Shown here: piece by piece, positions 1 through 60,000 of the stretch
Numbering within the stretch: position 1 is the first letter of the stretch
Layout of the letters: each line of letters starts with the position of its first letter
Made by a program: the position numbers and the translations under genes
Notes under the pieces: model-generated
What the model saw: only the letters and a program-made list of their open reading frames with translations
Told to the model about the DNA's origin: nothing
The model's database searches: none
Assembly: GCF_026151205.1 (NCBI RefSeq)
Contig: NC_087079.1
Location: 9,664,635 to 9,724,634, forward strand
Reading direction: 5' to 3'
Length of the DNA stretch: 60,000 nt
Source: Bolinopsis microptera
Lineage: Eukaryota; Ctenophora; Tentaculata; Lobata; Bolinopsidae

Positions 1-369
1 TGGCCACACCTAATAAATACGCTTGATTGCCTGAAAGCTGCATCATATTCTTTGTATGAGATATGTCATTCGAATGAAAAGACGAAACTGACATATCTGA
101 ACTTCATTCGACGAATAACAATAGCCTACCTGAAGAAGAGATTGCAGCCCCCATCATCGCTATGCCAAAGAGTTGCAGTGTGGAAGGGTGACAACAGAGT
201 TACCCCAGAGGTCCGCCTGGAGAGTAGAACTAACACTCACTGGCCAGTAAAAACAAAGCAGAGACGATGTGCTTTGAATGGCTGCAAAGGTCGCAGCAAC
301 TATAAGTGCGAAGTGTGTGACGTTGCACTTTGTGTGCTTTGTTTTAAGCCTTATCATCAGTTAGAGTAA
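1..369 (+). CDS. piggyBac-type transposase, C-terminal part (5' cut by window edge)
   Basis: The frame is open from base 1 and stops with TAA at 367-369, giving about 122 residues of the C-terminus only. The part seen is a helical stretch followed by a cysteine-rich finger, with motifs RRCALNGCKGR, YKCEVCDVALC and CFKPYH. This C-terminal cysteine-rich domain after the DDE core is typical of piggyBac transposases (PGBD-like), where it helps bind the transposon ends. The catalytic aspartates would lie left of the window, so it cannot be judged whether the gene is intact. No stop or frameshift is visible in the part present. It is followed by a short-palindrome region and a GGGTTAA at 874-880 that could be the transposon end, because piggyBac inserts at TTAA. 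Confidence 0.75.
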   Translation, partial: WPHLINTLDCLKAASYSLYEICHSNEKTKLTYLNFIRRITIAYLKKRLQPPSSLCQRVAVWKGDNRVTPEVRLESRTNTHWPVKTKQRRCALNGCKGRSNYKCEVCDVALCVLCFKPYHQLE

Positions 370-880
370 AAAGCACAAAACCTGACAATTTTAGTAAAAT
401 TGATAGTTAACTGGTAAATGGAATTGTGATAGTAGTTTATAAGTATAGCTGTTCCCACCATCATGATTTATTCAGTGTACCACTTAAATTTTGTATGGTA
501 TTGTTTAAATTTTATTCAGCCATTCTGACAAAGGCTTTTAGTTTTATTATCTGACCCTGAGTTTCTATTTAATTAACTAATGTACCTCCAAAAGTACACT
601 ATTCATTAAACCCGTACTTTTAAAAGTACATTATTTATTAAACCCGTACTTTTAAAAGTACATCATTCAAATATGATGTACTTTTAAAAGTACGATACAA
701 TTTTCCAAAAAAGTAAGCTCCAACAATGACCTTTTAAAAGTACGGGTCGAAAAAGCTATTAAAAATATAAATTTTTTCAAAATTATTATTGCATCGTCGG
801 AGTTGGTGTCTTAGTGCTTCGGAAACAAAATTTCGTCAAAAAATTCGAACGTTTAGAGTTGTTGGTATTATATGGGTTAA
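370..880. mobile_element. Probable 3' non-coding end of the piggyBac element, with palindromes
   Basis: After the transposase stop the DNA is AT-rich and carries three exact copies of the 16-bp palindrome GTACTTTTAAAAGTAC at 614-629, 646-661 and 678-693. Partial copies occur at about 587-597 and 731-743. Two copies are preceded by AAACCC, and the last partial copy is followed by GGGTCG, so the block as a whole is also an inverted repeat. GGG followed by TTAA at 874-880 fits a piggyBac terminus and its TTAA target. The left end is outside the window, so the matching terminus cannot be checked. Confidence 0.45.
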
Positions 881-1427
881 ATCGTACATCTAAATGTAAT
901 CTTGTAACAAAGATAAAGTTGTTATAGTCACACACAGAGATAGGAATAACGGTCACGTACTGTACGATAAAAATTAATAATATCCATTAGCTATAGCCGG
1001 AAGAAAGTCTAGTATATCCAGGCCTTGTAAAATGGGGTGAGTTTCCGGTAATGACATCAAAACAGGGTAATAATATATCAAATATTGAGGTAGATTGTAA
1101 CAAAGAAACTTGTCTGTTTAAATAAATAAACAAAGGGTAATTTAACATTGAGTGGAGATAAATTGAACCTCCTTTTGAACGATCCAGAGTGCACCGAGAC
1201 CCCGAAATAATTAGCAGTATTATGAAAGAGCTGAGCTCAATATTTGCTCCTGAATGCTCTGAACTAAGCGTGCCGAGAATTTTCTGAAACAATACGAGTA
1301 AGGGACCGATCTGATAGCCGGGGCAGGAAACAATGGTGAGATGTTGGTAACTACAGGAAACATGCCCGGACAAAGGAAGTGAGCTATTATAGCTCGCCAG
1401 GACAATGATATTACATCGTGGGGTGTG

Positions 1428-1755
1428 CACGTGGGCACTAGGGTTGCCACGTGATGTCATGATTGAGTGCTATGATTGGTCGGTTCTGGTCCACGTGGGC
1501 CGGTGCAGACTCGGTCAGGTGAGTTCGAGTCTTCATAATGGATAAACACTTCTCGACCACCAACATCAGCTCCGACGATAATGAGCATTTGTATCACCAG
1601 GGTGTCCTGGCGACCACGTGACCCCTGATTGAGGGTTCTGGTTGGTCGTTGCTGGATCACCTGAGTTGTTTTCTCGTGTTTGATTGGCCAAGCACGCTTT
1701 ACGGAAGGCGGAACAATTTTATTGGGGCACTGAGCATCCTAGTGACAATCACGTG
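1428..1755. promoter_or_regulatory. E-box (CACGTG) cluster with CCAAT boxes
   Basis: Five exact CACGTG sites occur at 1428, 1448, 1492, 1615 and 1750, with ATTGG/CCAAT-type boxes in between (for example near 1474 and 1682). CACGTG is the palindromic site of bHLH-zipper factors such as USF, MITF/TFEB and MYC. The density is far above chance for a 6-mer. Function as a promoter or enhancer is inferred; no attached transcript was identified. Confidence 0.45.
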
Positions 1756-4439
1756 GAGACAATTAGCGGGCTCTTAAGAGGCCGTGTACCACAAAGGTAA
1801 CGGTCCTTGTCCCCTAATTATCATAAACAAGGCATTACAGCGTTATTGTGAAATATCATAATGTTCCCTAGCCGAGTCTCTCTCTTTATGCCTCAAAACA
1901 GAATGATTTCATTTGGCGTTATATAGGGAGGTCAGTGATTGGTGGTACTGGAAATGATACGAGATATTTTTAGATAATCCCGGACAAAGAGTTGACATGT
2001 TGTTCATTTAACAAACCAGATAATGAGTTTGCTGACGAAGGGTGAACTTTTCAATCATAGGAAATGAAGGTTGTGGGAAGATCCAGGTCACAGGGAACAT
2101 ATTGCTATTTAAGTTCAATTTGCGAGAAAGGCAAGTTCCCAGAGCCAACTGTAAAGCTGTAATCCAACTCCGGGCTTGTTCTTTGAGAGAAACGGATACT
2201 TAAATACCACCGTGACAGGATACAATTTTAAACTCTTATGCTCACAAGGAAGGTTCGCATTCACATTGGTAGGAGGAACCTCGGCTTTAATAAGGTGTTT
2301 ACGTTTTATATAATTGTAGCCACCTGTGAAATACACGTCAAGGGAACCTTTATTTCCGAGTAAAAGTTCCCAGACTTTGTTTAATACGAGCCACTTTGAT
2401 CCAATAACCTTCTTAGACGCGCTTCCAAGTGGCACTTAAATGTTTGGACCAGCGCATCAGCTGGTAATATCTAAAAGAAATGTTCGACCAACTAAGTAAA
2501 GCAACCACTTCCAATTTCTGCTGTGGGACAGAGCTGCTTTTATAGGGACAAAATGAGCTGATATCAATATCCGGGATATATTTTATCGTCTAGACATTAC
2601 GAAGAACGGAGATTTATTTCCTTGTTGCAAAAATCAAACTTTATTGGCTTATAATCCGTTATAATGTCTTATATAACAGTTCATAGTTAGTTTTAATAGA
2701 ATGATCAATCGATCGTGAAAGTACCTTGATTTCAGTCCATTGTTAAGTACATCCAAAAGTCAAACCACTTAATCAACTTAGCATGACCTTTAGAAATCGA
2801 TGATATAAATTGATTGGGGGTATTTATTTCGACAATGAAGCCCATTAAAATCTAAAGATCTAATATCATTACCGATCAGTACAGATGATGGTCGCCGTGC
2901 CATTATCCAAACGAAAAGAAAAGTTAATGTTAATGAGTTCTGCCTGTAGTGAATGCAACGATATTGACCATATCACACATTTCACGCCTTAGGGCCACGA
3001 CAAGCCCTGACTTTCTGAACAATTAGAGCCAGTGTTATAGAGAATCCGTAGAAATACTACTTTCCATCACTCGATATCTTAATGTGAACACGAAAATATC
3101 CTTCATGGCATATTTTCAATGTGGATAAAGGTGTTACGTCAATCGTGGAATATTGCTCACGATTGACGATCATATTAAGAGGCTGGCAACTGCTGGATTG
3201 TCAAATTACGCGATACAAAGTTCGTTCAAATTTCCAACACCTTTTGCTGGTTTCAACAATAATAAAGACATCATATCGCTTCGACAATCGACTTTTGACC
3301 GGACGTGTCCATAACAAACTGAATTCAATCAACTCGTTAACAATTCCAGAGATTTGACAAGCCTTTGAGCCTGCAAATGCGGGATCAAGCAAAACCCAGA
3401 CACGGAACCCATCCAAAGCCTATATACTATCGGGAATTCCCCAGCCATTACGTAACCCGCAGTCACATGACCGTGACCGCGCGATCCTACTGGCCAACAA
3501 ATCACACGTGACCGTGATAGCACGTCCTGATTGGATGACAGTGCGGTGCGCAAATATCCGGCGAATACAGGACCGTAAAATTGGTATTTCCTAGTGAGAC
3601 GGGGACAGGGTACCAGGCACAACCAGGAGATAGAGGTAACAGCAACCCAGACGTGAACACAAACCCAGACACTTGTCGGGGTTTAAAACTCCGGCTTAGT
3701 CAACACTTGTAACTATCATCCCCTGACGTAGTCTCCTTCTAATCTATTCTAGGAAACTTGCTGCAAGTTAGTGAGATCATGGGAACAAGGGATCGGAACA
3801 GTGTGTCATGCAGTCTTCTTAGACCTCTTTTTTAATCAAGCCTAGCCGGAAAGCCTCTAGGTTCTATCTCGTCACCTGTTGACGTAGACGTGTACCCAGA
3901 CAAATGGAGTTGATTGTTCAAGTATAAATATCAACGGGAAAATGCTCCTGAAATTGAGTTTTAGCCGCCGGTGAGTACCTCTGAAAAACGATGAGAGCTT
4001 GCTCCTTGCATTAGATACTGAGTAGTGACTAGTGAGCTGATCATGTGGCCTGTGGGTAAAATATATGGTGCTGTCTACTAAATTGTTAATGTTATCTTGT
4101 TGTGGGAAAAGGATATGGTCCACTGTCTACGCCTCTACATATTATATTGCAACAATCACACAAACAATATTAAGCACTCAGTACCCTCTGATAATATTCA
4201 GATTTGTGCGGGGCTACAATATGCAATAGCAAATCTAATCGGGAGCGCGTGCCCGGGACCACACCCGAGAGAGGGGGCACAACAATGAGTAGCAGCAAGG
4301 AACAGCAGCAAAAGAACCTGAGGCAACGACAGTATGTGCTGACCACCGTTGTCTTGGCAACCAACAATGATTCTCGGAGACTTCTAACACTTCCTGGTGC
4401 GGCTTACGGAAATGCCCGTATCGTATATCACTGTCTCCT

Positions 4440-4750
4440 TGGCGCTCAGCGCTGGCTTCCTATTGGCTGGCGTCAGCAGACAACGGCGCTCATTGGCCCA
4501 TGTGACCGCGCGGCTCTGTGCTCTCGTATTAGCCACCTGATACAGCAGCTCGAACATTAAATACACTCCACTCGGTGTCAGCAGGAAACCAATAGGACAG
4601 GAAGCGGGACGTCACGTGGTCACACTTAATGCCCAGTAATGGTACAAATTACCGCCATGTGTTGTCCGGGTAATGAGCACGTGGGCTGCCCGGCAACGCA
4701 CGTGTTCCAGGTAAAGGAAGTCACGTGGGACGGCAGGAAACCACGTGACT
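4440..4750. promoter_or_regulatory. CCAAT boxes plus second E-box cluster, promoter-like
   Basis: ATTGG/CCAAT boxes (4454-4458, 4492-4496 and about 4589) are followed by five CACGTG sites at 4613, 4678, 4699, 4722 and 4742. The segment is GC-richer than its surroundings. This resembles a CCAAT/E-box promoter. Its most likely client in the window would be the plus-strand WH2 gene starting near 6.4 kb, but no transcription start or upstream exon could be shown. Confidence 0.4.
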
Positions 4751-6072
4751 CACCAGGGAGAAAGAACGGTGTGCACAGTACATATAGTGTAATTATAACA
4801 CTTGTATACCAGCCGTTCGCTCCTGCTCGACGCATTTCGGGATTAATCAGCCCAGGGCTCAATGCACGGATCTCTGCAGTGGGCTAAACGAGTCGGTAAT
4901 CACGAATACGTGTGCCTAATAACTGCCTTACACCACCTGGGCCTGGTTGCTACAGCTGCCCGGTTTCCGTGATCTTCCGAGGTAACTCTGGTTTAAAGTA
5001 TTTAGGAGGAGGAGATATTAGTTTCCGGGTTCTTAGCATTTCTTTTGTTGAGTTTTTATTACCTGCTGACAAAAACATTCCATGCTTACCTGCTCTTCAT
5101 AGATACCTAAAAATAAGATGCCAGGAATAGGTTACTGCGATCTAGAGGATATCTAGAGGATATGCGTATCCGGATATAAGTAGTGAGAGCCAAGAGGTTG
5201 GATAACTTTTGATCGGTATTTGGTACGGTAAATCATCACAATTCCATTTTGGTAATATAAGGTATTTTCAACTTTACGTTCAAACAATCGAAATTTTAAA
5301 TCGGATAAGATTAGTAACTTGAGATTTAGATAAAATCACGTGGTCAACTCGAAATCACTGATAACAAGTCGGAATTTGATCTTTACTTTTACTTTCGTCT
5401 CGTAGTCAGCTCATCACCAGACATAAAATTAACACCACCAATTCCACATAATGTTTTCAAGGAGGGAGAGGCAGCACGCAAGTGTTAATGACCTTACTAG
5501 AGTTACTCCTCCGAATACATAAAACCTTGTTGTAAGACGTCTTGACGCGGCGCTGGCAAAGTTCCAGCTGCTCGCTGGCTGCAGTCTAACAAACCTCAAG
5601 TTAACAGCTTTTGGGATGTTTAAAACAGACATTTGCATTTTACTGAACCATCTGTAGTATACTTTACCCGGATTTGAACCGGAAGTGAAACTAGAAGTAG
5701 ATAAAAGCGATCACGTAGACAATAGACATTACATGAGTCACTTCAAACGTATTCGGTTAATTAAACTGATGGTTGTCAGTGGTTTTGCGAGCAATTTCGC
5801 AACCTTTTTAGCAACGCCCAGCAATGATGTATGGTAAACTTATGAAATATAAAAACACATGATCTTACTTGCACGGATAACACAAGGATATGAGATTTAA
5901 ATAACACAAGGGTATAAGATTTGAGAGAAATTTTCGAAATTGTTTTATACCCAGGGTCTCACGGGAACGCACCTGGGCAACAAAGGATATTAATTAAACT
6001 TGTGCGAGATTTTATTACTAATAGAAATCAGAAAATCATGGAAGTGGTACAAATACTTCCACACTGAAATGA

Positions 6073-6123
6073 CCATGATTTATCTGACGTGATTATAATA
6101 TAATCACGTCAGATAAATCATGG
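6073..6123. repeat. Perfect 51-bp palindrome
   Basis: Arms of 25 bases pair exactly around one central base. The arm begins CCATGATTTATCTGACGTGA. Such a structure can extrude as a cruciform or, if transcribed, fold as a perfect hairpin. It may be a tiny foldback transposon; no flanking target duplication is obvious. Confidence 0.85.
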
Positions 6124-6418
6124 CCTATAAATATAATTTATAATATATATTTGAGTGTAGCGCGAATACCAGAAAACTAGGTCGAATCATTAGTTTTTAA
6201 TTAGGACTTGTCAAATCGTCATCAATAACAATTTAAAAGTCGCATTACGTGATGTGCATTGCTACGAGGTTTAATTTTGTTAAAGTACTCTCACAACAAA
6301 GATATAAATTATCAAGAGGCCCAGTATGACATAGTAATAAACCGCGTAGCTTGTGTTAAAAAATCCTCAATTTCAGGTAAATCAGCTGAGACAGAAGACG
6401 AAAGCACTTCAGCGTAGC

Positions 6419-9400
6419 ATGACAGACGAAAAGAAGAAGAGAAGGAAGCGGCCCACGCGGGAGAATTCTATGAACAAGGATAGAAACCAAGTCACAGCGG
6501 CACCACCGCCAGCCGCCCCAAATGCACCAACTGCCCCGGCGGCGCCGCCTGCTCCGACTGCACCCAAAGCACCACCAGCCCCGGCCGTGAGTTGTTCTTT
6601 TTATTTTTTCGTCGTCCTAGTTAGATTTTTTTTTCGAGGACCTAGTTAGATTATTCAGTATGCTGGACAAGTAAAAATTAGCATATAACCATATACATAA
6701 AACAAATTAAATCATACAAAGTACAAACATTTGGTAAAAACTGGTAAATATTTGTCTGAATAAATATGGCAATATGGTCCTAAGTGAGTAAGTGATAGTC
6801 ACGCACAAATAAATTAAAACCTTAATTCGAATCTAATTAATTTGACTGCCACCACAACCCTTTTAAAACTGTAACAATTTGTAAAAATACAAACAAAATC
6901 TTTAACGAAAGAAAACAGCATTCCTTGCTTGACGATGCTATACAAATAACAAGTAACACCGTTTTAAATTGAGCAGCAATTAATTACAGTCTATATCATT
7001 TGACATGTAGCACGGCTACTGAAACGCGCACATAACCGGAAATCAAGGAACACAGCTTCCGGTTCGTGTAATCGTATTACACAATCACAGTTACACGGCC
7101 TTGTCATTATTCGGCCGAGGATTCGGCCTCACTTCTGCACATCAACAACAGGAAGCGGCAGTGTTTTATCTCCGAGAGAATATGTCGTCATGTTGAAAAT
7201 ATCTAGAAGGTTCTGTAGACGGTGAAACTGACAGCCGTCTCAGATAACGCAGACAGAAACAGGAAATATTGCTACATTCTCTGACGTGTCTTATCAAATC
7301 TGCGTCAAAGAAATTACAAGATCAATAAATGAAAATCATGGTCCGTTATAAATCAGCTGTCCGTTATATTATATCAACTGTTGTGTCCAGCTGCATATGT
7401 TCTTAATTGAGGCTGTCAAGACGACAATATCAGTCCAAATTCAAAAATCCCTGCAGAATGGTTGTATTCCTCATCTGTTACCACTGAGACAACAGTTTGT
7501 GAAATGTGACTACAGTCTGTGACTACTGCACGTATAAACTAGCAGCGAACACAATATCTCGTTTAATAGTAAGAGATGCTCGCTCCATCTTTGACTCGAA
7601 GTCCACGTCCCCTACGATCCTAGCCACGTCCTTAATGCACCGCAAAACCTCGTCTAGTCTTGTTATACACCTGGGATTGGAACTGTTTAATATCTTGGCT
7701 CTCAGATTAAACAAAAAGTAGTGCTAAGGTAGTGCTAGATATTTTGCGAAACATTTCGTTCTCTATCGCTATGACAGTGATAAGGGGATATCACGACAGT
7801 TCAAGTGTCGCTACATTCTGGAGATATGAGCTTGCTCAGCAAGTTGGAACACATTCTCATGAAACATAAAAGATCCACGGCTTATTCGCCAGTATCCGAA
7901 TATTGGCTACAATGTTTCAAGCATTAATTAATAGTGTTTGTAATTGTTATGACACGGCTGTTCGTGTCGTGACGCAGACAAGGCCCTACTCAAGGAGCTA
8001 TTTCGATGACCCCCTTATCTCAACATCTACAGGCAACCAAAATGTTTCATTTAACAACTTGTCAGACATCATAATCACCGCTATATTTTCCGTTGACAAC
8101 TTACTGATTTCCAATTTATGATAAATGATAACTTCGTGTTAAATTCCGAAAGATTACGTCACTTACAACCATAGAGTGGTAGAATTGTGACAAACTAAAC
8201 TTGGAAATTATGGCTACCATAAAGTTTCACAACTGTTTGTGACAAATGATTATTAAATTATAAGTGAAAGTGAAATTCCCTTACCTGACGATAGTGCCTT
8301 CGTCCACGTCAGTGTACTGCATGATAGCTTGGAACTCTTCTCCTTTAGCCCACCTGTACACCACTTCCACTAGCCCGAACCTGTTGAAGAGTAGCTTGTC
8401 ACGTGGTATTGTGACGTCACGTTACGTGTACGTATTGACGATATATGACATGTCACGTGGCCTAGTGGTCACGTAATGATATCATGACGTCACGTTGTGT
8501 TATGAAAGCGTCACATAAGCTTATATCTGACAAAAAGTACTTAGTAAAGTATGCATGATTGGAAGATTATCGTTTTCTTCTTTTAATAGGTGAAAGATGA
8601 GTTAAAATCGTCATCCTACGTCATTCACAGACACTCACTTCAAGTTAAAATAACAACGTTTGAGTAGAAATTTCCGAAATTAAGTTAGAACACTTAAGTA
8701 AGCTTTAAACGGCAGGTTTCATACTGCGATAACGTCATACTTTATAAATCATGAGGTCATGGTAAGTATAGTTTGTTTATCAAGTTGAAGCAACAATATT
8801 CTGTGATGATTCCAGGGATAATATCCGGTAGTAGAGACTAGGTAGGACAAGTGAAACTACTGTTTAGGATAGACCTAGGATAGACCACTTGTTCTACCTA
8901 GTCTCTACTACCGGATATTATCCCTGGAATCATTATCTTATCATGAGACTGATAAACAGCGAACCTCTCCAGGATCTCAATATTCTGTGAGTTGCAAAGA
9001 AATTGTAGGACAATGAATCACTATCCATCCCTTTCACGAGAATTATTACTGCCACAAAATTAATTGAAGTTGACAACAGCTAATTATATGTGAACGTATA
9101 AGTAACAATGAAATGTGTGTTCTAGGCGTCGCTGAGACGGCATGATGCTATGCGACTAATAACAGTCGTAACAAAATTTTGAAATAGCTAGCTAGCTGTA
9201 GATATGCGCCTGTTTCCACTCTTACAACTCAGAAAGTGCATTAATATGATAATTTCAACTTTACAATCCTAAAGGCAACTTTAACTGTGCTCAGCTATAC
9301 TTGTTAAATAAGCTCCATTTTAATAGTTTCAACAATATCTAATCTTGTGTGAGTTTTTGACTTTTAATAGAAAATACTTATTATATATATTTTTGAGTAA

Positions 9401-12400
9401 ACATTGGCTGGTACTTCGGGCCGGTCCCCAACAAAAAAAGAGAATTTTCTCTAGCCGAAAGTGATATCATCCAATTCCTCAGAAATGATGTCAACTCTTG
9501 TTGGGGGAAGTGTCATCGATACCTTTACTATTCATTTTTGGGGATTTCTCGTATAAATATCCAACATTTTGAGGGAAATGGCAATGATCTCTTCAATGTT
9601 TTGTGGCAGACAGCAAGTAAGTAAAGTCACGGAAACATACCTGAATTGCTCCTCAAAGTCCGCGTCATTCGGTCTCAGTTTCTCAGCGACCTCAGCTTCA
9701 ACTATCTTGTGAGCCAAAGTTAGGAACTGTTTCTTAGCTGCTTCTAGTTCCGGGGTCAGATCAGGATCACTGCACCTCTTCTGTTGGAATACCTGGCCAT
9801 CGGGGCTTTAACAACTTTTCATTGATTATTTTGAGAAATTCGCAAATTAAATTCGTGTTAGTTAGCATTCGTTATTCTAAGATACAATGAAAAATAACTA
9901 ACCATGCAAGACAGGATGGCAACTATAGCCTCAATTTCAAGGTCTTTGAAGAAGTTATCGAATACCAGCTCTGTGATAACCAGTTCCGAGGTGCTCATTG
10001 CACAGGCTGCTTTCCCTGCAATGTGGTTCTATTATGAAGGATTAATGGTGGGAGAGGCCAGCCGCTTTTTCAATATATATCTTCATATTGATGGCATTTA
10101 ATTTAATTGGTTCACAGTTAAAACCAGTAGATGTAGGACGTTTTTCGAAGATAAGAGGAGTCCGCAATCCGTATGTTTAACTTCTGAAGCAAACCTTTGA
10201 GTTTAAGTTGGTCCTCGTTGCCCAGATACCGGAGTCTCTTTAAGACTCGGACTCGCAATTCAAACTCAGGCATAAACTGAAGAGACTGGTAGGATAGAGA
10301 GTACGCTATACGCTCTAACTCCCTCTTTATCCACATCATCTCGCTGTAATAGTGACACTTGTTATTTGAAATTTGAACACATGTCTATAATCAGACTTCT
10401 CCTTCTGAGAGCAATATTTGATGAAGCTACTTACTTTGAAATCACACAAAGGGGGTGATAGCCGAGGGGGCGAGGAGGGGGGGTGGGTGTTGGGAAGCTA
10501 TTTCTTTATTACCTGGTCTGTTTAAAGTGAGCATCAAACGTGTTACATTTAGAGCAGGAATAGTTAGCCATAGCACTGCGTTGCTTCATTATGTTACCCA
10601 ACAAATCAACTCCGTCCATATCTTTCACTTCATAGTTCAGTTCCGTTGGTTTCTTGTTCTGGAAGATTATTGGTCAAGCTAAGAGTTACGGGCAATACAA
10701 CACAATATTAGTAAAAACCTATTCGAAATTTCTAAAAGCTGTTCCATGCAATGTTTTACACTGAAAACTGTACAGTTATCTTATGACTTACATAGCCGTG
10801 CATCATCTCCCTCGCTAGAGCGTCAATAGGAGTCCTGTCCCAGTTCCTCGGATTGAACCTCATATGTTGCAGGTTCCTCTTGATTGCTTCCATATCTGTA
10901 GTTACCTGTTGCAACACACGTTTTAAATCTCCTTATTTAGAATAACTATCTACTCAATCTTGAGGTTTTTTTGGGGGGGGGGGGGGGGGGGCCAACCATA
11001 TTAAAGTATATTAAAATGTAGGATTTTTCCCGATTTTGACCCGGGGATATACTTCAATATACCTACAATATACTGTAATATATCCCTATCTCCTTGGAGG
11101 CCTACGTCAAAAATTGTTGCCCAAAATAAGCTTGAAATGCAATTCTTAATCGATTCCAAAAAGTTCTTGAAAAAATATTGAAAACTGATGGAGTTATTTC
11201 AATTTTAATGAAGTCATTTTGGCTAGTATTCCGAACCGAGATATTATGTGCAATTTTCCCAATTTTGTTCATGGAGGTCTTTTTACTTAGTATCCACTAT
11301 ATTCAACAAACACTGAGTTATATCTTTCACATAGAGTTAGTCTCATTAAAAAATATTGAAATTTTATCGAATTTGGGCAAAAGCGAATTTGGGTAAAAGC
11401 GTATGCCCAAATATGGGCATATTTTTTAAAGCTCATAGCTCAGCCAATTTTTGACCAATCTGGATGGAAATTTATGTACTAGTCCTAAAACAGGCTTATC
11501 TTGCGAATCTGAGTGAAAAATATAGTTCATCATGTAAATCTTAACGAAGAATATAAATCTTCTAATTGTAGGTATATTAAAGTATATTAAAATGTAGGAT
11601 TTTTTCCGATTTTGACCCGGGGATATACTTTAATATACTTTAATATGGTTGCCCCCCCCCCCCCCCCCCCCCCCCCCTTTTCACGTTTTTGCATCAATTT
11701 TCACGTTCTGAGGAATTAAAAACCCCTTTTACCCACCTTTTGCACAAGAACACATGACAAGTCCAGTAGAGACACATTACACACGGTGAAATCAGGATCA
11801 TCTTGGGAGTCAGGTTTAATAGCGTCACCAACTGATCGGTTGTTTACTCCGGGTGATACTTGCAGTGCTATCACTGTCCTCTCCCACGACTCTTTAGCTG
11901 CAGGGTTAGGGGTTTTAATTGGGGAAACAGACTTGGAAATCTGCTTGACTCCTAACAAAACCAACCTTTTCTGAGAACGAGTTAGTCCGGATTTTGATGC
12001 AGTATTCCAAGTCAAATAATTGGTTGTTGAAACTTATGCTGATGAGAATAAAATAAATAAAAAATATCCCGTTTGCTCACTTGAACTGAGATCCAATCCA
12101 CTACTGTACCCGGTGGAATGAAGTACTATCACTTTTAGTTCCCTGATATCCTTCCTGAGTAGTAATTAAGTGTTAAATGTAAGGTTACCTCACTTTAACA
12201 GGTAAGCATCAAGGCTTGTTGCACTTTCTAGGCGCTAGAAAACAGGGTCGTTCACAGGTCCGTATATAGCCGATTTTGCAGATTTAAGTTAGGGAAAAAC
12301 CAGCGGACCTAGCGGCAATATCGGATAGCTAGTGGAAAATAACGGATGTCCTACGGAAGCTAGCGGATGCCTAGCGGACATCTAACGCGCGCAATTTTGC

Positions 12401-15400
12401 CGCGCAGCGTTATTACCTAGCGGAAGACAGCGGATAGCTAGCGGAAGTTAGCGGGATCTAGCGGTGTACCATTTTAGTTAATAATCGGTCTGCAATCCAT
12501 TTAGCTCAGCTGCAACCATTAGACCTCAAATTTATTCATGTTATGCATAGAATGATTAAACCGCACATGATGTACATTTATACAAAAATATGTTACGTAA
12601 TGTTGTCGATTAATCAACTTTTGAGTTATTTCATAAACAGTGTCATGCGGAGAAGCTGAACTACACTGGTTTGTCACCACCAGTGTTGCAGTATTGTACA
12701 GGTTACGAAACGACCTCAATGCATGTTATAATTCCATGATGCTGTATATTAATATATGGTATTATAATGTAGCGTATTGGTACGTCATCAATTAGATTAC
12801 AGCTCACGATACGTACGTACGTGCGCGTCTATTCTGTTGCGCAACAAACTGAAATATCTTTCTTTTCATATTAGAGGTTTATCGCGTCAGACAACTAACA
12901 CTGCGTGGGACTGTGACTCATATAGCGTTACACATATTTTAGACTGTCATTTAATGCGATATAATTCTAGTTCGTTTATGAGTGCATTGCTTTATGTAAT
13001 TACTGTCGGAGTTGCTGTTTGAGTTTTGGGTAGGGTGACAAGTAAAACAAGTGATTGGATAGCTCCTACCTAAACTATTCTTGGGTTAGTACTGGAGGTG
13101 GTTTTTTTTACTTTTTTTGCTATTGTATCCGACCTCAGTCTTATAATGCTATCGGATGTGACCTTGGTCACGGCTCTTAATATACTGTCCTTATCTGAGG
13201 ACTTATTAAAAAATCGCTGCCTCACTGCTTTCACCAGTTTGTGGGAGGCCTCGCCACCTTGTTCTGACCCGATTCCCATCGACCAACCCAACTTTCGTAA
13301 TTGGGGAATCACGTGGTCTTCAAGCATGTGGATCTTTGGCGGAACAGTCTTGAAGTATTTCCGATATTCTATTAGGAAACCGGCAATTTCCTTGTCCAGC
13401 TCATCGATTGCCTCCTTCGTTAACCTGAATTTGGTGAAGTTAAGACTGATTAAGTGGGTATATTCGATAGCTTACATTTGCAGTACTTTAACTTTGAATA
13501 ATAATGCATAGATATCGTAGATATAGTAAATACCTATTCGTGTTTCCTAAGTTAGTCATTAGTGGACCGTAGATTTTCATCAGTGAGATGACATCTGCTA
13601 TCTCTTTCTTGAGTAGCTTCTGTTCGTCATGCTCAAAGCTGTAGTTGTAACTTTATTATAAACTGAGTATTGGATACTTTAGTATTAATAATTTGAATGG
13701 AAATGTGGACGAAATGTGTACGATTAAACTTTATGTACTCACATTTCTAAAGCCAAAATTTCAATCCACAGCGGAACAAGCTTGTGGTATCGTGTAACGA
13801 GGTTGTGAGCGTCGTTACCGTTCAATGTGCTCCCTCCAAAGTGAGCTTGTGGTGAACAGCCTGATTTAAGGTAATAAGTGTTAAGTTACTTGAATTATGA
13901 TCGTTACAATTCACATAAAATTGGTGACTTATTTAATACTGAAATTAATGCATTATAATATGAATACAAGTGTACTTAGTGACCTATTTTCGAGCAGGCT
14001 TTCTCGTATCTGTACTGATAAGGACCACACGTTACCTCCTCAGGATCAAGTGTACCAGACCTACATGCTTCAACAGATTTGGAGAAGTCTGTGTCTGGCA
14101 AAACAGTTATTCCTTGAAAGGAGGAACCGCTGGCCATGCTTTGGACAACTGCCAAGTCTACCTTTTGACATATCCTCATACCGTTCTTGTAGATGTCCTG
14201 ACCTACTCTCAGATTCTGAAACAACAGTGTTATTTAGTACCTCATGGGATAGTTAATCGAGAAAAAATCTTGTTTTAGATATAGGTTAAATTGTTTGATT
14301 TATCAATTAATACTTACTATGTGGACGATGGGGACCAGTATCCAATCCAGGATTGGGGCATCGTTGTCATTGTTCAACGCATTGTTCAGTTTTGGTTCGT
14401 CGATCACGTTGAAGAACTCCCGTTGAGTTTTCCTATTTAAACCAGTTTTCTGTCGGTTTAATGCGTACAGCTGCTTGGTTCCACCGTAGCATCGTTCCGG
14501 TCTAAATCCTGTAATTGGATAGTAGTCAGAGGGTGAATTGAGATATGGAGAATGTTCGTGGAAACTGATTTAAATAGGAATGAGATGATTTCAAGTTTCT
14601 AACCTCTCCGGGATAGAGGTATCTGGCAGTCAGCCGTGTTTATCCTACAAAAAGGGCAAGCGTGTATGCCTGGTGATACAGGCATACCCAATATTTGCCA
14701 TATTTGCTTCGTGTCTCCACAAAGCCACAAACGAATTTTGTGCTCCTCGTGTTTGTATGTGTAGACATCTAACTCCTTGTTCAAGAATGCCATCAGTTGT
14801 CCTATATTAAACTCTTTGTCAGGACACTCTGAATAAACTAGCAGCAAATGCTTATAATCAGAATTTGCCAGTTTCTGATTTATAACATTTACCGAGATCT
14901 TGGTATTAATAGAATCGGCATCTATAAATACTTTCACCCATATCTGAAATAAATAGCACTGTTATAATGACATTTGGAGCTCCACATTATGTTTAAATTA
15001 ATTGATTTACAACATTGAGCAGCTGCATCAAATTATGGCATACCTTGCCGTCGGTGAACATTTGCGGCTGCAGAAGTTGGTAAAGTTCCAGTTTACTCAT
15101 AACTGTCTTTACCAACGACTGCAGACTAGTGTAGACAACTGGTGTGTCTGCTCTTAGTACACGATCCCCAGCCTTTTTATCTGATTTGCAGTTGGAGTTT
15201 GCCCTGAACTCCATAGGCACTTGTACAACCTCGTATTGTACCTCGTTGAGAGCTTCGAAGCATCTTACACTCTTCTCCGATGCGAATTTCTGGTTCTTCA
15301 AACGTTGACGGAGCACACGCATTTTATGCTCCGTTATATTCGCTGTGATTAAACATTTACATACATGGTATGAGTCAATTTGAAGACAATACTTGGAAAT

Positions 15401-18400
15401 GAGACGAATTAGTATACTATTAATATTTCAATATATGAATCGTATTTACCAGCATTCATAAATTCGATTGTGTCTCCGGAGTCCATCCTTGGTCGCTTGT
15501 TTATGTTGGAGGACTCCGCAACATATTCTTTAGTCTCTTTAGACTCCAACGTCTGGAAGGACGCAGTTTCTAGGCGTCCCACGATATCTTTCAGGTCCAC
15601 GTTGAAATCTTTATGAGCGTTTACCTGAGATCGAGACAGTGAATTTCAGTTCAATTAATTTAAGTAAAATTTGTATTGGGATATTTGGTAGTCTAACAAA
15701 GCCAGATTTTAAGAAATCAATCAATCACTCAATCAACCTGCAGTGACGTTATCTTTCTGTGAGCGTGGTGAAGCTTCCTCCTAACTGCCTGGTCAGGGTT
15801 TTCAACAACCTTTGCAGGTATTTGCGTTCGTACGTAAGTCTGAGGCTTACCCCCGGTCTTAAATGTAAGCACATCCTTATCTACGGCATGGTGTTGTACC
15901 CTTTTCAGAATGTAGCTGAAAGGAAAGTATCATTTAATTATAATTCCTCTACACTGAAGGGAACACTAACTTATGCCAAATCTATAATAATATAACTGTG
16001 TACCTTGCAACTGTCCAGAATTTTTCATCCAGTTTACTCTCTATCGGGGTACTCAAGAACTCTCCTACCGTAACTCCCAATTCGTAGGAAAACTCCCCAT
16101 ATAGTTTAATATGGTTCTTTACAGTTTTCTTTGCTAAGCTATTTGCAGACTTGCAGCGGTTACAGGGACAAGGTTCCTTTTCTGTTTCCATGCTATTTGG
16201 AACGACACATCAATTTTAAATATTAGCTATTTCAGTACATTACACAATACATATTGCAAAGTCACTTTATATTTACAACAAAACAGATGTCACCACTATT
16301 TTCACTGCATGCATTAGAAAACTACAAGTACAAAATATGTAATATGTATATACATTAACAAACCAGATTTACATTTTACAAATACCATTACAAATGTGTA
16401 TGTACAATAATGTTTATTCAAATAAACGTGCATCATATTTCATTACTAAATGATCTAACAGACTGTGTCCTTCTAAATTTGGCCACAGCCATGTTCAGCT
16501 CCTCTTCCTCCTCGTCGCTGAAAATATGTACTGTTAGAACAGTAATTGATTTATACAATGTGTTGAATGCTAAAAAATGATGCACTGATTGGATACTAGT
16601 TCTCATTACCATTGGATTTAACCATAAATGCTACTGTTATTTTGTAATGATGATTCATTCTACTTACTATAACATTCTGAGTCTCTCGTTGAGACAGTCC
16701 CGCTGCTCCTCCATCGCTTTAGCAGCGCTAATCCTATTAGTGAGTTTCCTCTTAAGGATTCTTTTGGCGTTCTGCTTTCGCCCACTCTCCTTTGCTGCTG
16801 TCCGCCTAACAATCTCGTCAAGTTGGAGACGAGTTATTGATCTTCCTTTTCTGTCTGTGAGGAGATCAATTGTCAGTTATCCATACTTGAAATTAATAAA
16901 TTTGTAGAAAAATAACACTACAGCTTTTTATATCTTACCAGCGATGTATTTGTCCACCACATGAGGTAACACTGTGGTGTTCGTCGAGCCCACCGTCGCT
17001 AGGGCATTCGTCATATCGCTGAGAAATATCCCAGTCAACTCTTCAAAATTGTAATTTATTTGAAAGTTTGTTTGTGGTATGCAATACACGTTATAGTTTT
17101 TTTATAAATGAAGCCGAGTCTTACTTTTCATTGACAACCATGATAATGATAATTACCTCCAGATGAGTTTATCTGAATACGACACCTTCAGGGGGTTCGT
17201 TTTCACTCCCTTGAAGACAGATTTCCCATCAAGGAGTGTCTGGTAAGTATTCTTGACGCCACAGAAAAACATTTCAAAATCCACTGTGTGCGGAAATATC
17301 GGCACCTCAATGTCGATGATGGGTGCCAATTGTTCTGAGGTACCCACTCTGATAATATGAACATTCAACATGGTGAGAGCACACATCAGTTTGGAGACTT
17401 ATAAATAGTTTTCATGTCTACGTACATACAATATAACGACTAATGAGAACTGTGTTATTTTAAGTTTGATTCTAGCAAATCCGTACAAATAAAAACTAAC
17501 ATTTCTTGTGGCGGCTGTGGTGTAGGAGTGGATGGGTTAGGTGATCGAGGGGGAGGCGTTGCGGATTCGTTCCGTACTCTGATGATATAAAAATGGTAAC
17601 ACTTATAGACAACAATTTGGCAACTTTTACAAAACTTTCAATTTACATCCACATAACATTTCCTCACCTCCTAAGATATTCAATGTACTCTTCCTGATCT
17701 GGCGGAGGAACTACTGTGGTCGGCGTCATTGTTCTTTTGTACTTCCTTTTAGACGGTCTAGAGGGAAAAATACAGTTCACTAATGAAGTATTAATGAACG
17801 GACTAATTTACTGATTTGATTATATGTTTTATCAGGAGTTTATGCTAAATTTTACTCACATCGATGTTTCAAGTGGTTCGTTATCTTCAATTTTTTTCAT
17901 AAGCTCTTTCGTTATTTTATCCATGAAAGACATTCTAGATTGTAGAAAGTTACTAACAACTTATTTTATTCAAGCACAACGAAATTATTTCAAATTCTCT
18001 AAACTGGTACAAAAGTTTTAAAAGTTCTGCACATGCAACGCAGGGACTTATCCGACCAAGTTTTTGTAAACTATCACGTAGAGTGGGGAAATTAAAAAGC
18101 GGAATAAAAATCTAACTCTAAGTTAACGATAAACTGCTACAGAAATCAAAAGTTCGAACACCGAGTCTAGGAAATAGCTGTGAACCAAATAAACAGAATG
18201 GCACCTGTGCATGATGTGTTGTTTTTATACCGTTCTAGGATGCCTCCGCAAACTTTCGCTCCTTTGTTATGCACGTGTTAGTATCTAGGATGCCTCCGCA
18301 AACTTTTGCTCCTTTGTAATGCACGTGTTAGTATTATTTATTTATTTCTTTATTTATTGAGAGCTAGGCTCGCTGAGAGATTCTTTAGTTGTTTACTCCG

Positions 18401-21400
18401 CAATCATTTCTCGCGACGCGATATAAAATTCTTTTGCTTGACTTGCGCGGCTTACCCAAATATATTAGTATTCAAAACTTGATACAATAAATAGGCTTTA
18501 AAGCTAAAATAGTTGTTGAATTAATTTTTTGATATTGCATTTTGTAGAAGAATTAAACAATGTTTTTTTTCCCCTGAATTTATGAGTATTGTAAAATATA
18601 TGTTTAAAATGAACACCGCTATTCGCCGCTAGTTTGCGCGCGTCGTCCGCTTTACTCCGCTAGCCATCCGCTAGGTAAAAATGCAGCATTTTAGCGCGTC
18701 TCCGCTAGGCGCACGCCATCTTCCGCTAGTCATCCGCTAGTTTCCGATATATATCCGCTATAATCCGATAGCTGACCGCTGGTTTTTCCCTAACTTAAAT
18801 CAGGCAATACGGACCTGTGCGTTATAAAGGCTTAAAGGAAATGAATCATAATAATGAGAAAATGTAACAAAACGATGGAATCTAAGCTGTTCTGAGGAAT
18901 GTATAGGTAATATAACTAGGGTAACTAACTTGTCATCAACATTCGGATTAACGATAGTAGCCAGATGAAAGGGAAACTTTGGAGTGCTGATGATTACAAC
19001 CCTTCCCGGATGCAATGATTTACTCGCTTTTGCTGTGTTCAGTATACGGTGTTTGAAATCAGTCTCCAGTTCCATCTGAAAGGAAATGAGGCTTTAAAGA
19101 TATAAAACTGCATCAGTCTTACGATGTTTTGATTTTCTGACTAGAGAAGCAGATTGTATATAAGAAGGCTTCTAGCTTTATGAATCAGCGATAAGTGTTA
19201 AGTTTTCACCATGATTATCCCGTCCATGTAATACTGCTCTATGTTTTTGCAGACTTGACAGGATACAGGCTTAAGTCCTTCTAACTTCTTTTCTAACCCC
19301 TTCCTGTCACGTTTATAGTCACGCGCCTTCACCTGATGTGATGTCAGTAATTTAGTTTAACTAAATTACTGTAATACACAAAAAAACGGAACTAAATTGT
19401 AAGACGCGAAGTTACAAAATTGATCATTGAAATACATTTGACAGTGAAACTTTGCACGTTAAACCGAACAGACGAAGTCATCGAATTTTAACGGTTCGAA
19501 ATTACAATTCCACTCTCCTTAATTCCTCTCAAAATCACACAATATGTACTTCCTTATCAAACGCACTTACCTGCTCTTCGTATTCAGCGAAACTTCTTTT
19601 TAACAACTCTTCAACTTTCAGATCTTTACCCTTTAGAACACTCAGTATCATGTTGTATGTAGGTTTAAATTGCGAAGACAGATCTATCGCTTTGCCCTGA
19701 ATAATCAAGATTTAGGTGTTATTTCTTTCCACCTGTGACTTATGTCGTAATTTTGGAGGTCTCCCAAAACTTATGCAACTGGGGAAAGTTTGAGATCCAA
19801 AAAGACGTAAAACTCGTGCGTGCGCGCGGCAATGTCAATATTACAAGCACCGCGTCTGACGCGAAATATTTAAGAAGACCCTTTTGCGAAACACACGTCA
19901 GAATGACTCACCTGAACCATGCTGATAAGATCTGAGTAGTCAGGCAATTTTCCTTTGCACAATATAATAACTGTCCCTGTCTCATCTTTACCACGCCTGC
20001 CTGCTCTTCCAGCCATCTGTATGTACTCGCTTGTTGTAAGCAATCTTTTGCAGTTGCCATCAAACTTTTCAGTAGCATCAAATACCACAGTACGGGTAGG
20101 CATATTGATACCCATAGCAAATGTCTCCGTTGCTAGCAACAGTTTTATCAGACCCTTTTCAAATAACATTTCAGTGACTTCTTTCATTAAGGGCAGCACG
20201 CCTGAGTGATGCACTGCTATACCTGTAAATATTACAGTGATCAACTGAAAGCGCTTTTGGGATGAAATAGCTCCTTTCTTAGCCTCTACCATCCAGTGGG
20301 GACAATGTGTGGGTTACATTTGGAAAGTCATAATAAATACCATACATTATACATACCTCTTATCATGAGCTCTTTAAGGAACACTATCTGTGGTAGGTCC
20401 CGATCAGTACCCTTCAATCTTCCCACACACTTTGTAATGAACTCTCTGATAAGCCCCTTTTCCTTGTTAATGGTCAGGTCCAACGCTGTCAAACCTTCTG
20501 CTAATTCATTGATTCTTGCTTTAGATAAGATGAAGATAACACAAGGAAGGAGGTTTTCTCGTTCCAGCATCCGCACAAAAGAGAGAATTGTGTTCCGTTC
20601 TGCTTGCTTGCCAGGCCGTTGGTTGCCGTCTTTCTTTGTCTTTTTACGTGCTGCCAGAGCTGACTGCAGAGAAAGGAACAATGTTTTCAATTTCCGGAAA
20701 GTTTATGTGGTACTAGATGATTTAAAGAATAATATTTAAGCTGCTTAACTTTAAATGGGAAATGTTTTAAATAATAAAATACCTTAGCCTTCTCAAACTC
20801 CGAAGTTTTAAAGTTCTTATCGTTAGCCGCAATAATCTTAAACAGTTCCTTGCTTGTCTTATCACTGTTCCCAGTGTAAAGATGATGCTCCAATGGTACT
20901 GGTCGACGTGGTGTCTTAACCACATACACCTGTTTACGTTTAGTGTTCCCGACCCACTCTGCGAAGTCTGTGACGTTAGCTACAGTTGCGGAAAGGAGGA
21001 TCACTGACACGTGTTCTGGGAGCATGATCAGAACTTCTTCCCAGACTACTCCACGTTCTATATCGTTTATATAGTGCACCTGTCAGATTAAACTGTTAGA
21101 TTATAAAGTGTTATCTGTTTGATGGTCTGTAATATTATGTAATTAGTATTTGACCTCGACATTAAAGGATTTCCCGACACAAAGTTACAATATAAGACTA
21201 TAATAAAAATCTTAAAGCCCGAACATATACCTCATCGAATATGACCCACTCAAGGTCTCTTGTAATGTCAGAACCGTTATACAGCATTGATCTCAATATC
21301 TCGGTAGTCATGATAAGACACGATGCTTTGGTGTTTATCTGTATATCTCCCGTTAACAGGCCTACTTCTCCGAACTTCTCCTTAAAGTCCCTGTAGTATT

Positions 21401-24400
21401 AAAAGTTTAATTACCCTAATCACGCCACTCTTAGGTGGTAAAACTGATTATTTAAAATTGAAGGGACTAAGCCTTTAAGTGAGCACTGATAAAATCATAG
21501 AAGTATAAATCAAGAGGCTTGCATATAATAAACATATTGACACGGGTGCAGAGTTGAGTCTGTACGGAACCTAGTAGTTTCAGTTCCTTGTTTAACTTGC
21601 CGTACAGCAAGGACATCCACTACTTTAGCCCGGCGAGGCACATATCTCACTCTACAACTCCATGTTCTAAACCAGGGGTCTATTTATTCATACTTTAAGC
21701 ACACCTCAAACTTTCTTTTGCTGAGAATATAAACTATGTATCATTTGTGATGTAGTATGCATTGCAACAGTATTTGAAGTGATCAGTACCTGAACTTCTG
21801 GTTGGAAAGAGCTTTGATAGGTGCTGTGTAGATCACCTTAGTCATGTGATGGTTGGACAGGGCGATAGCGTACTCAGCTACCACAGTTTTACCTGCTGAA
21901 GTGTGAGCCGCCACCATCACGTTATCGTGGGAGTGTAGCTTTAAAATAGCCTGGGATAAATGTTATTTTTATTAGCTTGTTGCAAGAGTTATTCCAAGCT
22001 TCTTGAAAGTTTTGTTCTGTGCAAGTTATATTTGAACGTTTAAAGCCAGAAGTCAGACCGTTATCTGAAAGTAATCACAGATTAATGCTGATTTCCAGGA
22101 TCGAACTCCAACACTAATAGATTAGATTACACAGCATTATGTGTATCTACCTGTTTCTGGAAGGGGTCTAACTCGAAAGGGAACTGATAAGCGAGATTTC
22201 CAATCTGTGTGTAGAAGTCAGGTACCTCCGACTCAGCATCAAGCTCAATAGCCCACTGGAACTTGCCACCTGGTGCTCCTGATGTTTCATCCTCATCTGT
22301 ATCACTGTCATCTGAAACATCACCTGTTTATAACCTTTAACACCACACATCATATAATACTGATTCTCAAAGCTTTCGTAGATACAATGATAGGGGGGAG
22401 CCAAGGGGTATTGAAGTAATTTTGGGGTATTTTGGGGAATGTCTTAGTGGAATGTGGAAATCCCCCATAATAGAGTCCCCCATTATACCCCTTTGCTTCC
22501 CCCAATGATAGCACATCCGAATAAATACCACAGTACTGATAATTAATCTGGCTACCTTCTGTAACTGATTTATGTTTCGTGCTGTCTTTCTTTCTGCTGA
22601 TCTGGTTTTCTGCTCTAATATAGCTTCATCTAACTTCGTAATGAGCTCCTGAAGATTTAAAAAAACGTGTAAAGGTGTAACTATTTTATAATCTTCTCCA
22701 TCCACCATTTAGCACTAAACAATAAATCAACTAAAAGTAAAACGGTTCCTGTTTATCATCTGTACCGTACCTGAATGTTCTTAGGTTCGTCTTCAATTGT
22801 AGCTAGATTGTCTTGTACAAACTCCATACCAGTCTCAAATCCAGGTGGAATTTTGAGGAGATTGTTCACGAAATCAACAGTTTCTTCAACGTCCTGAACA
22901 TAGTAAAAGATTACCATTCGACGGGATGAACCGTATTATAAAATCATCGAATTATGTACCAATTATTTGAGCTTTAAAACTACTTGATCAGTCAATTAAC
23001 TATGTGATTAAGATGTCAATTAGCTAAGATAACGATTAACAGCAAAGTACCCACCTCTTCCTCCTCCTCCTCACTGTCACTAAAACCCCCTGGCCAAAAC
23101 GACCGCCCCATCGCGGACCCTTTAGCATCCCCACTCTCAGGTGCTGGGGCACGTGACACAAAACTGCGGACTGATTTATCTGTGTTTTCCTCGACATTCT
23201 TCAGTACCTCTTTGTGGTACAGAAAGTCGCCCGTGCGCTGATCACGTACACACTCCAATGTGAAGGGGTCATTGTGCGCAGGCGCGTTTAGCAAGGATGT
23301 GAAGTCAGGGGTGAACTTGCCGATGTAAGCGTCCCGTTTGAAGGAAGGGAGAGATTCTACATCTGTGGTGTGATGTGTAACTATGTCCTCCCAGTGTTGC
23401 AGTGAGAATAAAGGATTCCAACCATTCCCTGATTCTGACATCATACACGTTACACTACAATACCTACATTGGATTGAAATTAAATAAATTATATCTTTAT
23501 AACAAAATCACATGAGTCATTCCAAGAAGTTTTAATTTAACATCAAATATATAGTAGTAGTAGTAAATCTTTCAAAGTACGAAATATCTCTTTAAAAGAG
23601 CATCCTAGGCACCTTATAGATATCAAAACGCATAAAAAAGAAAACAAAAACATCAACCATCTTCTAACTTCTTCCACTCCTCCCTATCTAAAGCTAAAAA
23701 TCTAAGGTCTTCGAAATCAGTCAAATTCTTAAGTCTAATATCAAGATTTCTACTAGTCAAGTCTTTTCTAATAACATCTAATAAGTTTAAACATGGTCTA
23801 CCCCGTCTCCCTTCCATAAAAATATCAGAATTTATAGCAAATAACATAGAGGTGTATGCTGGTGAGTCTTCCTGTCCTCTTAAGATATGTCCTAACATTC
23901 TCCATCGAAACTTAGAGACTCTCACAGACAAGGGAGTGACATAACAACGAGCATAGAGTGCCTCATTAGAAATAACCCCAGTAGGCCATCTGATGTTGAG
24001 GATTCTTCGGAGGTGTTTGCGATGAGCAATATCAAGTTCATTCAACGAAGCTAGTGGTGCAGCCCAGGAGTTGCAGTTGTAGAGTAGAATAGAGACTACT
24101 TGTGCCTCGTAGATTTTGATCTTCCTTTGGACTGAAATCTTGCTCTTCATCCAAACTTTCTGAAATTTACTAAAGGCAACATTACCAAGGAATATTCGAT
24201 TCTTGATATCCTTAACAGTGCACATCAACGATCCTAAAGTTTTGTTAGAGCGCCACTCTTCATCACCTCTATACACTTTTCCAACGATCACCTTGCGTTT
24301 AACAGTGGGTTTAGGATCTGCTAAATAAAAATGGACAAATTCAGTCTTGGAAGAATTGATATGAAGGTCCCACTGCTGGAATATATCTTTAGCGATAGGA

Positions 24401-27400
24401 AGCATTTCTTTGAGTGGAGCAAGTTCAGTGTTATTAAAGTCAATATCATCAGAATATCCTGTTTCGAGTGGCATGAATTCTTCTGAGATAGGAGGATTAG
24501 GGATTGGATGATTCACTGGGTAAGGTGTTGATGATACTTGGGAGAGTACAGATCTGAGGTGAATAAGTGCAGCGGCTTCAACAACAGTAAATAGATTACC
24601 TGATAGTGCATCTCCTTGAAATGCTCCAGTTGTGCTTTGGAACTCAATTGATACAGTATTATTGACTTTTACTTTCAACACTGTGTTTGATAGTAGGAGC
24701 CGTACCATCCTAATTTCATCACTAGTACAGCCAGCATCTTCAAGAACATTGAGTACTGTTTCTCTGCTGATGGTGTCAAAGGCACTTGACATGTCTATAC
24801 TCATTCTGTGGTAGCTCCAATGCTTTCTAAGTACCACTGAGGTTAGCATACGTTGAGACCAAATTATATCGCCACAACTTCTACCTCTCTTGTAAGCACT
24901 TTGTGTAGGACCGGTGTACTGATCTAGCTTGCCTTGGATACGTTTTAGGGTAATCATTGACAGTAATTTTCTGGAGCAGTTTGAGAGGGTGAGAGGTCTG
25001 ATGTTTGCTGCTGGACCAAGTGGTTTCTTAGGCTTTTGGAGTGGAGTAATGTTGCCTTTTCCAATAGATGTTATGGTGGTGTTTGTTTCAAATGCGGTAT
25101 TTATACAGTCTGCATATTTCTGAAATACACTTCTGTTTGCATACTTAATCAATTCACTTGGGATATCATCAGGCCCAGTGGCTCTACCATTCTTCAAAGC
25201 TTTAGCAGCTATCTCAACTTCAATAGCAGTAATAGGGTCAGCGAGAGGACTAGGTTGATCAAAGAAAGTGTCAATAGGCTCAACTGTATGTTTTGCAGTG
25301 AACTTCTCTTCAAAGTGGTTCTTTAGTGTAGCAGCTTTTCCAGTGTCTGTACCTATGAAGTTAGAGTTTTCATCATGCACACTTATGGTTGGAGCACGTT
25401 TGATACCTGCTAGTTGGCGAGTGGCTGCAAAGTATGCTCTAGAACTATCAGTTTCGTTTATCTCTTCAGCAAGAGTGTCTGCATGCTCTTCTTGAAGGAG
25501 CTTGATTCTCTTACGAGTGTCATTTTGAATACGATTGATTTTGGTACGTATAACTGATCTATCTTCAGAGGTGTTGTTCTGATTGAGTAGAGCTTGTAGA
25601 ACTTTCTTTTCATCAGACATCTCTCGAATTTCAAGGTCATTACAAAAGTTTTTAGGGCGTTTCCTAGGAAGGTATCCAATACTAACCTCAGCAGCTTTAT
25701 GTACATTGTGAAACAAACTATTCATTTCTTCCTCAGGGTTAGGATTAACAGGGCTGTCTGTTAGAATATCATTCAATGTGTTGTTGTAATGCATTTTAGC
25801 AGCAGGATTACTGACAAGGGTTGTGATATCAAAATGCATTTTAGGTTTCTGTTTGGGGAAGACAAGGTGAGCGTCACTGAAGTTGAAACGTGTAATAACA
25901 ATTTTGTGATCAGATTTAACAAGAGTACCCCCGTAACTTCGAGAATTCACTAAAAGTTTCTTCAATCGACTGCTACATAGGACATAGTCAATTTGAGAGT
26001 AGTAGGGCAAAGTGCGATGTGAGTTTTTAGGAGCTGAGTAGTCTTTCATAAAACCAATTCTTGTTGTTATATGACGGACAGGGTGCTGGAAGCTAGTGTT
26101 GCAAGCAAAAAGTTTTTTATCAACAAGAAAATTAAGAAGATGCTCTCCATTTGAATTCCTCTTTCCAGACCCATACATACCCATAAAGTCATTATACCCG
26201 AAAACAATATCTGAATGAGACAATTTACCGAGTCGAGAGTTGAAATCTCCAAGAATATATAAGTCCCAACTTGATGGGATATCAACAGCTTTGCCAAGAA
26301 ACTTGTAGAAATAATCACGTCTCTGCGGATACTTATCACAATTTACTTGAGTGTGTCCATAGGCATTGATAACACGGCAAAGTCTTGGTTTACCTGATTT
26401 ACTTGGTATCTCAAGATCTAGATAAGCAACCCTGTCACTGATACTGTTGTAACACTTGATGTAGTTGGTATAGACTGAATTTACAAGAAAACCAATACCT
26501 GCTTGCCACTTATTGTCAAATTGCTGAAAGTTTATGAAGCGATATTTGTGTGATTTCCCATCATCATCTGTAAAATGCAAAACTGAATCCTCAAAGTGAC
26601 GACATTTAGTTTCTTGCACAGCGAGAATGTCTATTTTACGATAATAGCAATCTCTCAAAAGTTCATCCCGTTTAACTGGAGAAGTAATACCCAGGACATT
26701 AAAAGTAGCTAGAGTGAAGATTAGTGCTGTGCTTCTTCTTTTGCGTTCTGATGTAGATAATCTACTCTGTACGTTGCCGCCAGAGCATCTGCCGAAATCA
26801 CTCGAACAGGCCATCCTAAAAATATATAACATATTACATATTAATACAAATCGGATAAGAGTGATGTTTAAATTTCAATTATACTGTACACTTTGTTCTT
26901 ATTCGCTGTTTCATGTGTTTATATCCAAATCGAATCTTTATAAAGATTATTTTTCAGGCCCCCTCCGCTCCAGCCTCAACTCCTGTAACCCCTCTACCAA
27001 GTAAGAATAGTTTGTACAATTTTCGTTTCTTATGTGTGTTTTCCATGATTTTCTTAATATTTGTTCTTCAATGATTTACTGATCCAGTGCTGCTTACTGT
27101 CTCATGAAATATCTAGTGTATGTTGTAAAACCTTTGTTGTAGCACCAGTTATTTCTGCATGGCTCTGCATGGGGGATGGTAACCTGATCTTGCATGGATA
27201 ATGGATATGCAAATATGGAACGAAAATCTTATGTAGATCACAAAAACCGCTATCAAATCGTTTAAGAAGATATTTAATTTGAGGATCAAGGAAGCGGGTA
27301 TGATTTGAACATCCCAACATATTCATCGCTGTGCAGAGCCGGGAATCATTAACTGGTGCTACGATATGTTGAATAACCTGTTAATGAATGATTTTTACCA

Positions 27401-30400
27401 AAAGACAATGTCAAAAATGGTGATTATCCCCAAGGTGTCAATTTGATTGAGTGTTCGTATTGTACAATGATTTTTGTTTCTCAGCAATCGAAGATGTGAA
27501 GATTACCATGTTTGGAAAGAGTTACTCGTACTCTGATTTTAACGACAGATGATCCTAAGACTCAATTACTAAAATATTAGCCGGTTTACACGACAGACTT
27601 TAAGAGTTGCCTTATCATGCCATACCCCCTGTTAATCTCTAATTAGCAGGGGGTATGGCATGATCTGTAAAATATGGCATGGGGGTATGGCATGATCTGT
27701 AAAATATCGACATATTTGTTTTGAATAGGTTTTTAAACGATACGTTTTAACTTAAAGAAGAATTATGCGATATGATATCTTTCTGGCTATTGCAACAGTC
27801 TAATAATAAAATGTTATGGGTTTCATCTCAACTGATTTGGTTGTCTTTTCACGGAATTTAAATATACCTTGATACCGGAGGGGAGGCAATGTTAGTATGT
27901 TTTAACACTTCCACGTGACTGAAATACACTAATCAGCTTGCAAACAATCATATGGACATGTTTATTAATAAATGTTCTCACATTTATCCATTAAGGAACC
28001 CTTTTCCGACCATTAGACGAATGCAGGCAAAATCCAACATGAGCAAAATCGTAAAATCAGATCAGAATGATTCTAGCTGCCTATGTCCAGAGATATTCTG
28101 GTAGTTTTAAGACGAAACTTTCCAAATGATATAAATATTTCACCAGTTCGGGATTCATAATCATCATGCTCAGAAATTGACAAGTTAAAATCACTGAATA
28201 AATATACTGCATAATACTGAATGAATATACTGAATAAATATACTGCATCCTTAAAATTATGTTTATGTAAGACCCATTACTCTGACTATACTGGCTTTTT
28301 GCACGTGGTATCTAATATCTATATCATTATGGACCAAATAACGGACCGATTCTTTTACAGGATTTATGAAAATAATCTTTGGAAGTTCAGTTTAACAACC
28401 ATTCATCACAAAAAGGAAAAAGGTAACTGGCCAAAATATCATTTTGTGGGTCAAACTTCTTGAAAACGTGAGAACATTAATTAATGAACACGTGTCCACG
28501 AAAAGCTGTCACGTGCTCAAACAAGAGTGCATTACCTCCCCACCCCAATTATCTAATTATATAATACTAATTATCTAATTATATAATACTAATTACGGAC
28601 TACGTAATAAACTATGTACATACTATCTGAATCAGATAGTTTCACCTAAAAAATTCTGCAATTTATCATTTCCAACAACTTTTAGTGTTATTGATAATGA
28701 GTTTATTGTTTCAGAGACCTTTATTGTAACATTAAATTGTTTATATATCTTTATAATGACGTAATTATATGTTATGATAGAATTTAGTCTTCAATTCATT
28801 TTCATCAACTTAATGATTCGTGTGTGTTTTGTTCTACGTATTTTGATCAAATAAATTCACAATGATGATGAATAAATTAAATGAAAACCAGTACAAAAGA
28901 TAAACCTCATTATCAATGTCAATAATTTAAAATCAGAATAAAAATCACCAAGAAACAATAAAACCTCGCTGTTAGAATAAAAACATGCTCCGTTATCCCC
29001 ATATTAACTGCCATTTGTTGGAATGCTGGGGTATGTCTGAGTCCAGGCAAACTCTTCAACGTAATCCTCTACTTCACAATCTTTAGAACACGAGTACACA
29101 ACAATAGTAGCCCAGTCCATCTCATCCTTCTGCTTGCCCACACCCAGCAAATACAACAGAGAAGGTAGGAACTGAACCTCAAAGGAGCGCGGCTCGTGGC
29201 ACACCGTGCAGGGTGGGGCTGTGTCACACTGTGAGGTAGGGACTGGCCAGAGTGGCGCGTCGTGGCGAGCGTAACGCAACACTTGCGAGGGATCCCGGCT
29301 GATACGTTCCTTGAATTTAGTGAACGTTGGGTCACTGTCTTGTCCGTATTCTTTAGACAAACTCTCCGCGTCATTTCCTGATATGTCATACCCATCGCTG
29401 GAGTTCTGGATCCTTGCCAACTCTTCTGGGTCCATCTGCAAGTCCTCTTTCTCTTTCTCTCGATCAATCATGATGTCAAACTCTTTGAAGAGGAGCGAAC
29501 TTTTGGAGAGATACGCTGGTTTGTTGAAGATTGAGGGTTGGTCTGTGCAGTGGAGCTTGTGATCGTGCCAGTCTTCCTTCTGGTGAGTCTTGCTGCAGTA
29601 GTGAACTGAAATTATAATATTAGTTACAGTTCTATCATTATAAAGCACCTATTATAAAGCACCTCTATATAAAGCACGGATATAATTATTTGAACATTTT
29701 CTTGATGCCTACAGGATGTTTCAACTAAAATTCAGTCCCCCTAAAGTACAGATCTGATATTATTGTTAACTAATCACTATTTATTTGGAAGGGCTCTTGT
29801 ACAGCAGCAACTATAATCTAAAATACTCAGTCAATACTTGATCACGTGATATCAGCCTGAGAGCAGGAAACAATATCTACCTTACTCGGGATTATTATGA
29901 CCGGGATAAAGTGGCGGGTTTAGGGTAATTTCGCCATATTTTTGCCGAACCACATTTTCACCGGTTGTTAATAAACCCGCCGACTCAGCTTTTAGGGTTC
30001 CCAAGGGGTATGGGTGCTCATATTTTAATGGTTGTCTTATATTCACTAAAGAAGACTATTGGGACACTTGCTGTAGGTTTTTCGACTTCATTTGGCTAAA
30101 ATTGCAAAAAATTCACCTTTTTGCCCAATTCTTGTCATATATCCTTATTGTCAAAGTTGATTTAAATAGGCCAATTTTTAATTTCTTAGGTATTGACTAT
30201 CTCTACATAATGAAATAGGACTCAAAGTAAAAGTAACAGTTAAATTAAAACTCGAATTAATTAAAACGGTCAATAACATGAATCAGTTTCATCAGTCATT
30301 TATTCATAATTCTAAACAATGTGAACGATGCATTCTTTCGAAGATTTTCTACAAATTGAGTCATAATGGTTATTTGATACACGTAAACATGTAATGCTAA

Positions 30401-32096
30401 TTCAAAACAACGAATTTGCTAGAGTCTACTTTCAACAATTATTGATAATTCGACTTGTTTCACAAGTTTTAGCAATGCGAAAATTTCTGAACCTGCTTAT
30501 CTCTAATAAGGAAATTTACATCTGAGACAAAATTTTTGAATCTAAAATTGAAAGGTTGGACACCGGTAAAATGGCGACCGGGAAAATGTGGTGGGTTTTG
30601 AGCAATTTTGCCATATTTTTCCCGAACCATATTTTAACCGGTCGTTAATAAACCCGTCGTAATAATCCCGAGTAAGGTACTGACCAGCCTGACATTTGCC
30701 GCACTTTAGAGGAGCTTTACAACCACACATTCCACAAATATTGGTGTATCCGTTGTGAGATTGAGCAAAACTCTTGTTTTCTCCTATCTCATTTACATCC
30801 GCATCTCCTGAGGAAATGGAAATGATGTTAACATCTGATGTTGTATTTGAAGTTCTTGCTAAATATTGGTCATCTTACAGCTACAGGCTACAGCCGATAG
30901 GACCATTTAATTGGATTGTCTTAATTAGTTCAAGAAAGACCTGTAAAATGGACGTGAACTATCGGTTCTATACCTAAATATAAGATGTGAGTTATCAGAT
31001 ATTGGTATACCTTCAGGTACCGGCTGTACACTGTAGAAAGGGTTATCAGCAGATAGCTGGCTCCTGAACACTCTGACCGGTTGTTGGTTGTCTGAGTAAC
31101 AACTTCCTCGCGTACACACGAACATGTAGAGAGTACGGTGGAATCCGTTAGAGGGCCGATCTAGTCCTGGAATATAATGTAGTGGTCAGAACACAAGCGC
31201 CTAGCTGATAAGTAACTTGCAAGTTACGAAATCTTAAATGGCAACATCTTATATTAACGATGAAATGAAATATAATAGCCTTCATGAAAAAGAAAACCAT
31301 TGCAATACAGATCCCTAAGTCACTAATTCACTAATTCGCGTGTTTCTAGAAGCAGTAAAATCTATCCGTTTTGAAGAACCTGCGTATATCTGAGCGAAGA
31401 AAATGAGAGGGTCCCCACAAAGAGAGCAGAGCGGTACAGCGGGTAGGTTGGAGGGGTTCAGCCAGGCAGGGTGTCCTCCTATCTTACTGGGGAAGTGTTC
31501 TGGAGCGAAGAGGAGGGGGTTGTTCAGAGGGTCTGTGAACCCTACCTCGACACTGGGTCCTGACATTCTAGGGTTGGACCGGGGTTATGGACATTACAAT
31601 TGAACAGTCAAATGTGGTTATTTAAAGAGAGTCCTGGATTAATGGGAATTCAAAAGCACGCGAATAAATAAGAAAGACGTGAAATTTAAGTTTGAATTAT
31701 ATAAAAAGTTTGAATAGACCATATTATTAAGATAAAACAGCATTAATGAGACAGTGCATGATTAAACGTCAAATCATTTTTTAATAGTCTCATAAGTTGA
31801 TTTACAGTTAAAATTAAAAATAGTTAATTGTAACATTAAATTACATCCATCTAGATACGGAAATTACATCGAACTAAAAAGATTACGATGGTGCCAAAAA
31901 ACTATACTTTTAAAAGTGATCGAAATATAAGAATAATTAGTTATATTAGAAACAATAATATTTATATATTATTATATTAATCTTATTTTCAGATGGTGGA
32001 AGTGGAAAATCAGCGCTGTTGAGTTCAATACAAGGGTTCGGTTCTGGTAAACTAAAGAAAACTGAGACAAATGATAGATCTTCTCCAAAAGTCTGA
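6419..32096 (+). CDS. Small WIP/verprolin-like WH2-domain protein (3 coding exons)
   Basis: Proposed exons are 6419-6586, 26958-27000 and 31993-32096, with GT-AG borders and matching phases (0, then 1), encoding about 104 aa. The start ATG lies in a basic region ([10 protein letters not shown]). Residues about 27-70 are Ala/Pro-rich, continuing smoothly across the first junction. The last exon is a WH2 actin-binding motif: SALLSSIQ followed by [13 protein letters not shown], closest in form to the WH2 of WIP/verprolin proteins, where KLKKT contacts G-actin. Expected role: binding monomeric actin in the cytoplasm. Unlike WIP, the WH2 is at the C-terminus and no long polyproline or WASP-binding tail follows. 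The first intron (about 20 kb) contains the whole opposite-strand SKIC2 gene and a LINE; the second contains PDCD2. The last exon is the surest part; joining it to the 6.4-kb exon is inference from phase and the shared Ala/Pro composition. Further 5' exons may exist. Confidence 0.55.
6587..7522. other. Non-coding stretch between WH2-gene exon and SKIC2 3' end
   Basis: It begins with the splice donor GTGAGT after 6586 and ends at the SKIC2 stop. No gene or recognisable repeat was seen. It would include the SKIC2 3' untranslated region on the minus strand. Confidence 0.5.
7523..23444 (-). CDS. SKIC2: SKI complex DExH-box RNA helicase SKIC2 (SKIV2L)
   Basis: Twenty coding exons on the minus strand (high to low): 23055-23444, 22771-22893, 22537-22648, 22151-22323, 21790-21950, 21231-21390, 20783-21079, 20357-20663, 19912-20222, 19571-19696, 19210-19332, about 18926-19075, 11737-11970, 10792-10905, 10513-10658, 10195-10343, 9903-10015, 9641-9792, 8285-8380, 7523-7670. 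Together they encode about 1,194 aa, near the usual size of SKIV2L. Motifs in order: FWPGGF in the N-terminal arm (typical of SKIV2L, not MTR4), QKQ before motif I, AHTSAGKT (Walker A), IFDEVH split over exons 6/7, SATVAN, and [12 protein letters not shown] (motif VI). The C-terminal DSHCT domain ends [12 protein letters not shown]. Known role: ATP-driven 3'-5' unwinding that feeds cytoplasmic RNA to the exosome. The donor of exon 12 is uncertain: the best-looking site breaks phase with exon 13. A 6.6-kb transposon sits in that intron. Phases agree at the other junctions. Confidence 0.93.
8400..8492. promoter_or_regulatory. CRE/E-box cluster in SKIC2 intron 18
   Basis: Two TGACGTCA sites (8412-8419, 8485-8492) and two CACGTG sites (8400-8405, 8454-8459) lie within 93 bases just upstream, in gene orientation, of exon 19. 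TGACGTCA is the CREB/ATF site. An intronic enhancer is possible; the repeated GTCACGT core could also be a decayed tandem repeat. Confidence 0.35.
8806..8933. repeat. Long hairpin (48-bp arms, 32-bp loop) in SKIC2 intron 18
   Basis: Arms 8806-8853 and 8886-8933 are reverse complements with one mismatch. The arm contains CCAGGGATAATATCCGG. The loop has the small repeat TAGGATAGACC. It is probably a foldback MITE or the stem of a precursor RNA. Transcribed as part of the SKIC2 pre-mRNA it would form a nearly perfect 48-bp duplex. Confidence 0.85.
10973..11677. mobile_element. Poly-G/poly-C ended inverted-repeat element in SKIC2 intron 13
   Basis: The segment begins with 19 G (10973-10991) and ends with 26 C (11652-11677). 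Inside these, CAACCATATTAAAGTATATT at the left is matched by its reverse complement at the right, making terminal inverted repeats. Each end also contains, in the same orientation, a block with TTTTGACCCGGGGATATACT, so outer inverted and inner direct repeats are combined. There is no coding capacity. The interior motif GCCCAAATATGGGCATAT recurs in altered form near 52.58 and 52.91 kb. It lies between SKIC2 exons 13 and 14. Confidence 0.7.
12253..12475. repeat. Left terminus and subterminal AGCGG repeats of the CMC-like element
   Basis: After the terminal repeat, about ten copies of CTAGCGGA or close variants (AGCGGAC, AGCGGAT, AGCGGAAG, ATCGGATAG, AACGGATG) occur in one orientation up to 12475. 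Such arrays are the binding sites for the transposon's own proteins in CACTA-type elements. Confidence 0.8.
13070..16191 (-). CDS. Transposase of the CMC-like element (10 exons)
   Basis: Exons (high to low): 16004-16191, 15738-15915, 15451-15624, 15044-15342, 14604-14943, 14318-14508, 14036-14215, 13743-13860, 13534-13638, 13070-13445; about 715 aa. It starts METEKEP with a [15 protein letters not shown] cysteine cluster. Exon 5 has [11 protein letters not shown], then [16 protein letters not shown] and GIHACPFC: the aspartate-bearing strands and the GD...L...G.H.C..C signature of animal CACTA/EnSpm-type transposases. The last exon has [15 protein letters not shown] and [10 protein letters not shown], matching the conserved C-terminal LEDH...GEQG.E..H block that carries the catalytic acid. 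Expected role: binding the element's termini in the nucleus, then cutting and joining DNA. Exon borders follow GT-AG rules but some phases were not fully proved. The gene looks intact and could be active. Family assignment rests on motif memory. Confidence 0.82.
16433..17933 (-). CDS. Second gene of the CMC-like element, basic protein of unknown family
   Basis: Proposed exons (high to low): 17860-17933, 17668-17757, 17501-17578, 17157-17397, 16939-17018, 16668-16854, 16433-16517; roughly 270 aa. It starts [15 protein letters not shown] Pro-rich segment follows ([28 protein letters not shown]), then a central part including [19 protein letters not shown]. The C-terminal part is strongly basic ([20 protein letters not shown], then [15 protein letters not shown]) and looks like a bZIP-type basic region and helix, though spacing does not match the canonical bZIP asparagine/arginine. 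It ends in an acidic run and [10 protein letters not shown] do not recognise the family. By position and composition it could be the counterpart of plant TnpA, which binds subterminal repeats; that is inference. One junction (17501/17397) does not keep phase in this model. Confidence 0.55.
18234..18333. repeat. 50-bp tandem duplication upstream of the CMC-like element's genes
   Basis: Two adjacent 50-bp copies (18234-18283, 18284-18333) differ at two positions. Each contains GATGCCTCCGCAAACTTT and GCACGTGTTAG, the latter with a CACGTG E-box. They lie 300-400 bases upstream of the second gene's start, inside the transposon, so they may be part of its promoter. Confidence 0.85.
18600..18819. 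repeat. Right terminus and subterminal repeats of the CMC-like element
   Basis: About a dozen CCGCTAG/TCCGCTA/TCCGATA units occur as reverse complements of the left-end array, ending in the terminal repeat ATACGGACCTGTG at 18807-18819, followed by the CGTT target duplication. Confidence 0.8.
22394..22503. mobile_element. 110-bp MITE with 8-bp target duplication in SKIC2 intron 3
   Basis: The ends are GGGGGAGCCAAGGGGTAT and, as reverse complement at the right, GGGGGAAGCAAAGGGGTAT. Both flanks carry the 8-bp duplication AATGATAG (22386-22393 and 22504-22511). It has no coding capacity. An 8-bp duplication is typical of hAT and a few other cut-and-paste families. The target site can be read directly by removing one copy. 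Confidence 0.8.
23551..26850 (-). mobile_element. Non-LTR retrotransposon (LINE), apparently full ORF
   Basis: On the minus strand an endonuclease/reverse-transcriptase ORF (23653-26832) is followed by a short 3' UTR ending in a TAC microsatellite tail (23551-23564), as in LINEs whose tails are simple repeats rather than poly-A. Only a very short 5' region precedes the ORF and no separate ORF1 is seen. The left edge is set by the tail; the right edge and target duplication are not clear. It lies about 107 bases upstream of the SKIC2 start codon and inside the first intron proposed for the WH2 gene. Confidence 0.8.
23653..26832 (-). CDS. LINE endonuclease/reverse transcriptase polyprotein, 1,059 aa
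   Basis: An uninterrupted ORF. Residues about 35-320 are an apurinic-like EEP endonuclease with [20 protein letters not shown] and the final SDHK. Residues about 530-830 are the reverse transcriptase: [52 protein letters not shown] and YSDDIDF with the catalytic DD at about 794-795. The C-terminal part has [33 protein letters not shown] and [14 protein letters not shown], a conserved tail common in animal RTE/CR1-group elements. The protein nicks target DNA and primes cDNA synthesis there. Two start ATGs are possible (26832 and 26814). All key residues appear present, so it may be mobile. Clade assignment needs a tree. Confidence 0.9.
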   Translation of the reverse strand: MLYIFRMACSSDFGRCSGGNVQSRLSTSERKRRSTALIFTLATFNVLGITSPVKRDELLRDCYYRKIDILAVQETKCRHFEDSVLHFTDDDGKSHKYRFINFQQFDNKWQAGIGFLVNSVYTNYIKCYNSISDRVAYLDLEIPSKSGKPRLCRVINAYGHTQVNCDKYPQRRDYFYKFLGKAVDIPSSWDLYILGDFNSRLGKLSHSDIVFGYNDFMGMYGSGKRNSNGEHLLNFLVDKKLFACNTSFQHPVRHITTRIGFMKDYSAPKNSHRTLPYYSQIDYVLCSSRLKKLLVNSRSYGGTLVKSDHKIVITRFNFSDAHLVFPKQKPKMHFDITTLVSNPAAKMHYNNTLNDILTDSPVNPNPEEEMNSLFHNVHKAAEVSIGYLPRKRPKNFCNDLEIREMSDEKKVLQALLNQNNTSEDRSVIRTKINRIQNDTRKRIKLLQEEHADTLAEEINETDSSRAYFAATRQLAGIKRAPTISVHDENSNFIGTDTGKAATLKNHFEEKFTAKHTVEPIDTFFDQPSPLADPITAIEVEIAAKALKNGRATGPDDIPSELIKYANRSVFQKYADCINTAFETNTTITSIGKGNITPLQKPKKPLGPAANIRPLTLSNCSRKLLSMITLKRIQGKLDQYTGPTQSAYKRGRSCGDIIWSQRMLTSVVLRKHWSYHRMSIDMSSAFDTISRETVLNVLEDAGCTSDEIRMVRLLLSNTVLKVKVNNTVSIEFQSTTGAFQGDALSGNLFTVVEAAALIHLRSVLSQVSSTPYPVNHPIPNPPISEEFMPLETGYSDDIDFNNTELAPLKEMLPIAKDIFQQWDLHINSSKTEFVHFYLADPKPTVKRKVIVGKVYRGDEEWRSNKTLGSLMCTVKDIKNRIFLGNVAFSKFQKVWMKSKISVQRKIKIYEAQVVSILLYNCNSWAAPLASLNELDIAHRKHLRRILNIRWPTGVISNEALYARCYVTPLSVRVSKFRWRMLGHILRGQEDSPAYTSMLFAINSDIFMEGRRGRPCLNLLDVIRKDLTSRNLDIRLKNLTDFEDLRFLALDREEWKKLEDG
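27614..27707. repeat. Hairpin plus 27-bp direct repeat
   Basis: ATCATGCCATACCCCCTG at 27614-27631 pairs with its exact reverse complement at 27647-27664. A 27-bp unit starting GGGGGTATGGCATGATCTGT is present twice (27649-27675 and 27681-27707), so one hairpin arm has been duplicated. It is probably a small foldback element. Confidence 0.85.
28547..28590. repeat. 22-bp perfect tandem duplication
   Basis: Two exact adjacent copies of an AT-rich 22-bp unit beginning AATTATCTAATTATATAATA. Possibly a minisatellite seed or replication slippage. Confidence 0.9.
29004..31566 (-). CDS. PDCD2: Programmed cell death protein 2 (PDCD2)
   Basis: Four exons (high to low): 31380-31566, 31011-31166, 30685-30807 and 29004-29605, all phases consistent; about 355 aa, the normal length. 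The N-terminal part has [17 protein letters not shown] and [16 protein letters not shown], then CTRGSCY. A MYND zinc finger spans exons 3/4 ([15 protein letters not shown]... HDHKLHC). The C-terminal PDCD2_C domain has [26 protein letters not shown] and [18 protein letters not shown]2 proteins chaperone ribosomal protein uS5 (RPS2) for 40S assembly. Intron 3 contains a 798-bp inverted-repeat element ending within ten bases of the exon 3 donor. The gene lies inside the second intron proposed for the plus-strand WH2 gene. Confidence 0.93.
29880..30677. mobile_element. TA-flanked 798-bp element in PDCD2 intron 3
   Basis: The ends read CCTTACTCGGGATTATTA and its reverse complement, flanked by TA on both sides, as in Tc1/mariner-type MITEs. 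Just inside each end lies, in the same orientation, a hairpin block about 80 bases long containing CATATTTTTGCCGAACCA (left) or CATATTTTTCCCGAACCA (right) and closing in TTAATAAACCCG. No ORF is present. The right end abuts the exon 3 splice donor. Confidence 0.75.
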
Positions 32097-32880
32097 TTAA
32101 AAACTGACTGGTGCCACTGATCTCAAATGTACCCAAGAAAGTTTCGAACACTTTTGCCTTTGCACTGATATCTACTCGACTTAACTTTAAACTAATATCT
32201 TTGAATTCAGTACCAGTTTTTGTTCATACCGTTTTTAAACTATAAGCGCAATTATACGCTGCTCCTACAATAACCTATTCGGCATTACCGATTTATAACT
32301 ATAAGTGTTTGTATTTCAAAGTGTATACGTTATGAAAGTTCAACTCAGCTTAAGCCTTAAATTCAGTTTGTTTTCTGCAAAAATATTTTTAGAATTAAAT
32401 GTCAACTAAAGAAATCGAACTTTCTGAATTAAATCAGAAAATAATATTATAAAAGACGAGGAATCAGCCGTAAGATTCATTCCATGTTCAATGTAAAATT
32501 ATATTAAATACACTACAAATATTGAGCATACTGTTCAAATTAAAACATAAATCTCACTGATGAGTGACGACGAAGTTGCCATCAGACAAACTTTGTAAAA
32601 TTCATAAAAAAGAAAGCAAAGACAAATTTATGAAATACAACATGCAATGTGAAGGTAAAATTAATAAAAAATTAGAAATCAGAAATCAATTCACTACTTA
32701 GTGGGAAGTTAATATGTATCTCTAATATCAATCTTTTACACACATGTCCATTTTTCATTGTCAAAATCATCACGAAAATGTGGCTGCCATTGAATTTGAA
32801 AGTGCAGCCTTTATTAGTTCCCAAGATTACTGATTGATGGCTGCAGGATTGTTGGTATGTACATAGCCTGGAGAACTGTC
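32097..32880. other. Spacer between WH2-gene and LOR gene 3' ends
   Basis: The two flanking genes converge here, so it should hold both 3' untranslated regions. AT-rich; nothing else recognised. Confidence 0.5.
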
Positions 32881-33720
32881 CTACTTCCGTCCCTCCTGTT
32901 TGACAGCAATATTGAAGAAAACAGCACACATACACATCAAACCTACATCAACTCCAGGTTTTACGGTCAGTAGATACGTTTGAATTGTAGTGTCACCCAA
33001 AGCTTGCTGAGCTTTTTCCTTGCTTATATCAGCATACTCCTCCTCAGTTTGGCCATTGAACATCTTTACTTCACTGATCAAACTGAAAAAGTTCACATTC
33101 TCCGACTTAATTATCATGTCCGGCTCCAAGTTGTCTATATCAGTTGGATCATCTCTCGTGGCATACGGTGGCTGGTAAATGTAAACGTGAGCTTTTTTCC
33201 GGAACTCAAAATGTCGTAGATGAAGAGTAGCGCGCCTTTGGATCAACTCGAAACCGCTGTAAATGTGAAATGTGATCCGCCAGGAAAACTTCTTTCTAAC
33301 CAACTCAGCAACCTTTCGTCCATTCATATCGAATAGTTCATGGCTCAATAGATGGTTTCTGATCTGAAATTAGTTTAATACCTTAAACAATTAAATCATA
33401 ATTATATATATATATATATTATACAACTATTATAGTAAGGACCTCCATTTGTTTTGAACATATTCCAAAATTCTTAACTAGTAAAGGTTTGCCCTGAAAT
33501 ACTGCAATTACAAGTAGGCCCAGGAGAGGTGAGTTTTACCATATCATAGTAAATATCATCAGCAAATAGCAATATCTACCTCAAAAAAATCTCTGCCATG
33601 AACGTCCTTTATCGTAAACCCACCATAGGCAGTCCACCATTCTTCTTTCATTTGTAGCTGAACTTCATGATCGAAACAGAATTCGTTACCAACAACCACC
33701 GGACAGCTTGACTTAGCCAT
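32881..33720 (-). CDS. LURP-one-related (LOR) family protein, copy 1
   Basis: Two exons: 33580-33720 (start MAKSSCPVVVGNEF) and 32881-33363, phase 0, 207 aa. Motifs include QMKEEWWTAYGGFTIKD, DMNGRKVAEL, RRATLHLRH and AHVYIYQPP. The beta-rich layout (GG.T..D..G...F and repeated short strands) fits the LOR/Tubby-like C-terminal fold related to scramblases. The biochemical function of animal members is poorly known. A hydrophobic segment near the C-terminus (GVDVGLMCMCAVFF) could be a membrane helix or a buried strand; the second copy has a very similar segment. The ORF is intact. It lies in tandem with copy 2, same strand. Confidence 0.8.
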
Positions 33721-35027
33721 CGAGTCTCTGCTATCCTACCCACCGAGATCAACGTATATTTTAGATGTGATATTGTAAAATTCTATTCATGATCATTGTT
33801 GCTGCTTGGAGAAACGTCCAGTAACAATTTTTGAGGTGATCTACACTGTACAGCTATTTACCTTCCAAAATAGGAATATTATAAGCCAGCTAATCAGGAT
33901 TACTTTGAGCAATGTAGTTTAGTGCTTATAATATTTGGCTATGTATTAGCAAGTAAAACAAGATATATGATGGGAATTACAAGCAATACTCGAAATAAAT
34001 TCAACTGGATGTGACCAAAACAGATAGCATGAAAAGATTTTATTTTAGTTGGAAAAATACGAATAGAAAAATTTTAAGATTTATAAATAACAAAACCTAC
34101 AAGAATTCCGATAACTGTAACAACCTTTTTCGTTAATATAAATGGCGGTTAAAAATTTGTGATTTTTTGTCCATCCACATTGACATTCATTTTTAAGTTA
34201 GTTTGACACGTAAATAAATCACTGCTGCATCAAAATGTTATTTGATGGTGCCACAAATATAAAATATTCGACAAAAATCAGCAATTTTCTCATGGTAATC
34301 TGAGATATCGAAGGAAGGGGTAACCGCAGTTAAAACCATGTTAAAATCGTGTTTTTCGGGAATCACACCATTTTTTGACGGTCAATATTTTTAATGGTGA
34401 TAATTTAACCTGCCATGATATTAACGGGTAAGGTATTTACAGGAGTTATGAGAACTATTTTATATTTGAAAATTCAATTAATTGCAAATCAAGCGTACAT
34501 TTCAGCCATGCAAAATTACAATGAAATTATTTTGATGTAAAACTAAAAATAGTACTGCAATATAAGTTGCATACTGTGTGGCCGGATGACAACTAACTAA
34601 ACCAGAAAAATAAACTTGATTATATAATGATTAATTCGGCTGAACCAACACAATATAGCAACAGCCACATTTAAGTTGGGGCCGTCAAATATAATACAAA
34701 TTTATATTTAAACACAAACCTATTATAATACAGAATTTATCTCTAAATTAGCATGTAGAATTCATGGTCACATGCTGTTGACAATATATTACATAGAAAA
34801 TGACATAGAAAATTCTGAAAGAAAATGACATAGAAAGTTCTGAAAGTAAAGACAGTTAAAATCTCTGACCTATAAATAATTTTTAATCTTATCGGACTTT
34901 AATTGAACGGATATTAATCGGACGCCAGAGGCCCTAGCATGCATTTTAACGTCCGTTCAAAAGTATGTCCGTTCACGTATTGTCGGAACAAATAACGTCC
35001 GATAAGGTTCACATATTCACCAGGAAG
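33721..35027. other. Spacer between the two LOR genes
   Basis: AT-rich, and should hold the copy 1 promoter and copy 2 3' UTR. It contains a near-tandem GACATAGAAA...TTCTGAAAG duplication (about 34800-34850) and the hairpin element at 34888-35006. No gene seen. Confidence 0.5.
34888..35006. repeat. 119-bp inverted-repeat element near LOR copy 2 3' end
   Basis: CTTATCGGAC at 34888 is matched by GTCCGATAAG at 34997. Internal GAACGGATATTAATCGGACG and GTCCGTTCA pieces extend the fold. It is a probable short foldback MITE, 21 bases from the LOR copy 2 stop. Confidence 0.55.
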
Positions 35028-35751
35028 TTATTCGTTTTTGACAACCGAGTTGAAGAACACTGCACACAAACACATGAACGCGTGATCAACGCCCGGCTTT
35101 ACCTTTAACACATAGTTAAAGGTGCTGGTTTTACTCATTCTCGCGTACTCCTCATCCATCTGGGTATCATATATCTTCACCTCCTTCAGAACTTTAAAGA
35201 AGTTGCTAGTTTCCGATTCTATTTTGATATCCGGCTTTATGTCGTCTACTTCGGTGGGATCGTCTTTTGTTAGAGCTGGTTGAAGTATGTACACGTGAGC
35301 CTTCTTGTATATTTTCCAGTTGCGGAGGTTTAGGGTAACCTTTCTGTTGTCCCCCTCAGGTCCGGTGTAGATGTGCATTGTATGTCTTTTAGCAAACCAT
35401 TTTCTTCTCAGTTCTGCTAACAGTCGTCCATTCATGTCCGAGAGCTTGTGACCCGCAGAACAATTTTCTACCTGGACGATGAAAATTGTAAAGAATAATT
35501 AATCAAAATAAATACTGATAGAATAGAAGTGAAAGATCAACTTAATTAATAAATCGATTAATTAGACAAATTTCACAAAACTAAAAAGTAAACGAACTGT
35601 TAATTTCTAACCTTACCTTAAAGATATCATTCCCAGCAGTATCCTTGACAGTGAAGCCACCTATGGTGGTCCACCACTCCTGCCTCATGACCAACTCTAC
35701 CTCTTTATCATGGCAGAACTCGCTGCCAACAATAGCTGATCTCCCTGCCAT
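35028..35751 (-). CDS. LURP-one-related (LOR) family protein, copy 2
   Basis: Two exons: 35617-35751 (start MAGRSAIVGSEF) and 35028-35471, phase 0, 192 aa. It shares the exon structure and motif order of copy 1: ELVMRQEWWTTIGGFTVKD, DMNGRLLAEL, RKVTLNLRNW, AHVYILQPAL and GVDHAFMCLCAVFFNSVVKN. The copies are clearly diverged in sequence, so the tandem duplication is not recent. Known family fold: LOR/Tubby-like beta-barrel. Function not assigned. The two genes share strand and intron position, indicating one duplication event. Confidence 0.8.
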
Positions 35752-35761
35752 TCCTACCTAG

Positions 35762-35870
35762 AGTATTAGAATTAGAATTACAATAAAATTTACTCAGCAA
35801 TAAAAATAGTAAATAATTTAAAGACGCTTCAATCTGCTGTGCAGGACAATATTCAAATCAGTCAAAAATA
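35762..35870. repeat. Dispersed repeat shared with 57.3 kb
   Basis: The segment upstream of LOR copy 2, with ATTAGAATTAGAATTA, AATAGTAAATAA and CTGCTGTGCAGGACA in order, recurs in the same orientation at about 57277-57372. It is probably a fragment of an interspersed element. Confidence 0.65.
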
Positions 35871-36587
35871 GAGTATATACTCTGTGACCTGTGTATATAT
35901 ACACTGTCAGACCTTGTTACTCACTTCTTATCATGGTTTCTAGTAATTATAATGCTTATCTAGTATCATAGGATCAATGAATCATAGAAGCAGTTTTCAG
36001 ATGTATTATCGCATTTATCTTCAAACTTAACAAATTTACACGATTTAGAAGACAGTAAAATTGCTTGACTGTTGAATGAAATGTAAATTTTATTATCTTA
36101 TGAATATTTTTATACATAATACAATCAAATATCAAATTTGATACCAATACATTGAATTCTAAACTCTACTCCCTTATTCAACCCATGCGCCATGATTACA
36201 ATTTTTTAAATCACTCAATAACTAATATTCAACCAAAACCGGTCGCCGTCATTAAAAATACAATAGCAAGATATTCCGGCCTAAAAACAAATAAGTAAAT
36301 AATTTATGATAACCTAACTACCTGCTACATAGTGAACTTAAACAATATACACAGCATAACTGATCGTAAATACTTTTTATCGTTTAACTTCTTCCTGTTC
36401 ATCAAGTACTAACAGAAATCATTTCCTAGGAATTTTGAGATTTGGTGAGTTTGCAAAGGTATGGAATATGTAACTTCTAATTTAAACCCCCGGTTTCAAA
36501 TTATTAAAAACGACGTCAAGGTGTAAAACATATATCATCCTCTTACCATCTCATCTTATGAGATCATTCTAAAAGTCGAATATCAGA

Positions 36588-38201
36588 CTATAGTGCGGCA
36601 ATCCAAGTATTGAGTTTAGAAATGTCAGTGTCTGCTCCGATACACACACCACCAACAGAGGTGACTTTGTTACCTAACTTTTCTAGCTTGATGGTCTCAT
36701 TTGCTGGTCCCAACATCTTTTGGGAGCCTGAAAATTGCATGTCATGAACACATGACACCACGTTTGGATGTTAAATCAAAAGCCAAAATTTAACTGTCAG
36801 GGAGAGACTGTGAGATAAAATAAGTTTTTCGATCAACAGCACTACTTGAATTCATAACAGTAAAACAAAAAATAATGCTACACTACAAACCAGAATCATC
36901 AGATAACGCATTGACAGCAGTATTGTTTAATGTTGTCAGCTGAAACAATACGTGTTAATGTTAGCTGAAAGGCTGTACACTGTACAGTACTTGCTGCATA
37001 TGGTGTTTAAAAAACTGCCACTGAGGAGGCCACATTGCTACTTGTCAAAAAATGCATTTATTATTATCCGATTCAGAAATGAATATTGAGTGTGTAAATA
37101 TAAATGAGTCTGAAAACTGCAAGAAGTGTCATGTGACCTCTCTTTCCATGGCAGATCTGATGGGATCAGGACCACGTGACATTTCCTCGTCCTGTTTGTT
37201 ACAAAAGACCAGTACCGGACACTTGGACCTCTGTACGTCAGAGTTCAGCAACACCTGGTGAGAATATTTGGGAACTAAGTTCTAGGTGAAATAAATAATA
37301 ATAATAATAAATAAGTTGCCTGTTCCAGTGTCATAAGAGATTTACAAGATTAAAATTTGACAATTAGATTTCTTCTGCTACTTTCTCTCTCATTAATCTA
37401 GATAAAAAACAACATTCAATGTATAATATAATAACTAATATAAAAGGATTTACCTCATAGAGGACCTCAGAACACTCTCTAACGTGATCCACAAAATCAG
37501 CACTGTCAACCACAACCACAACCCCTCTCACACTATTGGAGTATCTGACCAGGGTGATAATATGGTGATCATTTATGTTGTTAAAAATAAGTACATCATA
37601 TAGCAAGCAAAAAGTTGACAAAAGAGTTAAGTTGACAAAAGAAGTCTAAAAACCCTTGTATCTTTAGTATAAATTATTATATTACGATTTATTAAGATTT
37701 TGGTTTGACTAACTTGGAAAAGATGTCCCCTCTGAGCCTAGCATTTCCGGGAACATCAACGATTTTCAATAGAGGGTCTGTTAACTGTGTTGAGTTCTCA
37801 GTAATGGAGGACTGTGTTTGAACTTCTTTGCCGGCCACCAGTTGGGCATATAGCGCTGTTTTTCCTGAAAGAGAAAGTTTCAGATTTCGAAAAAATGTAG
37901 CATTATCATATTATGATATTATGTATCTTCTTGTTTCCAAACATCCACAGACGACTGGAAAAGAGAATTATTGTCTAACTTAAAATCAGTCGAATATATT
38001 AGGTTATAATGTATTTTTTCAAGCAACATTTTTAATACCTGATCCTTCAATCCCAACCATTATCAGAGTATTCCCTTTGGCTCTACCAAATAGCTGCTTC
38101 AAAAGAACATAAGTAAAAACTACCAGGATTAAAGCAACTAGTATAGGTATCATGTTGTTAAACTCCATTGAATCTGGCATTCTTGTTGTTTGAGTGGACA
38201 T
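36588..38201 (-). CDS. SRPRB: Signal recognition particle receptor subunit beta
   Basis: Six exons (high to low): 38039-38201, 37714-37864, 37454-37544, 37138-37254, 36891-36939 and 36588-36727, all phases consistent; about 236 aa. Start taken at MSTQTTRMP; the reading frame just upstream has no other ATG. Residues about 14-33 form one transmembrane helix (MIPILVALILVVFTYVLL). GTPase motifs: GIEGSGKT (G1, split by intron 1), VDVPGN (G3, with P for the usual DxxGQ, as seen in SRPRB), VVVVVDSADF and CNKQD (G4). SRPRB anchors the SRP receptor alpha subunit in the ER membrane and binds GTP. Normal length, no defect seen. Confidence 0.93.
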
Positions 38202-39158
38202 ATTCCTATTCACTGAAAATACATTTACATCAGATTAAATTTTTGTAGAAACCCCAGAATTCATCAAGGCTAGTCTGAATTGAAAACTAGTTGACCAGCT
38301 ATGTACAGTTTCCTGGACAACTGGGACCTTTTGGGCCATGTACTGGCCAATAACATGTATGGGCCGGCAGTGGGGTCTCCTTGTCCTTGGATCTGTGTTT
38401 TGATCCGTGTTTTCACAAAATTTCCCATTTGTATTACTTAGACTCCCCTATTAAAAGTTACTCGACACCACTGGTCCTAGTTAGATTTAGCCATGGCACG
38501 ACTACTCTAACGTAACCCCATATCCAAAAACCCGCATTCTCGCATTCTAAGAATGTAGGAAATTTTTAAAAGTAGGAAATTTTTGACAAAAAGTAGGAAA
38601 TTCGAGAGCCAACTCTGAGAATTTTCGATAATATTTCAGTAGGAATTTAAATGAAAGAGCAGACTAAAAGTTGCTGGACCGTTATTTAAATGTCCTCAGT
38701 CAGGGATCCACTGATCCAGTCTATCAAATTTCGTTTCACAGACCAAAGTTTGTTGCTATTAGCTACAAAATCTGTGCATCAAGTAACCACTAACCAGATG
38801 CTAATTATTGGGGCATTTTCGCGTACACGACATAAATAGTTGTCATTATTACTTTATTAACATTTTACTATCTACTTATCTAGTCTATGAAACCGGATAT
38901 GTCTACAGTGTCACCCGATATCTGTATTGGCAAGCAGTAGCATATACACATCACGTCTTCAATGTGTGTATCACACTGCACACACCCAGCCCAAATTCGT
39001 GTGGCATGAGAAAATATCAGAAAAACAGGGCGTTTTAACTAATCTGTACGATGATGCTAGAATGGGCGTGAGAATTGGACTTTTTCTAGTTTTTTAATTA
39101 GTCACTCTGCCTGCTTGCTTTTGTTGCTTACATTGGGTTGTTGAACTTCCTATTAATC

Positions 39159-39314
39159 ATGAATCGTCCAAAGTTCAAGTCTAAATCCGAGGTCCAATGC
39201 GGTATATGCAAAGAAGTTTGTACTCGAGCCGATAATCTAAAAGTTCATTTTAAGAGGTGTCACCCAGGGCATCAGCCCTATGAATTCATACCGAATCAAC
39301 CTAAGTTGAGGTAG
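39159..39314 (+). CDS. Short C2H2/BED-type zinc-finger ORF, 51 aa
   Basis: It starts MNRPKFKSKSEVQ and contains CGICKEVCTRADNLKVHFKR, then CHPG: a C-x2-C-x12-H-x3/4-C/H finger of the BED or C2H2 type common at the N-terminus of transposases. The TAG stop overlaps a possible splice donor (TTGAG then GTAGCT), so it may be the first exon of a transposase whose remaining exons were lost or displaced by the gypsy insertion 280 bases downstream. Confidence 0.5.
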   Translation: MNRPKFKSKSEVQCGICKEVCTRADNLKVHFKRCHPGHQPYEFIPNQPKLR

Positions 39315-39596
39315 CTATCACATTAAGACATTAATCGGGTGGAAATCATTTTTGCATGAATTATCTTTACATGCTCCTGATCCTAGTTAGGTATCACTCT
39401 AAACTTGCATAATGCATAAGAATTCTTTGTTGCGTTTCCTATCTTCTTTAAATAGTAAATACTAATAGTCATTATTATATTTTTGGAAAATTTAAATTCC
39501 TTGTTTCTTGAATATTTGGTCTCATACTTGCTTCCTTCTCCAAATTCCCTTAACCCTGTATTAGTTTATAGCTTGAAAGCAGAAAGTGATGGTAGT

Positions 39597-39709
39597 TGTA
39601 ATGTATTATTGATTATAATATGACGATGTATATTTCTTATTACTAATCAATCTATTTCAGCCTCTATTTAGAGGTCTAGCAAGACAGTCTATTTCATTGG
39701 TCCATAACA
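39597..39709 (+). repeat. 5' LTR (113 bp)
   Basis: Starts TGTAATGTATTATTGATTAT and ends GGTCCATAACA; identical to the 3' LTR. Very short for an LTR; no canonical AATAAA is visible in it. Confidence 0.95.
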
Positions 39710-39710
39710 T

Positions 39711-39720
39711 TGGCGACGAG
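39711..39720 (+). other. tRNA-Ser primer-binding site
   Basis: TGGCGACGAG lies one base after the 5' LTR and is complementary to the CCA-tailed 3' end of animal tRNA-Ser(GCU). It marks the minus-strand primer site. Confidence 0.75.
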
Positions 39721-39721
39721 T

Positions 39722-42700
39722 ATGACAAAATCCTACCCCTATCCTCTGACCGCTACAGTCAGCGCGCCGGAAGACTGGTTCGAGCAGTACACATGGTTTC
39801 TCAAGTCCCAAAAATCCTATCCGGTTGAACCGGAACCGTTAGTAGAGAATCCGAATGAAGCGCAACGAACCGCGCATGCACAACTGTTAGCGGAATATAA
39901 TCAGCTATGTCAAACGATCAAACCTCACTTCTTAACGAGCATTGATCCAGAAATCTTTTCCCTACTTACGTCTTTAGCATCTCCAAATGACGTCAACGAA
40001 CTTACATATTTCGAGATGAAGACAATTCTCATAAATCACATGGTCCCGAAACCGACTGTTTTGGCAGAGCGATTCAGATTCTACAAATGCCACCAAAAGC
40101 AGTCGGAGAAAACAGCAGACTTTGTTGCGAGGTTAAAAAAACTGGCAGTCAAATGCAAGTTTACAGACTTCGGCAGTTCAATGTTAGATCAATTTATAAT
40201 GGGAATTGTTAACTCAGAAGCACAGGAGTTGCTATTGGAGGAAGATTTCGAACAACTGACACTAGAGAGAGCGTATAGAAAAGTGGTGGCAATGGACAGA
40301 TCTAAATCAGAGGCTGCAATGATTAAAAACTCCCAGCAAACTGTACATAAGGTACAGATCAGCAAGAAGTCTCAAGGGAAATCTTCACAGGGAAGTTCCA
40401 ATCAGGAGACAAGATGCAATAAATGCAAACTCAAATCGCATGCAACCAAGGACTGCTATACTAAATGTTTCAACTGTGGTGAATTGTATCATACTGCTAA
40501 GGACTGCCGTAAGAAGACGAAACGCAAGTCCTGGAAACAGAGTGGTAAATCTACACATCATGTATCAACAGACTGCAACAACAGCGATTCAAACAGCGAT
40601 TCAAACCAGGACACAGAACAGTTTGTGAGTCGAAATATTTACTATTGTGAATTGTCGGAGAAATCCGTAAGTTTAGATGACCAGTTAAATGTTTTGTTTC
40701 AAAAATCTTCAAATTTGGGCAACAACCTGACAAGTATTGATGATTCTAAAATTCAGGATGATGATAATAGTGTTCTGTATGGTAGTAATTTGCATGATGA
40801 TTCGCATGTTGATTTGCATGACAATAACATTATTTTGCATGATAACAGGTTTTTGCATGATAACACTGTTTACTTCGATAACGTGAACTTTTTGCGTGAT
40901 TCTAGACCCCTGATCAAGGTTTGGATCAATCGCCGAGAGTGTCTGATGGAGTTTGACAGTGGATCAAGTGTATCTGTGTGCAGTAGAGAGATGCTGAAGA
41001 AAGCTGGTGTGGAGTTTAAGTTGAGAAGTAGTGATAGGCAACTGCGTGTGGCGAATGGTCAATACCAGCAGGTATGCGGTAAAGCAGTTGTGGAAGTGGC
41101 GATAAACAACCAGATTGTGAAAGGGTTGGAACTGTATGTGGTGGATAATCACTTTCCAGCACTGTTTGGACGCTCTTGGATTACAGAGTTTTGTGGTGAA
41201 AACTGGTTAGAAAAGTTAGTAACGAGAACACAGGGCCAAACAGCAGAAGTTGGACAGAGACCAACAAAAGAGGTTGAACTGGAGAGAACTGATGGAAACT
41301 GTAGCGCACACGAAGGAGAATTTCCTGGGACTCAAGAAGGAGTACGAACAGTGAACATGTTGGGAGTTATGGAATCAGAACCAGTGACAGATACCGCCAA
41401 GAGAAAGTTTAAAACTGGACAACGATGTGAGGACGAAGAGACTGCTCCTAGAACACATCAGTTGAGAAATTTTGTTAGTGTGGACGATGAAACAGATCCT
41501 GGAACACCAACAAAGATACGGACAGTACAAGAGATAATGTCTAGTGACATCTTCAAAGATGAGTTAGGTCTGGTAAAGAACTATAAAGTGCAACTCCAAT
41601 TGAAGGAGGGAAGCAGACCTGTCACGCAGAAATCAAGAGCAGTACCTTTTGCTATTAAAGACTTACTGGAAAAGGAGTTAGACAACATGGTGAAACAAGG
41701 AATTTTGAAGAAAGTCAAAGAGAGCCCATGGGGAACTCCAGTTATGCCAGTGAAAAAAGGAGACGGTGTGAGAATATGTGGAGACTTTAAAGCAGTCAAC
41801 AAACTATTGGAAATGAAACATCACCCGTTACCAACTACAGAAGAATGTTTTGCAAGCGTTTCGGGAGGAGAAAAGTTCTCAGTCATAGACATAAAACAAG
41901 CGTACAATAACGTGGAGCTATCAACAGAAGATCAACTCATCACGACAATGAATACGCATATGGGACAGTATGTGTGGACGCGCTTACCGTATGGAATAAA
42001 TAGCAGCGCAGCAATCTTTCAGAATCTGATGGACAATGTACTACGGGGTATACCTATGGTTTGCTGTAGGATAGACGACATTTTAATATCAGGAAAGAAC
42101 GATAAAGAGCACTTAGATAATCTGAATAAAGTTGTGAGAAGACTGGAAGCAAACGGTTTCAGATGCAGACTGAATAAATCTAAGCTGATGCATGAAGAAG
42201 TGATTTATCTAGGACACAAGGTGAACAAGCATGGTATGTCACCAGTCAACAGCAAGATAGACGATCTGTTAAAAGTACAGGCACCTGAAAATGTGAAAAA
42301 TTTAGTAGCATTTCTGGGAGCAGTTGGGTATTATCGCAAGTATCTACCAGATTTGTCGACAATAATCGCTCCATTGGACGAGTTGAGAAAGACTGAAGTT
42401 GAATGGCGATGGACAAAGACTGAACAGAAAGCCTTCGAAGAATTAAAGAAATTACTTTGTTCTGACAGAGTATTGACGTTCTACAACCCGCTGAAACGTT
42501 TGAAGCTGGATACAGACGCAAGCAGCGTGGGTTTGGGAGCTGTATTGTCACACATAGATGATGATGGAACAAATGAACGTCCGGTTGAATTTATTTCAAG
42601 GACATTATCGAATGCTGAGAAAAAATATAGCCAGATTGACAAAGAAGCTTTAGGGATAGTCTGGGCTATAAAAAGGTTTCATATGTATCTGTATGGAAGA

Positions 42701-44323
42701 CACTTTGAACTAGTGACGGATCACCAACCGTTAGTACATATATTTGGACCTAAGAGAGGCATTCCAGAGATGACGGCGAACAGATTATCCAGATATGCAC
42801 TGCTGTCACAAAATTACGATTATAACATAGTATACAGAAATACAAAAGAGCATGCTAATGCTGATGTAATGTCCAGATTCCCGAAAAAAGTCATTCATGT
42901 GGACGAGCCAAACGAATGTGAAGAGGCATTTTCTTTGACCATGGAGGACGCACTGATAGATGCAAAAGAAGTTGCCCGGGAGACATCCAAAGACATTATT
43001 CTGAGCAAGATAGCGATGTACATTGTAGATGGCTGGCCGGAAAAGATAGACAAAGATCACAAGGAGATGAAAGCCATGTACGACAGAAAGAACCAACTCA
43101 CGACTGAAAAAAGATGTATCACATGGGGAAATCGTGTAATCATTCCACATAAACTAAGAGCAGAGGTTCTTAAGATGCTACACCTTACACATGTAGGGAT
43201 GACTGGAATGAAAAGCCTGGCTAGAAGCTATGTGTGGTGGCCAGGAATAGACCAAGATATAGAGATTTTAGTTAAAGCATGTGCATCCTGCCAAAAACAC
43301 GGGAAAAAGTTACCAAAAGTCATCGACCATCCCTGGGTTAAATCAACAAGACCCTGGCAACGAGTACATGTGGACTTCGCTGGAGAATTCCAAAATAACT
43401 ATTGGTTACTGATGTACGATACTTACTCAAAATGGCCGGAAGTTATCAAGATGTCTCATAACACTACTGCGCCAGCTACGATAAAAGCAATGAGAAGAGT
43501 ATTTTCAAGAACAGGGGTACCTTGGGTTCTAGTCAGCGATAACGGACCGCAATTTATCAGTGAAGACTTCAAGAACTTCCTAAAGAAGAATCAGATAAGA
43601 CATGTTTTGTGCCCATCATACTCCCCGAGGAGTAACGGAAGCTGCGAACGGTTTGTCCAGAGTTTTAAGTCAGCGATGAAAAAGATGTACGAAAAGTCTA
43701 AGGATTTAGATTTAAATCTCGCTAACTTCCTAATGGCATATAGGAATACTCCACACTCTGTAACTAAGCAACCACCAGCAGTAATGATGTACGGACGAAC
43801 TTTACGATCTAAGTTACATCACCTCAGACCCAGTGATCAGATGGAAGCGGAACGACTGGATGTTGATAATGAACAAAAAGTTGTTGACAGTAAAAGAAAC
43901 GAACGTGTATTTGAGGAGAAACAAACAATATGGGTTCGACCGGACACTCGGAAAGAGTACGAACCAGCAACGATTGAAAAAAGACACGGAGAATCACTGT
44001 GGTATGATGTGAACTACAAGGGCAGGATCATAAAGAAACATGTAGATGCGATGAAGAAACGGTTAGTGCCAGTAATCGAGTTACAGAAGCAGCAAATTGA
44101 GATACCAGAAAGAAACACTGAGCCGAGGAATATTGAACAACCTGTGATAACAGTTCAGCAGCAGCCGGGTCCAAGTAGAGAAGGAGCGCCAGCTGTGACT
44201 AGTAACCAACCGACACAATCTAGCACTCAGATCAGTGGTCAGGAGCCAGTTAGACGCTCGGGCAGGTTGAGTGCAAAACCTCAGATCAGGTATAATGCAA
44301 ACACCGGGTTCGTGAACCCGTGA
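39722..44323 (+). CDS. Gypsy gag-pol polyprotein, single ORF, 1,533 aa
   Basis: The start is taken at ATG 39722; the frame is also open upstream through the primer site, where TTG is not a likely start. Gag occupies about residues 1-230, followed by two zinc knuckles (CNKCKLKSHATKDC near 232; CFNCGELYHTAKDC near 249). Protease FDSGSS has Asp near 412. Reverse transcriptase has LPYGINSSAAIFQ and RIDDIL (DD at 785-786). RNase H begins at LDTDASSVGLGAVLS near 930. Integrase: HH-CC zinc finger (from about 1154, CASCQKH), catalytic Asp 1218 (HVDFAG), Asp 1273 (SDNGPQF) and Glu 1309 (CERF), exactly D-35-E. Gag and pol are fused without frameshift. All catalytic residues are present and there is no stop, so it looks potentially active. 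Confidence 0.95.
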   Translation: MTKSYPYPLTATVSAPEDWFEQYTWFLKSQKSYPVEPEPLVENPNEAQRTAHAQLLAEYNQLCQTIKPHFLTSIDPEIFSLLTSLASPNDVNELTYFEMKTILINHMVPKPTVLAERFRFYKCHQKQSEKTADFVARLKKLAVKCKFTDFGSSMLDQFIMGIVNSEAQELLLEEDFEQLTLERAYRKVVAMDRSKSEAAMIKNSQQTVHKVQISKKSQGKSSQGSSNQETRCNKCKLKSHATKDCYTKCFNCGELYHTAKDCRKKTKRKSWKQSGKSTHHVSTDCNNSDSNSDSNQDTEQFVSRNIYYCELSEKSVSLDDQLNVLFQKSSNLGNNLTSIDDSKIQDDDNSVLYGSNLHDDSHVDLHDNNIILHDNRFLHDNTVYFDNVNFLRDSRPLIKVWINRRECLMEFDSGSSVSVCSREMLKKAGVEFKLRSSDRQLRVANGQYQQVCGKAVVEVAINNQIVKGLELYVVDNHFPALFGRSWITEFCGENWLEKLVTRTQGQTAEVGQRPTKEVELERTDGNCSAHEGEFPGTQEGVRTVNMLGVMESEPVTDTAKRKFKTGQRCEDEETAPRTHQLRNFVSVDDETDPGTPTKIRTVQEIMSSDIFKDELGLVKNYKVQLQLKEGSRPVTQKSRAVPFAIKDLLEKELDNMVKQGILKKVKESPWGTPVMPVKKGDGVRICGDFKAVNKLLEMKHHPLPTTEECFASVSGGEKFSVIDIKQAYNNVELSTEDQLITTMNTHMGQYVWTRLPYGINSSAAIFQNLMDNVLRGIPMVCCRIDDILISGKNDKEHLDNLNKVVRRLEANGFRCRLNKSKLMHEEVIYLGHKVNKHGMSPVNSKIDDLLKVQAPENVKNLVAFLGAVGYYRKYLPDLSTIIAPLDELRKTEVEWRWTKTEQKAFEELKKLLCSDRVLTFYNPLKRLKLDTDASSVGLGAVLSHIDDDGTNERPVEFISRTLSNAEKKYSQIDKEALGIVWAIKRFHMYLYGRHFELVTDHQPLVHIFGPKRGIPEMTANRLSRYALLSQNYDYNIVYRNTKEHANADVMSRFPKKVIHVDEPNECEEAFSLTMEDALIDAKEVARETSKDIILSKIAMYIVDGWPEKIDKDHKEMKAMYDRKNQLTTEKRCITWGNRVIIPHKLRAEVLKMLHLTHVGMTGMKSLARSYVWWPGIDQDIEILVKACASCQKHGKKLPKVIDHPWVKSTRPWQRVHVDFAGEFQNNYWLLMYDTYSKWPEVIKMSHNTTAPATIKAMRRVFSRTGVPWVLVSDNGPQFISEDFKNFLKKNQIRHVLCPSYSPRSNGSCERFVQSFKSAMKKMYEKSKDLDLNLANFLMAYRNTPHSVTKQPPAVMMYGRTLRSKLHHLRPSDQMEAERLDVDNEQKVVDSKRNERVFEEKQTIWVRPDTRKEYEPATIEKRHGESLWYDVNYKGRIIKKHVDAMKKRLVPVIELQKQQIEIPERNTEPRNIEQPVITVQQQPGPSREGAPAVTSNQPTQSSTQISGQEPVRRSGRLSAKPQIRYNANTGFVNP

Positions 44324-44683
44324 ATCTTGCATGTATTGTAAAGCACTTTTTTGTTTGTTTTGTAAAGCACATTTTTTATGCACACGTGTAGTACACTTTT
44401 ATACTTTTGTACAGCATTAAATTGTTTAAAAAAAATTTGTAAGCAATCCAGGGTGTTCAGAAACAATAATAGACCTGAGGAGATTATTTAGCGCTATTAT
44501 GACAGTGTAATCCAGGAATTCTGTTTTTAAACTAGTAATTCATTGACGTAGGGCGCGACGCCAAACGGGATTTTAGTGTACAAGTTTTATCTCAACGAAC
44601 ATTTTATGTAATTTTAGTGCGCGGAGCACGCACGTATCATTTCGATTTCGTTCGATTTTATCCTGAAAAGTAAATTCATTTGT

Positions 44684-44693
44684 GAAGGGAAGG
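44684..44693 (+). other. Polypurine tract
   Basis: GAAGGGAAGG directly abuts the 3' LTR and would prime plus-strand synthesis. Confidence 0.85.
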
Positions 44694-44806
44694 TGTAATG
44701 TATTATTGATTATAATATGACGATGTATATTTCTTATTACTAATCAATCTATTTCAGCCTCTATTTAGAGGTCTAGCAAGACAGTCTATTTCATTGGTCC
44801 ATAACA
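44694..44806 (+). repeat. 3' LTR (113 bp)
   Basis: Identical to the 5' LTR base for base and followed by the target duplication GTAGT at 44807-44811. Confidence 0.95.
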
Positions 44807-45255
44807 GTAGTGATGGTAGTGATGGTAGTAGATGAGAAAACATTTTTGCCAAAATTATAAACTCTTGATAATTCATGCTGTCTCCTATTTCGTGCTTTAG
44901 TTAAGCCAAGTGTTTAGGGATTCTAGAATCCAGACAATTTATCCCAATAAAAATTGAAATCAGAAAATAGTATGCTAAAATCGTTCTCCATTGTCAGATT
45001 CGTTCCAGGAGGCCAAATCTAGTTTAAATTTCCAAAATTTTCGGGGGCTTCGCCCCCAAAAGTAACCTAGGATTATCTATTAAAAAGCATTCCGGGCCCT
45101 AAAAAAGTAAAATTGAGAATCTGGAATCCGCCATGAAAAATCTTTGAACCGCGCGAATACAAAGACTTTTTATGCGAGCGAAGCGAGCGGGCCACAGAAA
45201 ACGAAAAAATTGAGAATGTAGGAAATTAAAAAGTTTTTGGATATGGCAACGTAAC

Positions 45256-46128
45256 AGTTAAATAGGTGTGACATACTATTATATTCTTATAATTATATCA
45301 TATGAATTGATTGCACTGCTAATAAATAAAATACAAAAATACTTTGTTTAACTTTAACTAAAAAACTTTGTTTAACTAATCAATCAATAAATAGTAAGTA
45401 AATGATACAAGTATGCTAGCAGCTAGCACGCTTGTATTTGATATTAATACACACTATTAAAGTGGGTCTGACCACACCCGAAACCGCAACTTGCATTACC
45501 ACAGCTGGTGAAAGGACCTAGGCGCTATTTAGCTTTTACTAGCAGGAACCCGTCTAACCCTAAAATGGTGTCAAGACTCAAGAGACTAAAACAATTATTA
45601 CCTATTTAATTCGCATTTTTGACACCACTTGGGGTACCAAATTTTGGGCTCTAAAACTCCTATTTCTTGGCCAATTTTTTATTTTTTCATGCTGATTTGG
45701 AGGCCATTAAAGCATTTGACCCAGTCAAAAAAGTTTCAGTTGTATATCTTTTACGGTTTTTGCTGAAATTCGCGTTAAAGTTGATGCCGTGGTGTCAGTA
45801 AAATGGCACAGATAAATATATATATATCGTCTCGCTTTATATATAGTAAGATGATATGAGCCCTGGTTAACTGCTGAGAGTGGCGACGGGTCTGACATTA
45901 ATTTTATTTTCCTTATATTCTAGTAAAATTAAGTTATATGATTGTCATGCAGTATTTTAGTCACAGCTGCTTGAAATACATTATTGATTACAAAATTTTT
46001 AAATATGCTCGTTATACATTTCTAGATACCGAATGAATATGTTCATATTAGCTCATAATACCAAATACCAATAACAAATAAAATATAAGCATAAGGAGGT
46101 CCAAAACCAACTCAAGCATGACACCAGC
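45256..46128. other. Non-coding spacer
   Basis: AT-rich with no gene recognised. It contains a short AT dinucleotide run near 45818 and two GTGTCA motifs around 45569 and 45793 that may be ends of an old repeat. Confidence 0.4.
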
Positions 46129-46450
46129 TTAAAACCAACATTGAACACAAAAAAGTCTAAGGTGCTGGCCTTTTTGTCTTCCTCTGATTCCCCTGAGTGC
46201 TATGAGTGTGCTTCGTAGATCAAACCTGAATCGTTTTCTGATGTGATTTTTGATCAGGCTCTTAGCTTCTTTATTGTGGTCAGCTTTCCTTTCGGAGATA
46301 CGATCTACAAACACAGTGCAGAGTGGACCCATACCTCCAGATGTTGGAAAGACTAGTGGGACAAAGAACCCTTTCTCTGACTGAATTACTCTCTCTTCAT
46401 AGTATAGATGATAGAGATCTTTCTTATCTTTCTCATGCGCACTGTAGATT
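46129..46450 (-). pseudogene. C-terminal fragment of a mobile-element protein
   Basis: The minus-strand frame is open from about 46450 to a stop at 46129. It contains GFFVPLVFPTSGGMGP and IRKRFRFDLRSTLIALRGIR. This PLVF.T.GGMG ... R.RF.L.R..L...RG pattern is one I associate with the C-terminal tail of reverse-transcriptase-encoding elements in invertebrates. The upstream frame is closed and no RT core is nearby, so it is a truncated copy. Confidence 0.4.
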
Positions 46451-46679
46451 TATCTAGTGGCTTAATATAAGGGGGCATACACCAAAACAGTGGTTTTGGG
46501 TTTGTGCCGTCCAGACCAAATGACCTCATAGGCAATTAAGTGACCTTCTAGCGCACCGTGTGTGTAAAGTCTTGATATCGTATCAAAAAGGCTGGTGTGT
46601 TACGAATTTTAAAAGTCAAAAAGCTAAGATCGTCCTTTTCAGGCTTATTTTAACAAAAAGTCAGTCAGGGAAGATTTTG

Positions 46680-48285
46680 TATTACGTGCTGACCCCCACG
46701 GTCGCTTCACTATAGTGAAGACGATACAGGGGGAACCGATACAGGGGGAACTTCGTGCGCGGCGGGTCATACAACGTATTCACATAGCCATGTGCCTACG
46801 CGTACTGCATGACGCGCGCTACTGCAAGCGAGAGGGCTCTGGTTAGAGCAATACAACGTATGACAAGGAAGATCGAATTGATTTGATGCCTGACATCAAA
46901 TTGTTCTATGAATTCTGGCGGAGTTTTTGATGCACTCAAAAATGTTTTTAATCATTTATCTTCAGATCTATTGGATCTCAAAGCCAAACAACAAATTTAG
47001 GAACATTTTTCGTTTCTATAATATTTACTGATTTTTCTAAGATTTTGATAGGAATGTGCTATAATGACTTGATTGATTCACGATGTCAATCCTTCGCAGC
47101 TCGGTGAGACACAATAGTGCATCTCGCCGATCTACCAAAGTGTGGTTGCGAGAAGAATTATTTGATGCGCGGCGCGACCAAGTAGTGCATCGCGCTACAA
47201 GATCATTGTATCACGTGGTGACCCCCACAGTCGCTTCACTATAGTATCGCTTCACTATAGTATCGTCGAAGACGATACAGGGGGAGTCGCGCACTTCGTG
47301 CGCGGCGGGTCATACAACGTATGACAACAAGATCATTAACAATGGTCAATATAATGCAACTTTTTGAAGGGCGCAAAATAACCGCAACCAGCACATTTAT
47401 ATTTGAGTTATGAACAACAAAACATTTGCTCTAACTGCAGAGCCCTTTTGCTTAAGCAGTAGCGCACGACCGCCAAAGGCGGCAAAGGATTTTATTCTAC
47501 TTGTCACTTGTGAAACAAACGCGTCACTCAGTACGCGTAGACACATGGCTATGTGAAACAAAACACCCTAAAATGCTTTCCTTTGAAGTTACGAGAGAAA
47601 ATATGATTTTTAGCTTTGCAGATAAAAAATTTAATTTTTTTCCAAGTAATTTCATAAAATTTTGGAGTATATTGACGCGCCGCGCGTATTATAATCCGTT
47701 TGTGATTTCGTGTTGACCATTGTTAATGATTTGGCCCGGCGCGCGCTACTTCGTAGCACTTGCCAGATCGGGTTTGCTCTAACCAGAGCCCTCTTGCATT
47801 AGCGCGCGACCGCCGAAGGCGGCAAAATATTCTACTTGTGAAACAAGCACGTCACGCAGTGCACGTATACACATGGCTATGTGAAAGATCGGGTCAATAT
47901 TGGAGGACTTAGCCGCTTCGACGCGCCGCGCGAACTAGCAATAGCATTCTGCTTCGCAACGACGCGATCGTCGTCGATCGCTGCTCTGCTTTGCAAAGCA
48001 ACGATCTCAATGGGTCGACATCGTCAATCAAGGTCAATAATATTTTGAGAATAAAAGCGGCGCGTCATGCTACTTCGAATAAATTTAAACAAATAACATC
48101 ACATCCTTCAAAAGTTTCAACGTGTTGAAAACCCACAAATTATTGAACTCCCCGTGTGCGTGTTGTCATACGTTGTATGACCCGCCGCGCACGAAGTGCG
48201 CGGCTACCCCTGTATCGTCGAAGACGATACACTATAGTGAAGCGACCTTACTGGGCGGCGCTCAGCCTGTCATTCCGCCGAATCT
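46680..48285. repeat. GC-rich multi-hairpin repeat complex
   Basis: A module of adjacent small palindromes is present in plus orientation at 46681-46775 and 47209-47323 and in minus orientation at 48166-48250. Its parts are CTTCACTATAGTGAAG, GTATCGTCGAAGACGATAC, GCGCACTTCGTGCGC and CATACAACGTATG. A second module (CACATAGCCATGTG, ACGCGTACTG, AGGGCTCTGGTTAG) occurs at 46780-46866 and, reversed, at 47431-47556 and 47775-47886. The complex is much richer in GC and CpG than its flanks. No protein is encoded. At its right end is AGCCTGTCATTCCGCCGAAT, which also recurs elsewhere. Confidence 0.75.
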
Positions 48286-48289
48286 CTAT

Positions 48290-51200
48290 TCGGGCTGAGT
48301 GAAATAAGACCTCCATCGCACTGAAAAAAAGTGCGAATGCTCATTGGAAGTTGGTGTGCGCGTGACCACCATTCACGTGATCGTTAAGAACCAATTGTAG
48401 CGTCGGAAAAAACACGTGCACGCTAACTACCAATTAGAGAAAAGTGACGTATACGCTACAGGAGCCGCGCGCTGGGTTAGATTGTAAAATTTGATTATTG
48501 GATTGTAAAATCGAGCGATCATGCGAGTGTCCTGCTCAGTGCTCACTACACCTCGTGTTGTCACACTGCACAGCTATACTGCTACTATCTTCATTTGTTG
48601 GTTGTTCCTCTAGATTTCATATAATTTGATGACCTTTTATTGCTTGTATCAGATATTTTACAATTGTCCAGTTGTCGTCACTTATTTATACATATAATAG
48701 CTGCCCTACATTGATTTCGAAAACATATTTAGTGCCTTACTTGAAATTAAAATTTCATCGTCCTCCGTATTTGAACTCCATTTCCTGGAACTAGTAAAAC
48801 AATGTCACTTGCCATAACATACAAATTGCATCTTCAGATAATACAATACTGTATAGGTTTATTACTAATACTGGTGCTGAACAGGTTCCAAGGATAAGAC
48901 GAAATATGGCTTTTTATGGCTTATTTCCAATATCTTTAATCTTGTCCTCTGGCTGTCATAGCTATCACGCTGATGAGTGATGGTGTCTAGTTTATCAATC
49001 AGCTTTCTGAATATTTTCTTTAGTATACCCATGCTATTCCAATTAAATTTCCTGACGAATATCGGGTTACTTTAATCCAAATCGGGAGTTTTCAGGGCTG
49101 AAAGACTGATGTTGACCATTATTATACTGTCTGTTTGCAGTATTCATAATATGGGTAGTAGACGGGCCCTTTTCGGGCCCGGCTACTTGTCATTTTCAAA
49201 AAAGGCATATGATCGAAAAAAATTCCGTCTTAGATGTGATCTAGTAGTTTTGCTCTGCACCTTCTTCCTTTACAGTTAGTATTAAATCTTACTAATGTTC
49301 CGAATTGGATCGTAGGAAAAAACTGTTATGGCGCCTGATATTTATACTGTACAATCGTCGAATTTTAATTTCAGTTTCACTTTTACAACTCTTTCGATTT
49401 CGCCTAGTTCAAACTATATATAGTGTGCTATCATATTAGATGTGATATTCAACGATCATTCTGCGGTCCATATTTATTTCTTTATTTATCTATCTAATCC
49501 GTCTACCCATCAAATATTGTTGTTCATAAAATATTGTTGTTGTTTGCACAGTGTTAGAGGAGAACTTTTCAACGTAGTTGTGAATGTGATGATTTGAACG
49601 TTTGGTATATCTGTCATTACATCCGGATTGCGTCTACTTTTTACTTTTATGACGAAGCCTCCTACTTCCTAGTCCTGGTGAAGGTTTGATCTTAGAGTCA
49701 GCTAAACAGACTATAAATACTAAGGATAATTAGATAAAATATAGTTTACTCATTTGTACTGGTCCCAGTTATTTCGTGTGTTTTAAGTAGCACATGATCC
49801 CTGTTCTTTGTTCTTAATGAGCCGATTAGACTTAACAAGTCAATGCACAACGTGTGATTAATGTTTCAGGAATTAGCTGCCGTTAAATATTTTTTTCGGG
49901 ATCTAAGCCTGATCATTCAGTCGTAGAATATATTTTGATAGTGATACTGATTCTGAGATAGAATAAGGCCTAGAGCTCGCTTTATTTCTTGCTACCTCAT
50001 ACCTGATTCATAGACACGATTTATATGGTGTCTTGTGATCATGATGACTGCTTGAACTGTTTAATCAAAACAACTGTTTAATCGGAATTCAAATTTTATA
50101 ATTTAAATTCTAATTTGCCATTCTTGAAACTGTTGTAAATCTTGTTACTTTGTTACTCTTGCATGTGCTGTTTATGACAAGCTTCTACGGTACAATTCGT
50201 TCTCGTTGTTTATCGTGAGTTGGTGAATGTATGTTTTCGCATATCTGTACAGTGTAACAATCATTATATCAGGTTTATCAGCGTCTTTATCAACGCACTG
50301 TGCATTATCATTCCACCCAGATTCACTAGAAGGATTTAGTGGAAAAAGGTAACCGCCCAGTGTAAATTATTCGAGCTTAATTAAAATGTAATATCAATGT
50401 GTACCTACATGGTTAATGCTTATAATAATATGGTACTTGTGTACGTGTTATAGCTCCTTCCGCATAATGTAAGATGCAGAATATTTTAAACTCTGGTTAG
50501 TAAGATAGCTTTAAGACAAATAATTTGTGCAAGTTTGGGTGAATTTCTATGTGCCAAATTTGAAATATCACTTCAAACACAAGAAAAGAGTGCTGTCGGA
50601 CAGATCTCATGTTACCCTATCAGCAGCGATGTTTTACTGATAGCTGCATTGTTTTCAGTTGTCTAATTAATTTCAAATGTACCGTTCCGGCCTGTTTGTC
50701 TACAAATATAAATGTAACAATGTACCCAGCTATTCAAGATGTAACTGCACATGCAGGTACGGTGAGAGTATAATAAAGACGTAACAAGCTTCTACGGTAA
50801 AATCGTTATAATCACTCCAAAACCCAAACCCAGCCTATAAACTTGGCGAAACTGTCCAACCTTTTCCATCATTAAACTAAAAAGGTGTCCTCAATAGTCA
50901 ATAACTGCATAATTCATAACAACGGCACATTTTTCCTAGGTATATTGCATCTAGCCTTCCTCACTAACTCATAATAATATTCCTTCTTAGTTCTTACACT
51001 ACATAATTCTCCTTAGTAACCCGTCCCCGTTGCCATAGCAACAGACCTAGACAGGACATGAGCTGGATATAGTTCATGAAACGCTGTACAAACCAGTCCA
51101 CTTTTCCAAGGTGTGTCATATAATATACATACATTTATTTTGTTTACACTCGATGTTTGGCGCCTAAATCTACCCCGTACACTCAACGACTATATTCCGA

Positions 51201-52580
51201 ATAAGGCCAATTAGGTATTCACTATTATACGGTTACATTATATCGTGATTATTCGTTCGCGTTGTTTATCGTGAGTTGGTGTTAATGTATGTTGTTGCAT
51301 CGTGAGTTGGTGAATGTATGTTTTTGATTATGCGAATGTTCAATTTATTGTCTATTTGGATCGTGTTTATATATCTATTTGTTCAAGGTGTGGTGTATTT
51401 GTTAAAGAGGTGTCGGTTAGATTTGCCATCTTGATCTATGATTTGACATGTAATACGTACATTTCGACAGTTGCTTTTTTAAACCTTAACACAATAATTT
51501 AGGAGATGATATTAAAAAGAAGGATCGATCACGGATCGAAGAATTCATTTATGACTGTGCTCACTGCTCGGTTGTATTTCACATGGTACCAGCCCTGCGA
51601 GCTGCCTCATACAACGGATTGGTGGTTTCATTTGCAAGATGACAGACTTCTACACTTCTCAATTCTCAAAGCTGTATCATCATATTATACTTATAGGATA
51701 AAGGTTGTTATTTTATACCTTAAATTAAGTACATTCATTTAGCAATTCACTTTACTCGATAGCATTAGCTTCTTTTAATTAACCCCTCTGATTTAACCCC
51801 TGCGAGCTAATTGATATTATATTTTGTTATTAATATTATTTGCCATTTTATTTGTTAAATTAGTCACATTTCCACTTTCCAGGTTCAAATTAGAGATAGT
51901 AATTGAGAGCGGCTTAAGGAATCAAGGAACGTGCTATAGAATATCTCTTTAAACAGGTAACATGTTATAGTGGGAGTAATTACTAATTGGTATTATTTCT
52001 TAATGTGTACGGTAGATATCGTTAACATATAATAATAGTCATAATAGTACAGCTGCTATAGGTCAAAAATTGGCCCCTTACGGCTTACACACTGCACACA
52101 CACATATTATTACTGATCCATACTTACCCGGGGACCCGAGGCTATAATGTAAGAATGTATATAAATTCATAGAGATTCGGTGAAATGACAGACTGGCCGG
52201 CGCCGCCCATTAACTCCACACGTGCGCGCGGCTCTAACCATGAGCCCATGCCACAATCGTGGTTACACTCACACAGAATTAAGTAAACGAAATGTTTCTG
52301 ATACGTAATCCCATCTTAATAACACTTTTGTCAGCATTTAGCCTAAATATTTCCGTTTCGCGCTCTAATTTAATGATGACGCCAGAACTTTTGGATTTTT
52401 CTAGGTACGTTACGTGAAGTCGAGTGCAGACTGTAATCCAAAGTACTGTAATCCAAAATACTGTAATCGAGTGTTACTGTAATCGTAAAGTGATGGTCAC
52501 CCTTTAGTTACGCCATTAAATAACCGCTTGTTAGTTCCCCTTGAAGATGTATGTGCAGTGAAATTTTGTACATATGCCCA
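48290..52580. other. Long non-coding stretch
   Basis: No ORF with recognisable domains on either strand. It includes a dispersed repeat: TTATCGTGAGTTGGTGAATG at 50210, with two partial or full copies at 51265-51328, and AAGCTTCTACGGTA at about 50180 and 50789. A copy of the GC-rich repeat tail (reverse orientation) lies near 52171-52208. Confidence 0.45.
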
Positions 52581-52588
52581 AACATGGG

Positions 52589-52904
52589 CAGTGGCGTAAC
52601 TTTGCCTGTTGGCGCCCCCCGCTCAGTGACAAAAAGCGCCCCTTAAAATTTTTTGTGTCCCTAAAAAAAAAAGGTCGGGTACTTTTTTTCTCGCCCCCCT
52701 AAGGCTTTTTGCGCCCCCCCCAGAAGCAAAAAAGGGTACCCCAAATATTTTTTCGCGTCGACCGAACGCTAAATTGGACAGGGAAATACACAAACAAGGC
52801 GTTTTTTCAGTGAAAGGGCATAAAATTCAGGAAAATTGCGCCCCCCTTATACGGCGCCCCCCCCCCGCACAGCGGGGTCTGCGGGGCCCTAAGTTACGCT
52901 ACTG
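52589..52904. mobile_element. Non-autonomous hAT element, 316 bp
   Basis: The ends CAGTGGCGTAACTT and AAGTTACGCTACTG are inverted repeats with one mismatch, starting with the hAT-typical CAG. The exact 8-bp target duplication AACATGGG flanks it (52581-52588, 52905-52912). The interior is rich in GGCGCCCC and poly-C stretches; no ORF. It is inserted into the palindrome GCCCAAACATGGGC of an older repeat related to the element at 11.4 kb. Confidence 0.88.
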
Positions 52905-53154
52905 AACATGGGCATATGGTTTTTGGCGCTCAACTCCACCATTTCTTTTCTAATCTGGATGGAAATTCATATACGAGTTCAGACGACAAAATCTGGGTTT
53001 TGAGCTTTTCGGGTGATTTGGATCTTCAACAAATACTGAGCTACATAATGGTCAATATGTAGTTGAGGCTTACCTTTCATACACCAAAATTTCCACTGCA
53101 ATAAATAATAATAGGTCATAGACTAAATTCACGATGAAACGAGAAAAAAGAACA

Positions 53155-53400
53155 CTGGATATGGCGAGAAAGTTTCATAAAACTGGTTACTTTTAGCAAA
53201 ATAGGTAACAAGGTACGTGAAAACTGGAAAATATTAGTTACCTTGAAGAATAAGGTACATCGAAACTAGTAACTTTTATTGAGCAGGCCGTATATCGAAA
53301 ATGGTTACTTTCAGTGAACATGGCAAGTTAGTTTCATCAAAACTGGTTACTTTTAGTAAACATGACCTGGCGAGAAAATTACATCAAAACCAGTAACCCA
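53155..53400. repeat. Degenerate tandem repeat (about 40-85 bp spacing)
   Basis: AACTGGTTACTTTTAG recurs exactly or nearly at 53181, 53340 and, with changes, 53266, 53299 and 53387, often preceded by GAGAAA(G/A)TTTCAT. The copies are diverged and unevenly spaced, which points to an old minisatellite. Confidence 0.65.
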
Positions 53401-53949
53401 CTCTTTCTCCCAATCCCTCTGTCACAACCGTCTCACCACCTTTCTCACCCCTTTAATCGCTCACCAGTCACCCCTATACTACTAAGAGAAAGAAAACTTC
53501 GCCGGTTGAAGACGATAGTTTTGATATTCGGGTTAAAATATTTGATTTTTTCTTCACTTAATGGTCATTTCCGTCAAAAATTTAAGAAGAATGTTTACTG
53601 TTTAGGACACTAGTTTATATTACAACCTGAACGTGTTGGGAATTGTCAAGATACCACATTGCATATGACACGTAACATGGATCAATCAACGTCAATACAG
53701 CCACGCACTTATCCCATGAATTTGTATTTACATATTATGTACAGTGTACACGTAATAACTTTATATTACGTAATCAATCACTTTTTGAACAATTTGTATC
53801 CATGCAACTCATCCCACGTTACTGCAGGATATTATTAGACTTATTAGAATTAAAATCCCAATCGATTTTTCACGCTAAACAAAATGACTATGCTAGAAGC
53901 CGTAATAAATGGGTTTCATATAGATTCTAAACGTAAACTTATTTTTCAG

Positions 53950-54299
53950 GAGAGGAATCTACAATAAACAAAGACGATATATTTTTGGCCAGAAATTTGC
54001 TAACTGTCTTGGCTGCAGATGTTTCTCTAAAAATCAGGTATTCACTATTTAACTATCCTGTCAGGCTTAAACCCTGGTTGTTAAAACTAAAAGCAGTTTT
54101 GCATGTTCATTGTTCATCGTTAAATTTAATATAAAATAAATCAGATTTGTGAATAATTTACTGTCATCTCCATGGTAATTTCATGATAGAAGTTGAACAT
54201 TTTCTCTCATTTTCACACGTAGTATCTTATTTTCTTTCCCTCAGTGACGGTTTGAGGAGACACTGCATCTCACTGCTCGGTGAAGACACGGGGATATGA
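53950..54299 (+). CDS. Possible two-exon 3' gene end of unknown identity
   Basis: A first exon at 53950-54037 has good acceptor and donor sites. It joins in phase to 54245-54299, giving residues with DDIFLARNLLTVLAADVSLK and GLRRHCISLLGEDTGI and then a stop. Frames stay open across both and splice signals are strong, but there is no recognised family. It directly precedes a transposase pseudogene and may be unrelated or its leader. Confidence 0.3.
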
Positions 54300-55258
54300 A
54301 GCTATTATCTCTCTCAAAGTCCATCGCACGTCGTCACAGAGCCTCAATCCGATCAGAGCAAGCAGCAAAGATCAAAAGAGACTTTACGTCCAATGTCAGA
54401 CAGATAAATTTCGACGGAAAACTCCTAGCAGAACTCGGAGGATTTAGGAGAGTAAACAGACTGGCTGTGGTCCTAGTACAAGATGAGGAGAACAAGATAC
54501 TCGCAATCTGTAAGACGAGTGACTCTACAGTCTACAGGGACTAGGACGAAGCAGACAAAGTGAAGAAAATTCTAGACGACCGGAGCCTAGCAGATAAAAT
54601 AATAGCCGTTGGATTTGATTCGACATCATCCAATACTGGATTTCACAAAAGAGCATGTACTATTTTTCAGCAGCTCCTCAATCGACAGATCCTCTCGATG
54701 GCCTGCCCGCCTGCAGACATCACGTCCTGGAGGTGGAGCTTGTAAGAGGATCTACATCCAAGCAATTGTTCGGTGAACTGCAGAACATCGTCCTTCCTGA
54801 TATGATCCCTACTTGCTTCAGGAACGACGCGTCGGAGACCTTCTATCCTTCATTAATGACATCCGCCAACTCAACAACCAGCCCAGGAGATTACAAAGAA
54901 GTCCTAGAGCTTGCTAAACTAATTCATGGAGAAAGCATAGAGATGAAAAAAGGATACGTCTTCCAGATACATAGACCTCCGTACACCATGCCATCTACAT
55001 TATGCAGATGGTTCTTCTTTACTCGATACTATTTCACTGTACGAAGTAGAGAAACGTGCTCACCACGACAGTCTCAACATGAGCACACATGGTTCCTGAG
55101 TCCTGACTGAAGAGCTCGTCCCACTATCCTTGTTCGATGATGACCTATCTCCAGAGCGCAGGTGTCTCCTTGCAGCAAGAATAGGCCAACAAACTCTCGG
55201 AGCAATTCAAGTTGGAACTGAAAAATTGTTTGGTTGTTTGTTATTGAACGTCAATTGA
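54300..55258 (+). pseudogene. Decayed DNA-transposon transposase
   Basis: The coding trace is spread over frames: SIARRHRASIRSEQ and FDGKLLAELGGFRRVNRLAV, a TAG at 54541-54543, then IIAVGFDSTSSNTGFHKRAC. A frameshift near 54705 leads to LPACRHHVLEVELV, and a further shift near 55105 joins HTWFLS to EELVPLSLFDDDLS. The order WDGKLL, FDTT.SNTG, ACRHH, H.W.L.EEL..L.FFD matches a transposase-like protein family common in invertebrate genomes. At least one stop and two frameshifts mean it is inactive. Confidence 0.65.
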
Positions 55259-56430
55259 GCCTAATTGATCAAAAATTATTTGGATATATTTTGGTTTTAT
55301 GAACCTCTTTATATATAATAATGACCAGGTGGTATGACCAAATAAGGATGTTTGTCTAATTTCTCGTACGGATTAGGGGTTTCAACATCTACACTTTAGT
55401 TTGGGTTTGGATTTTAAATAGTCATACGTGTTAAAGTATGTTATGTAGTAGAGTGTTGAGCGATTAATCATCTTTGCATGTTTAGTATAGACCTTGTTGT
55501 AGAAACTTAGTACGGTTCTCCGCAGCTAATGTCATTCTGTATTATACGAAAATGCATAGCTAGCAGTAGCATGAGGTATGATAACCTCACGTATCGAAAT
55601 CTTTGAAATATCTAATCGATTGAGTCTTATTATCTGGGGGCTCCGTTTAAGGTTTTCATACACTTATCAATTGAATATTGTTAAAATTAACTATAAATGT
55701 CTCATTTATATTACGACTGTTTGAGAACACAAAGCCCGGCCCTCGGGGTCCCCGGGTAAATCCAAAGCTAGGAATGATGATGAGTGATTCGTGTATTTGG
55801 TACTGGCCATAGCACTCTCGTAAATCTATTTGTCATGTCAATAGTTTACGATGACTCCATCATGTACTGTTCTCTTTTAAGTATGTAATCAAATTATTAG
55901 AATATGAAAGTTAACATAAATTTTGTGATAACAGATATTATGTCTACCACCTTTTTTCACTTGAAGTTGATTATATTTACCTGTGGACCTCCTGCTTTTG
56001 TGTTCATTAACACAATTGCATATAAATAGTGGAATTACATCGGTCGCATTTTTGGGGTGGAATGCTAGGCGAGTTGTCGTGTGATCATTAAGTAATAATA
56101 GTTAAATCATCCATGATACCTTTGATCCGTCAAAGTTCGGAATTGCAATAGACCAAAAGACATGGGGAGAACCTTAATATAACATGAATGATAACGTATC
56201 ACGCTACTGCACTTAGAACTCAAAACATTTCTCTTGTTGCCACTCGGTCACAAACTCCCTTCGTGAACGTCTATAAGGTCTACCAAAATGCTATTATATT
56301 ATTACAAAGCACGTTGCGTGCGCGTTAAGCATTTCACTCGCAAAACCGCGCCCGTTGCGCGTTTGAGAGGGTTACATATCATCAGGCTATGTTAATGAAC
56401 ATGATAGCCTGAGGTCCCCAGGTAAGAAGC
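55259..56430. other. Non-coding stretch
   Basis: No gene recognised; AT-rich. GGTCCCCGGG-like islands near 55748 and 56410 are the only GC-rich points before the hairpin repeats. Confidence 0.4.
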
Positions 56431-56435
56431 GACCG

Positions 56436-56945
56436 TGTAGTGGGGGTCACCACGTGATACAATGTGCGTGTGCTTTCACATAGCCATGTGTATACGCGTA
56501 CTGTGTGACGCGCTACTGCAAGTGAGATCAGAGGGCTCTGGTTAGCGCGCGTGTGATACAATTCAGCGAATCGAAAGACAAAAAGTTGCAAAAGTTAAAG
56601 TTGCAAACTATTGTTAACTGGACTGCGCTTAGCCTGTCATTCCGCCGAATCTTGATTATGTTTATGAACATATTAGCCAAATCGTCGTTTGAATGTGGGA
56701 CAATGCGAAAACTTAACTAAAGTTGTATCACGTTGCGACCCCCACGGTCGTTTCTTCGACGCTACAGGGGGAGCCGCGCACTTCGTGCGCGGCGGGTCAT
56801 ACAACGTATGACAAAACTAAAGTAATAGCAAAACTGCGCGTTTTGCTCTAGATACACACTTTTTTAGAGATTTTACCGGCGTATACTCTTAAATTGTATC
56901 ACGCGGTGACCCCCACTGCCGCTTCACTATAGTGGGTGTCATCCG
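56436..56945. repeat. Second cluster of the GC-rich multi-hairpin repeats
   Basis: Pieces of both modules seen at 46.7-48.3 kb recur: reversed GTGACCCCCAC at 56436-56461, the CACATAGCCATGTG/ACGCGTACTG module at 56470-56545, AGCCTGTCATTCCGCCGAAT at 56631-56650, a near-complete module at 56727-56813 (lacking the CACTATAGTG arm), and a truncated one at 56898-56940 ending in CACTATAGTG. Confidence 0.7.
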
Positions 56946-56999
56946 AATTGCGAGATTCGCGAGAAATCTCAGGTGCAACTGTACGAGAAGAACTCGCGT

Positions 57000-58369
57000 G
57001 CGCGAGATGATAGATTCAATACTTAATTGTTACCGCGTGTACGGTAGAGTCACATTTAGAAGGTTCTAGACTATTTGACGTTGTATGTTGACTTCTTCGA
57101 TGATGTGATCACAATTAACAGAAAAGCTTAACCCTCAACTATTCACAATTTTTAAACTTGCAACTCTCTCTCTATCTTATTCTTACTTGCTTACTTGGGG
57201 ACCCCGGGCTTTGGTGTTTAGTGTCTGAACACGTAAGTCCCGGTATTGAATTTGAGACAGGAAAGCATTTTACAAATTAGAATTAGAATTAGAGTCAAAT
57301 TTAAACAGCAATATAATAGAAATAGTAAATAAATTAAAAATGCTTCGATCTGCTGTGCAGGACATCAAAATTAGTATTTTAATCAGAAAACATATTCCAG
57401 ATTAAATCAGTAAAGCCATAATTTTAGTCACAATCAACAATATTTACAGAATGGACCACATATAATTAAAACTTGTACAATTGGTATCCTGGAGATGATA
57501 GATAACACAACTAAAATTCATCTGCATCATAAATTAATGAAAATATACGGATGCCTCAGCGCTTCAAATGTCAAAGAACTAAATTTTGCAGTAGTTTTAA
57601 AGTAAATATTTGGTTCAATATCAGGTATCAACTATTAAAGGGCATGCTAACAGGAAAATATACTGATATCAGACTGTTTCCGGTTCAACAGCCAAATCTC
57701 TAGACGGGTACTCAGATTACTAGTCGTTTGTGATAAAATAAAGTGTGGTATGTGGTAGATATTTATCTATATAGCATACTGTAAATCTAGATCTTTAAAA
57801 CGAAGTAAGAGTTACCACGTTAGTCTTTTATCTCTCAGTTAAGTCTAAAATTCTGCTAATAATTGACCTTTTTTACCGACACGTTCTTACCAAAACAATT
57901 TAAATATACCCAACTACCATCTAGCTTACTCATAGAACACAACTCTGTATACTTTAAGTGGCCCTAACATTCAACCAAGGCAGAACATAGCTTAAGGACA
58001 AAACATCTGATACTCTTAACTTCAGACATCTTCTCTATAGCCTCTTTTCTAATAACAGAACAATCGTCAGGTAACATGGCAATTAGAATGTTATGGGAAT
58101 GTGCAAAGTAAGAATTATTTCCTAAAACAAATTTCCCTGTGAACTTTACCCGAAACGTGTTTCCTGACCTATGTTACTTCCTCAAACAAGCTAACTATAC
58201 CATAAATAACTGAGCTTTTATACTTGAAATTCAAATGAAGCGGTAAGTAAATATTGATAATATAACTAACTAATTTCCTTAGTTTAGGAGCATCTCCTTA
58301 CACACACAGTCATAGGTCCCAACCCAGCTTCTTCACGGTGTTTCTATCCAGGGGCTTGAATGTATGTCC
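57000..58369. other. Non-coding stretch with repeat copy
   Basis: No gene seen. About 57277-57372 matches the repeat upstream of LOR copy 2 (35762-35870), including CTGCTGTGCAGGACA. Confidence 0.45.
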
Positions 58370-58660
58370 CTAGAGAAGACATAAATGTCTCGTTGACTTA
58401 ACGGTTGTCCTGAGAAGATTTCCGATATCGTGGGTAAACGAGTTGGGGCCGGATTTCTCTCCATCAAATGCAATGAATAAGTGTCTGAATGGCAGCTCTA
58501 CCCTGCGAAGGCAGCAAATACATCTTTGCAATTCCCGTCCAATATTCTTCTCCAAGAAGGCAGTCATTAAGGTAACGACCAGATGGCTGCGCTACAAGGG
58601 TCGTGTGTTCCTCAGTAACCTTCTGTCTAATCTTGTGTTGATCCAAGGCTAACGTACCTG
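58370..58660 (-). pseudogene. Transposase-like fragment
   Basis: The minus-strand frame ending at 58370 contains CICCLRRVELPFRHLFIAFD followed by GEKSGPNSFTHDIGNLL. This resembles the block (V)CLLH.NELPLRHLF..LDG.T.GP..F.GPIG of the same invertebrate transposase-like family as the pseudogene at 54.3-55.3 kb. The upstream part (HKIRQKVTEEHTTLV) is in another frame, so the copy is broken by a frameshift near 58565. Confidence 0.5.
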
Positions 58661-58953
58661 GTTAGATAAACATTTTTACATCATTTACCTTTTTATATCA
58701 AGCAACTAAAAAAGTAATGAGTTATCAAAATCTTATACCTAAAATCCCATTTAATCGATAGGCTTGGATATTCGACTCGAAATCCCATATTTATTTTAAA
58801 AGCGTTTAGTTGCCAAAAAAGAAAGATCTATGAAGTCAATAAAAAAAGCATTATACCTTTATCCTTTTTCCTGTCAAAGTAGAGCGACTCCACTGTCAGA
58901 TTCCAAGGCTATTCTAACGCATTCTCTTTAGATCGCTGCACAATTCCTCTCAC

Positions 58954-59166
58954 CTTCTTTACTGTAAACTGCTTGTCAAACTCCATAGACTCGTTATATT
59001 TACAGGTAAGTCTAGCGCATACTTTGTTATTTACCCTGTGCACAGCTATCAAGGGTGCCAACCCGTCAAGATTGTCTATATTGTATCTTCTCTTCTTAGC
59101 AGAAGGGGTTTCTAAAGGAGTTCGAAGGAGTTCTTTTCGAGGTGGAGGTTCAGACGAGGGTTGAGG
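58954..59166 (-). pseudogene. Exon-like ORF next to the transposase fragment
   Basis: The minus-strand frame opens after a TAA at 59167-59169. It contains PPPRKELLRTPLETPSAKKR and NLDGLAPLIAVHRVNNKVCA and ends at a good donor (AAGAAG then GTGAGAGG). The lysine/proline-rich start looks like an N-terminal exon. No family recognised; its position suggests it belongs to the same decayed transposon as the fragment at 58.4-58.7 kb. Confidence 0.3.
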
Positions 59167-59644
59167 TTATGCTGGATGTTGAGGTTCTGCTGTAGGTTCA
59201 AATGGGAATACTTTTATGAAGTTAGATCCAGGAAACAATCATCGGATTTCTACAGTCTCCTGAAATATGTTATGTCACATTAGATGATACGGAAAGACAC
59301 TGTAACGGGCAATCTATGATTTGTTCAAGCATACCCAAAAGGATTTCTTTCATAATAGTAGCTTATTAAAAACACAACATTAAGATTTATTTTAAAATCA
59401 ACCTAAAACCACATGGCTCAGCAACAATTTCACCAAGTGCAGATCGATCAACATAGCATGTGATGATGTGACAAGTCGCCCCACGAAAAACCTCACCGAA
59501 CCTCCACGCGGTGTTGGGTGGGTGGCTCGAACGGGAGGTGCATGGGTGTTTCTAACCTATGCATAGGAAGGGACTAGCCATCCCTACAACAAAGGAAAGG
59601 CTCTAATAGCCTCTACTAACCTCAGAACCGCAGCATAACCGCTT

Positions 59645-60000
59645 TTACCACAGGCAAATAACACCTTCCGCAGGAAACTAACAGGCTCACAAGCTCCCAC
59701 ATGACGTGTAACCCCGGCCCAGCATTTGGTTTTGGATCGGACACTCAAAACAACGATAGAGGAGCGGTCTACACGCTCACAGGCTACTACGTCTCGTGTA
59801 ACCCCAGGATTTAACACGCTCACAGGCTACCACGTCTCGTGTAACCCTAGGATTTAACACGCTTACAGGCTACCACGTCTCGTGTAACTCTAGGACTCTA
59901 ACACTTAACAGACTCTAACACGCTCACAGGCTTCCACGTCTCGTGTACCCTAGGATTCGATTTTGGATCGGACACTCAAAACAACGATAGAGGAGCGGTC
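59645..60000. repeat. Satellite-like array reaching the window edge
   Basis: Short units containing CACGCTCACAGGCTAC and CACGTCTCGTGTAACCC repeat about every 45 bases from roughly 59690. A longer unit, TTTTGGATCGGACACTCAAA with AACGATAGAGGAGCGGTC, starts at 59730 and again at 59961, giving a 231-bp higher-order period. The array is cut by the window end. Confidence 0.85.

Follow-up and report, generated by a model that had tools for sequence, protein, structure and literature searches.

The window, a 60,000-nucleotide stretch of the Bolinopsis microptera genome, contains a structurally complete cut-and-paste DNA transposon of 6,567 bp with exact coordinates (12253-18819). The element carries two genes, one for a transposase and a second that we call gene 1, and both are read from the minus strand, like the host gene SKIC2. 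With matches to SKI2W on both flanks, the element lies between a stretch matching residues 733-776 of SKI2W and one matching residues 1028-1079; for the presumed SKIC2 exon adjoining it, within ORF 18815-19093, no PDB match had an E value below 0.12. A scan of the window against Rfam yielded zero matches at gathering level. The features are as follows.

7526..10384, minus strand: SKIC2 frames on the downstream side of the transposon (10124-10384, 7526-7723), matching Helicase SKI2W at 3.4e-5 and 1.2e-8
12249..12252, no strand: left target-site duplication, CGTT
12253..12265, plus strand: left terminus, CACAGGTCCGTAT, with 27 exact genome matches and 0 in the control
12270..12306, plus strand: extended terminal inverted repeat, left arm of 37 nt, pairing with 18776-18812 at 86% complementarity
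12302..12464, plus strand: left subterminal array, 9 AGCGG in a single orientation
13070..16191, minus strand: transposase gene (predicted gene model), 726 aa, no internal stop, 9 GT-AG introns, 10 exons (16191-16004, 15915-15738, 15624-15450, 15342-15044, 14943-14604, 14508-14318, 14215-13984, 13860-13743, 13638-13534, 13424-13070)
16413..16418, minus strand: AATAAA starting 15 bp past the gene 1 stop, possible polyadenylation signal
16433..17933, minus strand: gene 1 (predicted gene model), 261 aa, open to its stop, 7 exons (17933-17860, 17757-17668, 17578-17501, 17348-17157, 17018-16939, 16854-16668, 16517-16433)
16670..16852, minus strand: Lys/Arg-rich stretch in gene 1 exon 6, predicted from the single sequence as one long helix (pLDDT 95.2)
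18234..18333, plus strand: tandem duplication of 50 bp, 96% identical, upstream of gene 1
18616..18780, minus strand: right subterminal array, 10 inward-pointing AGCGG, which read CCGCT on the plus strand
18776..18812, minus strand: extended terminal inverted repeat, right arm, pairing with 12270..12306
18807..18819, minus strand: right terminus, CACAGGTCCGTAT on the minus strand
18820..18823, no strand: right target-site duplication, CGTT
19541..20313, minus strand: SKIC2 frames on the upstream side of the transposon (19870-20313, 19541-19711), matching Helicase SKI2W at 2.2e-41 and 3e-6

The element ends in CACAG rather than CACTA, and its termini have the 5'-CAC ... GTG-3' form that is a hallmark of Chapaev transposons. 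The terminal 13-mer CACAGGTCCGTAT has its 27 exact matches in a genome of 264.65 Mb, with none for the reversed control, and 14 of them form seven opposed pairs, the window element included, which we refer to as family A. Six of these pairs are flanked by a perfect 4-bp duplication (CGTT, CTGG, GTAC, TGTG, GTAG and GATA), and in the seventh three of the four aligned bases agree (GGAC/TGAC). In a second family (B), all seven pairs chosen by eye among 32 genome places have an exact 4-bp duplication, giving 13 of 14 paired copies for the two families together. One copy of 2,857 bp (L036), with its own TGTG duplication and 98.7% identity over 2.3 kb, lacks the transposase and has kept gene 1 minus most of its last exon. 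Such copies, with ends but missing gene parts, may have been mobilised in trans. The start of the 50-bp tandem duplication is present once in L036, as judged by an exact 15-base search.

The outer 240 bp at each end of the window element contain 19 AGCGG motifs that point inward and none that point outward, compared with a mean of 1.6 and a maximum of 6 in 1,000 dinucleotide shuffles. All seven paired copies of family A carry such arrays, with 9-19 inward and 0-1 outward motifs. The repeat differs between families, being AGCGG in A, ATAATCGT in B1 and GCGATAATCGC in B2. The matched termini, CGTT duplication, AGCGG-type arrays and two open spliced genes that had been reported in a preliminary description are thus confirmed to the base, and the intact ends, the duplication and the two open genes support its view of a complete two-gene element. 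The other copies with other 4-bp duplications that it suggested looking for exist in families A and B, and its placement of the element inside a SKIC2 intron is borne out as a position between SKI2W-matching frames, with approximate intron borders.

The window transposase matches Pfam DUF1280 at 31.2 bits, above the cut-off of 25; the family B transposase scores 19.9 bits, under the cut-off. Neither PF02992 (Transposase_21, CACTA) nor PF06869 (DUF1258, Mirage) is among the Pfam matches of the window protein listed at E values up to 10, a range in which the HMMER filters drop most matches above 0.1. Its Cys-rich N terminus resembles the CACTA-associated domain Transpos_assoc (20.2 bits, below the 27.7 cut-off), and no RING or RAG1 family appeared in the Pfam scan. 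A search against NCBIfam gave no match. Chains of RAG1 and Transib are represented in the PDB, and neither was matched in PDB sequences at E values up to 10, whether with the single protein or with a 3-sequence profile. At the level of the whole genome, DUF1280 gave one match, outside the window, in a six-frame search that sees single exons only; PF02992 gave none, and also none in 14 control genomes, so that its absence is uninformative. An AlphaFold2 model of transposase exon 5 alone reached a pLDDT of 33.9 and was discarded, which leaves the single helix of gene 1 as the one confident structural model. Alignment of the transposases of three families (A, B and C; three sequences) revealed invariant columns at D288, D357, C376-x2-C379, H456, H641-x4-H646 and E663/E667, which comprise the C(2)C and H(4)H motifs together with a DDE set whose last E was picked by eye. 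At the position of the Chapaev LH motif, H456 is invariant, the window protein reading VH and families B and C LH.

Descriptions of Chapaev elements give CAC ends, a 3- to 4-bp duplication and C(2)C, H(4)H and LH motifs as their hallmarks (PMC4079192), and one survey equates DUF1280 with Chapaev transposases (PMC3985635). Within the CMC group, to which the preliminary description had assigned the element as "CMC-like", the DUF1280 score narrows the placement, and judged from its sequence the transposase most likely belongs to the Chapaev branch. Mirage was rejected on the missing DUF1258 match and RAG1/Transib, by sequence, on the missing PDB match. Subterminal repeat arrays are a CACTA trait, and a second gene beside the transposase is best known from plant CACTA transposons. 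Together with the weak N-terminal Transpos_assoc match these features would fit a true animal CACTA/EnSpm element with TNPD- and TNPA-like genes; we regard this as very unlikely, since PF02992 is unlisted whereas DUF1280 passes its cut-off, the ends are CACAG and the duplications measure 4 bp rather than the 3 bp given for EnSpm (PMC12730594). CACTA membership was accordingly rejected on the Pfam results and the duplication length. We consider it probable that this is a Chapaev-type (CMC/DUF1280) cut-and-paste DNA transposon with two genes, gene 1 being a putative TNPA-like partner. The preliminary description had suggested that the combination of features may be undescribed for an animal element; CAC ends with a 4-bp duplication prove ordinary for Chapaev, and the second gene stays unusual. 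Gene 1 is the unusual part of the element: no two-gene Chapaev was found in the literature searched, with Repbase and Dfam lying outside that search, and no Chapaev of ctenophores was noticed in it.

The gene 1 protein has proline-rich parts, acidic parts and the predicted long basic helix, and matches zero Pfam families above cut-off. The acceptor between its exons 4 and 5 was set at the later site, ...TTTCTCAG/CGATATG (the slash marking the splice), which is backed by a related copy. A gene of this type is present in at least three related families of the genome. After removal of 5 of 30 family A, 3 of 20 family C and 1 of 21 family B gene 1 matches (all at E of at least 0.004), and with all 71 transposase matches taken in, a transposase match follows within the next 8 kb downstream at 21 of 40 gene 1 places and is in sense at all 21 (0 opposite), many of these places being recent copies of one another and so non-independent. 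For the other 19 a downstream transposase match was not found. Between families the protein is barely recognisable. Gene 1 of family A and that of family C are probably related, as suggested by a profile comparison (E 2.5e-4, 43% probability) and by a shuffle test in which 5 of 20,000 shuffles did as well, with one shuffle scoring 13.8 bits against 10.8 for the family C protein; when 4,119 frames were searched together with reversed decoys, the latter obtained an E value of 0.29. Neither the profile comparison nor the shuffle test (649 of 20,000 equally good) linked gene 1 of family B to that of A or C.

We considered whether gene 1 might be a captured host gene or chance passenger with no role in transposition, as could be supposed for a gene that matches no Pfam family above cut-off, whose role is a putative one and which some copies of the element do without. 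We judge this decidedly unlikely, because change in gene 1 between copies is mostly silent (pN < pS in five of five comparisons), its position and orientation are constant in three families, and the top-ranking ones among its 30 matches in the genome are additional element copies or fragments, as far as the part of the match places that was inspected goes. Alternative splicing of a single transcript, as for tnpA and tnpD in En/Spm, could likewise account for two genes on the same strand with the transposase ATG only 241 bp downstream of the gene 1 stop. This too is unlikely, as an ATG, a stop and a complete splice chain can be assigned to each gene separately, and the AATAAA lies just past the gene 1 stop. 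A closer competitor is that gene 1 encodes a regulator, acting as a repressor or against silencing, instead of a protein that assists in cutting and pasting, and TNPA itself is described as having promoter-regulating roles (PMC1636069). We hold this to be doubtful but worth weighing: the dense arrays found at either end hint at a function there, and L036, having lost most of the last exon of gene 1, is not a clear-cut case of a regulator that was kept.

In our preferred reading, that of a TNPA-like partner, the transposase would cut at the CAC/GTG ends by a DDE cut-and-paste mechanism and join the element to its target with a 4-bp stagger. In plant En/Spm, TNPA acts together with TNPD. The gene 1 protein may similarly bind or bridge the inward AGCGG subterminal repeats, and could help the transposase to assemble or to escape silencing. 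More tentatively, we propose as a possibility that one lineage within Chapaev is a two-component one, in which the gene 1 protein of each family evolves fast, fits the subterminal repeat of that family and is needed by the transposase. The differing subterminal motifs beside strongly diverged versions of gene 1 make this model of partner recognition directly testable. If it is true, a transposase with an end-binding partner would be a plan that recurs in, or is ancestral to, the clade of CACTA (TNPD/TNPA) and RAG1/RAG2, which is of relevance given the clustering of DUF1280/Chapaev transposases with the antibody recombinase RAG1 (PMC3985635).

Among known systems, the element resembles Chapaev in its DUF1280 score, CAC/GTG ends, 4-bp duplication and C(2)C and H(4)H motifs. 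It differs in the second gene and the long subterminal arrays, which go unmentioned in those portions of the published Chapaev descriptions on which we draw, in the VH of the window copy, and in an N terminus that resembles a CACTA-associated domain rather than the Chapa domain, sometimes accompanied by RING, with which Chapaevs have been described (PMC4411706). With plant CACTA/En-Spm (TNPD and TNPA) it shares two proteins, subterminal arrays, a multi-exon transposase and the weak Transpos_assoc match, but not Transposase_21 or the 3-bp duplication, and gene 1 has no Pfam family above cut-off, its likeness to TNPA being a proposed one. Target-site duplications of Transib are 5 bp long. The element, with its 4-bp duplication, further differs from Transib and RAG1-RAG2 in matching no RAG1 or Transib chain and in a gene 1 without a Pfam family, although the transposase is paired with a second protein in RAG as well, and Transib/RAG1 and Chapaev fall in one wide clade marked by C(2)C and H(3-4)H (PMC12730594). 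SmTRC1 and the other animal TRC elements are CACTA-related, and SmTRC1 was also first noticed in an intron, but TRC elements are characterised by 2-bp duplications, CCC ends and Transposase_21 (PMC1636069).

The element lies in the host gene SKIC2, and both genes predicted within it, one for a transposase and a second beside it (gene 1), run along the minus strand in the same direction as SKIC2.

Features of the element and of SKIC2 in the window
12253-18819: element, 6,567 bp, CGTT on either side
12270-12306 and 18776-18812: extended imperfect inverted repeat, 37 nt, 86%
16191 to 13070, minus strand: predicted transposase gene, 10 exons, nine GT-AG introns, no stop, 726 aa
17933 to 16433, minus strand: predicted gene 1, 7 exons, no stop, 261 aa
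19870-20313, minus strand: SKIC2 frame, Helicase SKI2W 2.2e-41, best match Superkiller complex protein 2, 1.5e-41
19541-19711, minus strand: SKIC2 frame, Helicase SKI2W 3e-6
10124-10384, minus strand: SKIC2 frame, other side of element, SKI2W 3.4e-5
7526-7723, minus strand: SKIC2 frame, other side of element, SKI2W 1.2e-8, MTR4 slightly better

Because SKIC2 frames match on both sides, the element is placed between sequence matching SKI2W residues 733-776 and sequence matching residues 1028-1079; the frame adjoining it (18815-19093) gave no convincing match among PDB sequences. The window has a GC content of 37-39% and also holds a LINE-type retroelement near the SKIC2 frames (23653-26874, minus strand; a 1,073-aa open frame with Exo_endo_phos endonuclease and reverse transcriptase) and an LTR-type retroelement (39680-44323, plus strand; a 1,547-aa open frame with aspartyl protease, reverse transcriptase, RNase H and integrase).

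Both termini of the element begin with CACAGGTCCGTAT. Within the outer 240 bp at each end, AGCGG occurs 19 times pointing inward and 0 times outward. Dinucleotide shuffling, repeated 1,000 times, gave 1.6 on average and never more than 6, and there are 5 occurrences in the inner 5.97 kb. The seven paired copies of this family (family A) carry 9-19 inward and 0 or 1 outward AGCGG in their outer 250 bp (2,000 segments drawn at random from elsewhere in the window average 0.13, with at most 4). Upstream of gene 1, a 50-bp unit at 18234-18333 is duplicated in the window copy, and its start occurs once in copy L036 by exact search; it may be a promoter unit.

Copies with other 4-bp duplications, which the preliminary description had proposed looking for, were found. 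Exact matches to the 13-mer end number 27 in the genome (264.65 Mb; control 0), and the surroundings of the 25 outside the window were examined. Seven opposed end pairs were recognized, the window element included, with the remaining 13 of the 27 matches falling outside exact-end pairs. Six of the seven pairs have a perfect 4-bp duplication, different in sequence each time, and the seventh, L039, is flanked by GGAC/TGAC. The ends of a related family, B (CACAGTGGAAAAT), occur at 32 places with up to 2 mismatches, and seven opposed pairs chosen by eye from among these all have perfect 4-bp duplications, giving 13 of 14 for the two families combined. Derivative copies keep the ends and lack coding parts: L036 (2,857 bp, duplication TGTG, 98.7% identity across 2.3 kb) has gene 1 exons 1-6 and only the start of exon 7, without transposase, L029 retains transposase exons 1-3 and L039 retains 3' transposase pieces. 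At two further places, L005 and L006 (G000:C2:15664388, 15670097), the 13-mer end leads into an unrelated repeat that contains TGTAGCGCGATGCACTACTGGGTCGCGC; since their left flanks are identical over 20 bases, they are probably a duplicated stretch. Family B2 (L032, L033, L035 and others) has about 10 transposase places with nearly equal protein scores and twelve exact copies of its end CACAGTGGAAAATGTTGGCC, the opposite end being looked for and not found; three B2 copies compared agree to 99.6-100% across most of what they share and to 83-98% in the 5' part.

The transposase matches DUF1280 in Pfam-A at 31.2 bits (cut-off 25), and falls below the cut-off for Transpos_assoc (20.2 bits against 27.7) and DUF7515 (17.3 against 27). 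DUF1280 corresponds to animal Chapaev transposases, DUF1258 to Mirage, and Transposase_21 clusters with CACTA, according to the accessible text of PMC3985635; neither DUF1258 nor Transposase_21 is among the matches listed at E up to 10. Aligning the window transposase with its counterparts from families B and C, whose models were joined by eye, leaves FID-D, C-DTK, C-x2-C, a His after P-x-x, H-x4-H and EQGGE invariant. Traits described for Chapaev include 3-4 bp duplications, CAC/GTG ends, C(2)C, LH and H(4)H (PMC4079192); the LH position reads VH in the window protein and LH in families B and C. The DUF1280 match, the motif columns and these traits make Chapaev the most likely placement. Counting against it, the family B transposase scores 19.9 bits, below the DUF1280 cut-off, and the N-terminus of the window transposase resembles a CACTA-associated domain, whereas Chapaevs have been described with a Chapa zinc domain and RING fingers (PMC4411706). 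Also against it, no RAG1 or Transib chain among PDB sequences matched the transposase. The genome's single six-frame DUF1280 match (35.3 bits) is a transposase-like frame at L060 7902-8123 (G000:C3:20135699-20135878), about 9 kb from gene 1 fragments of families A and C.

Gene 1 stops 241 bp before the transposase ATG, with an AATAAA starting 15 bp past its stop; at its exon 4/5 junction a later acceptor (...TTTCTCAG before the junction, CGATATG after it), common to copy L028, preserves the frame. No Pfam family matched above cut-off. Change between copies is mostly silent in five comparisons (pN/pS 0.237/0.815 for L028 and 0.234/0.861 for L040, both with saturated silent sites; 0.115/0.411 for L041, 0.165/0.488 for L042 and 0.006/0.019 for L036), as it is in six comparisons of the transposase (ratios 0.06-0.38), values that are biased low by a codon choice favouring identity and that include some copies carrying stops. 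Exon 6 is Lys/Arg-rich and predicted as a single long helix (pLDDT 95.2, single sequence), a weak hint that the product may be a coiled-coil or basic-helix protein.

An upstream gene is also present in families C (20 matches) and B (21 matches). After 9 of 71 gene 1 rows were dropped as weak, the rest were grouped into 40 places (9 A, 11 C, 20 B). A transposase match follows within 8 kb downstream at 21 of these (4 A, 3 C, 14 B), many of them young copies of each other and so non-independent, and is on the same strand as gene 1 in 21 of 21, one place having an extra transposase piece upstream; the other 19 had no downstream match in a list made from the window protein alone, which can miss distant copies. 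The A and C versions of gene 1 are probably related: both have an FFCGV...IW block with an intron after IW, 5 of 20,000 shuffles score as high, and a single-comparison profile gives E 2.5e-4 with a probability of only 43%. However, openly searching 4,119 frames gave family C gene 1 only E 0.29, the best value for a frame outside family A. Profile comparison and shuffles found no relation of family B gene 1 to A or C.

Given the DDE motifs and the duplications, the transposase would cut the element out at the CAC/GTG termini and integrate it with a 4-bp stagger. The architecture suggests that gene 1 acts on the subterminal arrays, as TNPA does with TNPD in plant En/Spm, where both are essential for transposition and TNPA on DNA is stabilised by TNPD (PMC1636069). 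Subterminal motifs differ by family (AGCGG, the one that was shuffle-tested; ATAATCGT in L043/L044; GCGATAATCGC in L033), which, with the strongly diverged gene 1 versions, would fit matched partners. We noticed no two-gene Chapaev in the accessible text of the openly licensed literature, which leaves out Repbase; Chapaev was first published in Repbase Reports (cited in PMC4411706). The element as such belongs to a known superfamily, and its CAC ends with a 4-bp duplication, part of a combination earlier seen as possibly undescribed, are ordinary for Chapaev as described in PMC4079192.
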